Assembly: GCA_948567375.1 (NCBI GenBank)
Contig: OX419761.1
Coordinates: 30,356,243-30,420,242, forward strand
Direction: 5' to 3'
DNA length: 64,000 nucleotides
Origin: Lunularia cruciata
Lineage: Eukaryota; Streptophyta; Marchantiopsida; Lunulariales; Lunulariaceae
Position numbers and translations under genes: made by a program. Under the pieces are notes generated by a model. The model was not told the origin of the DNA. It made no database searches and saw only the letters and a list, made by a program, of their open reading frames with translations. Positions 1 to 64,000 of this stretch are shown piece after piece (position 1 is the stretch's first letter; every line of letters begins with the position of its first letter).

Positions 1-824
1 TTTGTTGATATCAAACTTCTCATGCATGAGATCTCCACTCTGCAGAATTGACCCTTCCTCACAATGTCACTCAAAGCTCCCAACCAGTATGTGACAGTCC
101 TCTGAAATTTGGCGCACTTGATCACAACTCTAGGGTGTCCCTCCTTGCAAAATTTCAAATTTTTTCATTGAGGCATTTGGCCTAGACACCTTTCTATTCA
201 GCACCCATATTTCAGATTTGGTCTGAAACCCACCCCACTCACTTCAAAAACTCATAACTCCTTGCGCAAGAACGATCTCTCTCCAAGTTTTGTGGCAACA
301 GGTAGAATACAATGCAGTAAATTGTTTTGGAATTTTTCAGGACAATTCACTGAAAATTGAAGAAATGGTGGACTCTGTACAATTTTCCAGAGAGCATGCA
401 GTTGCGGGAGCACTTTACCCTATCAACTTTCAAAAATTCTAGACCAGTGCGCATAGTAGCTCTCACAATATTTTTAAGGGTGCTAACTGAAAGATAACCC
501 AAGCTATCATGTGTAGAAATTTCAAGTCCAGATCTCAAACTTGAGATTTTGCCCAAAATCACCTTAATCCCCAAAATCTGCAATCCATCTCACACAATCT
601 CTCTAATTCCTCTCATGTGTACAAGATGTACAAAATCACCTCAAAGATATCATAATGAACTACAAGGTATACAAATGGATCTTGGTTCTCTAACATAAGT
701 TCAGCCCTCTCCTCTCCTAATGTTTTTTCCAAGTGCGCTCTCATAGCCTCCTTCTGCTTAATGTAGAATTGAACGCGGAACATTATCTTGCCTTGTAGAG
801 AGGTCCCGGCAAAGGAACCAAAAA
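1..824 (-). mobile_element. GY1-family leader of a second, tandem copy (partial)
   Basis: This stretch is not 3' flank of the element to its right. It matches 7125-7946, which is the untranslated leader just inside the 5' LTR of the minus-strand GY1 element, including the stretch near 20 that reappears at 7140. The LTR at 825-1516 is therefore also the 5' LTR of another minus-strand GY1 copy that continues off the left edge. Two short leader reading frames (347-583 and 613-846) recur in the other copy at 7469-7705 and 7735-7968. They are described but not called as genes, since their initial residues come from non-ATG codons or lie in the LTR. Confidence 0.8.
803..820 (-). other. Primer-binding site of the leftmost GY1 copy
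   Basis: Read on the minus strand, four bases after the LTR end, the sequence TGGTTCCTTTGCCGGGACC begins. It differs by one base from the complement of the 3' end of plant tRNA-Glu (TGGTTCCGTTGCCGGGA). Its presence left of LTR 825-1516 shows that this LTR serves as a 5' LTR for sequence to the left. Confidence 0.7.
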
Positions 825-1516
825 TGTGAGCCGGCTTGTCTCTCACTCAGGATGAACCTCTGATTGCTATTATGGTAGCGCACCATGGACTAAGAAGGCA
901 AGGAACCCCAACTCCATCATACTCCTCCAAGGCTAACACTCCAAGACTCAAGACATTGCTCACTAGAGAACTCAATGAGAGAGATATAGTTGCAAATGAA
1001 AGGATGATGAGTACCTCCTCACCCCTTGTTTATATACTTGTGAAATAGTTACGTACCAAAGTTACTAATTACCGTAGTAACTCAAGTTACTAAACTAAAA
1101 GTCAAGTAAAGTCAAAAAGTAGAAAGGAATATCCATTCACATGGGCATATTCCCCTAAGCATGTGGTCTTATCTTGACCCAACCACTAAGTCAAGGATTC
1201 GTTCACATGGGCTATCCTTGGACTAAAGAAGAATCCAAAACAAAAAGGCTTGCGGGCCCAAGAGTTCTCAACTCTTTCCTCAAAGCCAAACACCTAGGAA
1301 TAATACCAAGTCAACACACTAAAGTCCAAAATAGTGATGCTCATCTTTTCTACTTCCTCTAAAGTAAGGTCCTCTCTATCTTTGCTATGACTAACTTTAG
1401 CTAACCATGAATAATATAGAACCATCCTTTATCTCTATATAAATAATATCTCTTAAGTACTTGTAATACCAAGCTAAATATCACAATACCACACACATGC
1501 ACAAATAGGTGTTACA
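825..1516 (-). repeat. GY1 LTR 1 (shared LTR of two tandem GY1 copies)
   Basis: 692 bp, begins TGTGAGCCGG and ends GGTGTTACA on the + strand, so on the coding strand it runs TGTAACACC...GGCTCACA. A PPT abuts it on the right and a PBS on the left, so it is 3' LTR for the element at 825-8638 and 5' LTR for the copy off the left edge. A TATA box (TATATAAACA, minus, 1036-1027) lies about 480 bp from the coding-strand start. It has the same length as LTR 7947-8638 and aligns along its whole length. Confidence 0.92.
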
Positions 1517-1527
1517 TTTACCCCCGG
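1517..1527 (-). other. Polypurine tract of GY1 (minus copy)
   Basis: Coding-strand sequence CCGGGGGTAAA directly precedes the LTR start TGTAACACC. The same tract abuts the 3' LTR of the plus-strand copy at 56443-56453. Confidence 0.85.
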
Positions 1528-1564
1528 ACTAAGTTTTCACTTCATCCTCAAAGTGAAGGTCTCT

Positions 1565-2199
1565 TTACCTTCTATGGTACATCTTCAACTTATCATGGTT
1601 AATCCTATCAAAGTGTCTTTCTCCCAACTCCTTGAGATCATAGGTGTAATTGCCCCACACCTTCTCCACTATGAAAGGTCCAAAGTACTTAGGCAAAAGC
1701 TTCTTTTGCACCCTCTTGAATCGAATGGAATCAAACAACAATACCCAATCACCTTCCTTGAAAGTCTCCACCTTCTTCTTGCCTTGCCTCTTGTCATAGC
1801 TCTCGTTTTGTTTCCTTTGGGCTTGGTCTACTCAAACCATAGCAATTGCTCTTGCTTCTTCCAACTCCATGAGTTGTTCCTTCCTTGACTTCTTTGCATC
1901 ACCTCCTTGTGCTTTCTTCAATCTCCTATGAATGCTTTGGAAGGTAGGAAGATCAAAGTGAATAGGTAAGGTAGACTCAATACCATATACCAATTGAAAT
2001 GGAGAATATCTGGTGGAGGTTTTCATGGTTGTCCTATACTCCAACAAAATTGCATGAATCCTCTTGTCCCAATGATGTTTAACCCCCTCCATTTCTGCAT
2101 CTTTGGCCAACATCATGCACAAGGTCTGATTGGTTCTCTCTGCCAAGCCATTGGAATTTGGCTTATAGGATGTAGTTACTCTATGTGTGATAGAGAAAT
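1565..2199 (-). pseudogene. GY1 integrase, C-terminal half
   Basis: Continues the integrase of 2201-3811. A TGA at the 2201 end and a further stop near 1830 separate the pieces. The first piece holds the catalytic Glu in the motif NGLAERTNQ followed by the YRTT...PFQLVYG block usual for gypsy integrases. The second (1565-1771) is the C-terminal module with the GPF motif (YFGPFIVEKV) and ends in KLKMYHRR just before the PPT. There is no chromodomain. Integrase joins the cDNA ends to host DNA in the nucleus. This copy could not do so without repair of the stops. Confidence 0.85.
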
Positions 2200-2200
2200 G

Positions 2201-3811
2201 TCATAGCATGGCTGTAGTGATGCTTCTTGTAAACTGTCCTCCTCTATCAGAAACCAACTCCAAAGGGCATCGAAACCTAGTGATAATGCGTTCATAAAGA
2301 AATCTACCCACTTCATCTTCATTCTTGTCCCTCAAAGGTCTAGCCTCAACCCACTTGGTAAGGTTATCAGTAACTACCACAATGTACCGATTGTTCCTTG
2401 GGGTTCTGTTGAGAGGACTTACAAAATCAATTTCCCACTTCTCAAAAGGTCCTAGCAATGGAATTGATCTAAGTGGTGGAGTGGATGTAGACTTTCTAGT
2501 AAAAGCTTGAGAAACATGACAAGTTTTGCAATAATCAAGACAATCCTTGAAAATCCCTCTCCAATGGTAACCTACATCTAGAATCTTGAAAGCAGTCACC
2601 TTTCCTGCAAAGTGTCCTCCACATACTAAACCTTCATGAAACTCTTTTATGAGTAGGATAGACTCTTCCTTACCCACTACTCTTTGAAGTAGACCATCTG
2701 CTCCTTGGTGAAAAAGAATATCCTCCACCATTGTGTAAGGTCTAGATCTTGCTGCAAGGGCCTTTCTCTCCCTAGCATGCATCCCTTCTGGATAGTTACC
2801 TCTTGTCACAAAATCTACAATCTCCTTGTACTCCATTAGAACCTCTTGAGTGACTAAGATTGCCATGAGCTCCTCATCCAGGAAGGAATCATCCACTGGC
2901 TCATCTCCATCATGATCATAGGCTCTAAATAACAAATCAGCATTTGCATGTTTCTTTCTTGGCCTATCCTCAATGGTGTAGTCATACTCAGACAAGAGTA
3001 TCATCCACCTTGCTAGTCTCCCTTCAACATAAGGCTTGTTGAAGATGTACTTCAAAGCCTTGTGATCCGTGACAATGGTGGCTTTCCCTCCAATCAAGTA
3101 GTGTCTAAACTTCTTGAGACCAAAGATCACTGCCAACCCTTCTCTCTCCGTGACAGAGTAGTTCTTCTTTGCTGAAACCATTTGCCTACTAGCATAAGCT
3201 ATTGGATGATCATGCCCATCTTGGTCTAATTGACTAAGAGTGCATCCTATAGCTACATTAGAAGCATCAGTGTAGAGGATGAAAGGCTTACTCCAATCAG
3301 GTTTAGCAAGAATTGGAGCTACAACAAGGGATTGCTTGAGCTCCTCAAAAGCTTTGAGAGCCTCCTTGTCTCCCAAAATCACCATGTAATCTACACCCTT
3401 CTTCATGTAGATGGTCAATGCATAAGCCTTGTTGGAAAATGAGAAGATGAACCTCCTATAGTATCCAACCATCCCCAAGAATTGGCGTAACTTTGTCAAG
3501 CTTGAAGGGAATGGAAGGTCTGAGATTTTCCTCACCTTCTCAAGATCAACTGCTATTCCATCCTTGGAGATGATGTGCCCTAAAAGTAGAACTTCTTCAC
3601 ATCCAAAAATGTACTTCCTTGGGTTGAGTGATGCACTTGCCTCATCCAAGCATTGCAAGACTTTGATTAGGTGTTCAAAGTTCTCCTCCTTGCTCCCATA
3701 GACACAAAAGTCATCAATGAAGTCTCTTACAAATTCCCCAATGAAAGGTTTAAATACCTTGTTCATGAACCGTTGGAATGTGGCTAGAGCATTGCAAAGC
3801 CCAAAAGGCAT
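2201..3811 (-). pseudogene. GY1 pol: reverse transcriptase palm, RNase H, integrase N-terminal half
   Basis: A 536-residue open stretch. In order: RT palm from MPFGLCN, with active-site FIDD (in FIDDFCVYG), and GHIISKDG; the connection; RNase H with Asp in ILYTDASNVAIG, Glu in TEREGLAVIF and Asp in VTDHKALKYIF; an integrase zinc-binding region (H...H in EFHEGLVCGGH, then CKTC); and the first two catalytic Asp of integrase (WEIDFVSPLN, VSDRGGQFT). It is one frame with the upstream RT part, separated from it only by a TAA in place of a Tyr codon near 3815. The plus-strand copy at 48660-50377 covers the same protein with more lesions. The apparent start is internal to RT, so this is not a separate protein. 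Confidence 0.92.
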
Positions 3812-3823
3812 GACCTTGAAAGT

Positions 3824-4764
3824 TTAAGTTCCCCAAGGTGTGGTGAACGTGGTGAGTTGTTGATGCTCTGGTGCAATCTTGATTTGGTTATATCCATTAT
3901 AACCGTCTCCAAAACTATACCTCTCAGGACCTACAACCTCCTCCAAGATCTCATCAATGAATGGCAATGGGTAGTAGTCCTTCTTGGTAATAGCATTGAG
4001 CTTCTTGTAATCTACACATACCAAAGCTTGCCATTCTTTTTCTTCACAATGACAATTTGAGACACCCATTCTGAATTCTCCACCTCAAAGATAAATCTGG
4101 CCTCCTTGAGCTTATCAATCTCCTCCTTCACAACCAAAGATATTGGTGGGCTAATGCAACGTTGCTTTTGGCGGATTGGTCTTGCATGTGACTCCACTTC
4201 TATCTTGTGCTCCTCCAAGGTGACTTCTTTCAAATCCATGTAACTAAAAGCAAACACATGGATGAACTTGTGGAAAATCTCCTCAAATCTCACCTTCTCC
4301 TCCTTGGTAACATTTGGGCCATACTTGAGGGTAGATAACCTTCTCTCTACCTCCTCAAGTGTCAATGGTGATTTATCTGGGTCCTTCAAAACCTCTGGCT
4401 TAGGTGCAAAATCCATAGCACACAAGGGATACACATCTGAATCAGATTTATATTCATCCTCCTCCATGGAAGTCTCCTCTTCCATGCTTGTGTCCACTCC
4501 TGAAGCTCCTTCTTCAGAATCTGATTCCCAATAATCAGAAGATGGTGTATCTGAATGTGAAGTGTTGGAAGTGTTAGTCATAGGAATTGTGACTCTATGG
4601 TTTGATGGCCTAATCCTCAAGTACCCTTTGTGCCATCGATCAGTTGTGCGTGCTGCTTTCAACCATGGCCTCCCAAGAAATAAGTCATAGTTTGAATCTT
4701 TCAAGACTTGGAAAGTCATGAGATTTTGAACTCTCATAACTGAAATTACCACTTTATCCATCAT
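3824..4764 (-). pseudogene. GY1 pol: protease tail, linker and RT fingers
   Basis: Two overlapping frames. 4764-4012 begins right after the protease core with DLFLGRPWLKAA, runs through an acidic linker rich in Ser/Glu and reaches the RT fingers at IVIVKKKNGKL. There a one-base deletion near 4030 (compared with the plus copy near 48455) shifts the frame, and 4069-3824 continues with VDYKKLNAITKKDYYPLPF and YSFGDGYNGYNQIKIA. The ancestral reading frame is otherwise intact, so this copy was recently one polyprotein. Confidence 0.85.
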
Positions 4765-4773
4765 CCCTATTGG

Positions 4774-6390
4774 TCAAACTTGTTGCTTGTTTGCCATGCT
4801 CACCACAAATGTTGAAGGTCTTGAGAGTTTCATACCCAACTTCTTCATTAACCTTTCTGACATGGCATTTATTGCTGATCCTCTATCAACCAATGCATCC
4901 TTGATGTTGTGACCATTCACTCTCACATCGGTCTTGGAGTCATATTCACAAGCCTCCCATGGTGTTGGTTTGGTATCCACCACCCCCATTGATATTGGAG
5001 CTTTTGCCTTCTTCTTCTTCTTGCTCCTTGTAGAACTCAAACCACCTCTAAGCTCCTTTCTCAAGGTAGGGTTCGGAGCAATCAATTGGCCCATTGTGAT
5101 GTTAGCCTTGTGACTACCAACATCCTCCAACACATTGTAGTTCCATTGTTGCTTTGAGATCAAGGACCCCTCTATCCCCAACTTCTTCCTTGGAGTCTTT
5201 GTTGTTGATGGTGTTGAGGTGCAAGTGCTCCTAGTAGACATAGGAGTATCTTTGCTTGGAGTAAATCCTTGAGAAGAGTGAACATCCTTTGCAAAATGAG
5301 CTCTCTTCTTCTCTTGTGCCAAAAGCTCCAAATTAAGACCCTTGGAGTTTGAGCACTCTCCCTTCTCATACTTGCTCTCAATCACATCTATGGATGCTAT
5401 CCCCTTATCTTTGTTTGGATTAGGAGCCACTTGGGTTTCACTACCTCCCTCTTTCCCTCTATTGGCTCCCTCATAACCCCTTCCTCCATGGTAAGTAGAA
5501 TTTGGGCAATTCCTTTGGATATGGCCTCTTCCTTCACAACCAAAACAATTTCTATCATTGAAATTGTTGGTTGGTTGGCCTCCTCTATATGGATAGTTTC
5601 CATAACTCCTAGGCCCTCTCCTCACATTCTGATCCACCTCTCTCTTCTCCCATAGTTGCACCACATTGATCTTGAGATCCGCAAGTTGTTTTGTGATGGT
5701 TTGAAGTGGATCCTTTGGTGGAGGTGCAAGAATTGGAGCAACTACTACTTGTGGTGCAACCCTTGCCACCAAAGTATCAGAAGTTCCACCATACTTGTAG
5801 CCTTGAGGAGGATGCACAACCTCCTTCACCACCAAATCACTCTCATCCCCTTCCAAACTCTCCTCCATATGAATTGCAATCTTGATAGCTTCAACCTTGG
5901 AAGAAGGTTTCTCATATCTCACCTTGCTTCTAATTTGTGGTCTCAATCCTTCCACAAAATTCTTGGTGAGCATGGCTCCTATGTAAATCATAGTAGTCTC
6001 CACATCATCTCCACCCTTCCTCAACACTATGTGAAATCTGGACTCTAACTTTTCCACTTGTTCCACATAGACTCTCACTTTCTCTCCATCTCCTTGCTTG
6101 AGAAATGTTACCTCACTCATTAATCTCTCATAACTCTCATCAGGAAGAAAGTTCTCAATGAGTGTTGAAGTCAAAGTCTCCCAAGACTCCTCTTCCCCAT
6201 CTCTCCTCTCTCTCTTTTGGTATTCTGACTCATACCATGTAAGTGTTGCATCCTCAAAGAAATCTGGTAATAATGAGGCCCACTCATTCTTCCTCCTCTC
6301 ATTGTTTCTTATGCAAGCTCTCTTGAAGTATCTCACAAAGGCCTCCACATCTTCTCCATCCTTGCCAAAGAAAACCGGAAGTTTCCTCAT
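4774..6390 (-). CDS. GY1 gag with start of protease
   Basis: 538 residues. The capsid-like region (about residues 1-190) includes MRKLPVFFGKDGEDVEAF and a run ending in NFVEGLRPQIRSKV, typical of plant gypsy gag. A linker follows with a CCHC zinc knuckle CFGCEGRGHIQRNC near residue 285, then a Lys/Ser/Thr-rich spacer. The C-terminus holds the protease active-site segment ALVDRGSAINAMS. A canonical aspartic protease has D-[ST]-G or, in this group, DGGS; the Arg here replaces Gly, while the plus copy keeps DGGS. The frame ends in TGA (4774-4776), and the downstream sequence continues the protease in the same frame. The same TGA is in the plus copy (47723-47725). The start ATG at 6390 is the first in frame. 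Confidence 0.85.
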   Translation of the reverse strand: MRKLPVFFGKDGEDVEAFVRYFKRACIRNNERRKNEWASLLPDFFEDATLTWYESEYQKRERRDGEEESWETLTSTLIENFLPDESYERLMSEVTFLKQGDGEKVRVYVEQVEKLESRFHIVLRKGGDDVETTMIYIGAMLTKNFVEGLRPQIRSKVRYEKPSSKVEAIKIAIHMEESLEGDESDLVVKEVVHPPQGYKYGGTSDTLVARVAPQVVVAPILAPPPKDPLQTITKQLADLKINVVQLWEKREVDQNVRRGPRSYGNYPYRGGQPTNNFNDRNCFGCEGRGHIQRNCPNSTYHGGRGYEGANRGKEGGSETQVAPNPNKDKGIASIDVIESKYEKGECSNSKGLNLELLAQEKKRAHFAKDVHSSQGFTPSKDTPMSTRSTCTSTPSTTKTPRKKLGIEGSLISKQQWNYNVLEDVGSHKANITMGQLIAPNPTLRKELRGGLSSTRSKKKKKAKAPISMGVVDTKPTPWEACEYDSKTDVRVNGHNIKDALVDRGSAINAMSERLMKKLGMKLSRPSTFVVSMANKQQV

Positions 6391-6613
6391 CTTAATCCCT
6401 CACTATCTTTCTTTTTTCTTAAATTTTTTTTTCTCTCACTATATTACTAATAGAGTATATACATGACTAACACCATATGAGAATAATCCACTCTAAGGAA
6501 CACAAAAGGTTCAGGTTGCTCCAAGATTTCTATAGCAACATCAAATCCTAGAGTGCATATTAATCTAACTCTCATGGATAGTTTATCCATGAGTTGAAAG
6601 ATTATCTCCATCA
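6391..6613. other. Spacer between GY1 extra frame and gag
   Basis: AT-rich and T-rich on the + strand, with several stops in all frames. No motif recognised. It is likely the 5' untranslated or intergenic part before gag. Confidence 0.5.
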
Positions 6614-7063
6614 CTAATCTTGAGAACTAGCTGATGAAGGTGGTAGTATTTCTGTAGCTATACTAAAACTCTCTCCAAGATCCTTCACCAAAGTCTCCAA
6701 AAGTGCTTTTACTCCACTACACTCATGTCCTTTTGGAAGTCCTTCCACTTCACAAACCTCACACAACTCCTTGGTCTTAGATCTTCTCCCTCCCAATCTT
6801 GGTGAAGAAGGTTCAACATGCAAACCCAAGTCAAGTAAGCCTCTCCTTTCCCTCAATCCTTTTCTCTCAAAGGTCAATGGATATGAACTTGCCTTATGTC
6901 CCTTCTCTCTACATAGAAAGCACTTAGACTCACTCTTTCCTCCAAATGGTGTAGGTTTTTGGATCCTCTCAACACTCTCTTCAAATTCTATTCTAAATTC
7001 TCTTTTCCTCAAATCCACCCCTTCAATCACCTCAAACCCTTGGGGAACCTTGCATAATCTCAA
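6614..7063 (-). CDS. GY1 extra reading frame upstream of gag, zinc-knuckle-like
   Basis: 149 residues, lying between the leader and gag. Contains CFLCREKGHKASSYP, a CCHC knuckle (C-x2-C-x4-H) whose last Cys is Tyr here. The plus copy near 45850-45900 has the Cys, though in broken frames. A second Cys/His cluster, CEVCEVEGLPKGHEC, follows. The rest is charged. Function unknown. Ogre/Tat elements carry an extra frame before gag, and this may be the equivalent, but I cannot show homology by eye. Another reading is that it is a detached N-terminal gag segment. Confidence 0.6.
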   Translation of the reverse strand: MRLCKVPQGFEVIEGVDLRKREFRIEFEESVERIQKPTPFGGKSESKCFLCREKGHKASSYPLTFERKGLRERRGLLDLGLHVEPSSPRLGGRRSKTKELCEVCEVEGLPKGHECSGVKALLETLVKDLGESFSIATEILPPSSASSQD

Positions 7064-7946
7064 TTTCCACTCTTGATGACCCTTGATGTTCCCAAAATGA
7101 ATCTAAACACTCAAACATGTTTTTTGTTGCTCTCAAACTCCTCATGCATGAGATCTCCACTCTGCAGAATTGACCCTTCCTCACAATGTCACTCAAAGCT
7201 CCCAACCAGTATGTGATAGTCCTCTGAAATTTCGCACACTTGATCACCACTTAAGGGCATCCTGTCCTAAAATATTTCAGATTTTTTCATTGAGGCATTT
7301 GGCCTAGACACCTTTCTATTCAGCACATATATTTCAGATTTGGTCTGAAAACCACCCCCCTCACTTCAAAAACTCATAACTCCCTACACAATAACGATCT
7401 CTCTCTAATTTTTGTGGCAGCAGGTAGGATAAAATGCACTCATATTTCTAGGAAATTTTCAGGAAAACTCACTGAAAATTGAAGAAATGACAGACTCTGT
7501 ATAATTTTCCAAAGAGCATGCAGCTATAGGAGCACTTTACCCTATCAACTTTCAAAAATTCTAGCCCAGTGTGCATAGTAGATCTCACAATAATTTCAAG
7601 TGTGCTGAGTGTAAGATAATCTAAGCTATCATGTGGAGAAATTTCAAGTCCAGATCTCAAACTTGAGATTTTGCCCAAAATCACCTTAATCCCCAAAATC
7701 TGCAATCCACCTCACACAATCTTTCCAATTCCTCTCATGTGTACAAGATGTACAAAATCACCTGAAAGACATCATAATGAACTACAAGGTATACAAATGG
7801 ATCTTGGTTCTCTAACATAAGTTCAGCCCTCTCCTCTCCTAATGTTCTTTCCAAGTGAGCTCTCATAGCCTCCTTCTGTCTAATGTAGAATTGAATGTGT
7901 AACATTATCTTGCCTCCTAGAGAGGTCCCGGTAACAGAACCAAAAA
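7064..7946 (-). other. GY1 leader with PBS
   Basis: Untranslated leader between LTR 2 and the first frame. The PBS is at 7942-7925 on the minus strand (TGGTTCTGTTACCGGGACC, two changes from the tRNA-Glu complement), four bases from the LTR end. About 820 bp of it is repeated at 1-824 with scattered substitutions. Short frames 7469-7705 and 7735-7968 match those at 347-583 and 613-846. No domain recognised in them. Confidence 0.8.
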
Positions 7947-8638
7947 TGTGAGCCGGCCTGTCTCTCACTCAAGATGAACCTTTGATGGCTATTATAGTAG
8001 CGCATCATGGACTAAGAAGGCAAGGAACCCCAACTCCATCATACTCCTTCAAGGCTAACACTCCAAGACTCAAGACATTGCTCACTAGAGAACTCAATGA
8101 GAGAGATATAGTTGCAAATGAAAGGATGATGAGTACCTCCTCACCCCTTGTTTATATACTTGTGAAATAGTTATGTACCAAAGTTACTAATTACCATAGT
8201 AACTCAAGTTACTAAACTAAAAGTCAAGTAAAGTCAAAAAGTAGAAAGGAATATCCATTCACATGGGCATATTCCCCTAAGCATGTGGTCTTATCTTGAC
8301 CCAACCACTAAGTCAAGGATTTGTTCACATGGGCTATCCTTGGACTTAAGAAGAATCCAAAACAAAAAGGCTTGTGGGCCCAAGAGTTCTCAACTCTTTC
8401 CTCAAAGCCAAACACCTAGGAATAATACCAAGTCAACACACTAAAATCTAAAATAGTGGTGCTCATCTTTTCTACTTCCTCTAAAGTAAGGTCCCCTTTA
8501 TCTTAGGTATGACTAACTTTAGCTAACCATGAATAATATAGAACCATCCTTTATCTCTATATAAATAATATCTCTTAAGTACTTGTAATACCAAGCTAAA
8601 TATCACAATACCACACACATGCACAAATGGGTGTTACA
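7947..8638 (-). repeat. GY1 LTR 2 (5' LTR of minus copy)
   Basis: 692 bp, TGTGAGCCGG...GGTGTTACA on the + strand. Same length as LTR 1. It carries the 12-bp stretch AAGCATGTGGTC that LTRs 3, 4 and 6 lack. TATA box TATATAAACA on the minus strand at 8158-8149. Followed by only five bases before the next LTR. Confidence 0.92.
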
Positions 8639-8643
8639 AGTCT

Positions 8644-9322
8644 TGTGAGCCGGCCTGTCTCTCACTCAGGATGAACCTCTGATGGCTATTATGGTAGCGC
8701 ACCATGGACTAAGAAGGCAAGGAACCCCAACTCCATCATACTCCTCCAAGGCTAACACTCCAAGACTCAAGACATTGCTCACTAGAGAACGCAATGAGAG
8801 AGAGATAGTTGCAAATGAAAGGATGATGAGTACCTCCTCACCCCTTGTTTATATACTTGTGAAATAGTTACGTACCAAAGTTACTAATTACCGTAGTAAC
8901 TCAAGTTACTAAACTAAAAGTCAAGTAAAGTCAAAAAGTAGAAAGGAATATCCATTCACATGGGCATATTCCCCTTATCTTGACCCAACCACTAAAGCAA
9001 GGATTCCTTCACATGGGCTATCCTTGGACTAAAGAAAAATCCAAAACAAAAAGGCTTGCGGGCCCAAGAGTTCTCAACTCTTTCCCCAAAGCCAAACACC
9101 TAGGAATAATACCAAGTCAACACACTAAAATCCAAAATAGTGGTGCTCATCTTTTCTACTTCCTCTAAAGTAAGGTCCCATCTATCTTAGCTATGACTAA
9201 CTTTAGCTAACCATGACTAATATAGAACCATCCTTTATCTCTATATAAATAATATCTCTTAAGTACTTGTAATACCAAGCTAAATATCACAATACCACAC
9301 ACATGCACAAATGGGTGTTACA
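8644..9322 (-). repeat. GY1 LTR 3 (solo LTR in GY2 LTR 'A')
   Basis: 679 bp, TGTGAGCCGG to GGTGTTACA. On its right the sequence enters directly into GY2 LTR sequence (compare 21475 onward), so it was inserted in that LTR. Flanks are GTCT (8640-8643) and GTCC (9323-9326), a near-match 4-bp duplication. It belongs to the same sub-group as LTRs 4 and 6 (lacks AAGCATGTGGTC). Only five bases separate it from LTR 2. Confidence 0.88.
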
Positions 9323-10658
9323 GTCCTGCTTCATACTTCACCTTCTTTCTAGAGCGGACTCCTCTCTAAATAGTCACCCTCTTCTCTTCTTGCTCTAGAA
9401 CTTCTTCTTTTGTGTGTAAGTTACATTCTTCTTCTCTTTCCATCTTTCCTTTGTCCTCCTTGGGTACTGATTGCATCTCCACTCCATCTTCACTCTTGCT
9501 GCTTGTTTCCCCACTCTACAACATGAATTTGGGTTCTTCCTCCTTGTCTGAATCTTTGTCCTTGCACTCAGCCTCTCCTTTTGACTCCTTGTCTAACAAC
9601 ACGATTACCACCATGTCTCTCCTTGCGTTTAGTTTCCTTGTCGTCCAAGGTCTTGCCACCACTACTACTTCTTCTTCTTCTTCTTCTTCTTGTTGACTCC
9701 TCTTCTTTGAATTTGAAGTGTTCACCTTCAACTGCACACTCTGCCCCATCTGCGCATAGTACTCATCATTGCTCCTTATCTGCAAGATGTACTACTATTG
9801 CTCCTCCGCATCAACATCTCTTCTCAAATCAAGGTGGAAGTGCAACACCATCTTGTGTCTCTATGTCGTGTTCAGTAAGTTCAGTCCCAAATAGAAGTGG
9901 GCTGCAAACGGCACAATGTAGTGTGGAGGCAACTTGTCTTGCAAGTTCCATACCATCTGTCTCATACACTGATGAAAACACTTTGCCCAATTGATCAGCT
10001 CCCTTGCAAACATCTTGTGGAAGAATACCTCTTGATGTTTCATCACCTAAGTAGTTTGCTTCGGCTTCAAGAAAGCCATCATTGCTACTACAATGCCTCT
10101 CTTCATTGGGTCCTTATAGCTCTTGACCTTGTAGCCATTCTTTGTGCATTTTGAAGAGAAGGCATCTCTCACCTCTTGGGTTTCTTCAGCTACTTCTCCC
10201 TTCCTCAAGAACATGGATCCCTGCTCATCACCCGCCTCTCTTCCAAGTACTAACCTCCAATCAGACTCTGTCCATCGAGCCGGATTTCCTCTCTTCCCTT
10301 CTTCCTCATGGCCATCGAGACACTTACTCTTGATGATCTCAGTCATGAAACCTAGAGAGCTAATGTTCCAATTCCATGCCAAGAATGTGATTCAAAGCCT
10401 ACTCAAGACTTCTGCTCAAGGCTCTCAAGATCACGTCTAACCTCCGAATCACATGATTTGTCACTCAAATTCAGAGTTCTTCTTCCCACCTCCCATCTTT
10501 CTCTCTTCCACTCTACGTTGGGAGCTACTCTTCCTACTGATTCTCGGATTAACTCTCATGACTTCCTCTCTACACACCAATGTGTCTTCAACTACACTTC
10601 CCTTCCCATGATCTCCCGTAGGACAACTTCTTAATGGCCATGGAAAACTACTTTTCAT
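9323..10658 (-). pseudogene. LTR-encoded coiled-coil protein, N-terminal part (copy A)
   Basis: Decayed copy of the frame found in all long GY2 LTRs. The conserved ATG after the TATA box is at 10658. Readable blocks in different frames are 10694-10461, 10382-10047, 10046-9861 and 9785-9516, matching copy F around MGGGKKNSEF, WNWNISSLGFMTEIIKSK, ARWTESDWRLVLGREA, the DKLPPHYIVPF block and DEYYAQMGQSVQL. Truncated in the linker before the coiled coil by GY1 LTR 3. Confidence 0.7.
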
Positions 10659-10677
10659 TGCTTTGTCTCTAGCCCAA

Positions 10678-10685
10678 ATTTTATA
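10678..10685 (-). promoter_or_regulatory. TATA box of GY2 LTR A
   Basis: TATAAAAT on the minus strand, 379 bp into the LTR, just upstream of the conserved ATG of the LTR reading frame. Same place in LTRs B to F. Confidence 0.65.
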
Positions 10686-11064
10686 GTGGCACACTTCCTC
10701 CGTCTCTCTTCACTTCAAATTTCTACCAAGAAATCATACCTTCTTCATGCTCCTGTCACAATCAATTTCCTCCCGTTCATAGGCCAGCCATTTTTGTGTG
10801 GTACCTTCTTGAATGTCCAACCTTGAAGGAAAGTTGTTACAATGTCCTTGCCTCGGGTTGAGCCTCCCCAAGACAAAGTCTCCTTTCTTTGGGTTGCAGG
10901 CTGACAAGGCAAATCTGAGTACTTTGTCTTTTGACACAAAGTCACTTTACCTCAAGTTACAACCCGAGGATACCTTTCTTTGCCTTTCTAATGCCATATA
11001 GGTGCATACGACTTCTCTGTGGACTTCTTCTCCACAAATAAGAAAAAAAAAAGTGGGTACCACA

Positions 11065-11080
11065 TACCCTCTCCCTCAAA
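11065..11080 (-). other. Polypurine tract of GY2
   Basis: Coding strand TTTGAGGGAGAGGGTA immediately before LTR start TGTGGTACCC. The short element I has the equivalent TTTTAGGGAGGGAGTA at 52022-52007. This fixes TGTGGTACCC as an LTR start rather than a transposon end. Confidence 0.85.
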
Positions 11081-11189
11081 TGTGAGCATTCCCACAAACA
11101 TAGACCTTGGGTGTCTTAGAGACCTCCAAGTCTATGGTCCAATATCTCCAAACTCTCCAATTATTATTACTCAAGTGGTAAATGGTTGC

Positions 11190-12469
11190 CCTTCCAAGTC
11201 TGCACATTGAATGGACTTGTTGTCGTAAAGATGAAGGACTTCATAGGGCCCCATCCATCTCAAATGCAGTTTGCCTGGAAAAAATATTCAACAATTGTCG
11301 TATAACAAAACCAAATCTCCTTTGCAAATAGTTACAAGCTTGATATGCTTATCATGCTTGACTTTCTTCTATTCTTGTACTTCTTTTGTGGTTTGCACTG
11401 CATTGTCTCTTTTCTCTTCTAACCACATCAGTTGATGGATTCAAAGATCTTGACTTTCTTCTTCCAACAAGCGTTCCTCACCGAGAATCCGATATGTCGG
11501 TACTTCAAATTCAATTGGTAGTATGGGGTGCAAGCCGTATGTCAAGAAGTATGAAGTTTTCTTGGTTGTGATCTTTCTGTCATTTGATATGCCCATAACA
11601 TGGCTGGTAACTTTGTATCCCAGTCATAAGCATAATTTACAGTCATCTTATTCAAAATTTTGCAAAGTTACCCATTTGCCTTTTCTATTAAACCATTTGC
11701 TTTTGGATTATAAGGAGTCATCTTCCAATGTTTAATCTGAAAGTATTTGGTTAATGCCTCCATCATAGAGTCCCTCTATCACTAACCAATTCCAGAGGAC
11801 ATCCGTATTGGAAGATGATATTTCAAAAGAAAAATTCTGCCACTGTTTCTACATCATCTCTACAAGTTGCTTCAGCTTTGACCATCTTGGTAGCATAGTT
11901 AGTGCAGACCAATATGTAGCATTTTCTTGTGACTTGGGTTATGAGTTATATTGGTCCCCATTCCTCAAATGGGGCCAATGGTAAAATTGGTCTCAAAGGC
12001 CATTAGGAAGTAGCTGTTGGCTTTCCTGTTCTTTGACAAGCGTCACAACTTTGGATATGAGCATACGTGTCTTTGTATATCATAGGTCACCATACGTGTC
12101 TTTGTACATCTTCTTTCTAGTATTCTTTAGGGCATAGTGTCCTCTCAATGCTTTGGAGTGTAAAGACTCAATTATGCCTCTGACTTTGTATGACTCCAAT
12201 CATCACCGAAGTACTTTGTCTTTGCCCATCTTGAATAAAATGTTGTGTTTCAGCTGATACGGCCTCATTTTCCTAAGAAAGACTGCCCTTTGCTCTAGGT
12301 CCAGCCCTTCAAGACACTGGAGAGTATGCAGATAATGATATTTGGCTGCATACCTTGTACTTTGAATTGTTTTCAATTGATATAACTCTTCATTAAAGAA
12401 TTGATCATCAATCTCCCATTCCTGGTCTTGAGTTTCCAACTTGGACAAGAAGTCCACATTTGAATGCAA
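11190..12469 (-). pseudogene. GY2 integrase
   Basis: Strongly degraded. 12469-12203 reads as the region before and in the zinc-binding module (YLHTLQCLEGLDLEQRAVF...MGKDKVLR). A further piece near 11600-11450 reads YGLHPILPIEFEVP, typical of the post-catalytic part. Near 11330-11230 the C-terminal module is visible as GDLVLLYDN...PGKLHLRWMGPYEV with the GPY motif. Many frame changes and stops lie between. Confidence 0.7.
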
Positions 12470-12505
12470 AGCTCCCTTCCGTACTTGTACAATATATGTG
12501 AATTC

Positions 12506-13437
12506 TTATAACAACAAGATCCATCTTGCAATTTGCCCAAAAAAATCTGCCTTCTTGACCAAATGTTGCAATGCGTAATGGTCAACATAGAAGACAAACT
12601 CGTATCTCAGCAAGTAATGGTAAAATTTCTTGTAGGCATACACCATTCCGAGTGCTTCTCTTTCAATCGTCGAATAGTTCTTTTCTAAAACTAAAAGTTG
12701 TTGGTTAGCATAATAGATTGGGTAATCCTTCTTCTTGTCGTCCTTTTGACTCAAGACTACTCTAATTGCCATGGATGAAGTATCCACATATACATGAAAA
12801 GGGACGTTCCAATTCGGAGCCCTCATGATTGGTGCTTCAACCAATTTCTGGAAAAATGACACCTTTCAAAAGTTTGGCAAAGGTAATCTTAATGTACATC
12901 TCTTTGCCCAAACACAAAAAATTCATCAATGAAGACTTCCACAAATTTGCATAGGAAATCCTTGAAGATTGAATTCATCATCCGCTAGAAAGGAGCAGAA
13001 GCATTACACAATCCAAAGGGCATTTGATTGTAAACAAAAGTGCCCCAATTGGTTGTGAATATGGTTTTATTCTTGTCCTCTTCTTGGATGGATACTTGAT
13101 TGTACCCTAAAATTCATCAAGAAAATGTAACAAGGATGACCAGCTACTTGGTCTAAAATTGTATCAGTAAAAGACAAGGGTTGACAATCCTTCCTTGTGA
13201 CTGCATTTAACTTGCAGAAATCTTGGCACACTCAAATCTTCCCCATTTTCCTCTATGGGACAATGACAATGGGTGAAACCCATTCGTTGCTTAAGACAGT
13301 AAAGATTACTCTGGCCCCCAAGTACTTGTCGATTTCATCTTCAAAATTTTCAAAATTTTTCCTTTGGTCAAGACAATATCTCGACAGTCATTGGGGTTGA
13401 TGACTCCTTCAACATGACTCACTCGGCTTAATCCAAG
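12506..13437 (-). pseudogene. GY2 reverse transcriptase and RNase H
   Basis: RNase H at 12862-12506 is open: APNWNVPFHVYVDTSS with the first Asp, IEREALGMVYA with the Glu and FYVDHYALQHLV with the last Asp. Upstream, the RT is broken. Around 12990-12900 the active-site segment reads FVEVFIDEFFVFG, so the second Asp of FxDD has become Glu. Around 13030-12990 the block before it (FGLCNA-like) is visible. Would not be active. Confidence 0.75.
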
Positions 13438-14659
13438 TCATGCTGCCATCAAACCCCCCTCCTCCAAGTCATGTTTACCCGAGGTGAGGTCATATGGGTC
13501 TTTGTCTTCTACATCTACCTCATAGCATTCTAAGTAATTGACTTGGACTTCATCTTCAGAATCTTCTGAGGACAAAGACAATGTGTCTTCCAATTTGTCC
13601 TTGTCTTCTAACAAACTTGTTTCCCCAAGATGGAGAACCTTTGTCCAACTCACAATCACAAGCTTTTGATCTTTGGACAAAATGTCCTTGAACCGCAGCT
13701 TTTGTTTGTGCCAATCCACCACAACTTGGGTACTATATAACCAGGGTCTTTTGATTAACAACGGGTAACTAGTTTTGGTCACTGGTCATAACACAATATA
13801 ATTCAACTTGAAGGGCACCCCTCCAATGATAATTGTAATGTTTGACAATATACCCAATAGCCGTCTCCTGGATTGATTTGCAAATTTCAAGACTCAAGGT
13901 CTTGGCTCAAATGTATGATACTCCAACCGATTTGCAATATCTTTGGTCATGAAATTCACACCGGAACCCAAATCAATGGGTATCAATGTGATCATGCACC
14001 CTACAACCTCCTTATCAACCTTGGGAGATCCCAGATCCTCTTGTTCAATACGATAAATAGCGGGTAGGTCTAATTTGGACATCGTCCTTACTTTCTTGAG
14101 GGCTGAATTTAGTAGCCTCTTGTACAACTTATTATCTTCCCACAATTGCTTGAATGTGATGTTTGTAGTTGTGGATGCCAAATCCGCTACAATATCATAT
14201 TAAATTACTCCTCCTAATTTCACCGTCTTTGCCTTTGGCTTTGAGTTCAAAGTCTCTCTATGTTCAAGTTTGACTTTGGGACGCTTCATGATGGTGATGG
14301 GGTTACTAATGGTCTTGACCCAAGGTTCCTTGAGTTGGTCCACCTTGGCTTGGATCAGATCCTTTACTTCGGATCGGATGTCTGTCGGAAAAACTGGAGG
14401 CTTTGTCTTCATCTCCTCTTCCAAACTCAATTCTTGAGTTCTGGGTACTGCTTCCTTGAGCTCTTTCTGCAAGGCTTTAGCTTTGGCTTTTGTGAGGATC
14501 TTTTCTCCTTGGTAGAAAGGATTGACTTTAGGTGTAGCCTCTTCACCTTTTGTGAGGACAAAGAGGTTGTATTCAGTTCTTTTGGATCATGCTTCTTCTT
14601 ACTTGCGTGTGTCTCAACCTTCAAAATTTTGAGGTCTGGCCCTTCTCCTTTAGAGGCCG
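13438..14659 (-). pseudogene. GY2 protease and gag-pol linker
   Basis: 13782-13438 reads as the stretch after the protease core (YPLLIKRPWLYSTQVVVDWH...) with an acidic region before RT. 14181-13894 includes MITLIPIDLGSGVNFMTKDI, where the protease active-site motif appears as DLGSGVNFM. 14472-14200 and 14659-14427 are Lys-rich linker that once joined gag, interrupted at 14660 by solo LTR B. Confidence 0.65.
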
Positions 14660-15361
14660 GGCTCTGTGAAAACCCGGCAAATATTACTTTTGCTGTAATC
14701 AAGTAAGTAAAGTTCATTCCCACAGAGATACAATTCAGAATTGGTCAAATACAAAGTCAAATGTCACAATGTAGTTCTTCTTGATTGCGCCTTTAATCTC
14801 TTAGGTAGAAACTACACCCAAAAGAGAGTAACAAGCACTGATTTGCAGTCTTGTCATGAATTAACACTCTTTAATCACAACTCCATCAAATCTTTCCAAA
14901 CAATCTTGATTGTGATGATTTAGGCTCTCTAAAAAATGACACTTCACTGCAAAACTACTTCGTTTCAGAATTGTGTTCCACCCCTCCACTGAAGGCACAA
15001 CTTTCTTGATCAAAATTGCTTCACATCAACTTTGCGCTGCACTCACAAATGTAGAATACTACCAACACTAAAATTCCTCTAAGATATGTCAAGGCATTGC
15101 TTTGATTGCACTTCACTTAGGATCAAACACACAGAATGAAGATCAAGGCTACGGAATCCAACATCCAACAAACACACTGATTTTCACTTTGAAAATCTCC
15201 ACATACTCACAAACACAAACACAATATTGATACCCAAAATCAAGCTCAAGCAACGAGCACTACTTCATAGCACTTTGCTTTATCTATTCTCAAAAATTAT
15301 GACCACTAAACAACATAAGACTGGGAATGCCACTCTTAAATAGTGAAGCAAACGATAGTTA

Positions 15362-18042
15362 CTAACAAAAATACCGTTTCCTAACAACTCTTCTAACCTG
15401 TAGATCCAAAATGACAATGCAAATCTTCATATCTACCTCTTCAAAACCCAAATCTGTTACTAATTTGATGTCTACTTCTTCCTCAGCTTTCAAACCCAAT
15501 CCCAAAGTAACTTCACTCAATACTACTCTATTCTTGGGTTTCACAACTACTACTTCCTCTAACAATTCTAACACTTCTTTACTCTGATCTACAATTACAC
15601 TAGTGGGTAATCTATCTAACTCCTTATCTCCCAACCCACTCTTCTCCAATGTCTCCAATTGTAACTCCAAAGACATCTACACTCCTATGTTATCTACTTT
15701 GGGTTTTGCTCTTACATCCTTCCAAAGTCTATCTATCTCTAATTTCACTAAGTCTAATCTAATTGTGATATTGTCTTCCACTTCCAATATCTTTCTATCT
15801 ACACAAGTTCTAAGACTGATCAACATTGCGTTCAAATCTTTATCCTTCGCATTTCTCCTCCTTGTCTCCTGCACCAACAGCTTCAACTTGTGCAGTCTTG
15901 TTTCTTCAATGTGCATGCTGGCCTCTGTACTTATCATTGCATTCATCTTGATCACAATCTCCTTCAATGGCTCCAATCTCATTTTTTTCTCCCATTCTTG
16001 ATTTGCAAGCCAATCTTCTTTGTACATTGCCAATATTGCTTCAAACTTGGCTTTCACAATTTCCTTCTCCTTCTCCTTCTGCACCATCTTCTCCTCTTGA
16101 TTGCAAAGTAACTCTCTCAACCTTTCTTCATCTCTATATCTCACTGTCAACTCTCTTTGCTAGAGTTGCTTCTTCTCTCCTACACTCTCCATCACTCTAT
16201 TGAGCTCTTGCTCTTTCTCTACTACTCTTGCCATAGCATGGATAATTTCTAATCTCAAATCAGCAAACTGTTGCTTCAAGATTCCATACTCAGCTACTTG
16301 TCTTTTCCTCGCTATGTCACTTTGTTCTATGAGTTCCTCTCTATTCCTTGCTTCCCTCTTCAAGTTCTCTGTCACTTGATTCTGTACTACTGCGTCTACT
16401 CGTAGTACTTGTCTTTCCTCCTCCACTTGGATTATACTCTTCTTTAATTCCAAGTTCTCTTCTTCTAATCGAGCTAACACTTGCAATACAGTCTTCACCT
16501 CCGGACAATTCGACTGCATTTCCTTCTTCTGGTGCTCTAACTTCACCAACAACATGCACACAACCTCCCATAGATACTCTACTCCTTCACTTGGAGTTAC
16601 TTTGGCTTGTGGACTTATCTCCTTCTTCACCTCTTCCTCACTTGACACTCGCCTTCTAAGCCGCAGTTGCCTTATAGGATGGATTCTTTGCTCCCCAAAC
16701 TTCCATCCTCCTCTTCTCTTGCCTTACTCGGCCCCACTCCACACTTTGCCTTTCATCTGGAGCAAACTCCCCTTTGAATTGTAACTCTTTTCTCCTCTTG
16801 CTTTGGAACTTTGTCTTCCAATTTCAAGTTACTTTTCTCCTCCGTCTCCATGTGAGCTTCCTCTTCTTTGGGTACCAATTTTATCTCCACTCCATCATCA
16901 TTGTCACTACTTGTGTCTCCACTCTGCAGTGTGAACTTGGGTTCTTCCTCTCTCTCCAAATCTTTGGACTTGCACTCTGCTTCTCCTTCTGATTCTTCTT
17001 CCGACAATGCGATTACCACCAGTTCTTTCCTTGGGTTTACCCTTCTAGCCTTCTAAGGTCTTGCTTTCTCTACTTCTTCTTCTCCTTGTCGACTCCTCTT
17101 CATTCACTTCGAAGTGCTCACTTCCAACTGCACACTTTGCCCCATCTGTGCATAGTACTCATCACTGCTTCTGATCTGAAGAATGTATTGCTGCTCCTCC
17201 ACATTGACATCTCTTCTTAAGTCGGGATGGAAATGCAACACCATCTTATTATGCTCTACCGCATTGAGCAAGTTCAGCCCCAAATAGAAATGAGCTACAA
17301 ACGGCACAATATAATGTGGAGGCAACTTGTCTTGAAAATTCCACACCATCTGTCTTGTCCTCCCATGAAGACACTTTGCCCAATTAATTGGCTCTCCTGC
17401 AAAAATCTTATGGAAGAACACCACTTGGTGCTTCATCACATAAGTCGTTCTCTCTGGCTTCAAGATTGCCATTAGAGCACTCACGATCCCTCTTGATAGG
17501 ATCCTTGTAGCTCTTTACTTTGTAACCATTCTTTGTGCACTTCAAAGAGAAGGCATCTCTCACTTCTTGGGTTTCTTTGGCTACTTCCTCCTTCCCTAAG
17601 AACGTGGCACCATGCTTTGCGCTTGCTTCTCTCCTGAGTACTAACCTCCAATCCAACTCTGTCTATCAAGCCGGATTTCCTCTCTTCCTTTCTTCCTCAG
17701 GGCCATTGAGACACTTACTCTTGATGATCTCAATCATGAGTTCTGGAAAGCTAACATTCCAGTTCCATGCCAAGAATGTGATCCAAAGCCTGCTCAAGAC
17801 CTCAATTCTTGTGATCCCATCTAACCTCTGAATCACATGATTTCTCATTGCAAATTCAGAGTTTTTCTTCCCGTCTCCCATCTTCTCTCTTCCACTTTGG
17901 GCTGGAGACTATTCTACCTATTGATTCCGAGATTAACTTTCTCGACTTCCTCTTGACACACCAGTGCATCTTTGACTCTACTTCCCTTCCCAAGATCTCC
18001 TACAGGACAACTTCTTAACAACAATGAAAAATTGCTTGTCAT
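15362..18042 (-). pseudogene. LTR-encoded coiled-coil protein, full-length decayed copy (B)
   Basis: Long frame in LTR B, about 893 codons from the conserved ATG (18042-18040) to the stop after RRVVRKRYFC at 15362. In order: a basic N-terminus; a Trp/Phe-rich globular part (17881-17104: VLSRLWITFLAWNWNVSF, DKLPPHYIVPFVAHFYLG); an acidic linker with Lys/Arg clusters (17019-16753); a long coiled coil with heptads (16648-15677: VLQVLARLEEENLELKKSII, RYRDEERLRELLCNQEEK); and a C-terminal part (15676-15362: LETLEKSGLGDKELDRLP). Interrupted by a few frameshifts and stops. I recognise no named family. The layout could fit a nuclear scaffold-like or plant transposon-associated protein, which is only a guess. 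Confidence 0.75.
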
Positions 18043-18060
18043 TGCTTTGTCTTTAGCCCA

Positions 18061-18069
18061 ATTTTTATA
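18061..18069 (-). promoter_or_regulatory. TATA box of GY2 LTR B
   Basis: TATAAAAAT on the minus strand, 386 bp from the LTR start. Followed by TGGGCTAAAGACAAAGCAATG, in which the conserved start codon lies about 20 bp downstream of the TATA box. Confidence 0.65.
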
Positions 18070-18460
18070 GAGTCACGCCTTCTCTATCTTTCTTCAATTT
18101 GAGTTTCTACCAAGAAATCACACCTCCTGCATGCTCCTGTCACTGTCAAGTGTCCTTCATGCGTATGACCGCCATTTTTGAACGGTCTCTTCTTGAATGT
18201 CTCACCCCACAGGAAAGTTGTTACACTGTCCTTGCCTCGGGTTGAGCACCCCCAAGACAAAGACTCCTTACTTTAGGTTGTATGCTGACAAGGCAATTCT
18301 AAGTACCTTGCCTCATGACCCGAAGTCACGTTACCTTGGGTTTCATCCCAAAGACACTTTTCTTTGCCTTCTTTGGCCATACAAGCGCAATTCAACTTCT
18401 CTACACACTTCTTCTTCAAAATTGAGGAAAAAAAAACAAAAATGTGGGTACCACAGGCTC

Positions 18461-20331
18461 CCTTCTTGAGGTCTCTCCTCCTCAAGTGTTATACAATTTA
18501 CATGGGTATGACCCTTTGCTTGAAGTGCAACACGCTCAGCTAGGATCTATATATATTTTACAGGCGGCTTTGAGTTTGGAGGATGAGGGCATTGGTTGCC
18601 CGTATGACTCAATCCTTTACAATTCCCACATAGGGGTACATATCCAATTTTCTGTCTTGGCTCTAGACAGTTTGGAGACCAATGTCCCATTGAGCCACAA
18701 TTGTAACATGCTTCGGGTGCAACATTCTGAGGTCAATTTTGGTTGCTCATTGGTGGACTTTGTGGGGAAGTATTGGGGTCATACTCCCTTGGTCCATACC
18801 TTGGACCTTGGTACGATGTGCTTTCTTGAGGCGGTACCTCTTGGGTTTGGTACACTGCCTCCTCTTCTTGTTTCCATCATGGAACCCAATCAATCTGCTA
18901 CACCGGAAATGCATTATGAGTATTTCATTCCGTGTTTGCATGGCCTGACTTGCCACATGTGGTGCACCATACATTGGATCTGCCAAATGATGGAGGCTTC
19001 CTTTGGTCCTTTGCCCCAATCATCTGGATTTTAAAATCCAAAAACTCCTTTATATGGGCATCCAACTTGGTATCTGCCTTATGTAGACTCTTTGCTGGGG
19101 GTGTCAATGGTTTCTTGCCCCCACGTCTTTGTATTCTTCTTGGCTTTGATTCTTCTTCAGATTCCAAAGAAGAACTCAAAGATGTGGAGGATTCTTAAAA
19201 AGAAGGGGATGTATTACAAGAAGCTCTCCTTCTTAGCTTCTTGCCTTTCTTCTCCCGATTCCTTTGATTACCGGCAGAGTGAGAGTGAGCCGCCTCATAC
19301 CGGGCAATGTGTTTGAGTACCTTATCTAGGGAAGTTACATTCCCCTCCCTGGCAAAGATCCAAATGCCTGGTGAAAGTTCTCCCAAGAACCAAGTAATGG
19401 CTTGGGCATCGGAGTAACCCATAACACCCGATTGCTTTGGGACTTGGTTCAAAAGTGCCATGAACCTCCCAGAGTAGTCTCTCAACTTCTCCTTCTTGCC
19501 TCTGTCCAAATTGTTGAGCGCCGTGAAGACGCTCGTATCATAGTCAACTTCTTGGAAGCATTCTAGGAAGTTGTTTCTCAAGTCCGCCCAATCCACCGGT
19601 ATGAACTATTTTTGGGTTATATGGGTGTACCTTTCTTTCAGAGCAGACTTGGGAAAATTTGCAGGCAATCTGCCAAGTCGTGTTCCTTGTTAGCAAAGGA
19701 TATGACTTTGAATTCTTTGATGAACTCATTCGGATCTTTGTCTTGTTCTGTCCCCATGTACTTTTGATACTCGTGTCGGGTGACAGGTAATGAAGTCATC
19801 ATTTGACTTGGTGGAATTGGCTGTGGTAAGTTTAAACTTGATGGAACCAAGGAGCTAGCTGGTATCAATGCCATGTTGATAGCCCAAGGGTTCCAATTAG
19901 TCAAGTTCACAGTAGGGTCTTCCTCAACAATTTCTTCTTTGAGTGTGTCGACTTCACTCCACCTTTGGAGTGTTCTTCAAAATTCCTTCAAGACAATTGG
20001 GGAATCATGCGTAGAAGGTGTTGACACTCTTCTTCCTTTAGTGTCCATGCTATCTTTTCTTGAACAAAGTTCTTTAGAAATGCAACTTCCTTTGTAGCTT
20101 TAGGGAAGTCGGTGTATTGGGTTGTAACAAATGTGTTTGCCTGCTAGAGTCTTTCTTCTTCTTGGAAGATGGAGATGTGAAGTAGCCTTGCCAACCACCT
20201 TCACATTTCTTTTTGTCAAGTTCTTGCAAGGCTTCATGCACTTCATGAAGAAGTCGAAAGTCCAACGCCTCTCGTTTGGTTTCATCAAAAGTGGATTGGA
20301 TCTTCAAGTGTTCTTCTTCCTCACAATGCAA
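18461..20331 (-). pseudogene. GY2 gag, with three CCHC zinc knuckles
   Basis: N-terminal charged segment 20331-20074, then 19910-19638 (TRHEYQKYMGTEQDKDPNEF) and the capsid core 19596-19195 (WADLRNNFLECFQEVDYD, KEKLRDYSGRFMALLNQVP, ITWFLGELSPGI). The nucleocapsid part holds three C-x2-C-x4-H-x4-C motifs. The first reads CTTCGKSGHANTE (last Cys codon now TGA, 18925-18927). The second is CYNCGSMGHWSPNC (18708-18667) and the third CGNCKGLSHTGNQC (18630-18589). Gag packages the RNA. Several frameshifts separate the pieces, and LTR B cuts it from pol. Confidence 0.78.
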
Positions 20332-20438
20332 CGTTCATCTTTGAACTCTCGATTCCCGTTGTTCTCTCAATGTAGACATTCATATTACTTTAACACCCAG
20401 ATTTGAGATTGGCTTTGTATTCTTCCACTTCCAAGATT

Positions 20439-20460
20439 TGTATCCCTGGCATCGGTGCCA
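20439..20460 (-). other. Primer-binding site of GY2
   Basis: Coding strand TGGCACCGATGCCAGGGATA, seven bases after the LTR end. It resembles the complement of plant tRNA-Asp (TGGCGCCGTTGCCGGGGAT) with three differences, a primer used by Athila/Tat-type elements. Element I has a diverged version at 52710-52689. Confidence 0.65.
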
Positions 20461-21084
20461 AAAATCATGTGACAACCCGACAAATATCACTTTTTGCAAT
20501 AATTAGGTAAGTAAAGTTTGTTCCCGTAGAGATACGATTCAAAGTTGGTCAAATATGAAGCAAAGTAACAACTTCAGTTCTTCTTGGTCACATCTTTAGT
20601 CTCTCAGGTAGAAACCACACCCAAAAGAGAATAACAAGCACTGACTTGTAATCTCGTCACAAATTAGCACTCCTTAATCACAACTACATCAAATCTTTCC
20701 AAACAATCTTGATTGTGATGATTCAAGCTCTCCCAAAAATGACACTTCACTACAAAATGACTTCGCCTCAAAATTGTGGTCCACCCCTCCATTGAAGGCA
20801 TAACTTCCTCAATCAAAATTGCTTCACATCAACACTATGCTACACTCACAAATGCAGAATACTACCAATTCTACAATTCCTCTCAAATCTGTCAAGGCAT
20901 TGCTCCGATTGCACTTCACTCAGGATCAAACACACAAAATGAAGATCAAGGCTGGAAAATCCAACATCCAACAAACACACTGATTTGCACTTCAAAATTC
21001 TCCCAACACTCACAAACATAGACACAGAATTGATACTCAAAATTAAGCTCACACGATGAGCACTGCTTCACAACACATTATTCT

Positions 21085-22789
21085 CTCTCTACTCCCCACT
21101 TCCTTCTCTAAGTTTTCAATTACCTGATTTTTTACTATTGCATCTACTTGTAGTACTTCCCTTTCCTCCTCACCTTGGATTATACTCTTCTTCAACTCCA
21201 AGTTCTCTTCTTCTAATCTTGCTAACACCTACAACATAGTCTTCACCTCCAAACACTTTGATTGCATCTCCTTCTTCTTGTGCTCCAACTTTACTAACAA
21301 CGGGCACACAACCTCCCAAAAATACTCTACTCCTCCACTTGAGTTTAGTTGCGGACTTTTCTCCTTCTTTGCCTCTTCTTCACTTGACACTTGCCTTCTC
21401 AACCGCAATCGCCTTATGTGAATGGATTCTTTGCTCCCCAAACTTCCACTCTCTACTTCTCTTACCTTACTCAGTCCCGCTTCATACTTTCCCTTCCTTT
21501 TGGAGCAAACTCCTCTCTAAATAGTCACCTTCTTCTCCTCCTACTGTGGAACTTCTTCTTCTACATGCAAGTTACATTCTTCTTCTATTTCCATCTTTCC
21601 TTTGTCCTCCTTGGGTACCGATTGCATCTCCCCTCCATCTTCACTCTTGCTGCTTGTTTCCCCTCTCTGCAACATGAATTTGGGTTCTTCCTCCTTGTCC
21701 AAATCTTCTTCCTTGCACTTGGCCTCTCCTTCTGACTCCTTGTCTAATAATGTGATTACCACCATGTCTCTCCTTGGGTTTACTTTCCTTGCTTCCAACG
21801 TCTTGCTGCCGCTTCTTCTTCTTCTCCTTGTCAACTCCTCTTCATCAACTTTGGAGTGTTCACCTTCAACTGCACACTCTGCCTTGTCTACGTGTAGTAC
21901 TCATCATTGCTCCTTATCTGCAAGATGTACTATTGCTGCTCCTCCGCATCAACATCTCTTCTCAAATTAAGGTGGAAGTGCGACACCATCTTGTGTCTCT
22001 TTGCCGTGTTCAGTAAGTTCAGTCCCAAATAGAAGTGGGCTATAAATGGCACAATGTAGTGTGGAGGCAACTTGTCTCGCAAGTTCCACACCATCTGTCT
22101 TGCACATTGATGAAAACACTTCACCCAATTGATTGGCTCCACTGCAAACATCTTGTGGAAGAATAACGCTTGATGTTTCATCACATAAGTGGTTCGCTCT
22201 AGCTTCAAGATAGTCATCATTGCTGTTACAATGCCTCTCTTCATCGGGTCCTTATAGCTCTTCACCTTGTAGCCATTCTTTGTGCATTTTGAAGAAAAGG
22301 TATCCCTCATCTCTTGGGTTTCTTCAGCTACTTCTCCCTTCCCCAAGAACGTGGATCTCTGCTCATCACTCGCCTCTCTTCCGAGTACTAACCTCCAATC
22401 CAACTCTGTCCATCAAGTCGGATTTCCCCTCTTCCCTTGTTCCTTGGGCCATCAAGACACTTACTCTTGATGATCTCAATCATGAAACTTGGAAAGCTAA
22501 TGTTCCAGTTCCATGCCAAGAATGTGATCCAAAGCTTGCTCAAGACTTCAATTCTTGCAATCACATTTGACCTCCGAATTGCATGATTTCTCATTGCAAA
22601 TTTAGAGTTCTTTTTCCCACCTCTCATCTTTCTCTCTTCCACTCTGGGTTGGAGGCTACTCTTCCTACTGATTCCCAGACTAACTCTCTTGACTTCCTCT
22701 CTACACACCCACGCATCTTTGACTACACTTCCCTTCTCATGATCTCCTGCAGGATGACTTCTTAACGGCAATGGAAAATTACTTGTCAT
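21085..22789 (-). pseudogene. LTR-encoded protein, copy C (C-terminal half deleted)
   Basis: From the conserved ATG at 22789. The globular part is well kept in 22403-21930 (WRLVLGREASDEQRSTFLGK, DKLPPHYIVPFIAHFYLG), the linker at 21834-21541 (MVVITLLDKESEGEAKC) and the first coiled-coil heptads at 21441-21229 (VEYFWEVVCPLLVKLEHKKK). The remaining coiled coil is lost in the deletion near 21085. This copy lies in a true 5' LTR that abuts a PBS, which ties the frame to the LTR. Confidence 0.72.
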
Positions 22790-22808
22790 CACTTCATCTC
22801 TAGCCCAA

Positions 22809-22816
22809 ATTTTATA
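22809..22816 (-). promoter_or_regulatory. TATA box of GY2 LTR C
   Basis: TATAAAAT on the minus strand, 379 bp from the LTR start, the same distance as in LTR A. Expected to be the promoter for the GY2 genomic RNA. Confidence 0.65.
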
Positions 22817-23195
22817 GTGGTGCACTTCCTCTATCTCTCTTCACTTTGAATGCCTATCAAGAAATCACACCTTCTTCATGCTCCTATCATTGTCAATTCC
22901 TCCTATTCATAGGCCACCCATTTTTGTGGTACCTTCTTGAATGTCCAACCCCAAAGGAAATATGTTACATTGTCCTCACCTCGGGTTGAGCACCCTCAAG
23001 ATGAAGTCTCCTTACTTCGGGTTGCAGGCTGACAAGCAAATTCAAGTACTCTGTCTTTTGACACAAAGTCACTTTACCTTGGGTTACAACCGGAGGACAC
23101 CTTTCTTCATCTTCTAATGCCATACAGGCGCAATACAACTTCTATATACACTTCTTCTCCACAAATAATAAAAAACAAAAAATGTGGGTACCACA

Positions 23196-24476
23196 AAGAA
23201 CTAAGAGTGTTGGTGCTATCCTCAAGCCTAGCAAATTTTTGGTCCATATGATTATGGTCTTTGATTTCCTTCAGAGTGATCATGTGCAAAAGTCTTGCAC
23301 ACGTTGATGCAAATTTGGTAGTAGGGCAGATGATATACGGAAACACCATCCAAATTTCTCAAAATTGAGATCAATTTCAAGGTTAGTGTGTGTAAATTTG
23401 AGGGCAAGAAAGTGAAATTAGAGGCCTTGGTATTATGAATTGGACTTGAGAGGCAAAATTTGAGGTAGATTTTGGAACCCATCCCCTTGAATTGGGGATT
23501 TGGATATCACATCTTCTCAATTTGGCCCAAGTTGATAGGTATCATAGGATTTGGCAATGAACCATAAAAGAAGTGCATCAAATTGGCAAAGGTTTTCCAT
23601 ATTTAGAGGTTAAGTTGGCAATGGTTGGCCAAAGTTAGAGGTTGCCAAAATCACGCTAACTAGTGCTCAAGTGGGTGAAGGTTTGAATTTGTAAGAAGAA
23701 AGGTTGAAATTTGGTACTATGGGATAAAGAGGCTACAAAGGATAACTTGTTGGCATAAGGCTAGCCAGTTTAGATGACTTTTTGGTAGTTATTTGGCAAA
23801 ATCTGCACACCCTTCTAGATTATACACAATAAGGTTTGAACCCCCAATCTATGGTCCTAGATTGGTGTTGTCCTAGTGATTGGTCAATTGATATCTATAC
23901 ACATGTAGCTTTGTCTAAGAGAGGTAGCTTGATCCCATCCTTGGTGATCTTGGTAGGTTAGGAGTTGATAGACATGCCTATTTTGTCAAATGTCAAATGG
24001 TGGTAGAGTTATCTAGTGTTGACTTATGATATGGATGGTTTACATGTAGAATTTTTATGATTGAACCCCGTCCATTCTCTCCTTCTTTTTGCACCATATT
24101 TGTATGAGGTATCTTGAATTTAGAGTATTGGTGCTCTCATGTGCTTGATAGTGAGGCTAGAGTGAAGACCAATTGGACTATCTATGTTTCTCTCTGGTGA
24201 GGCAAGAAGTGATGACTTATAGACCATGAGTATGAGTATTGTGATGGTAGGTTATAAGTTGCCATTTTCCATAATATAGTTGTCATAGTTAGAACTTCAA
24301 TAGTGAGTGGTGTTCAATTGGTGGTGGCACTTGGTGTTTACATTTGGTGGTGATGCTTGGTGGGATATTTGTGGTGGTTATAATTGCAATTTGAGTCACA
24401 TTGTCCACTAGAGTTCTTTGTGGATTCTAAAAGAGACATTGCTACAATATGTAATAGGTTTCCACAAAGTGTTACT
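23196..24476. other. Unassigned old sequence, possibly an LTR remnant
   Basis: No long frame and no motif recognised. It ends at a sequence resembling an initiator-tRNA-Met primer site at 24477, so part of it may be the LTR of a plus-strand element. I could not find a TG start with confidence. Confidence 0.3.
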
Positions 24477-26075
24477 TGGTATCAGCCTACATCTCAAGTC
24501 CTAATGAGGGAGGAGATTGACTTTGATTTGTAGTTTGATATAGGAGTTGATTCAATTGAGAGTGCCAATGGTGTGTTAACATCATTATTGTAAGACATGG
24601 ACAAGATTATATGGCCTCCAAGGGCCCTAAGTGCTACTTTGGTATAATGGGTACCATTGAGTTGGATGACTTTATCAAAGAATTTGATAGTTGATGTGAT
24701 TTGAGTAGATGTGAAACTTGACTTTGTCCACATCTTTCATGGCATGGAAGGGATTGTTCTAATACTTGGAGTGTCTGTTGGTGGATGACTACCATGAGTT
24801 TAGAAGAAATTATTTGGAGGAGATTGCTATGGAGATAGTATTGGTCTTCACATTACATCTCTATCACTTAAAGATTACTTTTTAGGGGTAGATTGGCACT
24901 ACCCATGAGTTCTAGCTTTAATAACATTGGTGTATATAGTGGAAGAGCACTAGTTGGAGATGGTGCAACTATGAGTTTCCACTTATAGTGAGATTTAACT
25001 CCATGGTGAAGTTCTTCTAGTGTTTGAGACAAAAATACTAGGGAGTATGGATTGACAAGTTGAGAAGCTTGTAGGAGTTCAAGCAAAAGGCTAGAGAGAG
25101 CCTATGCAAGGCATAGACTTGCATAAGATGGCTGATTAGTTTCACTCAATGAGTTATTGAGGCCCATGTAGTCTAGTTTTGGTATGAGATCTTGGATAGG
25201 GAGTTGCAATATAGAGTATGTGATGCTACATTGTTACATGCTACCTCACTTTCGTTGGTATACTTTGGTTTTGTTGAGCGGATTGAGCTCAACATGGTGG
25301 AGGAGAGAGTGGTGAAGTTTGGATTTGGTAAGAAGACCTCATCCATAATAATTGCTACTTCTTCTAGAGCGCAATAGAGTGCACCAAATTGTGTTGGCTC
25401 TCAAGGATAGAGTGGACCGCCTAGATCTTATGGAGCAAGTGGAGGGCCTAGTGCAGCTAGACCTTACCTTGATTTTTGGATAAGCAATAACCAGTGAGTA
25501 GTGGTGTTACTTGTTGGACTTGTGGTGGACCTCACCACAAGAGAGAGTGCACTTAAGGCATGGATATTATACCTTTAGTGCATCATAACTAGCACAAAGA
25601 CAATGTGACCATTGCTACAGATTTGGTCACACCAATGACCAATGCACTATAGTGGAAGTGCTTGAGAGCCTAGAGAAGCATCAATGGAAATGGACCCATA
25701 GAGAGGAGAGGTCAATAGACATGTTTAATTTTTGGAGGACAAGAAAAATCCTGAGAGAAATAAAAGAGAAACAAAAAACTTCATCTCTCAATACTTTGAT
25801 GCCCCAAATAAGCACCTTGTCTTTATTATATAACAAAGAGGATCCACTTAAAAGGAGTTCAGTCCTTGGATCAGATGCATGGATTGGTGATATGTGACCA
25901 AGCTCAACTCTTAGATTAGTTGTATGGATTGGTGACATGTTGATCCTTGTTTTATTTGGTTGATCAAACTAGTTTCACCTAAGGAAATTTTTGGAGAATC
26001 TTCCTATAGGAAGTTCAGAACAGCATGGATGAGGTACCATTGGAAAGCTCTTGATGAGACAAAAAAATAAGGAGA
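24477..26075 (+). mobile_element. Degenerate retroelement remnant: PBS-like site and gag zinc knuckles
   Basis: TGGTATCAGCCT at 24477-24488 resembles the initiator tRNA-Met primer site (TGGTATCAGAGC) of many plant LTR elements. Two Cys/His motifs lie at 25512-25550 (CWTCGGPHHKREC, C-x2-C-x3-H-x4-C) and 25604-25645 (CDHCYRFGHTNDQC, C-x2-C-x4-H-x4-C). They are in different frames with stops between. Upstream, 25192-25377 has FGFGKKTSSIIIATSSRAQ, a gag-like linker. The rest is too decayed to assign. It predates or flanks GY3. Confidence 0.5.
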
Positions 26076-26482
26076 AGGTAACACCTCTACCCTAAAGGAC
26101 TCAAATTGATTCATTTTTCAAAGCTTGATTCATCCATTTAGACCTCCAAAATTAGCTTTGAAATTTTAAAGAAATTTTTGGCCTCTACACTATTAGTGAA
26201 AGAACTCTTTTGATATCATCTATATCTGATATACTTAGACCATCATTCTAGATATTACCATAGCCAATTTCTATCTCTAAATAATATGTTTAGCTAATGG
26301 TATTACAATAGGTCAAACTTCCCCAATCTTTCATCCTCTTTGAGCATATAACAATATTAAATTTATAGACAAGTTAGTCAAGATTAAAGAAGTAGCAAAT
26401 AGGCCAAATTAGCCAAAAATTATAAGAATATTCTAGAATCATCTAAGAAGCTACTTGGTACCTTCCAAGTGTTGGGTAATGT

Positions 26483-26658
26483 GCATGCCAAGTGGTGACT
26501 TTAGGAAGAAGCTTCTTGGGAAGTTTCTCAGTTAGCTTAGCTTGCATGCCAAGTAGGTGGCTTCTAGAAGGAAGCTTCCTAACTAGCTTAGCTTGCACAC
26601 CAAGTCAATGACTTCTAGAAGGAAGCTTCTTGAGAAGCTTCCCAGTTAGTTTGGCTTG
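26483..26658. repeat. Tandem repeat, three imperfect 51-64 bp units
   Basis: Units start at 26483, 26544 and 26595, each beginning GCATGCCAAGT or GCACACCAAGT, passing through GAAGGAAGCTTC and ending TTAGCTTAGCTT or TTAGTTTGGCTT. The length differences come from indels in the middle. Confidence 0.75.
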
Positions 26659-26862
26659 CACTTTCACTTTGATCTTCGATTCTCTTATTTCTCTCTTTAA
26701 TCTTTTACATTGGTATTTAAGCAAGAATGAGATGGATGGAATTTATATACCATCAAATCCATTTCCACTAAACCATTGGGAATTTTTAATGCATGTTCTA
26801 CCCAAGCATCATTTCATGTAGTTCATCATCTCATGCTTTGGACAAAATGTTTTAAATACAAT

Positions 26863-26916
26863 CACCTTGTCCAATGAACCCTTGGTATTCACCTTGTTTG
26901 ATGAACCCTTGGTACT
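26863..26916. repeat. Two-unit 27-bp direct repeat
   Basis: CACCTTGTCCAATGAACCCT and CACCTTGTTTGATGAACCCT begin the two units at 26863 and 26890; both continue TGGTA. Confidence 0.7.
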
Positions 26917-27000
26917 TCCAATTGTAACTTATGGAGAACATTGGATGTGTTGCATCTACATGTTAACTTAGATCATCATAGGTAGTTTGATAGAGAAGTA

Positions 27001-27780
27001 GCCATGGTGGCAATGCCCAAATTTATCATTGTTATGCAACAACAAATTGAGCACCTTACTTTATTGTTGGAAGAACAAGACCATCAAGGACAAGAGCATG
27101 TAGAGAGAGCACCATTTTGAGAAGAAGAAGAGAAAATCCTATTTCCAAAGCTCAAGGTATTTAAAAGCAAGTATCTTCCAAGTGTAGTTGAGAATTTTGT
27201 GTTTGATTGTGAATATTATTTTGAAGCTATAAATCTTCAAGATGAACAAAGATAGATTCTCTTGGCTTCAAACCAATTGGATGGAGTGGCAAATCTATGG
27301 TGGCAATCCCAAGTAGAGCAAGATAAATGGCAATTTGTTGCACCAACCTTGATACGGGAAGAATTCAAGAGCACAATAATTGGGCAATTTTGAGCTATAA
27401 ATGCCGCACGATCCGCAAGAGATAGATTGGTAAAATTGAAGTAAAGTCTAAGTATACTAGAAGGTGAAGCTTTAGATTGATTTGTGACGGGTTTAAAGAC
27501 ATACAAAAAATTGGAAGTGACCATGTGGGAGTCTAAAAACTTGGAGGAAGCCATGCAGTTGGCTCATTGGTTTGATTCCTTGGTTGCAACAACTTGGTCT
27601 TGACTTCAACCTTCACAAAACTTGGCCACACACTACACATGGGTGGAGGAGCTAGCATCAATGGAGATCAATGGTATCCAAAAAAGACACTTGGCACTAC
27701 AAATAGGGAAAGATTGTGACAAAGTAGTTGTTGTTTTTATTGTTGCCAAATTGAACATTGTATTGTTGAATGTTCACTCA
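27001..27780 (+). pseudogene. GY3 gag
   Basis: Reads across frames as a plant chromovirus gag: a segment near 27290-27400 with WWQSQVEQDKWQF and EFKSTIIGQF followed by INAARSARDRLVKLK, then FVTGLKTYKKLEVTMWESKN. A CCHC knuckle CFYCCQIEHCIVEC is present at about 27734-27776 in a shifted frame. Several in-frame stops. Confidence 0.7.
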
Positions 27781-28240
27781 AGAATGGATGACCTTGACAA
27801 ATCACCCAATTGGAGTTTGTGGAGCATGATGATCAAGGAAACAAAGAATACCAATAGAGAATTTGAGCCACCTATAGGAGACTTGATTAGTTCCAATAGG
27901 ATTGAAGGGTCAATCTATGCAAGTTTGCTTCACTTGCAAGGTATGATATTTGATTATAGTTGTACAATTTTGGTTAATTTTAGAAGTTTAAAGAATTGCA
28001 TGTCTATGCAATTAGCAAAGGAATTAAGTATTCCTATTAAGCTAGTAACTAGAAATACATTTATGATGGTGGATGGTAGAAAGAGTTTTGCATTTCTTAC
28101 TTCACATCTTGTTACATTCAAGATTGGGAATGAGTATTTGGAGTGCATGAGGTTTGTAGTTGCACCTCTACACTTTGATATCATTCTAGGTTTGGTTTGA
28201 CTTGAACATCATAAAAATTAATTTGATTGGACCAGATGAC
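27781..28240 (+). pseudogene. GY3 protease region
   Basis: The end of the open stretch 27622-28200 reads LQGMIFDYSCTILVNFRSLK and FMMVDGRKSFAFLTSHLV, then RFVVAPLHFDIILGLVWLEH, the wording typical of chromovirus protease (…DIILGIPWLEHHNP in relatives). The catalytic D-S/T-G is altered (FDYSC), so it would not function. Confidence 0.65.
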
Positions 28241-29440
28241 AAATTCAAGCACAACACCAAGGTAAAAAGTTGTTGATTAGGTTGTTTGGCACATTTGAGT
28301 AAGACACTTAAGAATAATCAATCCCTAGATGAGAATATACCTAATGGAATTGTTTGGTGGGATCAATAGTGGACTAATTGTGGTACTACAAGTAGGTATG
28401 AAAGTTCAAAGGTACTTGTATAGAGAGAGATGAGACTAGTAGGTCAGTCTCTCTACATCATGTGGCACACTTGGCCTATTGGTATCTTGAGTTATTACCA
28501 ATGTTAATAGTTAGGGGTTTACCAAAAGACCCTACCAATAGACATTTCCTTGTTGGGTGCATAAGATTTGGAGAGACATGGTCCCATTCATTTGGTGATT
28601 TTTGGATAGCCATGCTAGTGATATACTTGTGTTGGCCAAGGTCAGGGTCTATAGGATCCATATTCTAATGTGTTTTGGGAGATATTACATATATTATGAC
28701 ATCTCCAAGTTCATCAATCCATTTCTTTAGCCTACATTTTGGAAAAAGTCTTTTTGATGGATGAACAACCTAGAGCTATTTTACCCACATTTATGAGTTT
28801 TCCAAGCTCCCATGCTTTTTGATAAGGAGGTCTTGGAATTATTTGGGACTCATAGTTATAGCAATTGGTGGAGCTCAATGCCAATGAGAGTAGAGAACAA
28901 TTGATGGGTTTCCATATTGGTATTATTACAACAATGTTAGAGGCATCCAAGCATTAGGTGTTAGGTGAAGCTATGGATATGAATTGTTTGAGTTGGATTG
29001 TGAGCCTTGGCTTGGCAAAGTAGAATAGGATGCGTTTGATAGGCATCATCGCTTGGCCACTTGTGCACTCTATGCATATTGAGACAATTCAGGCACATGC
29101 AAGGGATGATGGACCAAGTGTGCATGGTCTTCTTGGGACATATTCAATGGCTACTAGCGAGAGTGTTCTATTTGGGATCCATCTAGGTGAGCATGGTCTA
29201 CTTGGGTTACACCTTTGGTCTACATGTGATGCAACTAGAGGACATATAGAGCTTGCAACTAGAGAGGGAGTTTACTGCATTGAGATTGGGGACTAATGGT
29301 TTGGAGCATGACATTACTACTCCCAAGGGCCTGGTGTAATAGCCAGTCAGTGCATCTTCCACTCTTACATCAATTAAGAGTGGATACTTGGGAATGGATG
29401 CTTGGGAGAGCCAAACATTGGACCTAAGCTTACAAGAGGA
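28241..29440. other. Unassigned stretch between GY3 protease and RT
   Basis: Chromoviruses normally have only a few hundred bases between the protease and the RT fingers. Here about 1.2 kb intervenes with no recognisable coding. It may be an old insertion without clear ends, or diverged linker. Confidence 0.35.
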
Positions 29441-29454
29441 GAAAGACGGAGAGT

Positions 29455-29708
29455 TTGGGGGTTCTTGAGGAGCTACATGAGTTATTCTGCTTTCATTTAA
29501 AGGATTTGGGTGCTCTAAAAGGACTTGGTATTTGGATTGAGCTGACTAGTGATACATCCATTTTTCAACATCCTTCTATTTATAGTGACATGAAGAGAGC
29601 ATCAATTCAGAGCCAAAGTATAGAATTCTTTGAAAATGGTTTAGTAGAGATTTCACATGGAGAGTTTTCTTTAGCTATAATGATACCAACCAAGAAAGAT
29701 ATACGTGG
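29455..29708 (+). pseudogene. GY3 RT N-terminal part
   Basis: Open frame reading IELTSDTSIFQHPSIYSDMK, then ENGLVEISHGEFSLAIMIPT and KKDIRGN. This matches the pre-RT and fingers of chromoviruses. Interrupted by LTR D with duplication AAACT. Confidence 0.75.
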
Positions 29709-30410
29709 AAACTTGTAACAACCCAACAAATATCACTTTTGCAATAATTAGGTAAGTAAAGTTTGTTCCCATAGAGAAACAAATAAAAAATAATTAAATA
29801 CAAAGACAAATGGTAACAAGTGGTTCTTCTTGGTTGTGTTTTTAGTCTCTCAGGTAGAAACCACACCCAAAAGAGAGTAACAAGCACTAATTTGTAGACT
29901 TGTCAAAAATTGACACTCACTAATTACAACTCATTCAAATCTTTCCAAACAAACTTGATTGTGATGATTAAGATTCTTCCAAAGACGGCCACTTCATTGC
30001 AAGGCACCTTCACTTCAAAATTTTGTTCTACCCCTCCACTGAAGGCACAACTCCCTTGATTGAATTTGCTTCACATCAACCTTGCACTACACTCACAAAT
30101 GCCGCATACTACCAATACTACAATTCCTCTCAAATCTATCAAGGCATTGCTCCAATTGCACTTCATTGAGGATCAAACACATAGATTGAAGATCACGTCT
30201 ATGGAATCTTACATCCAACAAGCACATTGACTTGCACTTTGAAACTCTCCACACACTCAAAAATCTAAAAACACAAAATAGATACTTGGAATTAAGCTCA
30301 AGCAACAAGCACTGAACTCAACACTTCACTTTTTCTATCTTCAAAAATAATGAATACTAAACAACATAAGACTACAAATGTCTCCTTTAAATAGTAGAGC
30401 AATTGATAGT

Positions 30411-32910
30411 TGTAAACAACTATACCATTCTGCAACAACTCTACAAACTTGCAGATCCAAATGACAATGCACCTCTTAATATCTGCCTCTTCAAATCTCA
30501 ATCTGTTCCTACTCCAATCCGATGTCTACTTCTTCTTTGGCTTCCAAACCCGATGATCCTCCAATCACTTCTCCTTCTTTGGATCTATCTAATTCTACTA
30601 ATTCCTTTGGTATTTCTACTCCCTCCTCAGTAAAAACTTCAATTGCATTGGTGGGTAACTTATTTAACTCTTTATCTCTTGACCCACTCTTCTTTGATGT
30701 CTTAGATAATTGATCCAAAGTTACTTGCACTCCTACTTCTGCAACTTTGGACTTCTTCTCCTCCTTCAGACTACTCCTTAGTCTCTCTAACTCTGAGTTC
30801 ACTAAATCTAATCTGAGACTTACATTGTCTCCTACCTCAATTATCTTCCTATCTACTTGTTCCCTTAGACAAATCAATAGAGTATTCATATCTATATCTT
30901 TTGCTCTTCTCTTCTGAGTTTCATGCACAAGCAATTTCAATTTGTGCAGTCTTGCTTTCTCCAATCTCCCTTCAGACTTTGTGCTCAGCATTGCCCGTAC
31001 TCTTCCAACAACTTCTCCTACTGACTTTGATGCATACCCCCAAGATTTATCTACCTTGAATTCTTCTCTATACATCTTCAACTCGTCTTTGTACTCAACA
31101 ACAAGCATCTTCTTCTCCTCCGCATACAGAGAACTCTACATCTCAGCACTTCTGACCAAGCCTTTCAATCTTTCCTCCTCTTGCTATTGGATCTCCAACT
31201 CCCTCTACCATGCTTGTTCCTTACCTACCACACTCTACTTTAGGCTCTTTAACTCCTGCTCTATCATAGCCGCCATCACCTTCACATGAATACTTTCAAT
31301 GCAAACTTCACTGACCTCCTCTTTCATCTTTGCCAACAATGCCATCTTCTCTTTCAACTCTTTGGCTTGACTATGCATTTCACTTCTACACTTCAAAAAA
31401 CTCTCTTGCAAGTTCTTGAAAATCTTCTTCTTCAAGACTGAATCCACTCAAAGTTCCTCAGCTTCTCCTTCTCTTTGAATTACACTCTCCTCCAATGTCT
31501 TCACTTCATCCAATGGATACTTCACCACCTGCAACTCATTCTTCACCTTCCTATGATTGTGTTGTATCACCTTATTCTGTGTCTTCAACAACTCCAACAA
31601 TTTTGGATTCACAATTTGTGTTAAGTACTTTACCCCATCAAAGCGTTCTTCATCTTTGGCTTTGTCTTTGTACTTTGCTTCTTCCGCCAAAGACTTGCCT
31701 CAAAGTCTCAATCTTTGTACCTTCAGCAACATTGCCTTCGAGCTTACTTCTTCTTGACAAACTGAGCTTGGACCTACGAGTTCAACTGTCACCGACCTCT
31801 TTGTTCTTCCTCCCTTCTGGTCTTCTTTCTTTGGTGCTTCATCCATCTCCTCTATGAGCAACTCCAAGCAAGGGCCATCTCCTCTCTCTATACAATCAAT
31901 CTCCGCATAGAATGCTTCATCTTCTTCCGCCTCAATTTCTTGCTAGACTTCCTCTTTGCCTTCACTTTCAATTTTGGATTCCTCACTCTGCAATGTGAGT
32001 TCCTCTTCTTTGGAGTCTCCTTTTTTGGACTTTGTCTCCAAAGTCTCCTCCTTCACCGCCTTCTTACCTCACGGGTTGAGTCTTTGGGTCTTGCATTATG
32101 GTTGGGGCAATGATACTTCTTCGGGTTTAGTCCGCTTCTTTATACTTTGGACTTTTTCCTTCCAACATCTCCCTCTTTCCTATTCTGGTGAAGAACTCAT
32201 TGCTAGCTTGCAATTGTAACATGTATTATTGCTCCTCTTCATCCGCTTCTTGTCAAAGATCAAGATGGAAATGTGACACCATATGTTGCCTCTCCTCTGT
32301 TGTCAATAGATTTAATCCAAAGTAAAAGTGTGCTACAAACGGTGCAAAATAATGTGGAGATGAATTGGTTGATGATCATCTGCCTTGTTTGCTTGTGGAA
32401 GCACTTCACCTAGTTCACCTTCACTCTTGCAAACATCTGGTGGAAGAAGACTTCCTATTGCATGTTCACATTTGTTGTTCTTTTGGGCTTGAACATGGCC
32501 ATGATCACTCCCACAATACTCTGCTTGATCAGATCCCAATAGGACTCTACTTTGTAGCCATTGTTGGTCCACAGAGCATAGAATGAGTTTCTGATTTTTG
32601 TGGTCTCCTTTGCAACATCACACTTCCTATAGAAGGTGACCCCAATTGCCTCTCTTGCTTCCTTCCCCAATACTAACCTCCAATCTGACTCAGTCCATCA
32701 AGCCGGATTTCCTCTCTTCTCCTTGACTTTGGAGCCATCCTCACAATTATTGACAGCTATCTCTACCATGATGCCTGGAAAACTGAAATTCCAGTTCCAT
32801 GCCAAGAATGTAATCCAAAGTCTATTCAAGACCTTGATCCTAGCTATAATATCTAATCTCCAAATTGTGAAACTTTGCATTGCGAGTGCATTCTTAGTCT
32901 TCTTTGCCAT
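30411..32910 (-). pseudogene. LTR-encoded coiled-coil protein, copy D
   Basis: Same architecture as B and F but a different subfamily. Blocks: 32910-32698 (IKVLNRLWITFLAWNWNFSF), 32670-32333 (globular part, strongly frameshifted), 31690-31448 and 31447-31235 (coiled coil: KMKEEVSEVCIESIHVKVMA), and 31108-30509 (LHKLKLLVHETQKRRAKDID, LDLVNSELERLRSSLKEEKK, LSKTSKKSGSRDKELNKLP). The frame fades near 30411 (QVCRVVAEWYSC). Stops and indels throughout. Confidence 0.7.
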
Positions 32911-33094
32911 GATTTGCTCTCTAGTTCTTCAACATTGGAAGACTATCCCCTCTCCTGGACACAACACTTTAACCCCTTTTGGACTTTGGAAAATTTCACT
33001 CTCAATCTGCTGCTTGATGCGCATTACTTTAGGATGACTACTCAAAGGAACATGATATCTACTTGACATATTCAATTTCCCTTACGTAATCACA

Positions 33095-33102
33095 ATTTTA
33101 TA
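33095..33102 (-). promoter_or_regulatory. TATA box of GY2 LTR D
   Basis: TATAAAAT on the minus strand, 385 bp from the LTR start. Confidence 0.6.
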
Positions 33103-33492
33103 GTACCCCAAAGTGGAGTCATTCTTCAATCATTTTCCAAATCAACTCCCACTTCTTCTGCATGTTGGTTTCATGTCATTGTCAATGTATTCTTCTTGTA
33201 CCTCCACCATTTCTTGAAGTGTACTTTCTTGTCTGGCCTGACACGTAGAGATGTTGTTACACCATCTTTGTATCAACCTTTGCTTCTTGGTCCAAAGATG
33301 ATCTTCTTTGGATTTGTCTCTTTGTAACCTCATCTGAGTACTTCTGGTCTCCCATCCAAGGTCAACTTCATTGGATTTACTCCAAAGATACATGAGTCCA
33401 TTCTTTCCTTTGTAATTCGGCTTCCTCAATACACTTCTTCTTCAAAACTTTAACAAAAAAAAGAAAAGAAAAAATGTGAGTACCACGAAACT

Positions 33493-33930
33493 ACATAGAT
33501 AGTTGGATGTGTGGAGATTATGATCCAATCAATTGATAGACTAAGGCTGATTAGTATGCCATGCCTACACCAAAGGAGATCTTTGATGCAATAAGGTATG
33601 GAAAGGTCTTTAGAACTTTGGATCTTCAAGCAAGATATGATCAATTGCTGATCAAGGAGGAGGGTGAGTCCAAGTTAACATTTTGGGTTATTGATCATCA
33701 TAACACAGATGTATTATATCAATGGAGGTTCTTCATTACATTCTTTGGTTAAGGAATGCTCTTGCCAAGTTCCAAAAGGTCATGAATAAGATCCTAGTAA
33801 GATTGAATGTTGCTTAGTGCTATATTTTGGTCTATATCACTATTATGGAGAAGCATGAGAGACATTTGTTGGAGGTGTTTGAGAGTTTGGACTCAAAATA
33901 GATCTTGGGAAGTGTAGATTCTTCCACAAG
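33493..33930 (+). pseudogene. GY3 RT middle part
   Basis: Continues from 29708. 33561-33752 reads MPTPKEIFDAIRYGKVFRTL then DLQARYDQLLIKEE and VLYQWRFF; typical elements have STLDLRSGYHQLP here. Downstream the YIDD segment is lost to mutation (YILVYITIMEKHERHLLEVF). Cut at 33935 by LTR G. Confidence 0.75.
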
Positions 33931-34621
33931 TAGGTTGTGGTACCTACATCTTTCATTTTGGACAAATTTTAAAGAAGTGCATTACTGAAATCAAATTGAA
34001 CCCAAATGGAAAAGAAACAAGGAGAAGCGTGTGTTTTGATCTAATGCAAGGAGGTCAACTTTGTGTCAAAAGGAAGAAGGACTTGGATTGGATTGGAAGG
34101 ACAGTAAGGATACTTCACCAAGGAATAAAAGTTGCAAGTCAGGATGACTATGGAGCCTATATCTCAATGAATACATGTTTAAATTTTGCGTGCTATGTCT
34201 CGTTGAAAATGTCTTCTTTAGGGCTTTCTGTTGCCACCAAAATCATAAAGTTTGGAGGTTTGTAGTGGAAGTTACAAGCATTTGAAGTTTCTATTGTAGA
34301 TGTACGGAATAGTTCAGTGACTTCGGGTTGGGTTCTTTGGATCTACACGACTTCAGACTTATATGACTTTGGGTTAACATGACTTCAAGTCAAGAGACTT
34401 TGCCTCAAGACAAAGGTGACCCAATCCAAGATAGTTTGACATCAGAGTGCGGGGCAAGTGATTTCAGGTGTCTTGCTAGAGTAATCTAAGCAACTTAGAG
34501 TAGGGAAAGAAGGGATACTTAGGATACCGATGACTTTAATTTCAATTTAGATTGAAGATAATGTAGAAATTGAAGGAGAAGTAGCAAAAATGAGGGAACT
34601 TAAAGTGTAGGAACAGTTTCT

Positions 34622-34828
34622 TTGGATTTGTCATTTGAGCCTTTAGAGGAGAGTGGGTTGCAAGATAAAGATGTAGATAGATTACCCATATCTTTAATTG
34701 CAGATCAAAGTGAAGACATGTTCAAATTGATAGAGGAATTAGTGGTTGTAAGACCCAAAGTACTTGAGGTGAAAGGACTTTCCTTGGGTTTAGAAGCCAA
34801 AGTAGAAGTAGACATTGGATTGGTGTAG
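34622..34828 (+). pseudogene. C-terminal remnant of LTR-encoded protein (in G)
   Basis: 68 residues including FEPLEESGLQDKDVDRLPIS and LVVVRPKVLEVKGLSLGLEA, matching the C-terminal part in B and F (LETLEKSGLGDKELDRLP). The globular part and coiled coil are absent. Confidence 0.65.
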
Positions 34829-36164
34829 TAATAGTTTTGAGATAAGATATGAAGAGGTACATTGTCCTTTTGGATCTGCAAGTTGGTAAATTTGTTAGGA
34901 AACAATTGAGTGAGTTAGATAATTGTTGAAGTGCTTTGCCTATTTAAAGGGGTATTCAAAGTGTGTTGTTGTTTATTATTCATATTCCTAAGAATAGATA
35001 AAGAAAAGTGCTGATCTTAGTACTCGTTGCTTGTCTTAACTCCAAGTATTGACTATATGTGTGTGTTTGTGAGTGTTGGGAGAAATTCAAAGTGCAATTT
35101 CGAGTGTTTGATGTTGGATTCTACATCTCTAATTTTATTCTATGTGTTTGATCCTAAGTGGATAGCAATCAAAGCAAAGCCTTGATAGATTTGAGAGGAA
35201 TTGTAGTGTTGGTAGTCTTTTGCATTTGTGAGTGCAATGTGGTTTTGATGTGAAGCAATTTGATCAAAGAAGTTGTGCCTTCAGTAGAAAGGTGGAACAC
35301 AATTCCAAGGTGAAATGGTTTTACAATGAAGTAGCCATTTTTGGGAGGGACTTAATCATCACAATCGAGTTTGTTTGGACATAACTGAAAGATTTGTGAT
35401 TATGGGTGACAAATTCTTGTGATGAGACTACATTTCAATGCTTGTGTGACAACTTGGCAAATATCACTTTTGTGGTAATCAAGTAAGTAGAGTTTGTTCA
35501 CACAAAGATATAAATCAGAAATTTTCAAATACAAAGACAAATGGTAACAAGTAGTTCTTCTTGGTTGCATCTTTAATCTCTCAAGTAGAAAACCACACCC
35601 AAAAGAGAGTAACAAACACCAAATCTTATTATTTTCACAAATTAACGCTCCTTAATCATAACTCATTCAAATCTTTCCAAACAAATTTGATTGTGATGAT
35701 TCAAATTCTCCCAAAGATGGCTACTTCACTACAAATCACCTTTGCCTTGGAATTGTGTTCCATCTCTCCACTGAAGACACAACTTCCTCAATTGAAATTG
35801 CTTTGCATCTATTTTGCATTGTACTCACAAATGCATAATACTACCAACACTACAATTCCTCTCAGATCTGTCAAGGCATTGCTCTGATTGCACCTCACTC
35901 AAGATCAAACACACAAAATGAAGATCAAGGCTGTGGAATCCAGAATCCAACAAGCAAAACTGACTTGCACTTCAAAATTCTCCACACACTCACAAACACA
36001 ATCACAAGATTGATACTCAGAATTAAGCTCAAGTGACAAGCACTAAACTCAACACTTTGCTTTATCTATCTCTAGAAATTTGGAATACTAAACAACATAA
36101 GATTGCAAATGCCCCCTTTAAATAATAAAGCAATCAATAGTTGCTAACAACTATATTGTTTTAC

Positions 36165-38653
36165 AACAACTATACCAACCTACATATTCAAAATGACAAC
36201 GCACCTCTTCATATCTGCCTCTTCCTATCTCAAAACTGGTCCTAATCTGATCTGATGTCTATGTCTACTTTGGCTTCCAAACCCGATGATCCTCCTATCA
36301 CTTCTCCTTCTTCGGGTCTATGTTCAACTACCAAATCCTTCACTATTTCTACTACTTCTTCACTATGAATTACAATTGAGGTCATGGGTAACTTTTCTAA
36401 CTCTTTATCTCCCGACCCACTCTTCTCTAATGTCTTAGTGGATAACTTTGAAGACACTTGCACTCCTACTTCTGCTACTTAAGACTTCTTTTCCTCCTTC
36501 ATACTACTCCAAAGTCTTTCAAATTTTGAGTTCACTAAATCTAATCTGAGACTCACATTGTTTCCCATCTAAATTATCTTCCTATCTACTCTTTCTCTCA
36601 AACAAATCAGATATGAACACTCTTTTGCTCTCCTCTTTAGAGTTTCTTACACAAGCAATTTCAGTTATCGCTTCCTCTAACCTTCCTTCAGACTCCCTGC
36701 TTAGCATTGCTTGCAATCTTCCAACAACTTTTCCTACTGACTCTGATGCATTCCCTCAAGATCATTCTACCTTCAACTCTTCTTGGTACATCTTCAACTC
36801 ATCTTTGAACTCAGCCACAAGCATCTTCTTCTTGTCCGCATACTGTGAACTCTGCATCTCAGCACTTCTTACCAAACCTTGCAATCTTTCCTCCTCTTGG
36901 TATTGGATCACCAACTCCCTCTGCCATGCTTGATCTTTTCTTGTTGCACTCTTCTGCAGGCTCTCTAACTCTTGCTCCATCATAGCTGCCATTGCCTTCA
37001 CATGAATACTTTTGATGCAAACTTCACTGACCTCCTCTTTCATCTTTTCCAGCAATGTTGTCTGCTCCTTCAACTCTTTGGCTTGACCCTGCATCTCTCT
37101 TCCCCTCTTCTCAAAACTCTCTTGCAAGTTCTCTAAAATCTTCTTCTTCAAGACTACATCCACCCAAAGTTCCTCAACTTCTTCTCGTCTTTGGATTAGA
37201 CTCTCCTTCAATCCTTTCACTTTGTGTAGCAGATACTTCACCACCTGCAACTCATTCTTCACCTTCATATGATCTTGCGGGATTACCTTCTTCAGCATCT
37301 TCAGCAGCTCCAACAATGGAGTTACAATTTATGTTAAGTATTTTACTCCCTCAAATCCTTCTTCATCTTTGGCTTCATCTTCATACTTTGCTTCTTCTGT
37401 CAAAGCTTTCCCCCAAAGTCTCAATCTTTGTACCTTCAACAATATTGCTTTTGAGCTTACTTCTTCCTTGTAGATTGAGCTTGGACGTGTAGGTTCAACC
37501 ATTATTGACTTCTTGGCTCTGCTTCCCTTCCGGTCTTCCTTCTTTGGCTCTTCATCTATCTCTTCCATGGCCAATTCTAAACAAGGGTTATCTCCTCCCT
37601 CCATACAATCAATCGCTGCATGGAATGCCTCATCTTCTTTTGTTGCAATTGATTGCTGAACTTCCTCTTCACCATCACTCTAACTTTTGGATTCCTCACT
37701 TTGTAGTGTGAGCTTGGCTTTTTTTGAGTTTCCTCCTCTGGACTCTATCTCTCCTTCAGACTCTATCCCCAAAGTATCCTCCTTCACCGCCTTCTCACCT
37801 CACGGATTGAGTCTTTGGGTCTTTTGTTGTGTCATGGGCAATGCTACCTCTTCGGGTTTAGTCCACTTCTTTGTCTTTGGATTTTTTCCTTCCATTATCT
37901 CCCTCTGTCACATTCTAAAGAAGTGATCATTGCTAGCTTGCAATTGTAACATATATTGCTGCTCCTTTTCATCCGCCTTTCATTGTAGACCACGATAGAA
38001 ATGTGACACCATGCGATGCCTCTTCTTTGTTGTCAATAGATTTAATCCAAAATAGAAGTGTGCTACAAACGGTGTGAAGTAATGTGGAGGTGAATTGGTT
38101 CTCCAATTGACTATCATTTGCCTCGTTTGTTGGTGGAAACACTTTTCCTAGTTCACCTTCACTCCTACAAACGTTTGGTGAAAGAAGACTACTTGCTGCA
38201 TGTTCACATATGTTGTTCTTTTGAGTTTGAGTATAGCCATGATTGCTCCCACAATGCTCTGCTTGATCGGGTCCCAATAGGACTCCACTTTGTAGCTATT
38301 GTTAGTACGTGGAGCAAAGAACAAATTTTTAATTTCTGTTATCTCCTCTGGAGCATCACACTTCCAATAAAAGGTTATCCTAGTTGTCTCTCCTACTTCT
38401 TTCCCAATACTAACCTCCAATCCAACTTAGTCCATCAAGCTGGATTTCCTCTCTTCTTCTCAACTTTGGGACCTTCCTCACAATTATTCATAGCTATCTC
38501 TACTATGACACTTAGGAAACTAAAATTCCAATTACAATTCCATGCCAAGAATGTAACCCAAAGCCTATACAAGACCTTGATTCTAGCTATCACATCTAAC
38601 CTCCGAATTGCAAAACTCCTCACTGCAAGTGCGTTCTTAGTCTTCTTTGCCAT
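36165..38653 (-). pseudogene. LTR-encoded coiled-coil protein, copy E
   Basis: Subfamily of D. Blocks: 38653-38435 (AIRRLDVIARIKVLYRLWVT), 38420-38148 (SYKVESYWDPIKQSIVGAIM), 37604-37329 (acidic and basic linker), 37316-36762 (coiled coil: KILENLQESFEKRGREMQGQ, AMMEQELESLQKSATR) and 36463-36242 (LEKSGSGDKELEKLP). Frameshifts and stops between blocks. Confidence 0.7.
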
Positions 38654-39094
38654 GATGTGCTCTCTAGTTCTTTGACACTAAAAAACTATCCCCTCTCTTG
38701 GACGCGACTGTGGTACCCACATTTTTTGTTTTTTTTGAAATGAAGAAGAAGAAGTGTATAGAGAAGTCGGATTGCGCTTGTATGGCCAAAGAAGGCAAAG
38801 AAAAGAGTCTTTGGGATGCAACCCAAGGTAACGTGGCTTTGGGTCATAAGGCAAAGTACTTGGACTTGCCTTGTTGGCATACAACCCAAAGTAAGAAGTC
38901 TTCGTATCAAGGGGTGCTCAATCCGAGATGAGGACAATGTAACAACTTTTCTTTGGGGTGAGAAATTCAAGAAGGGACCATTCAAAAACTGGTGGTCATA
39001 CGCGTGAAGGACACTTGCCAATGACAGGCGCATGCAAGAGGTGTGATTTCTCGATAGAAACTCGAATTGAAGAGAGATGAAGAAGGCGCGACTC

Positions 39095-39102
39095 TATAAA
39101 AA
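39095..39102 (+). promoter_or_regulatory. TATA box of GY2 LTR F
   Basis: TATAAAAA, 386 bp from the LTR start, followed by TTGGGCTAACAATGAAGCAATG. The second ATG there (39122) is conserved in all copies. Confidence 0.65.
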
Positions 39103-39121
39103 TTGGGCTAACAATGAAGCA

Positions 39122-41793
39122 ATGTCAAGCAATATTCCTTTGCTGTTGAGGAGTCGTCCTGCAGGAGATCGTGTGAAGGGAAGTAGAGTTGAAGATGTGC
39201 TGGTGTGTAGAGGAGAATTCAAGAGAGCTAATCCGAGAGACAATGAGGAAGAAAGAAAGATGGGAGGAGGAAAGAAGAACTCCAAATTTGCAATGAGAAA
39301 TCATGCGATTTGGAGGTTAGATGTGATTGCCAAAATTGAAGTCTTGAGCCGACTTTGGATCACATTCTTGGCATAGAACTAGAACGTGAGTTTTCCAAGA
39401 TTCATGACCGAGATAATCAAGAGTAAATGTCTTGATGGCCTTGAGGAAGAGGAGAAGAGAGGAAATCTAGCTTGCTGGACGGAGTCAGATTGGAGATTAG
39501 TACTCGGAAGAAAGGTAAGCGCGGAGCAGGGTGCCACGTTCTTGGGGAAGGTAGAAGTAGCCAAAGAAACCCAAGAAGTGAGGGATGCATTCTCTTCAAA
39601 GCGTACAAAGAATGGGTACAAAGTAGAGAGATACAAGGATCCGGTCAAGAGAGGGATCATGAGTGCTCTCATGGCAATCCTGAAGCCAGAAAGAATGACT
39701 TATGTGATGAAGCACCAAGCGGTGTTCTTCCATAAGATGTTTGCAAGAGAGCCAATCAACTGGGCAAGGTGCTTCCATGGGCGAACAAGGCAGATGGTGT
39801 GGAACTTGTGGGATAAATTGCCTCCACACTACATTGTGCCGCTTGCAGCACATTTCTACCTTGGGCTGAATCTGCTCAATGCGGCGGAGCGCAACAGAAT
39901 GGTGTCGCATTTTCATCCCGACTTAAGAAAGGAAGTCAACACGGAGGAGCAGCAGTACATTCTTTAGATCCAAAGCAACAATGAGTACTACGCGCAAATG
40001 GGAAAGAGTGCGCAGGTGGATGTAAGTACTCCAAAGTTGAAGAAGCGGAGTCAACAAGGAGAAGGTGAAGATGTCAAGAGAACAAGACCTCGGAAAACCA
40101 GAAGAGTAAACCCGAGGAAAGGTATGGTGGTAATCATGTTGTCGGAAGAAGACTCGAAAGGTGAAGCCGAGTGCAAGTCCGAAGACTCGGAATGTGAGGA
40201 AGAACCCGAGCTCACACTATAGAGTGGAGATACAAGTAGTGACAGCGATGAAGGCGGGGAGATGACGTCGGTTCCCACAATAGAAGAAGAAGTTTGGATG
40301 GAGCTCAAAGAAGAGAGTAACGTGAAGTTAGAAGACAAAGTGCCAGAGCAAGAGGAGAAGAAGATTACTATTTAGAGAGGAGTTTGGTCCAAGCAAAAGG
40401 TGAAGTGTGAAGCGGGACCAAGCAAGGTAAGGGAAGAGGAGAATGCCAATTTGGGGAGTGAAGTGTCCATTCTGATATGACAATTGCAGAGAAGAAGGTG
40501 AGTATCGAGAAGAAAAGGTAAAGAAGGAGATCACTCTGCTAGTTGAAGTAATCGTGAGTGACGGAGTGGAGTACCTGCATGAAGTTGTGTGTCCTTTGTT
40601 GGTGAAATTGGAACACAAGAAGAAGGAGATGCAGTCAAAGTGTCCGGAGGTGAAGACTGTATTGCAAGTATTAGCACGACTAGAAGAAGAGAACTCGAAG
40701 TTGAAGAAGAGTATAATCTGAGGTGAGGAGGAAAAGGAAGTACTATGAGTGGATGCAGTAGTGCAGAGTCAAGTGGTAGAAAACTTGAGGAGAGAAGCAA
40801 GGTATGAAGAGGAACTTGTGAAGCAGAGTGCCATAGCAAAGGAAAGACAAATGGTTGAATATGAGATCTTGAAGCAGCAGTTTGCTGATTCAAGACTAGA
40901 AATTATCCATGCTATGGTGAGAGTAGTAGAGAAGGAACAAGAGCTTGATAGGGTGGTGGAGAGTGTAGAAGAGATGAAGCAACTATGGCAACAAGAGTTG
41001 ACAGTGAGATATAGGGAAGAAGAGAGATTGCGAGAGTTACTTTGTAATCAGGAGGAGAAGATTGTATAGAAGGAGAATGAGAAGGAAACTATGAAGGCTG
41101 AGTTTGAGGCAGAATTGGCAATGTACCAGGAGGATTGGCTTGCAGATCAGGAGCGCAAGAGGAAGATGAGACTGGAGCCCTTGAAGGAAATTGTAATTAG
41201 GATGAACGCAATGTTGAGTACAGAGGCCAGTGTGCGTATCGAGGAGATGAGGCTGCACGAGTTGAAGTTGTTGGTGCAGGAGATGAGGAGGAGACATGTG
41301 AAGGATACCAATTTGAACGCATTGTTGATTAGTCTCAAAACTCATGTAGATAGGGAGATATTGGAGGTAGAAGACAATATCACAATTAGATTAGACTTAG
41401 TAAAATTGGAGATAGATAAACTTTGGAAAGATGTTAGAGCAACACCCGAAGTAGATGAAGTAGGAGTGCAGATGTCCTCGGAGTTACCATTGGAGACATT
41501 AGAGAAGAGTGGGTTGGGAGAGAAGGAGTTAGAAAGATTACCCACTAGTGAGTTTTAGATCAAGAAAGAGAACTATTAGATTTGGTAGAAGATGTAGGAG
41601 TTATAAAACCCAAGGACAAAATAGTAGAAAGTTAAAGTTACTTTGGGTTCGGGTTTGAAAGCCAAGAAAGAAGTAAACATCGGGTTGGATTAGTAACCGA
41701 TTTGAGATTTGAAGAGGCAGATATGAAGAGGTGCATTGTCATTTTGGAGCTCTAGGTTAGAAGAGTTGTTGTAGAACGGTATTTTTGTTAGAA
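39122..41793 (+). pseudogene. LTR-encoded coiled-coil protein, best-preserved copy (F)
   Basis: About 890 codons from ATG 39122 to the TAG after ERYFC at 41791. Blocks in one frame from 39122 to 40480, then one frameshift (about 40480-40560), then one frame to near the end. About ten in-frame stops, several apparently CAG to TAG or TGG to TAG changes (for example in WITFLA-stop, and YIL-stop-IQS). Residues about 45-290: globular (SFPRFMTEIIKSKCLDG, DKLPPHYIVPLAAHFYLG). About 290-400: linker with basic clusters (KLKKRSQQ, RPRKTRRVNPRKG), possibly nuclear targeting, then acidic. About 440-760: coiled coil (VLQVLARLEEENSKLKKSII, RYREEERLRELLCNQEEKIV, EDNITIRLDLVKLEIDKLWK). C-terminus: LETLEKSGLGEKELERLP. 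No family recognised. Confidence 0.78.
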
Positions 41794-42622
41794 CTACCGT
41801 TTGCTTCACTATGGAAGAGTGGCATTCGCAATCTTATGTTGTTTGGTGCTCATTATTTCTGAGAATAGACAAAGCAAAGTGTTGTTTTCAGTGCTCGTTG
41901 CTTGAGCTTAATTTCGAGTATCAACTTTGTGTTTGTGTTTGTGTTTGTATGGAGAATTTTGAAGTGCAAGTTAATGTGCTTGTTGGATGTTGGATTCCGC
42001 AGCCTTGATCTTCATTCTGTGTGTTTGATCTTGAGTGAAGTGCAATTGAAGCAATGCCTTGATAGATCTGAGAGGAATTGTAGTGTTGGTAGTATTCTGC
42101 ATTTGTGAGTGCAGGGTGAAGTTGATGTGAAGCAATTTTGATCGAGGAAGTTGTGCCTTCAGTGGAGGGTAGAACACAATTTTGAGGTGAAGTTGTTTTG
42201 CAGTGAAGTGCTATTTTTGGGAGAGCCTAAATCATCACAATCAAGATTGTTTGGAAAGAGTTGAAGGTGTTGTGATTAAGAAGTGTGAATTCGTGACAAG
42301 ACTACGAATCAGTGCTTGTTACTCTCTTTTGGGTGTGGTTTCTACCTGAGAAATTAAAGAAGAACTCAAGAAGGACTACATTGTTACTATTTGACTTTGT
42401 ATTTGACCAATTCTGACTTGTATCTGTGCATGAATGAACTTTACTTACCCGATTACCGCAAAAGTGATATTTGCCGGGTTGTCACAGTGACACTTTAACT
42501 CCTTTTGGACTTTGGAAAATTTCACTCTCAATAGGCTTCTTGACACACACTACTACATGATGACTACTCAAAGGAATGCAATATCTATTGAACATATTTG
42601 ATTTCCCCCTATGCAATTGCAA

Positions 42623-42630
42623 TTTTATAG
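42623..42630 (-). promoter_or_regulatory. TATA box of GY2 LTR E
   Basis: TATAAAAT on the minus strand, 382 bp from the LTR start at 43012. Confidence 0.6.
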
Positions 42631-43188
42631 TACCCCAAAGTGCATTCATTCTTTAGTCAATTTCAAAATCAACTCCCACTTCTTTTGTGTGTTGGTTTTC
42701 TATCACTATCAAGGTATTCTTCTCTTGCCTCCACCATTTCTTGAAGTGTACTTTCTTGCCTAGCCTGACAGGTAGAGAGGTTGTTACATTGTCTTTGTCT
42801 TGGCCTTAGCTTCCCGGTCTGAAGATGCACTTCTTTAGATTTATCTCTTTGTAAGCCCATCCGAGTATTTTTGGTTCCCAACCTCAGGTCAAGTTCTTTG
42901 GGTTTACTCAGAAGACACACAAGTCCATTCTTTCCTTCATAATTTGGCTTTCTTAATTCACTTCTTCTTCAAAAATTTAACAAAACAAAAGAAAAAAAAT
43001 ATGGGTACCACAACTTGTTACTCTCTTCTGGGTGTGGTTTCTACTGGAGAGATTAAAGAAGAACTTAAGAAGGACTGATTTGATTACTTTTCTTTCTATT
43101 TGGATATTTCTGACTTGTATCTCTATGTGAATAAACTCTACTTTCCTGATTATTGCAAAAGTGATATTTTCCAAGTTGTCACATAGGT

Positions 43189-43457
43189 TGAGTATTTGGG
43201 TCACACTATCTACCCTAGATGACTTGTTGTTCAACAAACCAAGGTGGAGGCTATTGCACGTATTCCTCAACCTATGAATGTGAGTAGAGTGTGAGCATTT
43301 CTTGAGTTGGTGAACTTCTATTGCCAATATATTCTAGGATTTAGTGCCACCCCAAGGCTTTGATGAAATTTACCAAGCTTATAGAGGAGTGGTGTTAGGG
43401 AAAAAGAGATAACAAAAGAGAGCTTTGTAAAGCTCAAGGAGAGATTGACATTTGCTC
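43189..43457 (+). pseudogene. GY3 RT C-terminal part
   Basis: Resumes after LTR G with VEYLGHTI, then VQQTKVEAIARIPQPMNVSR and FLELVNFYCQYI, the thumb and start of the connection in chromoviruses. Interrupted at 43457 by the GY1 plus copy. Confidence 0.72.
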
Positions 43458-44147
43458 TGTAACACCCATTTGTGCATGTGTGTGGTATTGTGATTTTAGC
43501 TTGGTATTATAAAAACTTGAGAGATATTATTTATATAGAGATAAATGATGGTTCTACATTAGTCATTATTGGCTAAAGTTAGTCATAGCTAAGATAGTGG
43601 GGACCTTACTTTAGAGGAAGTGGAAAAGATTACCACCACTATTTTGGATTCTAGTGTGTTGACTTGGTATTATTCCTAGATGTTTGGCTTTGAGGAAAGA
43701 GTAGAAACTCTTGGGCCCACAAGCCTTTTTATTTTGGATTTCTCTATAGTCCAAGGAAAGCCCATGTGAAGGAATCCTTGACTTAGTGGTTGGGTCAAGA
43801 TAAGATCACATGCTTAGTGGAATATGCCCATGTGGATGGATATTCCTTTATACTTTTTGACTTTACTTGACTTTTAGCCTAGTAACTTGAGTTATTGTAG
43901 TAAATAGTAACTTTAGTGCATAACTTTTTCACAAGTATATAAACAAGGAGTGAGGAGGTACTCATCATCCTTTCATTTGCAACTATTTTTCTCTCAATGA
44001 GTTCTCTAGTGAGCAATGTCTTCAGTCTTGGAGTGTTAGCCTTGGAGGAGTATGATGGAGTTGGGATTCCTTGCTTTCTTAGTCCATGATGTGCTACCAT
44101 TATAGCCATTAGAGGTTCATCCTGAGTAAGATACAAGCCTGCTCACA
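43458..44147 (+). repeat. GY1 LTR 5 (5' LTR of plus copy)
   Basis: 690 bp, TGTAACACCC to GCTCACA, the inverted form of LTR 1. A TATA box reads TATATAAACA near 43936. The left flank is GCTC; no matching right flank can be checked as the 3' LTR is truncated. Confidence 0.9.
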
Positions 44148-44151
44148 ATTT

Positions 44152-44170
44152 TGGTTCCATTGCCAAGACC
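44152..44170 (+). other. Primer-binding site of GY1 plus copy
   Basis: TGGTTCCATTGCCAAGACC, four bases after the LTR. Three changes from the tRNA-Glu-type consensus. Confidence 0.65.
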
Positions 44171-44346
44171 TCTCTAGAAGGCAAGATAATGTTCCGCGTA
44201 CAATTCTATATTAGATAGAAGGAGGCTATGAGAGCTCACTTGAGAAATTTAGGGGAGGAGAAGGCTAAACTTATATTAGAGAACTTGGACCCATTTATAT
44301 ATAGTGTAGTTCATTATGATGTCTTTGGGATAATTTTGTACATCTT

Positions 44347-45031
44347 GTACTGTGAGCCGGCCTGTCTCTCACTCAGGATGAACCTCTGATGGCTATTATG
44401 GTAGCGCACCATGGACTAAGAAGGCAAGGAACCCCAACTCCATCATACTCCTCCAAGGCTAACACTCCAAGACTCAAGACATTGCTCACTAGAGAACTCA
44501 ATGAGAGAGATAGTTGCAAATGAAAGGATCATGAGTACCTCCTCACCCCTTGTTTATATACTTGTGAAATAGTTACGTACCAAAGTTACTAATTAACGTA
44601 GTAACTCAAGTTACTAGACTAAAAGTCAAGTAAAGTCAAAAAGTAGAAAGGAATATCCATTCACATGGGCATATTCCCCTTATCTTGACCCAACCACTAA
44701 AGCAAGGATTCCTTCACATGGGCTATCCTTGGACTAAAGAAAAATCCAAAACAAAAAGGCTTGCGGGCCCAAGAGTTCTCAACTCTTTCCCCAAAGCCAA
44801 ACACCTAGGAATAATACCAAGTCAACACACTAAAATCCAAAATAGTGGTGCTCATCTTTTCTACTTCCTCTAAAGTAAGGTCCCATCTATCTTAGCTATG
44901 ACTAACTTTAGCTAACCATGACTAATATAGAACCATCCTTTATCTCTATATAAATAATATCTCTTAAGTACTTGTAATACCAAGCTAAATATCACAATAC
45001 CACACACATGCACAAATGGGTGTTACAGTAC
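44347..45031 (-). mobile_element. Solo GY1 LTR 4 with GTAC target duplication
   Basis: LTR 44351-45027 (677 bp), TGTGAGCCGG to GGTGTTACA, opposite in orientation to its host. GTAC stands at 44347-44350 and 45028-45031. The host leader reads through (CATCTTGTAC / ACATGAG) as in the leader at 600-630. Shares private variants with LTR 6. Confidence 0.92.
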
Positions 45032-45719
45032 ACATGAGAGTATTTGGAGAGATTGTATGAAGGGAGTTGCAGATTTTAGGAATTAAGGTAATTTTGGGCA
45101 AAATCTAAAGTTTAGGATCTGGACTTGAAATTTCTTCATATGATAGTTTAGGTTATCCTTCAATTAGCATGCTTGAAATTATGATGAGAGATACTATGCA
45201 CATTGGGCTAGAATTTTTGAAAGTTGATAGGGTAAATTGCTCCATTAATTGCATGCTCTCTAGAAAATTGTACAGAGTCTGCAATTTCTTCAATTTTCAA
45301 TGAATTGTTGTGAAACTTCCAAGAAAATTTATTGCATTGTATCCTACCTATTGACACAAAAATTAGAGAGAGATCATTCTTGAACATATAGTTAAATTTT
45401 TTTTAAGTGAGGGAGTGGTTTTCAGACCAAATCTGAAATATGTGTGCTTAATAGAAAGATGCATATGCCAAATGGCTTAATGAAATTTTGCAAGAAGAGG
45501 AGCACTAAAATTGTGATTAAGTGTGAAAAATTTCAGAGGACTGTGTCATACCAGTTGAGAGATTTGAGTGACATTGTGAGGAGGGGTCAATTTAGAGGAG
45601 GGTCAATTTTATAGAGTTGAGATCTCATGCATGAGGAGTGTGATAGTAACAAAAAGCATGTTTGAGTGTTTAGATTCATCTTGAGAACATGGAGGGTCAC
45701 CAAGAGTAGAAATTGAGGC

Positions 45720-46170
45720 TATGAAGGGTTCCCCAAGGGATTGAGGTGATTGTAGGGATGGATTTGAGGAAAAGGGAGTTTAGAATAGAATGTGGAATGT
45801 TGAGAGGATCCAAAAACCTACACCACATGGAGGAAAGAGTGAGTCTAAGTGCTTTTTATGTGGAGAGAAGAGACATAAGGCAAGTTCATGTACATTGACT
45901 TTTGAGAGCAAGAGATTGAGGGAAATGAGAGGCTTACTTGACTTGGGTTTGCATGTTTGACCTTCTTCAACAAGATTGGGAGGGAGAAGATCTAAGACCA
46001 AGAAGTTGTGTGAGGTTTGTGGAGTGGAAGGACTTCCAAAATGACATAAGTGTAGTGCAGTAAAAGCACTTTTGGAAACTTTGGTGAATGATCTTGGAGA
46101 GAGTCTTAGTATAACTATAGAAATACTACCACCTTCATCAGCTAGTTCTCAAGATGAATTATGGAGATAA
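45720..46170 (+). pseudogene. GY1 plus copy: extra frame before gag
   Basis: Aligns with the minus frame 7063-6614. The zinc-knuckle Cys/His codons are visible (TGCTTTTTATGTGGAGAGAAG for CFLCGEK) but the frame is broken by stops. Confidence 0.6.
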
Positions 46171-46199
46171 TCTTTCAACTTATGGATAAACTATCTATG

Positions 46200-47722
46200 A
46201 GAGTTGAGGAAGGATGAGTGGGCCTCATTATTACCAGATTTCTTTGAAGATGCAACACTTACATGGTACGAGTCAGAATTCCAAAAGAGTGAGGAGAGAT
46301 GGGCAAGATGAGTCTTGGGAGAGTTTGACTTCAACACTTGTTGAGAACTTTCTTCCAGATGAAAGTTATGAGAGATTGATGAGTGAAGTTACCTTTCTCA
46401 AGCAAAAAGATGGAGAAGTGAGATTCTATGTGGAAAGAGTGGAAAATTTAGAGTCATGATTTTGTATAGTGTTGAGGAAGGGTGGGGATGATGTAGAGAC
46501 TACTATGATTGGCATAGGGGCCATGCTCACCATGAATTTTGTGGGAGGGTTGAGACCACAAATGAGAAGCAAGATGAGATGTGAGACACCTTCTTCCAAG
46601 GTTGAAGCTATCAAGATCGCAATTTGTATGGAGGAGAGTTTGGGAGGGGATGAGATTGATTTGGTGGTGAAAGAGGTTGTGCATCCTCCTCAAAGCTATA
46701 AATATGGTGGAACTTTTGATACTTTGGTGACAAGGGTTACACCCCAAGTAGTAGTTGATCCAATTCTTGCACCTCCATCAAAAGATCCACTTCAAACCAT
46801 CACAAAACAACTTGCAGATCTCAAGATTAATGTGGTGCAATTATGGGAGAAGAGAGAGGTGGATCAAAATGTAGGGAAAGGACCTAGGAGTTATGGAAAA
46901 TATCCATATAGAAGAGGCCAACCAGCCAACAATTTCAATGATAAAAAAATTTTTGGTTGTGGAGGAAGAGGCCATATCCAAAGGAATTGCCCAAGTTCCA
47001 CTAACCATGGAGGAAGGGTTTACGAGAGAGCCATTAGAAGGAAAGAGGGAGGTAGTGAACCCAAGTGGCTCCTAATCCAAACAAAGGTAAAGGGATAGCA
47101 TCTATAGATGTGGTTGAGAGTAAGTATGAGAAGGTGGAGAGCTCAAACTCCAATGTCTTCATTTGGATCTTTTGGCACAAGAGAAGAAGAGAGCTTGTTT
47201 TGTAGAGGATGTGCACTCTTCTCAAGGATTTACTCCTAATCAAGATACTCCTATGCCTACTATGAGCACTCGCACAAGAACTTCAACACCATCAACAATA
47301 AAGACTCCAAGGAAGAAGTTGGGGATGGAAGATTTCTTGATCTCAAAGCAACAATAGAACTATAATGTCTTGGAGGATGTTGGTAGTCATAAGGCTAACA
47401 TCACAATGGGCTAAAGGATTGCTTTGAATCCTACTTTGAGAAAGGAGTTTGGAGGTGGTTTGAGTTCTACAAGGAGCAAGAGGAAGAAGAAAGCAAAAGC
47501 TCCAGTATCAATGGGGTTGTGGATGCCAAGCCAGCACCATGAGAGGCTTGTGAATATGCTTCCAAGATTGATGCAAGAGTGAATGGTCACAACATCAAGG
47601 ATGCATTGGTTGATGGAGGATCAACACTAAATGCAATGTCAAAAAGGTTGATGAAGAAGTTGGATATCATACCCTCAAAACCTTCAAAATTTGTGGTGAG
47701 CATGGCAAACAAGCAACAAGTT
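46200..47722 (+). pseudogene. GY1 plus copy: gag and protease start
   Basis: Begins inside gag (DEWASLLPDFFEDATLTW equivalent), since about 270 bp including the N-terminus is missing relative to the minus copy. 46469-47098 is open (MTMNFVGGLRPQMRSKMR-like capsid end; zinc knuckle IFGCGGRGHIQRNC, whose first Cys is replaced). 47163-47357 is linker. Near 47600 the protease motif ALVDGGSTLNAMS is intact. Ends at TGA 47723-47725, at the same position as in the minus copy. Confidence 0.75.
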
Positions 47723-47725
47723 TGA

Positions 47726-50377
47726 CCAGTAGGAGTGATGGATAAAGTGGTAGTTTCAGTTTTGGGAGTTCAAAATCTGATGACTTTCTAAGTCTTGAAG
47801 GATTCAAGCTATGGCTTATTCCTTGGGAGGCCATGGTTGAGAGCAGCACACACAACTAATAGATGACACAAAGGGTACTTGAGGATTGGGCCATCAAACC
47901 ATAGAGTCATAGCTCTTGTGACTAATACCACCAACACTTCACATCTAGATACACCATCTTCTGATTATTGGGAATCCAATTTTGAAGAAAGAGCTTCAAG
48001 TGTGGACACAAGCATGGAAGAGGAGACTTCCATAGAGGAAGATGAATCTGATTCAGATGTGTATCCCTTGTGTGCTATGGATTTTGTACCTAAGCCATAG
48101 GTTTTGAAGGACCCAAATAAACCACCATTGATACTTGAGGAGATAGAGAGGAGGTTACCTACCCTCAAGTATGGTCAAAATGTTACCAAGGAGGAGAAGG
48201 TGAGATTTGAGGAGATTTTCTGCAAGTTCATCCGCTTGTTTGCTTTCAGTTACAAGGACTTGGAGGAGCACAAGATAGAGGTGGAGTCACATGTAAGACT
48301 TATCTACTAAAAGCAACATTGCATTAGCTTACCAATAGCTTTTGTTGTGAAGGAGGAGATTGATAAGCTCAAGAATGCTGGATTTATCTTTGAGGTGGAG
48401 AATTCAAAATGGGTGTCTCCAATTGTGATTGTGAAGAAAAAGAATGGCAAGCTTCAAGTATGTGTGGATTACAAGAAGCTCAATATTGTTACCAAGAAGG
48501 ACTACTACCCATTACCATTCATTGATGAGATCTTGGAGGAGGTTACGGGTCATGAGAGGTATACTTTTGGAGATGGTTATAGTGGATATAACCAAATCAA
48601 GATTGCACCAAAGCATCAACAACTCACCACATTCAACACACCTTGGGTAACTTACACTTTCAAGTTCATGCCTTTTGGGCTTTGCAATGCTCTAGCCACA
48701 TTCCAATGGTTCATGAACAACGCATTTGAACCTTTCATTGGGGAATTTGTGAGAGACTTCATTGATGACTTTTGTGTGTATGGGAGCAAAGAGGAGCACT
48801 TTGAACACCTAATCAAGGTCTTGCAATACTTGGATGCGGTAAATGCATCACTCAACCTAGAGAAGTGCATTTTTGGATGTGAAGAAGGTCTACTTTAGGG
48901 GCACATCATCTCCAAGGATGTAATAGTAGTTGATCTTGAGAAGGTGATGAAAATCTCAGACCTTCCATTCCCTTCAAGCTTGACAAAGTTACGCCAATTC
49001 TTGGAGATGGTTGGGTACTATAGGAGGTTTATCTTCTCATTGTCCAACAAGGCTTATGCATTGACCATCTATATGAAGAAGGGTTTAGATTACATGGTGA
49101 TATTGGAATACAAGGAGGCTCTCAAAGCTTTTGAGGAGCTCAAGCAATCCCTTGTTGTAGCTCCAATTCTTGCTAAACCTAATTGGAGTAAGCCTTTCAT
49201 CCTCTACACTAATGCTTCTTATGTAGCTATAGGATGCACTCTTAGTCAATTAGACCAAGATGGGCATGATCATCCACTAGCTTATGCTAGAAGGCATATG
49301 ATTTTAGTAGAAAATAACTACTTTGTCACATAGAGAGAAGGGTTGGCAGTGATCTTTGGTCTCAAGAAGTTTGGAACTACTTGATTGGAGGGAAAGCCAC
49401 AATTTTCATGGATCACGAGGCTTTGAAGTACATCTTCAACAAGCCTAATGTGGAGGAGAGGCTAGCAAGGTGGATGGTATTCTTGTCTAAGTATGACTAC
49501 ACCATTGAAGATAGACCAAGAAAGAAACATGCAAATGCTGATTTGTTATCTAGGGCCTATGATCATGATGGAGATGAGCCAATGGATGACTCCTTCTTGG
49601 ATGTGGAGCTCATAGCAATCTCAGTCACTCAAGAGGTTCCAATGGAGTATAAGGAGATTGTGGATTTTGTGAGAAGAGGTAGTTATCTAAAAGGGATGCA
49701 TGCTAGGGAGAGGAAGGCCCTTGCAGCAAGATCTAGACCTTACACAATGGTGGAGGATATTCTTTTTCACCAATGAGTAGATGGTCTACTTCAAAGAGCA
49801 ATGGGTAAGGAAGAGTCTATCCTACTCATAAAGGAGTTTCATGAAGGTTTAGTGTGTGGATGACGCTTTGCAAGAAAGGTGCTTTAGACTGCTTTCAAGA
49901 TTCTAGATCTAGTTACCATTGGAGAGGGATTTTCAAGGATTGTCTTGGTTATTGCAAAACTTGTCGTGTTTTTCAAGCTTTTTCTAGAAAGTCTACATCC
50001 ACTACACCACTTAGATCAATTCCATTTCTAGGACCTTTTGAGAAGTGGAGAATTGATTTTGTAGGTCCTCTTAATAGAACCCCCAAGGAACAATTGGTAC
50101 ATTGTGGTAGTTACTGATTACCTTATCAAGTGGGTTGAGGCTAGATCCTTGAGGGACAAGAATGAAGATGAAGTGGGTAGATTTCTTTATAAATGCATTA
50201 TCACTAGGTTTGGATGCTCTTTGGAGTTGGTTTTTGATAGAAGAGGAGAGTTTACAAGAAACATCACTATAACCATGCTACAATATTTCTCTATCACACA
50301 TAGAGTAACTACATCCTATAAGCCAAATTCCAATGGCTTGGTAGAGAGAACCAATCAGACTTTATGCATGATGTTGG
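47726..50377 (+). pseudogene. GY1 plus copy: pol (protease tail, RT, RNase H, integrase N-half)
   Basis: Blocks: 47879-48310 linker; 48347-48898 RT (VDYKKLNIVTKKDYYPLPF, RYTFGDGYSGYNQIKIA, FMPFGLCNALATF, FIDDFCVYG); 48944-49333 connection and start of RNase H (FILYTNASYVAIGC, where the first catalytic Asp is Asn); 49381-49776 RNase H end (FMDHEALKYIF); 49854-50117 zinc-binding region (DCLGYCKTCRV) and first integrase Asp (WRIDFVGPLN); 50104-50377 second Asp (FDRRGEF) and catalytic Glu (NGLVERTNQ). Multiple stops. Broken by LTR H at 50378. Confidence 0.82.
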
Positions 50378-51263
50378 TATGACAACCCAACAAATATCAC
50401 TTTTGCGGTAATCAGGTAAGTAAAGTTTGTTCCCACAAAGATACTAGTCAAAATTGGTCAAATACAAAGTCAAATGTCACAATGTAGTCCTTCTTGATTT
50501 CATCTTTAATCTCTCAAGTAGCAACTACACCCACAAGAGAGTAACAAGCACTGACTTGCAGTCTTGTCACAACAATTTATCACAATCACAACTCCATCAA
50601 ATCTTTCCAAACAATCTTGATTGTGATGATTTAGCTTCCAATGTCCCAAAAATGGCACTTCACTACAAAACAACTTTGCCTCAGAATTTTGTTCCATCAC
50701 TCCATTGAAGGCACAACTCCCTCAATTAAAATTGCTTCACATCAACATTGTGCTACACTCACCACTGTAGAATACTACCAACACTACAATTCCTCTCAAA
50801 TCTATCAAGGCATTGCTCCGAATGCACTTCACTCAAAATCAAACACATAAAATGAAGATAAAGGCTACGGAATCCAACATCCAACAAACACATTGAACTT
50901 CACTTCAGAATTCTCCAAACACTCACAATTACAAACACAAAGTTGATACACGGAATCAAGCTCAAGCTCAAGCAACAAGCACTACTTCACAACACGTTGC
51001 TTTATCTATTCTCAGAATTATGAGCACTAAACAACATATGATTATGAATGCCACCTTTAAATAGTGAAGCACTTCAATAGTTAACTAACTTCCTAAATTG
51101 CTTCCTAACAATTCTAACAACCTGCAGATTGAAATGACAATGCACCTCTTCATATCTGCCTCTTTAAATCTTAAAACTATTACTACTCCAATCTGATGTC
51201 AATCTCTTCATCAGCTTCCAAACCCAATGATGTTCCTATTACTTCTCCTTCTTTGAGTATAAC

Positions 51264-52006
51264 TATGACAACCCGGAAAATATCACTTTTGCGGTAATCA
51301 TGTAAGTAAAGTTAGTTCCCGTAGAGATACAATTCAAAATTGGTCAAATACAAAGTCAAACAGTAACATGTAGTTCTTCTTGGGTTCTTCTTTAATCTCT
51401 CAAGTAGAAACAACACCCAAAAGAGAGTAACAAGCTCACAATCTTGACAACTTGTCACAAATTCAGACACCCATAATCACAACATAGCAAATTCTGTCCA
51501 AACAAATCTTGATTGTGATGATTCAGATTCTCCCAAAGACGGCACTTCATTGCAAAATGACTTTGCCTCAGAATTGTGTTCCACTCTTCCACTGAAGGCT
51601 CAACTTCCTTGATCAAAATTGCTTCACATCAACTTTGTGTTGCACTCACAACTGCAAAATACTACCAATACTACAATTCCTCTCAGATATGTCAAGGCAT
51701 TGCTTTGATTGCACTTCACTCAAGATCAAACACATAGAATGAAGATCAAGGCTATGGAATCTTACTTTGGTTTGTTACAATCTGAAGTAAGCTTCCTTTG
51801 GTTTGTCTTATATCAAGGCTGTGGAATGAACAAACCGAAGTAAGCTTCTTCAGGTCTGATCCAATCTAAGCCTTCTTCCTCTAACATAAAGTCGACTTCC
51901 TCGAGCTTGATCAAAACACTTGTTTCCCCTCATTTCTTCTCTATTTGGTTTCAACCAGGCACGTCTTCTTCTAAACTCGTCCAAAATGAAAAATGTGGGT
52001 ACCACA
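51264..52006 (-). repeat. 3' LTR of element I (internally deleted)
   Basis: Coding-strand start TGTGGTACCCAC at 52006 next to the PPT, end at 51264 (TATGAC in place of TGTGAC). Relative to the 5' LTR about 1.15 kb is missing; the junction near 51775-51850 contains a scrambled filler including a second copy of AAGGCTGTGGAAT and AAGTAAGCTTC. Confidence 0.82.
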
Positions 52007-52717
52007 TACTCCCTCCCTAAAATGTGAGCATCTCCGCAAACATAGACCTCCGACTTTGGAACAAGATGAAGATAATGACAAAGGTAAAGTTTCTCTCCTT
52101 GATTTTGAACAGCATTCTGGACAAAATTAATAATTAAAGTGGTCTTTGTCAATACTTCAATAATTTCCTTCTTTGCATGCTCAATTGAGTCCTCCAAATG
52201 GATTACTTCAGCCCAACAAGGATTTTTGTCTTTTGATTCAAGTTTTGCTCATAGATCCGTAGTCTTCCTTCCCTCTATTGTAAACTAATTTTTTTCTTTT
52301 TGTTTTCTTTTTGTTTTCCTTTTTTTCTAACGGGGAGAATTGCAAACCAAACAAGGCGATGCCTACTCCAAATCACTCCAAGATTTAAATTTATTGTTTG
52401 TGGCCAAGAAACTAAAGGTGACAATTGGAACTCAAGGGAACGTGTCTTAAGATTCACTTTCTCAAGAGATGGGGGTTCAAAAATGCCAAGTGTTGGTGAC
52501 CCATAGAGTCTTGTGGCCACCATATGCTCCAACTCACTCCAAAAACAAAATTCCTTGTTTGATTCTTTAGAGGAAGTAGACTCCTTCGAGTCTTGATTTA
52601 ATTATTGAACATTCTTGAAAATTCTCCTCATTTTCCTCTATTATTACAACATACAAACAAAACTTCCTATGCTTTCACTCCTAAAGATTGTATCCCTGGT
52701 AGCAACACCAAAAAGCA
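52007..52717 (-). other. Internal region of element I, non-coding
   Basis: PPT TTTTAGGGAGGGAGTA (52022-52007), then about 670 bp with no frame of note and an A-rich coding-strand run near 52290-52330, then PBS TGGTGTTGCTACCAGGGATA (from 52710), seven bases from the 5' LTR. Confidence 0.75.
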
Positions 52718-54608
52718 TGTGACAACCCGGCAAATATCACTTTTGTGGTAATCAGGTAAGTAAAGTTTATTCCCGCAAAGGTATGATTCAAAATTGGTCA
52801 AATATGAAGTCAAACAATAACATATAGTTCTTCTTGGGTTCTTCTTTAATCTCTCAAGTAGAAACTACATTCAGAAGAGAGTAACAAGCTCACAATCTTG
52901 ACAACTTCTCATGAATTCAAACACCCATAATAACAACATAGCAAATTCTGTCCAAACAAATCTTGATTGTGATGATTCAAATTCTCCCAAAGACAACACT
53001 TCACTACAAAATGACTTTGCCTCAAAATTTTGTTCCACCCCTCCACTGAAGGCACAACTTCCACAATCAAAATTGCTTCACATCAACTTTGTGTTGCACT
53101 CACAATTGCAAAATACTACCAACACTACAATTCCTCTTAGATCTATCAAGGCATTGCTTCAATTGCACTTCACTCAAGATCAAACATATTGAATGAAGAT
53201 CAAGGCTGCGGAATCCAACATCCAACAAGCACATTGACTTGCACTTCAAAATTCTCCTCACACTCACAAACACACACAAAGTTGACACTCGAAATTAAGC
53301 TCAAGCAACGAGCACTGAAATCAGCACTTTGCTTTATTTATCTTTAGAAATATGAATATTGAACAACATTTGACCGCAAATGCCACCTCTTAAATAGTGA
53401 AGCAAACAACAATTACTAACAAATATACCGTTCTATAACTACTCTTCTAACCTACAGATCTAAAATGACAATGCAACTCTTCATATCTACCACTTCCTAT
53501 CTCAAAACTATTACTACCCTGATCCAATATCAATCTCCTCATTGGCTTTCAAACCTGATGATCTTCCTATTACTTCTCCTTCTTTGGGTATATCTGATTC
53601 TACCAAGTCTTTCATTGTTTCTACTACTTATTTCTTCACTAGGAACAACAATTGAGATCATGAGTAACCTTTCTATCTCTTTATCTCCTGACCCACTCTT
53701 CTCTAATGTCACAAATGACAACTTTGAAGACACCTGATTCCTACTTTTGCAACATCGGGTCTAACTACTATCAATTCCTTTGCTAATTCTACTATATCCT
53801 CATCAAGAATTGTAATTGAAAGCATTGGTACACTATCTATGCCTTCAATTTGTAACCCACTTTCCCATAATCTCTCATGTAACTGACCCAAAGACACACT
53901 TATTGTCTCATTTTGCACTTTGGTTTTATTTACTACTATTATTTCTCTTCTAGTTTTAGCTTATCTTCAATCAGAACTAAAATTGAAGTCATGGGTATCC
54001 TAAATATCTTCTTTCCCTATCCTAACTATTTTTGATACTTCAAATATCTAACCCAAAGACTCCTACATTCAATGTCTGACTATCTCAGGTTGAATCATAT
54101 TTGTCTTGAGGCAAAGTCTTTAGTCTCGAAGTCCAAAGTCCAAAGTCCAAAGTCGTATAGACCCAAAGACACTAACTTACTATGTACATCTACTCCCAAA
54201 ACTTCAAATGCTTGTAACTTCTTCTACAGACCTCAAAAATCTATGATTTTGGTGGCAATAGAAAGCTCTAAATGAGGCGCTTCCAACGAGATATAACACT
54301 CTTGATTTGGACATGTTATTAATGAGATACAGCTCCTGCAAAAATCCTGACATGTAACCTCCATTTTGATGCAAAGTACCCTCTTCCGGTGTCTGGCCTC
54401 CTTCTTCTTCTTCTTCTTCTTCTTTCTCCTCTGATACAATGTAAGCTTCTTCAAGTCCGATCCAATCTGAGCCACTCTTCCTCTAACACAAAGTCAACTT
54501 TCTTGAGCTTGATCAAAACACAAGTTTCCCTTCATTTCTTCTCCATTTGGTTTCAACGAGGCACGTCTTCTTCTAAACTCGTCTAAAATAAAAAATGTGG
54601 GTACAAAA
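52718..54608 (-). repeat. 5' LTR of element I
   Basis: Begins on the + strand TGTGACAACCCGG at 52718 and ends GTGGGTACAAAA at 54608 (mutated form of GTGGGTACCACA). Carries the C-terminal end of the LTR frame only (53733-53539 reads LEKSGSGDKEIERL) and short CCAAAGT repeats near 54130. Confidence 0.82.
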
Positions 54609-54613
54609 ATAAC

Positions 54614-55228
54614 TTCAACTACCAAATCCTTCACTATTTCTACTACTTCTTCACTAGGAACTACAATTGAGGTCATGGGTAACCTTTCTATCTCTATCTC
54701 CCGACCCACTCTTCTCTTATGTCTCAAATGATAACTCCAAAGATATTTGTACTCCTATGGCATCTACTTTGGGCTTCACTCTTACATCCTTCCAAATTTT
54801 ATTTATCTTCAACTTTACTTATTCTAATCTGATCATGATATTGTCTTCTACTATCAATATCTTCCTATCTACACTAGTTCTGAGACTAATTAGCAAGGCG
54901 TTCAAATCTTTATCCTTCTCATTTCTCCTCCTCGTCTCTTGCACCAACAACTTCAACTTGTGCAATCTTGTTTCTTCAATCTTACACTTGCTTTTGTACT
55001 CAATATTGCATTCATCTTCTTTACAATCTCCTTCAATGGCTCAAGTCTCATCCTCCTCTCATGTTCCCTATCCGCTAGCCAATCTTCTCTATACATTGCC
55101 AGTTCAGCCTTGAATTCAGCTTTCATAGTCTCCTTCTCCTTCTCCTTCTGAACAATCTTCTCCTCTAGATTATAAAGTAGCTCCCATAATCTTTCATCTT
55201 CTCTATATCTCACTGTCAACTCCCTTTG
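54614..55228 (-). pseudogene. LTR-encoded protein remnant in H (C-terminal coiled coil)
   Basis: 55219-54953 reads the coiled coil (RYREDERLWELLYNLEEKIV, EDWLADREHERRMRLEPLKE). Following sequence to 54660 reads back the part before LEKSG-type end. The N-terminal globular part is missing; sequence right of 55230 is a different U3-like region. Confidence 0.65.
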
Positions 55229-55863
55229 TTAGAGCTACTTCTTCTCTTCTACACTCTCCTAACTATTTCATACGCTTCATATGTTTGACCTGAAGAGTCT
55301 TGCATCCAATGTTTGACTACCTAGGATTGAATCACATTTGTCTTGAGGTGAAGTCTTTAGACCCAAAGTTATGTAAACCCAAAGTCATATAAGTTCAAAG
55401 TCGTATAGACCAAAAGACACCAACTCGAAGTCTTTCAACTACTCTGTACATCTACTACAAAAACTTCAAATGCTTGTAACTTCTGCTCCAAACTATGCAA
55501 TTTTAGTGGCAGCTGAAAGCCTTGATTGAAATGCTTACAACAAAACATAGCATGCATGATTTGAACTTGAGGTCATTGAGATATGGCCCCACAATAATCT
55601 TGACCTACAACCTTCATTCCGATACAAAGAAACCCTCCTTCGGCGTCTAACCTCCTTCCTCCTCTTCATGTAACACAAAGTAAGCTTCTTCTGGTCTGAT
55701 CCAATCCAAGTCCTTTTCCCTCCAACATGAAGTTGACTTCTTCAGGTCAAATCAAAATACAGGTTTCTCATCATTTCTTCTCCATTTGGGTTCAATTTGG
55801 TTTCAAAAGGGCACTTCTTCTTCAAAACTCATCCAAAATGAAAAATGTGGGTACCACAATTGG

Positions 55864-56403
55864 CCAAAGATGCAGAAATGGAGGGAGCTAAACATCATTG
55901 GTACAAGAGGATTCATGTAGTTTTGTGGGAGTATAGGACAACCATGAAACCTTCCACCAGATATTCTCCATTTCAATTGGTATATGGTTTTGAGTTTACC
56001 TTACCTATTCACTTTGATCTTCCTACCTTCCAAAGCATTCATAGGAGATTGACAAAAGCACAAGGAGGTGATGCAAAGAAGTCAAGGAAGGATCAACTCA
56101 TGGAGTTCAATGAGGCAAGAGTACTTGCTATAGTTCAAGTGTAGCAAGCCCAAAGGAAACAAAAGGAGAGCTATGACAAGAGGCAAGGCAAGAAGAAGGT
56201 GGAGCCTTTCAAAGAAGATGATTGGATAATGTTGTTTGATTCCATTCAATTGAAGAGAGTAAAAAAGAAGTTTTTGCCTAAGTACTTTGGACCTTTCATA
56301 GCGGAGAAGGTGTAGAGCAATTACACTTATGATCTCAAGGAGTTGGGAGGAAGACACTTTGATAGGATTAACCATGATAAGTTGAAGATATATCATAGAA
56401 GGT
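55864..56403 (+). pseudogene. GY1 plus copy: integrase C-terminal half
   Basis: Resumes after H with AKDAEMEGAKHHWYKRIHVV, then EYRTTMKPSTRYSPFQLVYG, and after a stop GKKKVEPFKEDDWIMLFDSI, PKYFGPFIAEKV (GPF module) and HDKLKIYHRR, ending before the PPT. Two stops in between. Confidence 0.82.
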
Positions 56404-56442
56404 AAAGAGACCTTCACTTTGAAGACAAAGTAAAAACTTAAT

Positions 56443-56453
56443 CCGGGGGTAAA
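56443..56453 (+). other. Polypurine tract of GY1 plus copy
   Basis: CCGGGGGTAAA directly followed by LTR start TGTAACACCC. Confidence 0.85.
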
Positions 56454-56570
56454 TGTAACACCCATTTGTGCATGTGTGTGGTATTATGGTATTTGGCTTG
56501 GTATTACAAATACTTGAGAGATATTACTTATATGAAGATAAAGGATAGTTCTACATTAGTCATGACATTA
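56454..56570 (+). repeat. GY1 LTR 7 (3' LTR of plus copy, truncated)
   Basis: First 117 bp of the LTR (TGTAACACCC ... ACATTAGTCATGAC), then an abrupt switch to GY2 LTR coding sequence at 56571. Confidence 0.85.
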
Positions 56571-56745
56571 GTCTTGAGCAGGCTTTGGATCACATTCTTG
56601 GCATGGAACTTGAACATTAGTTTTCTAGGTTTCATGACTTAGATCATCAAGAGTAAAATCTTGATGGCCCCAAGGAAGAAGGAAAGAGAGTAAATCCGGC
56701 TCAATGGACAAAGTCAAATTGGAGATTAGTACTTGGAAGAGAGGC
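56571..56745 (+). pseudogene. Fragment of GY2 LTR-encoded protein frame
   Basis: 175 bp matching F at about 39330-39510 (GTCTTGAGCAGGCTTTGGATC; then the WRLVLGR-coding part). Both ends abrupt. No LTR ends nearby. Confidence 0.75.
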
Positions 56746-57109
56746 GGTGTCGTGGGGATCATATGGTCTTGAGATTGCATTGGGCACCTGGCTGCCTGCG
56801 CTTAGGCTTTTGGATTGTTTTGTCCTTCTTGTACCGTCTATTATTAGTCCCGGCTCATTATTCTCAACCTCTTGTTTGGTCTATTATCCTTGGCTTTAGT
56901 ATGTTTTGGGTTTGGTGGGTTTTGCAGTTCTGGTCCAAACTGATATTCTAGAGAGAATGATCTGGTGGGGTTTTGTGGAGTTATCCACAAGTTATGCGAC
57001 CTGACTCAATCCCGGGCAATTAGTTAAATGTGCTGACCCATCTAAATAAGCTGGACTGAGTGTAAAAACACATTATTATTATTTTTCTCTACCGCTGTTT
57101 GCACATCAA
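56746..57109. other. Unassigned stretch ending in A/T microsatellite, possible non-LTR element tail
   Basis: No reading frame of note. It ends GTGTAAAAACACATTATTATTATTTTTC close to the solo LTR. Such a simple tail is seen at the 3' ends of some LINEs and SINEs, but I see no coding or promoter part to support that. Confidence 0.3.
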
Positions 57110-57792
57110 GTACTGTGAGCCGGCCTGTCTCTCACTCAGGATGAACCTCTGATGGCTATTATGGTAGCGCATCATGGACTAAGAAGGTAAGGAACCCGAA
57201 CTCCATCATACTCCTCCAAGGCTAACACTCCAAGACTCAAGACATTGGTCACTAGAGAACTCAATGAGAGAGATAGTTGCAAATGAAAGGATCATGAGTA
57301 CCTCCTCACCCCTTGTTTATATACTTGTGAAATAGTTACGTACCAAAGTTACTAATTACCGTAGTAACTCAAGTTACTAGACTAAAAGTCAAGTAAAGTC
57401 AAAAAGTAGAAAGGAATATCCATTCACATGGGCATATTCCCCTTATCTTGACCCAACCACTAAGTCAAGGATTCCTTCACATGGGCTATCCTTGGAATAA
57501 AGAAGAATCCAAAAGAAAAAGGTTTGCGGGCCCAAGAGTTCTCAACTCTTTCCTCAAAGCCAAACACCTAGGAATAATGCCAAGTCAACACACTAAAATC
57601 CAAAATAGTAGTGCTCATCTTTTCTACTTCCTCTAAAGTAAGGTCCACTCTATCTTAGCTATGACTAACTTTAGCTAACCATGACTAATATAGAACCATC
57701 CTTTATCTCTATAAATAATATCTCTTAAGTACTTGTAATACCAAGCTAAATATCACAATACCACACACATGCACAAATGGGTGTTACAGTAC
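57110..57792 (-). mobile_element. Solo GY1 LTR 6 with GTAC target duplication
   Basis: LTR 57114-57788 (675 bp), TGTGAGCCGG to GGTGTTACA. GTAC stands at 57110-57113 and 57789-57792, the same duplication as LTR 4. It shares private variants with LTR 4 (GGATCATGAG; ACTAGACTAAAAG). Confidence 0.92.
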
Positions 57793-60770
57793 ACACTCTC
57801 AATCACTAAAATCTCATTTCCATTTCAATTCCAAGTTTTGTAGTTTATAATCCTTTGAGCCATGACACACGGCTCCTAACCCAACAGTGACCAAACCAAG
57901 GCACACTGACCAGCCAAGCACATGAAGAAAGACAACAAATTGAGCAGGTCCTATTTCCTATTCCTTACAACTCGTCATCTCCTTGTTCTGCAGCATCTCC
58001 AATTTGTTGTTCTTTCCAAGTCTCCACTGCCCAGTAGGTCCTTCCTCGGGATTCTCCTTTCTCTTTGATATTCTGGTATGTTAGATCTTCCGAAACGCTC
58101 TGCACTGCTCTTGCCATAGGATTCTACGCCTGGTAGAAGCTCTTGACAAATCCCGTATCGAGTTTCTATGTCCACTCCTTGTATTATCTTGAGCTGAACA
58201 TGACTTCTCTCTTCTTTTGTTCCTATCCACCTTTCCTTTGTAAGCTAGTTTGGCCTTTCCTCTCTCCTCTTCGAGTAGGTTTTGGATGAACCTTCGACTA
58301 GTAACAGATTCTTTGTCCAACCAACCTTTCGAGATTTTCTGTCCTCCAAAACCCTTTGAGATTTTTCTATTCCTGCCAAGCCCTTAGGGACACCTCTGCC
58401 CTGCTAACCTTTCTGCTGATTTTTGTTCTTCCGAATACCTTCCCTGTTTTTCCCTTGCGATTTCTTCTCTTCTTCTCCTTTTGAGACTAATTGTCCTCTT
58501 CGAAGATCCTTCTCTTGGTTTCTGTTTTTGATCCTGGCTAAACCCTCTCCATGCTTCACAGTCCTTTGTATTGCCAATAGGAAGTTCTTCTCTTGAGCTT
58601 CTCACTTAACCCTGCTCTGTTAGTTTGTCAGCCAGATTCCCTTCCCCTGAACCCTGATCCTTCCTTTGTCATCAACCCTTACTGCCTTTTTCCAAATTCA
58701 AACCATTCTACGTTCTTGTTTCTCTAAGGAAAATCAACACCGTTCTCTAAAATCCCACACTGTTCTATCAATTGTCAGCCAACTTATCTTCACGTGAATC
58801 CTACTTCTCCCTTCAAATTTCAAATTTACTACTTCTTTGAGAACTCAAAATCTATTCTCTTCTGCCTTCTGCCAACCTCAAATCTTACTGCCTTCCCTGA
58901 AAGCCCCTTCGATCACTCCTATCTCTCCTTCATCTCCTTCCTTTCATTTCCCTATCCTTCTTTTGATTTCTGGTCTTGTCTTTCTTTTCTGCCAATTACC
59001 TCCTTTTGAGTCTCAAAACAAAATCCTGTTCTCTCTTCTTGCGATTTTTCAGAAAACCCCTGCCTTCTCTCGATTCTTTGTCTTTTCTTGCTTCCACAAT
59101 CTTTCACTTCTTTCTGTATTTTCTGTAATTATCCTCCTTCTTTTTTTTGACTCCACTTTACTTCACTCCTTCTTGTCTCCACAATCCTTCACTCCCTACT
59201 CTCTAAACCTTTTTGTTTATCCCCTTGTCATTCCAATTCCGTTTTTCCTTTCTGTATTTTGGATTCCTCAAATCCATAGTCACCTATCTCCCTTCAACCT
59301 CTCTTTTCCCTGTTTTCACTCTCTTAATCCTTTCCTTTCTGTCCTTCTTCTCCCGTCAATCCTTACTGCTCTCTGCCAAAATCCCAAAAATCTCTTCTCA
59401 TTTTCCCTTCACTCTAAAGAGCCTTCCTGACTCCTCCTACATGACCATTCCAAGTCCTTTCGATTCACTTCCTTCCTGCACACCTTTTGTCCTCTGCCAA
59501 AACTCAAAACCCTCTGTCTCCTTTTTCTCAAAAATTTCTGCAACTTTCTCTCTTGAAACTCCTCTCCTCATTCCCTGAAACTGTCCTGCCCAACCTTGTC
59601 AACTTCACTCTCTGAAACCTCTATTGTCCAGCCCTCATCTTCTCAAAATCCTACTCCTTTCTTCTCACGAAAATTTCTGCCTCTTCTCTCAAAAATCCTC
59701 TGCAAACTTCTCTCTCAAAATCCTCTAGAGTTTTTTGAAAACCCTCAGCCCTTCCTCACTTTCTTTTATGCTCCTTGTCAAGAACTCCTGCCCACTCTTC
59801 TCCTAAAACCTCCCTTGTCATGTCTTGAAACTTCCTGTCCAACCTTCCTCACTTTCCAAAACCCCTCAGCCTTTCCTCTCACGAATATTTCTGCCACTTC
59901 TCTCAAAAATCCTTTGCAAACTTCTCTCTCGATACTTCAATTCCCTTGTCTCCAAAGCCCTTTCTATCTTTCCCTGTCACCCCAACCCCTCTTCCGATTC
60001 TTGTGTCCTTCCAACTCTAACCCTCTGATCTCTCACTTCCTGTTTTCCCATAAAACCCTTTTCGATCCTCTGTCCTTCCAAAACCCTTCTAACTGTTCCT
60101 GTCACTCCCAAAAACCCCTTGACCTCCTTGTCTCCTTTGCTTTTCCTTTGTTGCCGCTACCCAACTCTGCCTTCTATTCTTTTCCCGTTCCCCTTTCTCT
60201 ACCCATGATCTTCCTGTTTTCCTTCCGTTTTCTGTCCCTCTTCCCTTTTGTTTTTCCCCTTCTTGATTCCTAAAACCTCTTTACGTTTAGGAGTCCCCTC
60301 TTCTTGCTGCTCTGTTCTTTTATTCTTTCCCCTTGCAGAAGTGCTCGATATCTCTCTATCATTCAACAAAGCCCTTCCAGATTTATCTATCTTCTCCTTT
60401 CCTTCCTTTCTCAAAATCTCTAGCTACCACTCCTTACCAAGCTCATCTGACATTCTTTTTTGAAAGCTCTCTGCTGTCCAGTCCTCATCTGTCCCGAATT
60501 TTCATACCCTGTCAGCATGTGCCCTCCCGCAAGACTTTCACTGAAAAAAAAAACCCTCTACTGTCCAGCCCTCCTCTTCTCAAAATCCTGCATCCACTCC
60601 TTACCACTCTCATCTGGCTTTTTCATGACGACATCCACCCCCCACCAATCCTATGCAGCCACCGGTCTGCACCAGCAAGTCCGGAGTGATCAATATCAGC
60701 TTCCTTTAGTGGCATCTTCCAAATCACCTCCAAAGTCAAAGTCATGATCTCTTTCCTCCTCGGCTCCCGA
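57793..60770. other. Long pyrimidine-rich tract with dispersed internal repeats
   Basis: About 3 kb very rich in C and T on the + strand (purine-rich on the coding strand of GY4). It contains repeats such as CTCTCAAAAATCCTCTGCAA near 59693 and CTCTCAAAAATCCTTTGCAA near 59905, and TGTCCAG followed by CTCATCTTCTCAAAATCCT at 59627, with relatives near 60476 and 60561. The two long open frames (58837-59430, 59596-60273) are low-complexity by-products. It may be the 3' untranslated region and LTR of GY4, or an unrelated simple-sequence region. LTR ends not found. Confidence 0.45.
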
Positions 60771-61195
60771 TCACCTCTTGAAAAGTTTAACCCTTTTCCC
60801 TGCATATGGCAGACGATGTTCAGTACCATCTAGCTCTCGCACATTGTAGGTGGCATTCCCATGGACTTTGGTAACAACAAATGGACCATGCCAACAGCGG
60901 GCAAACTTCTTGAGGGTCAACTGTTGTATGTCTAGGCTATTATCAGAAATCAGCACCTAGTCCCCTTCATTGATAGGTATTGGTCGCAGTCGGTGATTCT
61001 TGTCAAAGTATACTTTGTTCCTCAGCCGTGCTTCCTTCACCTTCTCGCGTGCCACTTGTATTCTCTGTGGTGTCAGGTTAAAGTGCTCAATCCTGCGTGT
61101 TATCAACTCCTCTGTAGACACATTATCCTCCCACTGAACAGTTCTCTAACTAATGATGTCCTCTTCCACATGCATAATAGGTAAGTGCCCTGATA
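60771..61195 (-). pseudogene. GY4 integrase C-terminal part
   Basis: 61195-60957 reads through one stop (LVSGHLPIMHVEEDIIS, then EARLRNKVYFDKNHRLRP), then 60956-60771 is open with LKKFARCWHGPFVVTKVHGN, the GPF module, ending GKRVKLFKR. No chromodomain visible. Confidence 0.78.
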
Positions 61196-61720
61196 CTAAC
61201 TCAGCAGGGGCATCCTAATTACCGAGCTGCAAGTTAACCTATCAGCCATAAGTGCTAAGGGCAGCAAATCAGGCCATCTGTATGTCTCACCTTGGCAAGC
61301 CTTCACCAAAGCATTCACTATTGGCGGATGACCTCGTTCACTCTTACCATTGGCTTCTGGATTGTAGGCAGTAGTTAGGCTCAACTTGATATTGAACTTA
61401 GCAAAGAAGTCAGCTGCTTCCCTTGCATCCAATTCACCTTGATCTGCCCTCATCCGGTAGAAGCATCCGTGCCTGGCAATGATATCCTCTAAGACAAACC
61501 AACACACCTGTTGGGTATGTGTAGACAACAATGCTCTTCCTTCCACATAATTAGACAGGTCTTCCCTAGCTAGTACTAGATATTTAGCTCCTCGGACTCC
61601 TAAAGGCATATGAACCAAGTCCAAAACCGACTGAAAATGGAGATTCAACGGATAAGTAGGCTTCAACCCATCTTTGTGCCTTACCTTGGAGTAGATCTGA
61701 CAGATTTCCAAGGTTTCCAC
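61196..61720 (-). CDS. GY4 integrase core
   Basis: 174 residues. Continues from the zinc-binding region (CQIYSKVRHKDGLKP). The DDE triad appears as Asp in LDLVHMPLG, Asp in MRADQGELDA, and Glu in YNPEANGKSERGH. Of the zinc-binding CxxC, the first Cys reads Leu (TLEICQ), so zinc binding is doubtful. Joined in frame to the upstream part by a stop near 61721-61732. Confidence 0.82.
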   Translation of the reverse strand: METLEICQIYSKVRHKDGLKPTYPLNLHFQSVLDLVHMPLGVRGAKYLVLAREDLSNYVEGRALLSTHTQQVCWFVLEDIIARHGCFYRMRADQGELDAREAADFFAKFNIKLSLTTAYNPEANGKSERGHPPIVNALVKACQGETYRWPDLLPLALMADRLTCSSVIRMPLLS

Positions 61721-61732
61721 ATACCGTCGTAC

Positions 61733-62257
61733 CTATGTATAAATACCTGGCCACCAATACAAACTCCGGATGCGCTCGTATGTACCCTGAACCCCACGGT
61801 GTCCGGCAGCATCCACGTTATGCAACTCTCGTAGCACTCTCTGCTTCGTCTCCTCATCTCCCAACACTCTCAATGGAACTCCAGAGCTGCCCTTGGGCCT
61901 TTGCCAGAGATACCCGTCCTTCAACAAGAATTTCCCCGATCTCCTTCTAATCTTCTCAAACTCCTCCCTTGTCCATTCAGAGTTCTTCTCTAGACAACTA
62001 AGATACTTTCCAATAGCCAGAAGATCATCCTTGTACAGTTCTTCTCTAAAGGGTAAGTTCAAGTCCAGCTCATGCACAACCACCATACAGTCATTTTTAG
62101 CTCCTTCATAACATGCTCTAGACAACATATCAGCTACAGGATTGTCCTTCCCAGCTATGTACCTTAGCTCTGGATTAAACATCCGAATGAATGCTATCCA
62201 ACGCAACATGGCAATGTCTAGAGTGTCACAGTTGGCAACCATTCCAAGCAGCGGCAA
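61733..62257 (-). CDS. GY4 RNase H end and integrase zinc-binding part
   Basis: 174 residues. Starts in RNase H (ETDCLPLLGMVANC upstream supplies the last Asp), then IAGKDNPVADMLSRA (end of RNase H), a linker, and the integrase N-terminus with the His pair in LHNVDAAGHRG and YWWPG. The apparent start codon is internal; this is part of one polyprotein. Confidence 0.8.
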   Translation of the reverse strand: MPLLGMVANCDTLDIAMLRWIAFIRMFNPELRYIAGKDNPVADMLSRACYEGAKNDCMVVVHELDLNLPFREELYKDDLLAIGKYLSCLEKNSEWTREEFEKIRRRSGKFLLKDGYLWQRPKGSSGVPLRVLGDEETKQRVLRELHNVDAAGHRGVQGTYERIRSLYWWPGIYT

Positions 62258-62482
62258 GCAATCTGTCTCTAGGATGACATAGGTCCCTATTAGGCAATTT
62301 CTATCCTATCTTAGTGCTATCTTGGCACCCCACAATTCCCGTTTGATCAGAGGGTACCTCCGTTGCCGTTCCGTGAAGATCCTTGCTCCAAACCTTGCTG
62401 CAAATCTGTTGCCGTTCTCGTCGTCTTGGCCCACATCCCAACCAGCAGCGTAGGGACTTGAGTCAACCGTAACTATAATTGG
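62258..62482 (-). pseudogene. GY4 RNase H N-terminal part
   Basis: Reads IIVTVDSSPYAAGWDVGQ (first Asp), ERQRRYPLIKRELWGAKIAL (Glu) and YVILETDCLPLLGM (Asp), with two in-frame stops (a TGA before the first block and a TAG after IALR). Links the RT and the integrase in one frame. Confidence 0.78.
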
Positions 62483-63949
62483 TCATCCACAGCGGTAGTC
62501 AAGCGGGTGGAGCATAGGTGGGTTCTGCAGCGCTTTCTTCAGTTTTGCCATAGCAACCAAATGTTCCAGTCTCCAAACAAACCTGATCCTTTTCCTCAAA
62601 AGTTGGTAGAGCGGCTCTACAACATGACCAAAGTGTGGAATCCATATATGGTAGAAAACGCATGCCCCTAAGAACCTTCTTACCTCCTGAACTGAGGAAC
62701 AGTCCTTGATCTTCCCTATTATGTCCACCTTTTCCGGATTTGGCTTCCTTCCATACGAGCCACATAGGTGTCCCACCACAAGGATTTCTCCAAGTCCAAA
62801 TGCCGACTTCTCTCCAGAGAGAGTCACCCCCGCTTCCATCAACCTTCTCAATATCGACTCCACATTTTGAATATGATCCATGACAAACCTCCTAATACCT
62901 CCATCCACCAAAGTTTCATCTTTCTTGCTCTCTGTGCAGCCCTTGACAGGTTTATCATCCAAGAATGGATGGGTCTTCTCAGGGATAAAAGACTGCAAAA
63001 TTCGATTCATAGCGCTTTGCATATGCACCACAAAGTTAGTAGCCCCCATTGGGAGAGTGCACATACGCATCAGCCCTAATGGTGTTCGCATCGTGGTTAT
63101 GTCCCGGCTCCCTTCAGCAAGCTGAAACTGATGATAACCTGAATACAAATCTCCTATAGAATAGATTGCCCTCCTTGCAACCTCCTCAGCAAACTCATCT
63201 ACAGCCGGTCCAACACCAGAATTCCGGATTGTTACCTTATTTGGCGGTTGCATATCCTGTATGAACCGCAACTTACCATTTTTCTTCCGGATGGTGAACC
63301 AGCAATTTGAGTATGGCGCTTCTGATGGTTCTAAAATCTTTGCCTGAACTTTCTCCTTCAATAGTTCTGTCAGCTGGGGCAGAAGTGCCTTTGGCATTGG
63401 TATTGGTCTCAGATCCCACGGTACATGCGGAACCGTGAAAATTATCATCGGTGTGATTTCCTGTGGGTTCACACACCCAATCTCCTTGATCTTGAAAGCA
63501 AAAGCCTTCCCGCACCTCCCAATCATTTCCTTAAATGCACGGTGCTCAACTTCTGTGAGCAATCCATCCCTTCCGACCGTAAGCTCATCCAAGGTCTCTT
63601 TAGTAAACGAATGACCAATATCCTTTTCCTGCCTCAATCTTGGTTCCTCTCTAGTCCTACGCATCAAATCAGAAGCATCCAATGGCAATGGGACAGCAAT
63701 AGGACGAACCTTTTTGTCCACTGTTTTGTACTTAGTGTCACATCTCACTTCATGAACCAACTTTGAAAGTGTTTCATGAAGCTCCCTTCCTATTTCAATC
63801 ACGGGTTTTCCTTTCTCCATTGCCCCGATCACCTTCTGGACTGCCCTACCTTCTCCCCAATCCTCCAAAAGTCCAATGATAGTCTCGCTATCATCCATTT
63901 CCCTTGCTGTTTTCAGAACTCTCTCTTTCCCTTTCATTCTCTTCTGCAA
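62483..63949 (-). CDS. GY4 reverse transcriptase
   Basis: 488 residues with no internal stop. Residues about 1-190: protease-to-RT linker (PIAVPLPLDASDLMRR). Then RT: CWFTIRKKNGKLRFIQDM, YSIGDLYSGYHQFQ, TMRTPLGLMRMCTLPMGATN, active-site FLDD (THPFLDDKPVKGC), and GEILVVGHLCGSYGRKP, ending at the connection (LKKALQNPPMLHPLDYRCG). FLDD replaces the usual YxDD but keeps both Asp. This is the most intact coding stretch in the window. The ATG at 63949 may not be the true start, since the frame may continue from gag/protease beyond the window. Confidence 0.85.
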   Translation of the reverse strand: MQKRMKGKERVLKTAREMDDSETIIGLLEDWGEGRAVQKVIGAMEKGKPVIEIGRELHETLSKLVHEVRCDTKYKTVDKKVRPIAVPLPLDASDLMRRTREEPRLRQEKDIGHSFTKETLDELTVGRDGLLTEVEHRAFKEMIGRCGKAFAFKIKEIGCVNPQEITPMIIFTVPHVPWDLRPIPMPKALLPQLTELLKEKVQAKILEPSEAPYSNCWFTIRKKNGKLRFIQDMQPPNKVTIRNSGVGPAVDEFAEEVARRAIYSIGDLYSGYHQFQLAEGSRDITTMRTPLGLMRMCTLPMGATNFVVHMQSAMNRILQSFIPEKTHPFLDDKPVKGCTESKKDETLVDGGIRRFVMDHIQNVESILRRLMEAGVTLSGEKSAFGLGEILVVGHLCGSYGRKPNPEKVDIIGKIKDCSSVQEVRRFLGACVFYHIWIPHFGHVVEPLYQLLRKRIRFVWRLEHLVAMAKLKKALQNPPMLHPLDYRCG

Positions 63950-64000
63950 AATTCTTGTGGTACTCCCTACATGTGCAAAGCAAACAGTTCTACCACTCTG

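Follow-up and report, generated by a model that had tools for sequence, protein, structure and literature searches.

A probable protein gene inside the long terminal repeat of a Ty3/gypsy family in Lunularia cruciata

The superantigen gene sag of mouse mammary tumour virus (MMTV), an animal retrovirus, sits in the U3 region of the long terminal repeat (LTR), and its product is a membrane glycoprotein. HIV nef and foamy virus bet overlap U3. VANC is an anti-silencing protein of the DNA transposon VANDAL21. Additional ORFs (aORFs) of plant LTR retrotransposons (Grande, RIRE2, Retand and env-like elements) occupy the internal region according to PMC7264820, most of them past pol and ahead of the 3' LTR. 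Retrosat2, RIRE3 and RIRE8 have LTRs longer than 3 kb and an ORF0 upstream of gag-pol, according to an excerpt of PMC3485330.

The family described here resembles MMTV sag in that a whole protein gene inside the LTR gives two per element. However, this is a plant Ty3/gypsy element with a 3.8-kb LTR and a ~860-aa coiled-coil protein, and the likeness drawn is one of arrangement. In HIV nef and foamy virus bet an accessory coding sequence also extends into the LTR, but lies only partly inside it. Like the aORFs as described there, the LTR frame is an extra ORF that most copies retain in conserved form and to which no function is assigned; unlike them, it lies wholly within the LTR rather than between the LTRs. 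Retrosat2, RIRE3 and RIRE8 share the long LTRs and an extra ORF 5' of gag-pol, whose placement within the LTR is unstated in that excerpt. VANC, a transposable-element accessory protein acting in trans, serves as a functional model only and belongs to a DNA transposon. In open-licence PMC text, where matches to the phrase 'LTR-encoded' were covered in part, no case of a protein gene within a plant LTR was recognised, and passages of PMC5408684 and a term search of PMC6317226 added none. For an element of this kind, the LTR is an uncommon site for a protein gene.

Ty3/gypsy elements and solo LTRs

The window, i.e., the 64-kb stretch of DNA analysed here, contains LTR units of two subfamilies (Table 1). 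Unit F has the termini TGTGGTACCC...GGGTTGTCACA at 38709 and 42486 and a target-site duplication (TSD) with one mismatch (gcgac/gtgac). The sequence-only reading had given units B, D, E and F a length of about 3.78 kb and 5-bp target duplications. The length holds for D and F, but B and E are shorter; the duplication is perfect in D and nearly so in F, but no TSD was readable for B or E. B and E share 86% identity over 1.7 kb and belong to one element, with D nested within its internal region. As had been proposed, the same ends adjoin a polypurine tract (PPT, beside B) and a primer-binding site (PBS, beside E), the latter presumably close to the complement of plant tRNA-Asp. The G element repeats this layout, with an LTR end at 52718 beside a PBS-like site and an LTR start at 52006 beside a PPT. 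A2 (43012 to 35445, with F nested in it) and C form the second subfamily, whose protein is ~40% identical to that of F. Rfam and tRNA scans of the window gave no matches.

Table 1. Positions of LTRs, element parts and the LTR gene in the window
Feature	Position	Strand	Basis
Solo LTR F, full length	38709..42486	+	ends and TSD; similar long copies elsewhere in genome
TATA box (TATAAAA), LTR 387-393	39095..39101	+	alignment and motif count
Decayed LTR gene, ~857 codons from ATG at LTR 414	39122..41693	+	translations, reading, dN/dS
N-terminal Trp/Phe-rich part, ~254 aa	39260..40021	+	alignment A1
Long C-terminal part, probably coiled coil	40503..41555	+	frame block
Solo LTR D, full length	14665..18455	-	perfect TSD gagcc
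LTR E, 5' LTR of Ty3/gypsy element, internal deletion (2728 nt)	20468..23195	-	adjoins PBS
LTR B, 3' LTR of E-B element, truncated (1742 nt)	9323..11064	-	adjoins PPT
PBS of E-B element (TGGCACCGATGCCAGGG)	20443..20460	-	adjoins LTR E
PPT of E-B element	11065..11080	-	adjoins LTR B
Decayed pol of E-B element, between E and B	11772..13023	-	tblastn and codon comparison
LTR A2 main part, C-type subfamily	35445..38708	-	TSD caagt/caagc
LTR A2 first 526 nt	42487..43012	-	F inserted in A2; TSD caagt/caagc
LTR C, C-type subfamily	29714..33487	-	
LTR G, 5' LTR of second element, shortened	52718..55858	-	adjoins PBS-like site
PPT of G element	52007..52022	-	adjoins 3' LTR starting 52006
G element 3' LTR, shortened, 743 nt, most of frame missing	51264..52006	-	

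Elsewhere in the genome, copies of the LTR flank a ~6.15-kb gag-protease-RT-RNaseH-integrase core, and in complete elements this core is bordered by a PBS at the 5' LTR and a PPT at the 3' LTR; two C-type copies (L165 and L169) also adjoin a PBS. A Pfam search of one element (L152) revealed gag, protease and RT-RNaseH-integrase in this order between the LTRs, with the protease matches below the curated cut-off. Same-strand pairs of matches 9.6-10.0 kb apart numbered 14, against a mean of 0.01 under random placement. The LTRs end in TG...CA, and an exact 5-bp TSD was found by automatic cut in 8 of 28; many of the others had a TSD off by one base or an LTR miscut by two bases, and five of the 28 adjoin a PBS or PPT on one side. 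A control search with pol in a 5.8-billion-protein set gave 1448 matches among 7986 scored candidates, including Riccia and Marchantia elements, with the best in Riccia sorocarpa. The earlier claim that the units are LTRs is borne out by their ends, TSDs, adjoining PBS and PPT and the gag-pol core between copies, and F (38709-42486) is such an LTR in solo form, from a Ty3/gypsy element.

The frame inside the LTR and the selection on it

The gene in F is decayed, with two frameshifts that split the frames and 11 stops in codons 64-891 of our reading, and its measured length falls short of the ~890 codons first claimed. In-frame ATGs lie at LTR 414 and, as an alternative start, at LTR 552 (39260). 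Codon-position bias begins at codon 64 of the reading (the ATG at 552) and is absent from codons 31-63; codons 1-63 were considered unproven and excluded from most counts. Stops and frameshifts interrupt it in the copies in the window. A single ancestral frame, as proposed from F and its neighbours, was recovered in the genome: all 44 fetched long LTR copies, from two subfamilies, have one long sense frame at the same site inside the LTR ends, and the frame spans ~812-858 codons. Because the queries for these copies were LTRs that bear the frame, the searches may have missed elements lacking it. As in the sag arrangement, the ORF lies within the LTR ends and in both LTRs of the three complete elements examined, decayed there, with the second LTRs seen in part because the fetched stretches end within them. 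Among 109 matches, 37 were stop-free across the matched 377 aa, and five of the 37 belong to open frames at least 830 aa long. The intact frame that the sequence-only reading had looked to the genome for occurs at four places (875-879 aa, stop to stop); the four fetched copies have zero stops or frameshifts over 812 codons in a check confined to the frame.

Between element lineages, dN/dS of the LTR frame was 0.12-0.30, far below 1, compared with 0.60-2.08 in frames whose third positions differ from its own. Between insertions, the sense frame gave 0.14-0.23 for the N-terminal part and 0.15-0.20 for the coil; the other two sense frames gave 0.69-2.08, antisense frames 0 and 1 gave 0.60-1.87, and the antisense frame with shared third positions gave 0.25-0.36. 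Two copies (L146 and L147) compared with 26 F-type copies each had a dN/dS of 0.16, with 278-297 differences at third positions and 106-146 at positions 1 and 2. In control comparisons of the LTR pairs of single elements, dN/dS was 0.49, 0.47 and 0.38; the B/E pair gave 0.49, and its other five frames 0.54-0.66. The four unbroken frames and L147 form two lineages, with values of 0.43-0.53 within and 0.22-0.24 between them. C against A2, within one subfamily, gave only 0.38, and cross-subfamily values were 0.18-0.30, where synonymous sites are near saturation. Over the same elements, gag and pol gave 0.11-0.48. These codon comparisons show that the LTR frame was under purifying selection in its source lineages, for which the sequence-only reading had proposed a test by dN/dS across copies. 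They also show neutral-looking decay after insertion, as seen between paired LTRs, and place the constraint on the gene at about the level of gag and pol. Because the frame is present in 44 long copies, has low frame-specific dN/dS and is unbroken at four places, the LTR held a real gene. We regard a complete protein gene contained in the LTR of this Ty3/gypsy family as the best overall explanation, and a probable one.

In an unbroken relative, Pro is absent from residues 481-624, and heptad periodicity was detected in 2 of 13 windows (real value matched by at most 13 of 500 shuffles). By eye, basic runs in the charged linker look like nuclear signals. AlphaFold on ten window-only rows of the N-terminal part gave no usable model (mean pLDDT 38). 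The Pfam search suggested earlier found no family above the curated cut-off for an unbroken copy, the ten rows of alignment A1 or five pieces of F (for these pieces, best chance-like E 0.0008). NCBIfam had no match to the LTR protein. In PDB sequences, where the search covered the N-terminal part, the alignment gave a single match with E 0.48 and a 392-aa N-terminal stretch gave none. In a 5.8-billion-protein set, searched in a way that reaches only relatives sharing exact short words, the 7986 best candidates for the F reading included none at E<=0.001, and the 758 candidates for residues 1-250 none at E<=0.1. No relatives were found in phage records or viral contigs. A 14-base pattern, a poor test, hit 119 stretches in viral contigs, which were taken as chance matches.

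A structural role as a second gag-like protein, rather than a regulatory one, is unlikely for the product. Its coiled coil, basic segments and gag-like constraint would suit such a role, but the element already encodes a gag in which a capsid domain and zinc knuckle are present, and the LTR protein showed no BLASTP similarity to it and no Retrotrans_gag match in Pfam. It is very improbable that the sequence inserted separately, or stems from a single capture of a host gene, and rides in part of the LTRs. The lack of any homolog found fits it, as does the 743-nt LTR of the G element, which keeps both ends and little of the frame; however, other parts of that LTR are also missing, and it resembles a deletion. 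All 44 long copies, found with frame-bearing queries, hold the frame at the same site; no intact element lacking it, with this sequence as a separate insertion, was seen with these queries, and complete elements carrying it exist. The gene could still have come from a host long ago. A chance stretch held open by the composition of purine-rich DNA (GAA/AAG repeats) can be dismissed, although some antisense frames are also poor in stops, given the third-position excess, the frame-specific dN/dS, the 40% protein similarity between subfamilies and the loss of the selection pattern in LTR pairs.

Promoter, RNA and possible role of the protein

The TATA box and nearby ATG of the sequence-only reading are present, with the ATG ~21 bp downstream (LTR 414), and in F the box lies at LTR 387-393. 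It is kept in most copies: TATAAA occurs within LTR 331-470 in 27 of 31 F/D/E-type and 10 of 15 C-type LTRs. By eye, the last ~550 nt are the best-conserved non-coding part of the LTR between subfamilies, and in five copies that were compared the gag ATG lies 89 nt past the LTR. The start of genomic RNA could therefore fall 3' of the frame, which would then lie in U3, as does MMTV sag. Such an RNA, beginning in the last few hundred nucleotides, with the frame under its own upstream TATA promoter, is plausible though short of probable. The last 640 nt are poor in ATG (observed/expected 0.47, with CAT at 0.73), which is suggestive, but other trinucleotides are equally low (ATG has rank 5 of 61) and the copies are related by descent. 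Against this topology, no TATA box was noticed near the LTR end, whereas the one at LTR ~387, upstream of the frame, is widely kept. The gene-in-LTR claim would be unaffected by it; only the proposed RNA order changes. Alternatively, and rather more doubtfully, as the sequence-only reading would have it, the RNA may start ~25 nt past the TATA box, placing the frame in R/U5 as the first cistron, with gag expressed through splicing, reinitiation or internal ribosome entry. The TATA box and the stretch around the first ATG are common to both subfamilies, in line with this order, but a long frame and a total of some 3.4 kb would then separate gag from the cap.

We tentatively propose that the LTR's own TATA promoter makes the mRNA; the gene would then be present twice per element and be retained by solo LTRs. 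With its Trp/Phe-rich N-terminal part, charged linker with basic runs and long coiled coil, the product may form oligomers and serve the whole family in trans as an accessory protein, probably a nuclear one. It might hold LTR promoters active or free of silencing, or alternatively assemble an RNP or integration complex. By such reasoning, a nuclear trans-acting accessory factor would be the most likely role.

Stops common to both LTRs of an element were found in all four pairs (4, 3, 1 and 1), and one is a GAG to TAG change absent from all other of the 26 F-type copies. This suggests that elements with a broken copy of the LTR gene moved. Unpaired copies share 1.62 stops on average and up to 6, so the two pairs with one shared stop are no evidence. 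Shared stops can also stem from recurrent hot-spot mutation or from gene conversion between LTRs. It is possible, though we advance it hesitantly, that the LTR is a self-contained helper gene, with promoter, frame and 3' end inside the repeat, spread twice per insertion, and that solo LTRs are free-standing sources of the trans factor, serving elements with dead copies too.

LTRs usually count as regulatory DNA, and a solo LTR as a dead remnant. The LTR described here carries a gene with gag-pol-like constraint, in two subfamilies whose proteins are ~40% identical; should this gene be expressed, a solo LTR can be a gene, and annotation that masks LTRs would conceal proteins of this sort. If the self-contained helper-gene reading is true, solo-LTR formation, which deletes gag-pol, would leave the LTR gene standing, and plants would have a class of gene-carrying LTRs. 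The family offers a natural test of keeping a helper gene alive through LTR-LTR recombination.

The frame-bearing units as LTRs

We searched the 566-Mb Lunularia cruciata genome with F, a solo LTR of a Ty3/gypsy family, and scored 36 candidates among 14,850 first-look places. Thirty matches exceeded 3.7 kb, and 28 F-type copies including F were fetched (L120-L147). A PBS adjoins L122 and L135, and a PPT adjoins L131, L142 and L147 (5 of the 28). Three of the five adjoining 9-kb stretches take in part of the second LTR, at a spacing of 6.13-6.17 kb; the remaining two, L148 and L150, hold LTR pieces only. The internal region of L152 matched the Pfam families Retrotrans_gag, zinc knuckle, reverse transcriptase, RNase H and integrase, with aspartic protease below the cut-off. 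Comparison of five copies (L148, L149, L151, L152 and the minus strand from 20467 onward) placed the gag start at the second of the overlapping ATGs (ATGAATG, 85 and 89 nt past the LTR). Searching at the protein level with a portion of the frame, the long sense ORF inside the LTR that codes for a coiled-coil protein, gave 109 genomic matches, among which 14 same-strand pairs were spaced by 9.6-10.0 kb (mean under random placement, 0.01). Paired LTRs around a gag-pol core, together with this spacing, indicate that complete elements carry the frame in both LTRs. The sequence-only reading had taken the frame-bearing units to be LTRs, which is confirmed by the PBS and PPT sites, the second LTRs and the core between them.

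Among the matches listed, those nearest to the family pol came from the liverwort Riccia sorocarpa, as predicted proteins; the best shared 62% identity across 97% of the query, and identity reached 77% across 41%. Calypogeia and Marchantia stood lower, amid many plants and unnamed metagenome proteins. Ty3/gypsy bursts in L. cruciata are described in the accessible part of a published study (PMC9985172).

A length of about 3.78 kb had been given for units B, D, E and F; it holds for D and F, which are full length, and not for B and E. One LTR family is nested three deep around F. In the G element, the PBS variant is TGGTGTTGCTACCAGGG, the distance from PBS-like site to PPT is only about 0.7 kb, and the 3' LTR pieces are oddly rearranged. 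Further Ty3/gypsy sequences in the window are also tabulated.

Features in the window and paired LTRs from the genome search
Feature	Position	Strand	Description
F	38709-42486	plus	Start TGTGGTACCC, end GGGTTGTCACA; flanks gcgac/gtgac
D	14665-18455	minus	Full-length copy; 82% identity to F; perfect 5-bp duplication gagcc
E and B			5' and 3' LTR of one shared element; PBS after E, PPT before B; 86% identity over 1.7 kb
Decayed pol of E-B element	13023-11772	minus	
Nested LTRs	34624-43183		F within A2 (C-type), TSD caagt/caagc
Older LTR copy holding A2	34624-35445 and 43014-43183	plus	
G element	50378-55858		PBS-like site after 52718, PPT before 52006; possible TSD ccaat/ccaac
3' LTR piece of G element	52006-51264		Just 743 nt; most of frame missing
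Further Ty3/gypsy element	2201-6390	minus	gag and pol in long open frames (538, 250, 536 aa)
Relative of 2201-6390 element	46.2-50.3 kb	plus	Protein pieces 69-87%
Distant-family reverse transcriptase	62483-63949	minus	488-aa frame; 26-29% identity to 2201-6390 element
L135 and second LTR in stretch L149			LTR pair of one element
L142 and second LTR in stretch L151			LTR pair of one element
L147 and second LTR in stretch L152			LTR pair of one element

Anatomy of the LTR frame and selection on it

Of 31 F/D/E-type LTRs, 27 have a TATAAA motif within LTR positions 331-470, as do 10 of the 15 C-type LTRs. In F, the first in-frame ATG follows the TATA box by about 21 bp, and the next lies 138 nt further on. 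An excess of third-position changes was absent in codons 31-63 and present in codons 64-150; because it begins only at codon 64, we take the second ATG as the secure start of coding and regard the first as a possible start. The protein opens with a Trp/Phe-rich part of about 250 aa; a charged linker connects it to the C-terminal part, which is long and almost without Pro and Gly and in which 2 of 13 windows showed heptad periodicity (reached by 9 and 13 of 500 shuffles). By eye, the first 350 nt or so of the LTR align poorly between subfamilies, and the last 550 nt or so (41940-42486 in F) look strongly conserved though non-coding. This last part is also ATG-poor.

Between window copies, dN/dS in the sense frame was 0.14-0.23 for the N-terminal part and 0.15-0.20 for the coil. 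The other two sense frames gave 0.69-2.08 and antisense frames 0 and 1 gave 0.60-1.87; the antisense frame whose third positions coincide with those of the sense frame gave 0.25-0.36. The two LTRs of a single element served as control, since they diverge only after insertion. These pairs gave 0.38-0.49, with codon positions nearly even (56/60/76, 49/61/69 and 13/13/21); for B and E, the value was 0.49 in the frame versus 0.54-0.66 in the remaining five. Between lineages, dN/dS lies far below 1, as expected under the purifying selection sought across copies. The F-type burst averaged 0.27 over 325 pairs, and L146 and L147 versus the burst gave 0.16. Comparison with C-type copies gave 0.18-0.30, with synonymous sites near saturation, and the two C-type copies C and A2 gave an ambiguous 0.38. 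In the same elements, gag gave 0.15-0.48 and pol 0.11-0.47. The simple reading of these sequence comparisons is that the frame was constrained in source lineages and neutral once inserted.

Decay, mobility and possible role of the LTR gene

All 28 F-type LTRs contain nearly the entire frame, decayed, with 2-16 stops per copy (codons 64-891 of the reconstructed reading) and 1-6 alignment shifts; a shift near residue 850 in most copies is an artefact of using F as reference. The C-type set comprised all 14 matches above 3.7 kb (C excluded) and two of about 3.5 kb, with 40 candidates scored. All 16 hold the frame, with 12-25 stops each, and a PBS adjoins two. All 44 LTRs were found by frame-bearing queries, so this count says nothing on frame-less LTRs. 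Most of the 246 stops trace to C-to-T or G-to-A changes, among them 80 from CAG to TAG, 45 from CGA to TGA and 28 from TGG to TAG. Of the 109 protein matches, 37 were stop-free across the matched 377 aa, five of them within an open frame of 830-879 aa. Four of these five, of 875-879 aa and known from the frame stretch alone, have neither stops nor frameshifts over 812 codons. Together with L147 they form two lineages, with dN/dS of 0.43-0.53 within and 0.22-0.24 between.

In L142 and L147, LTR dS was 1.19 versus 0.37 for pol in the same two elements (L142/L151 and L147/L152), a mismatch suggesting that the LTR gene moves between element backbones. LTR and internal region have separate histories in some elements, and LTR modules seem to have been swapped between element lineages.

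In the four LTR pairs, the number of stops common to both LTRs of an element is 4, 3, 1 and 1, compared with a mean of 1.62 and a maximum of 6 between unpaired F-type copies. One pair-shared stop (GAG to TAG) is absent from all others of the 26 F-type copies. The stops common to paired LTRs suggest that elements moved when their LTR gene was already damaged, consistent with a protein provided in trans, although gene conversion between LTRs or mutations recurring at the same sites could produce a similar picture.

In the accessible parts of published work, extra ORFs of plant elements (PMC7264820) and Retrosat2 ORF0 (PMC3485330) lie in the internal region, whereas the present ORF lies inside the LTR. 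Within the portions of the open-licence literature consulted, the gene of mouse mammary tumour virus was the only LTR-encoded one recognised, and no plant LTR with an internal protein gene was recognised. This is an ordinary Ty3/gypsy element whose unusual part is a constrained gene within the LTR. Each element would bear the gene twice, and solo LTRs would retain it; the most likely role of the LTR protein may be that of a trans-acting nuclear accessory factor.
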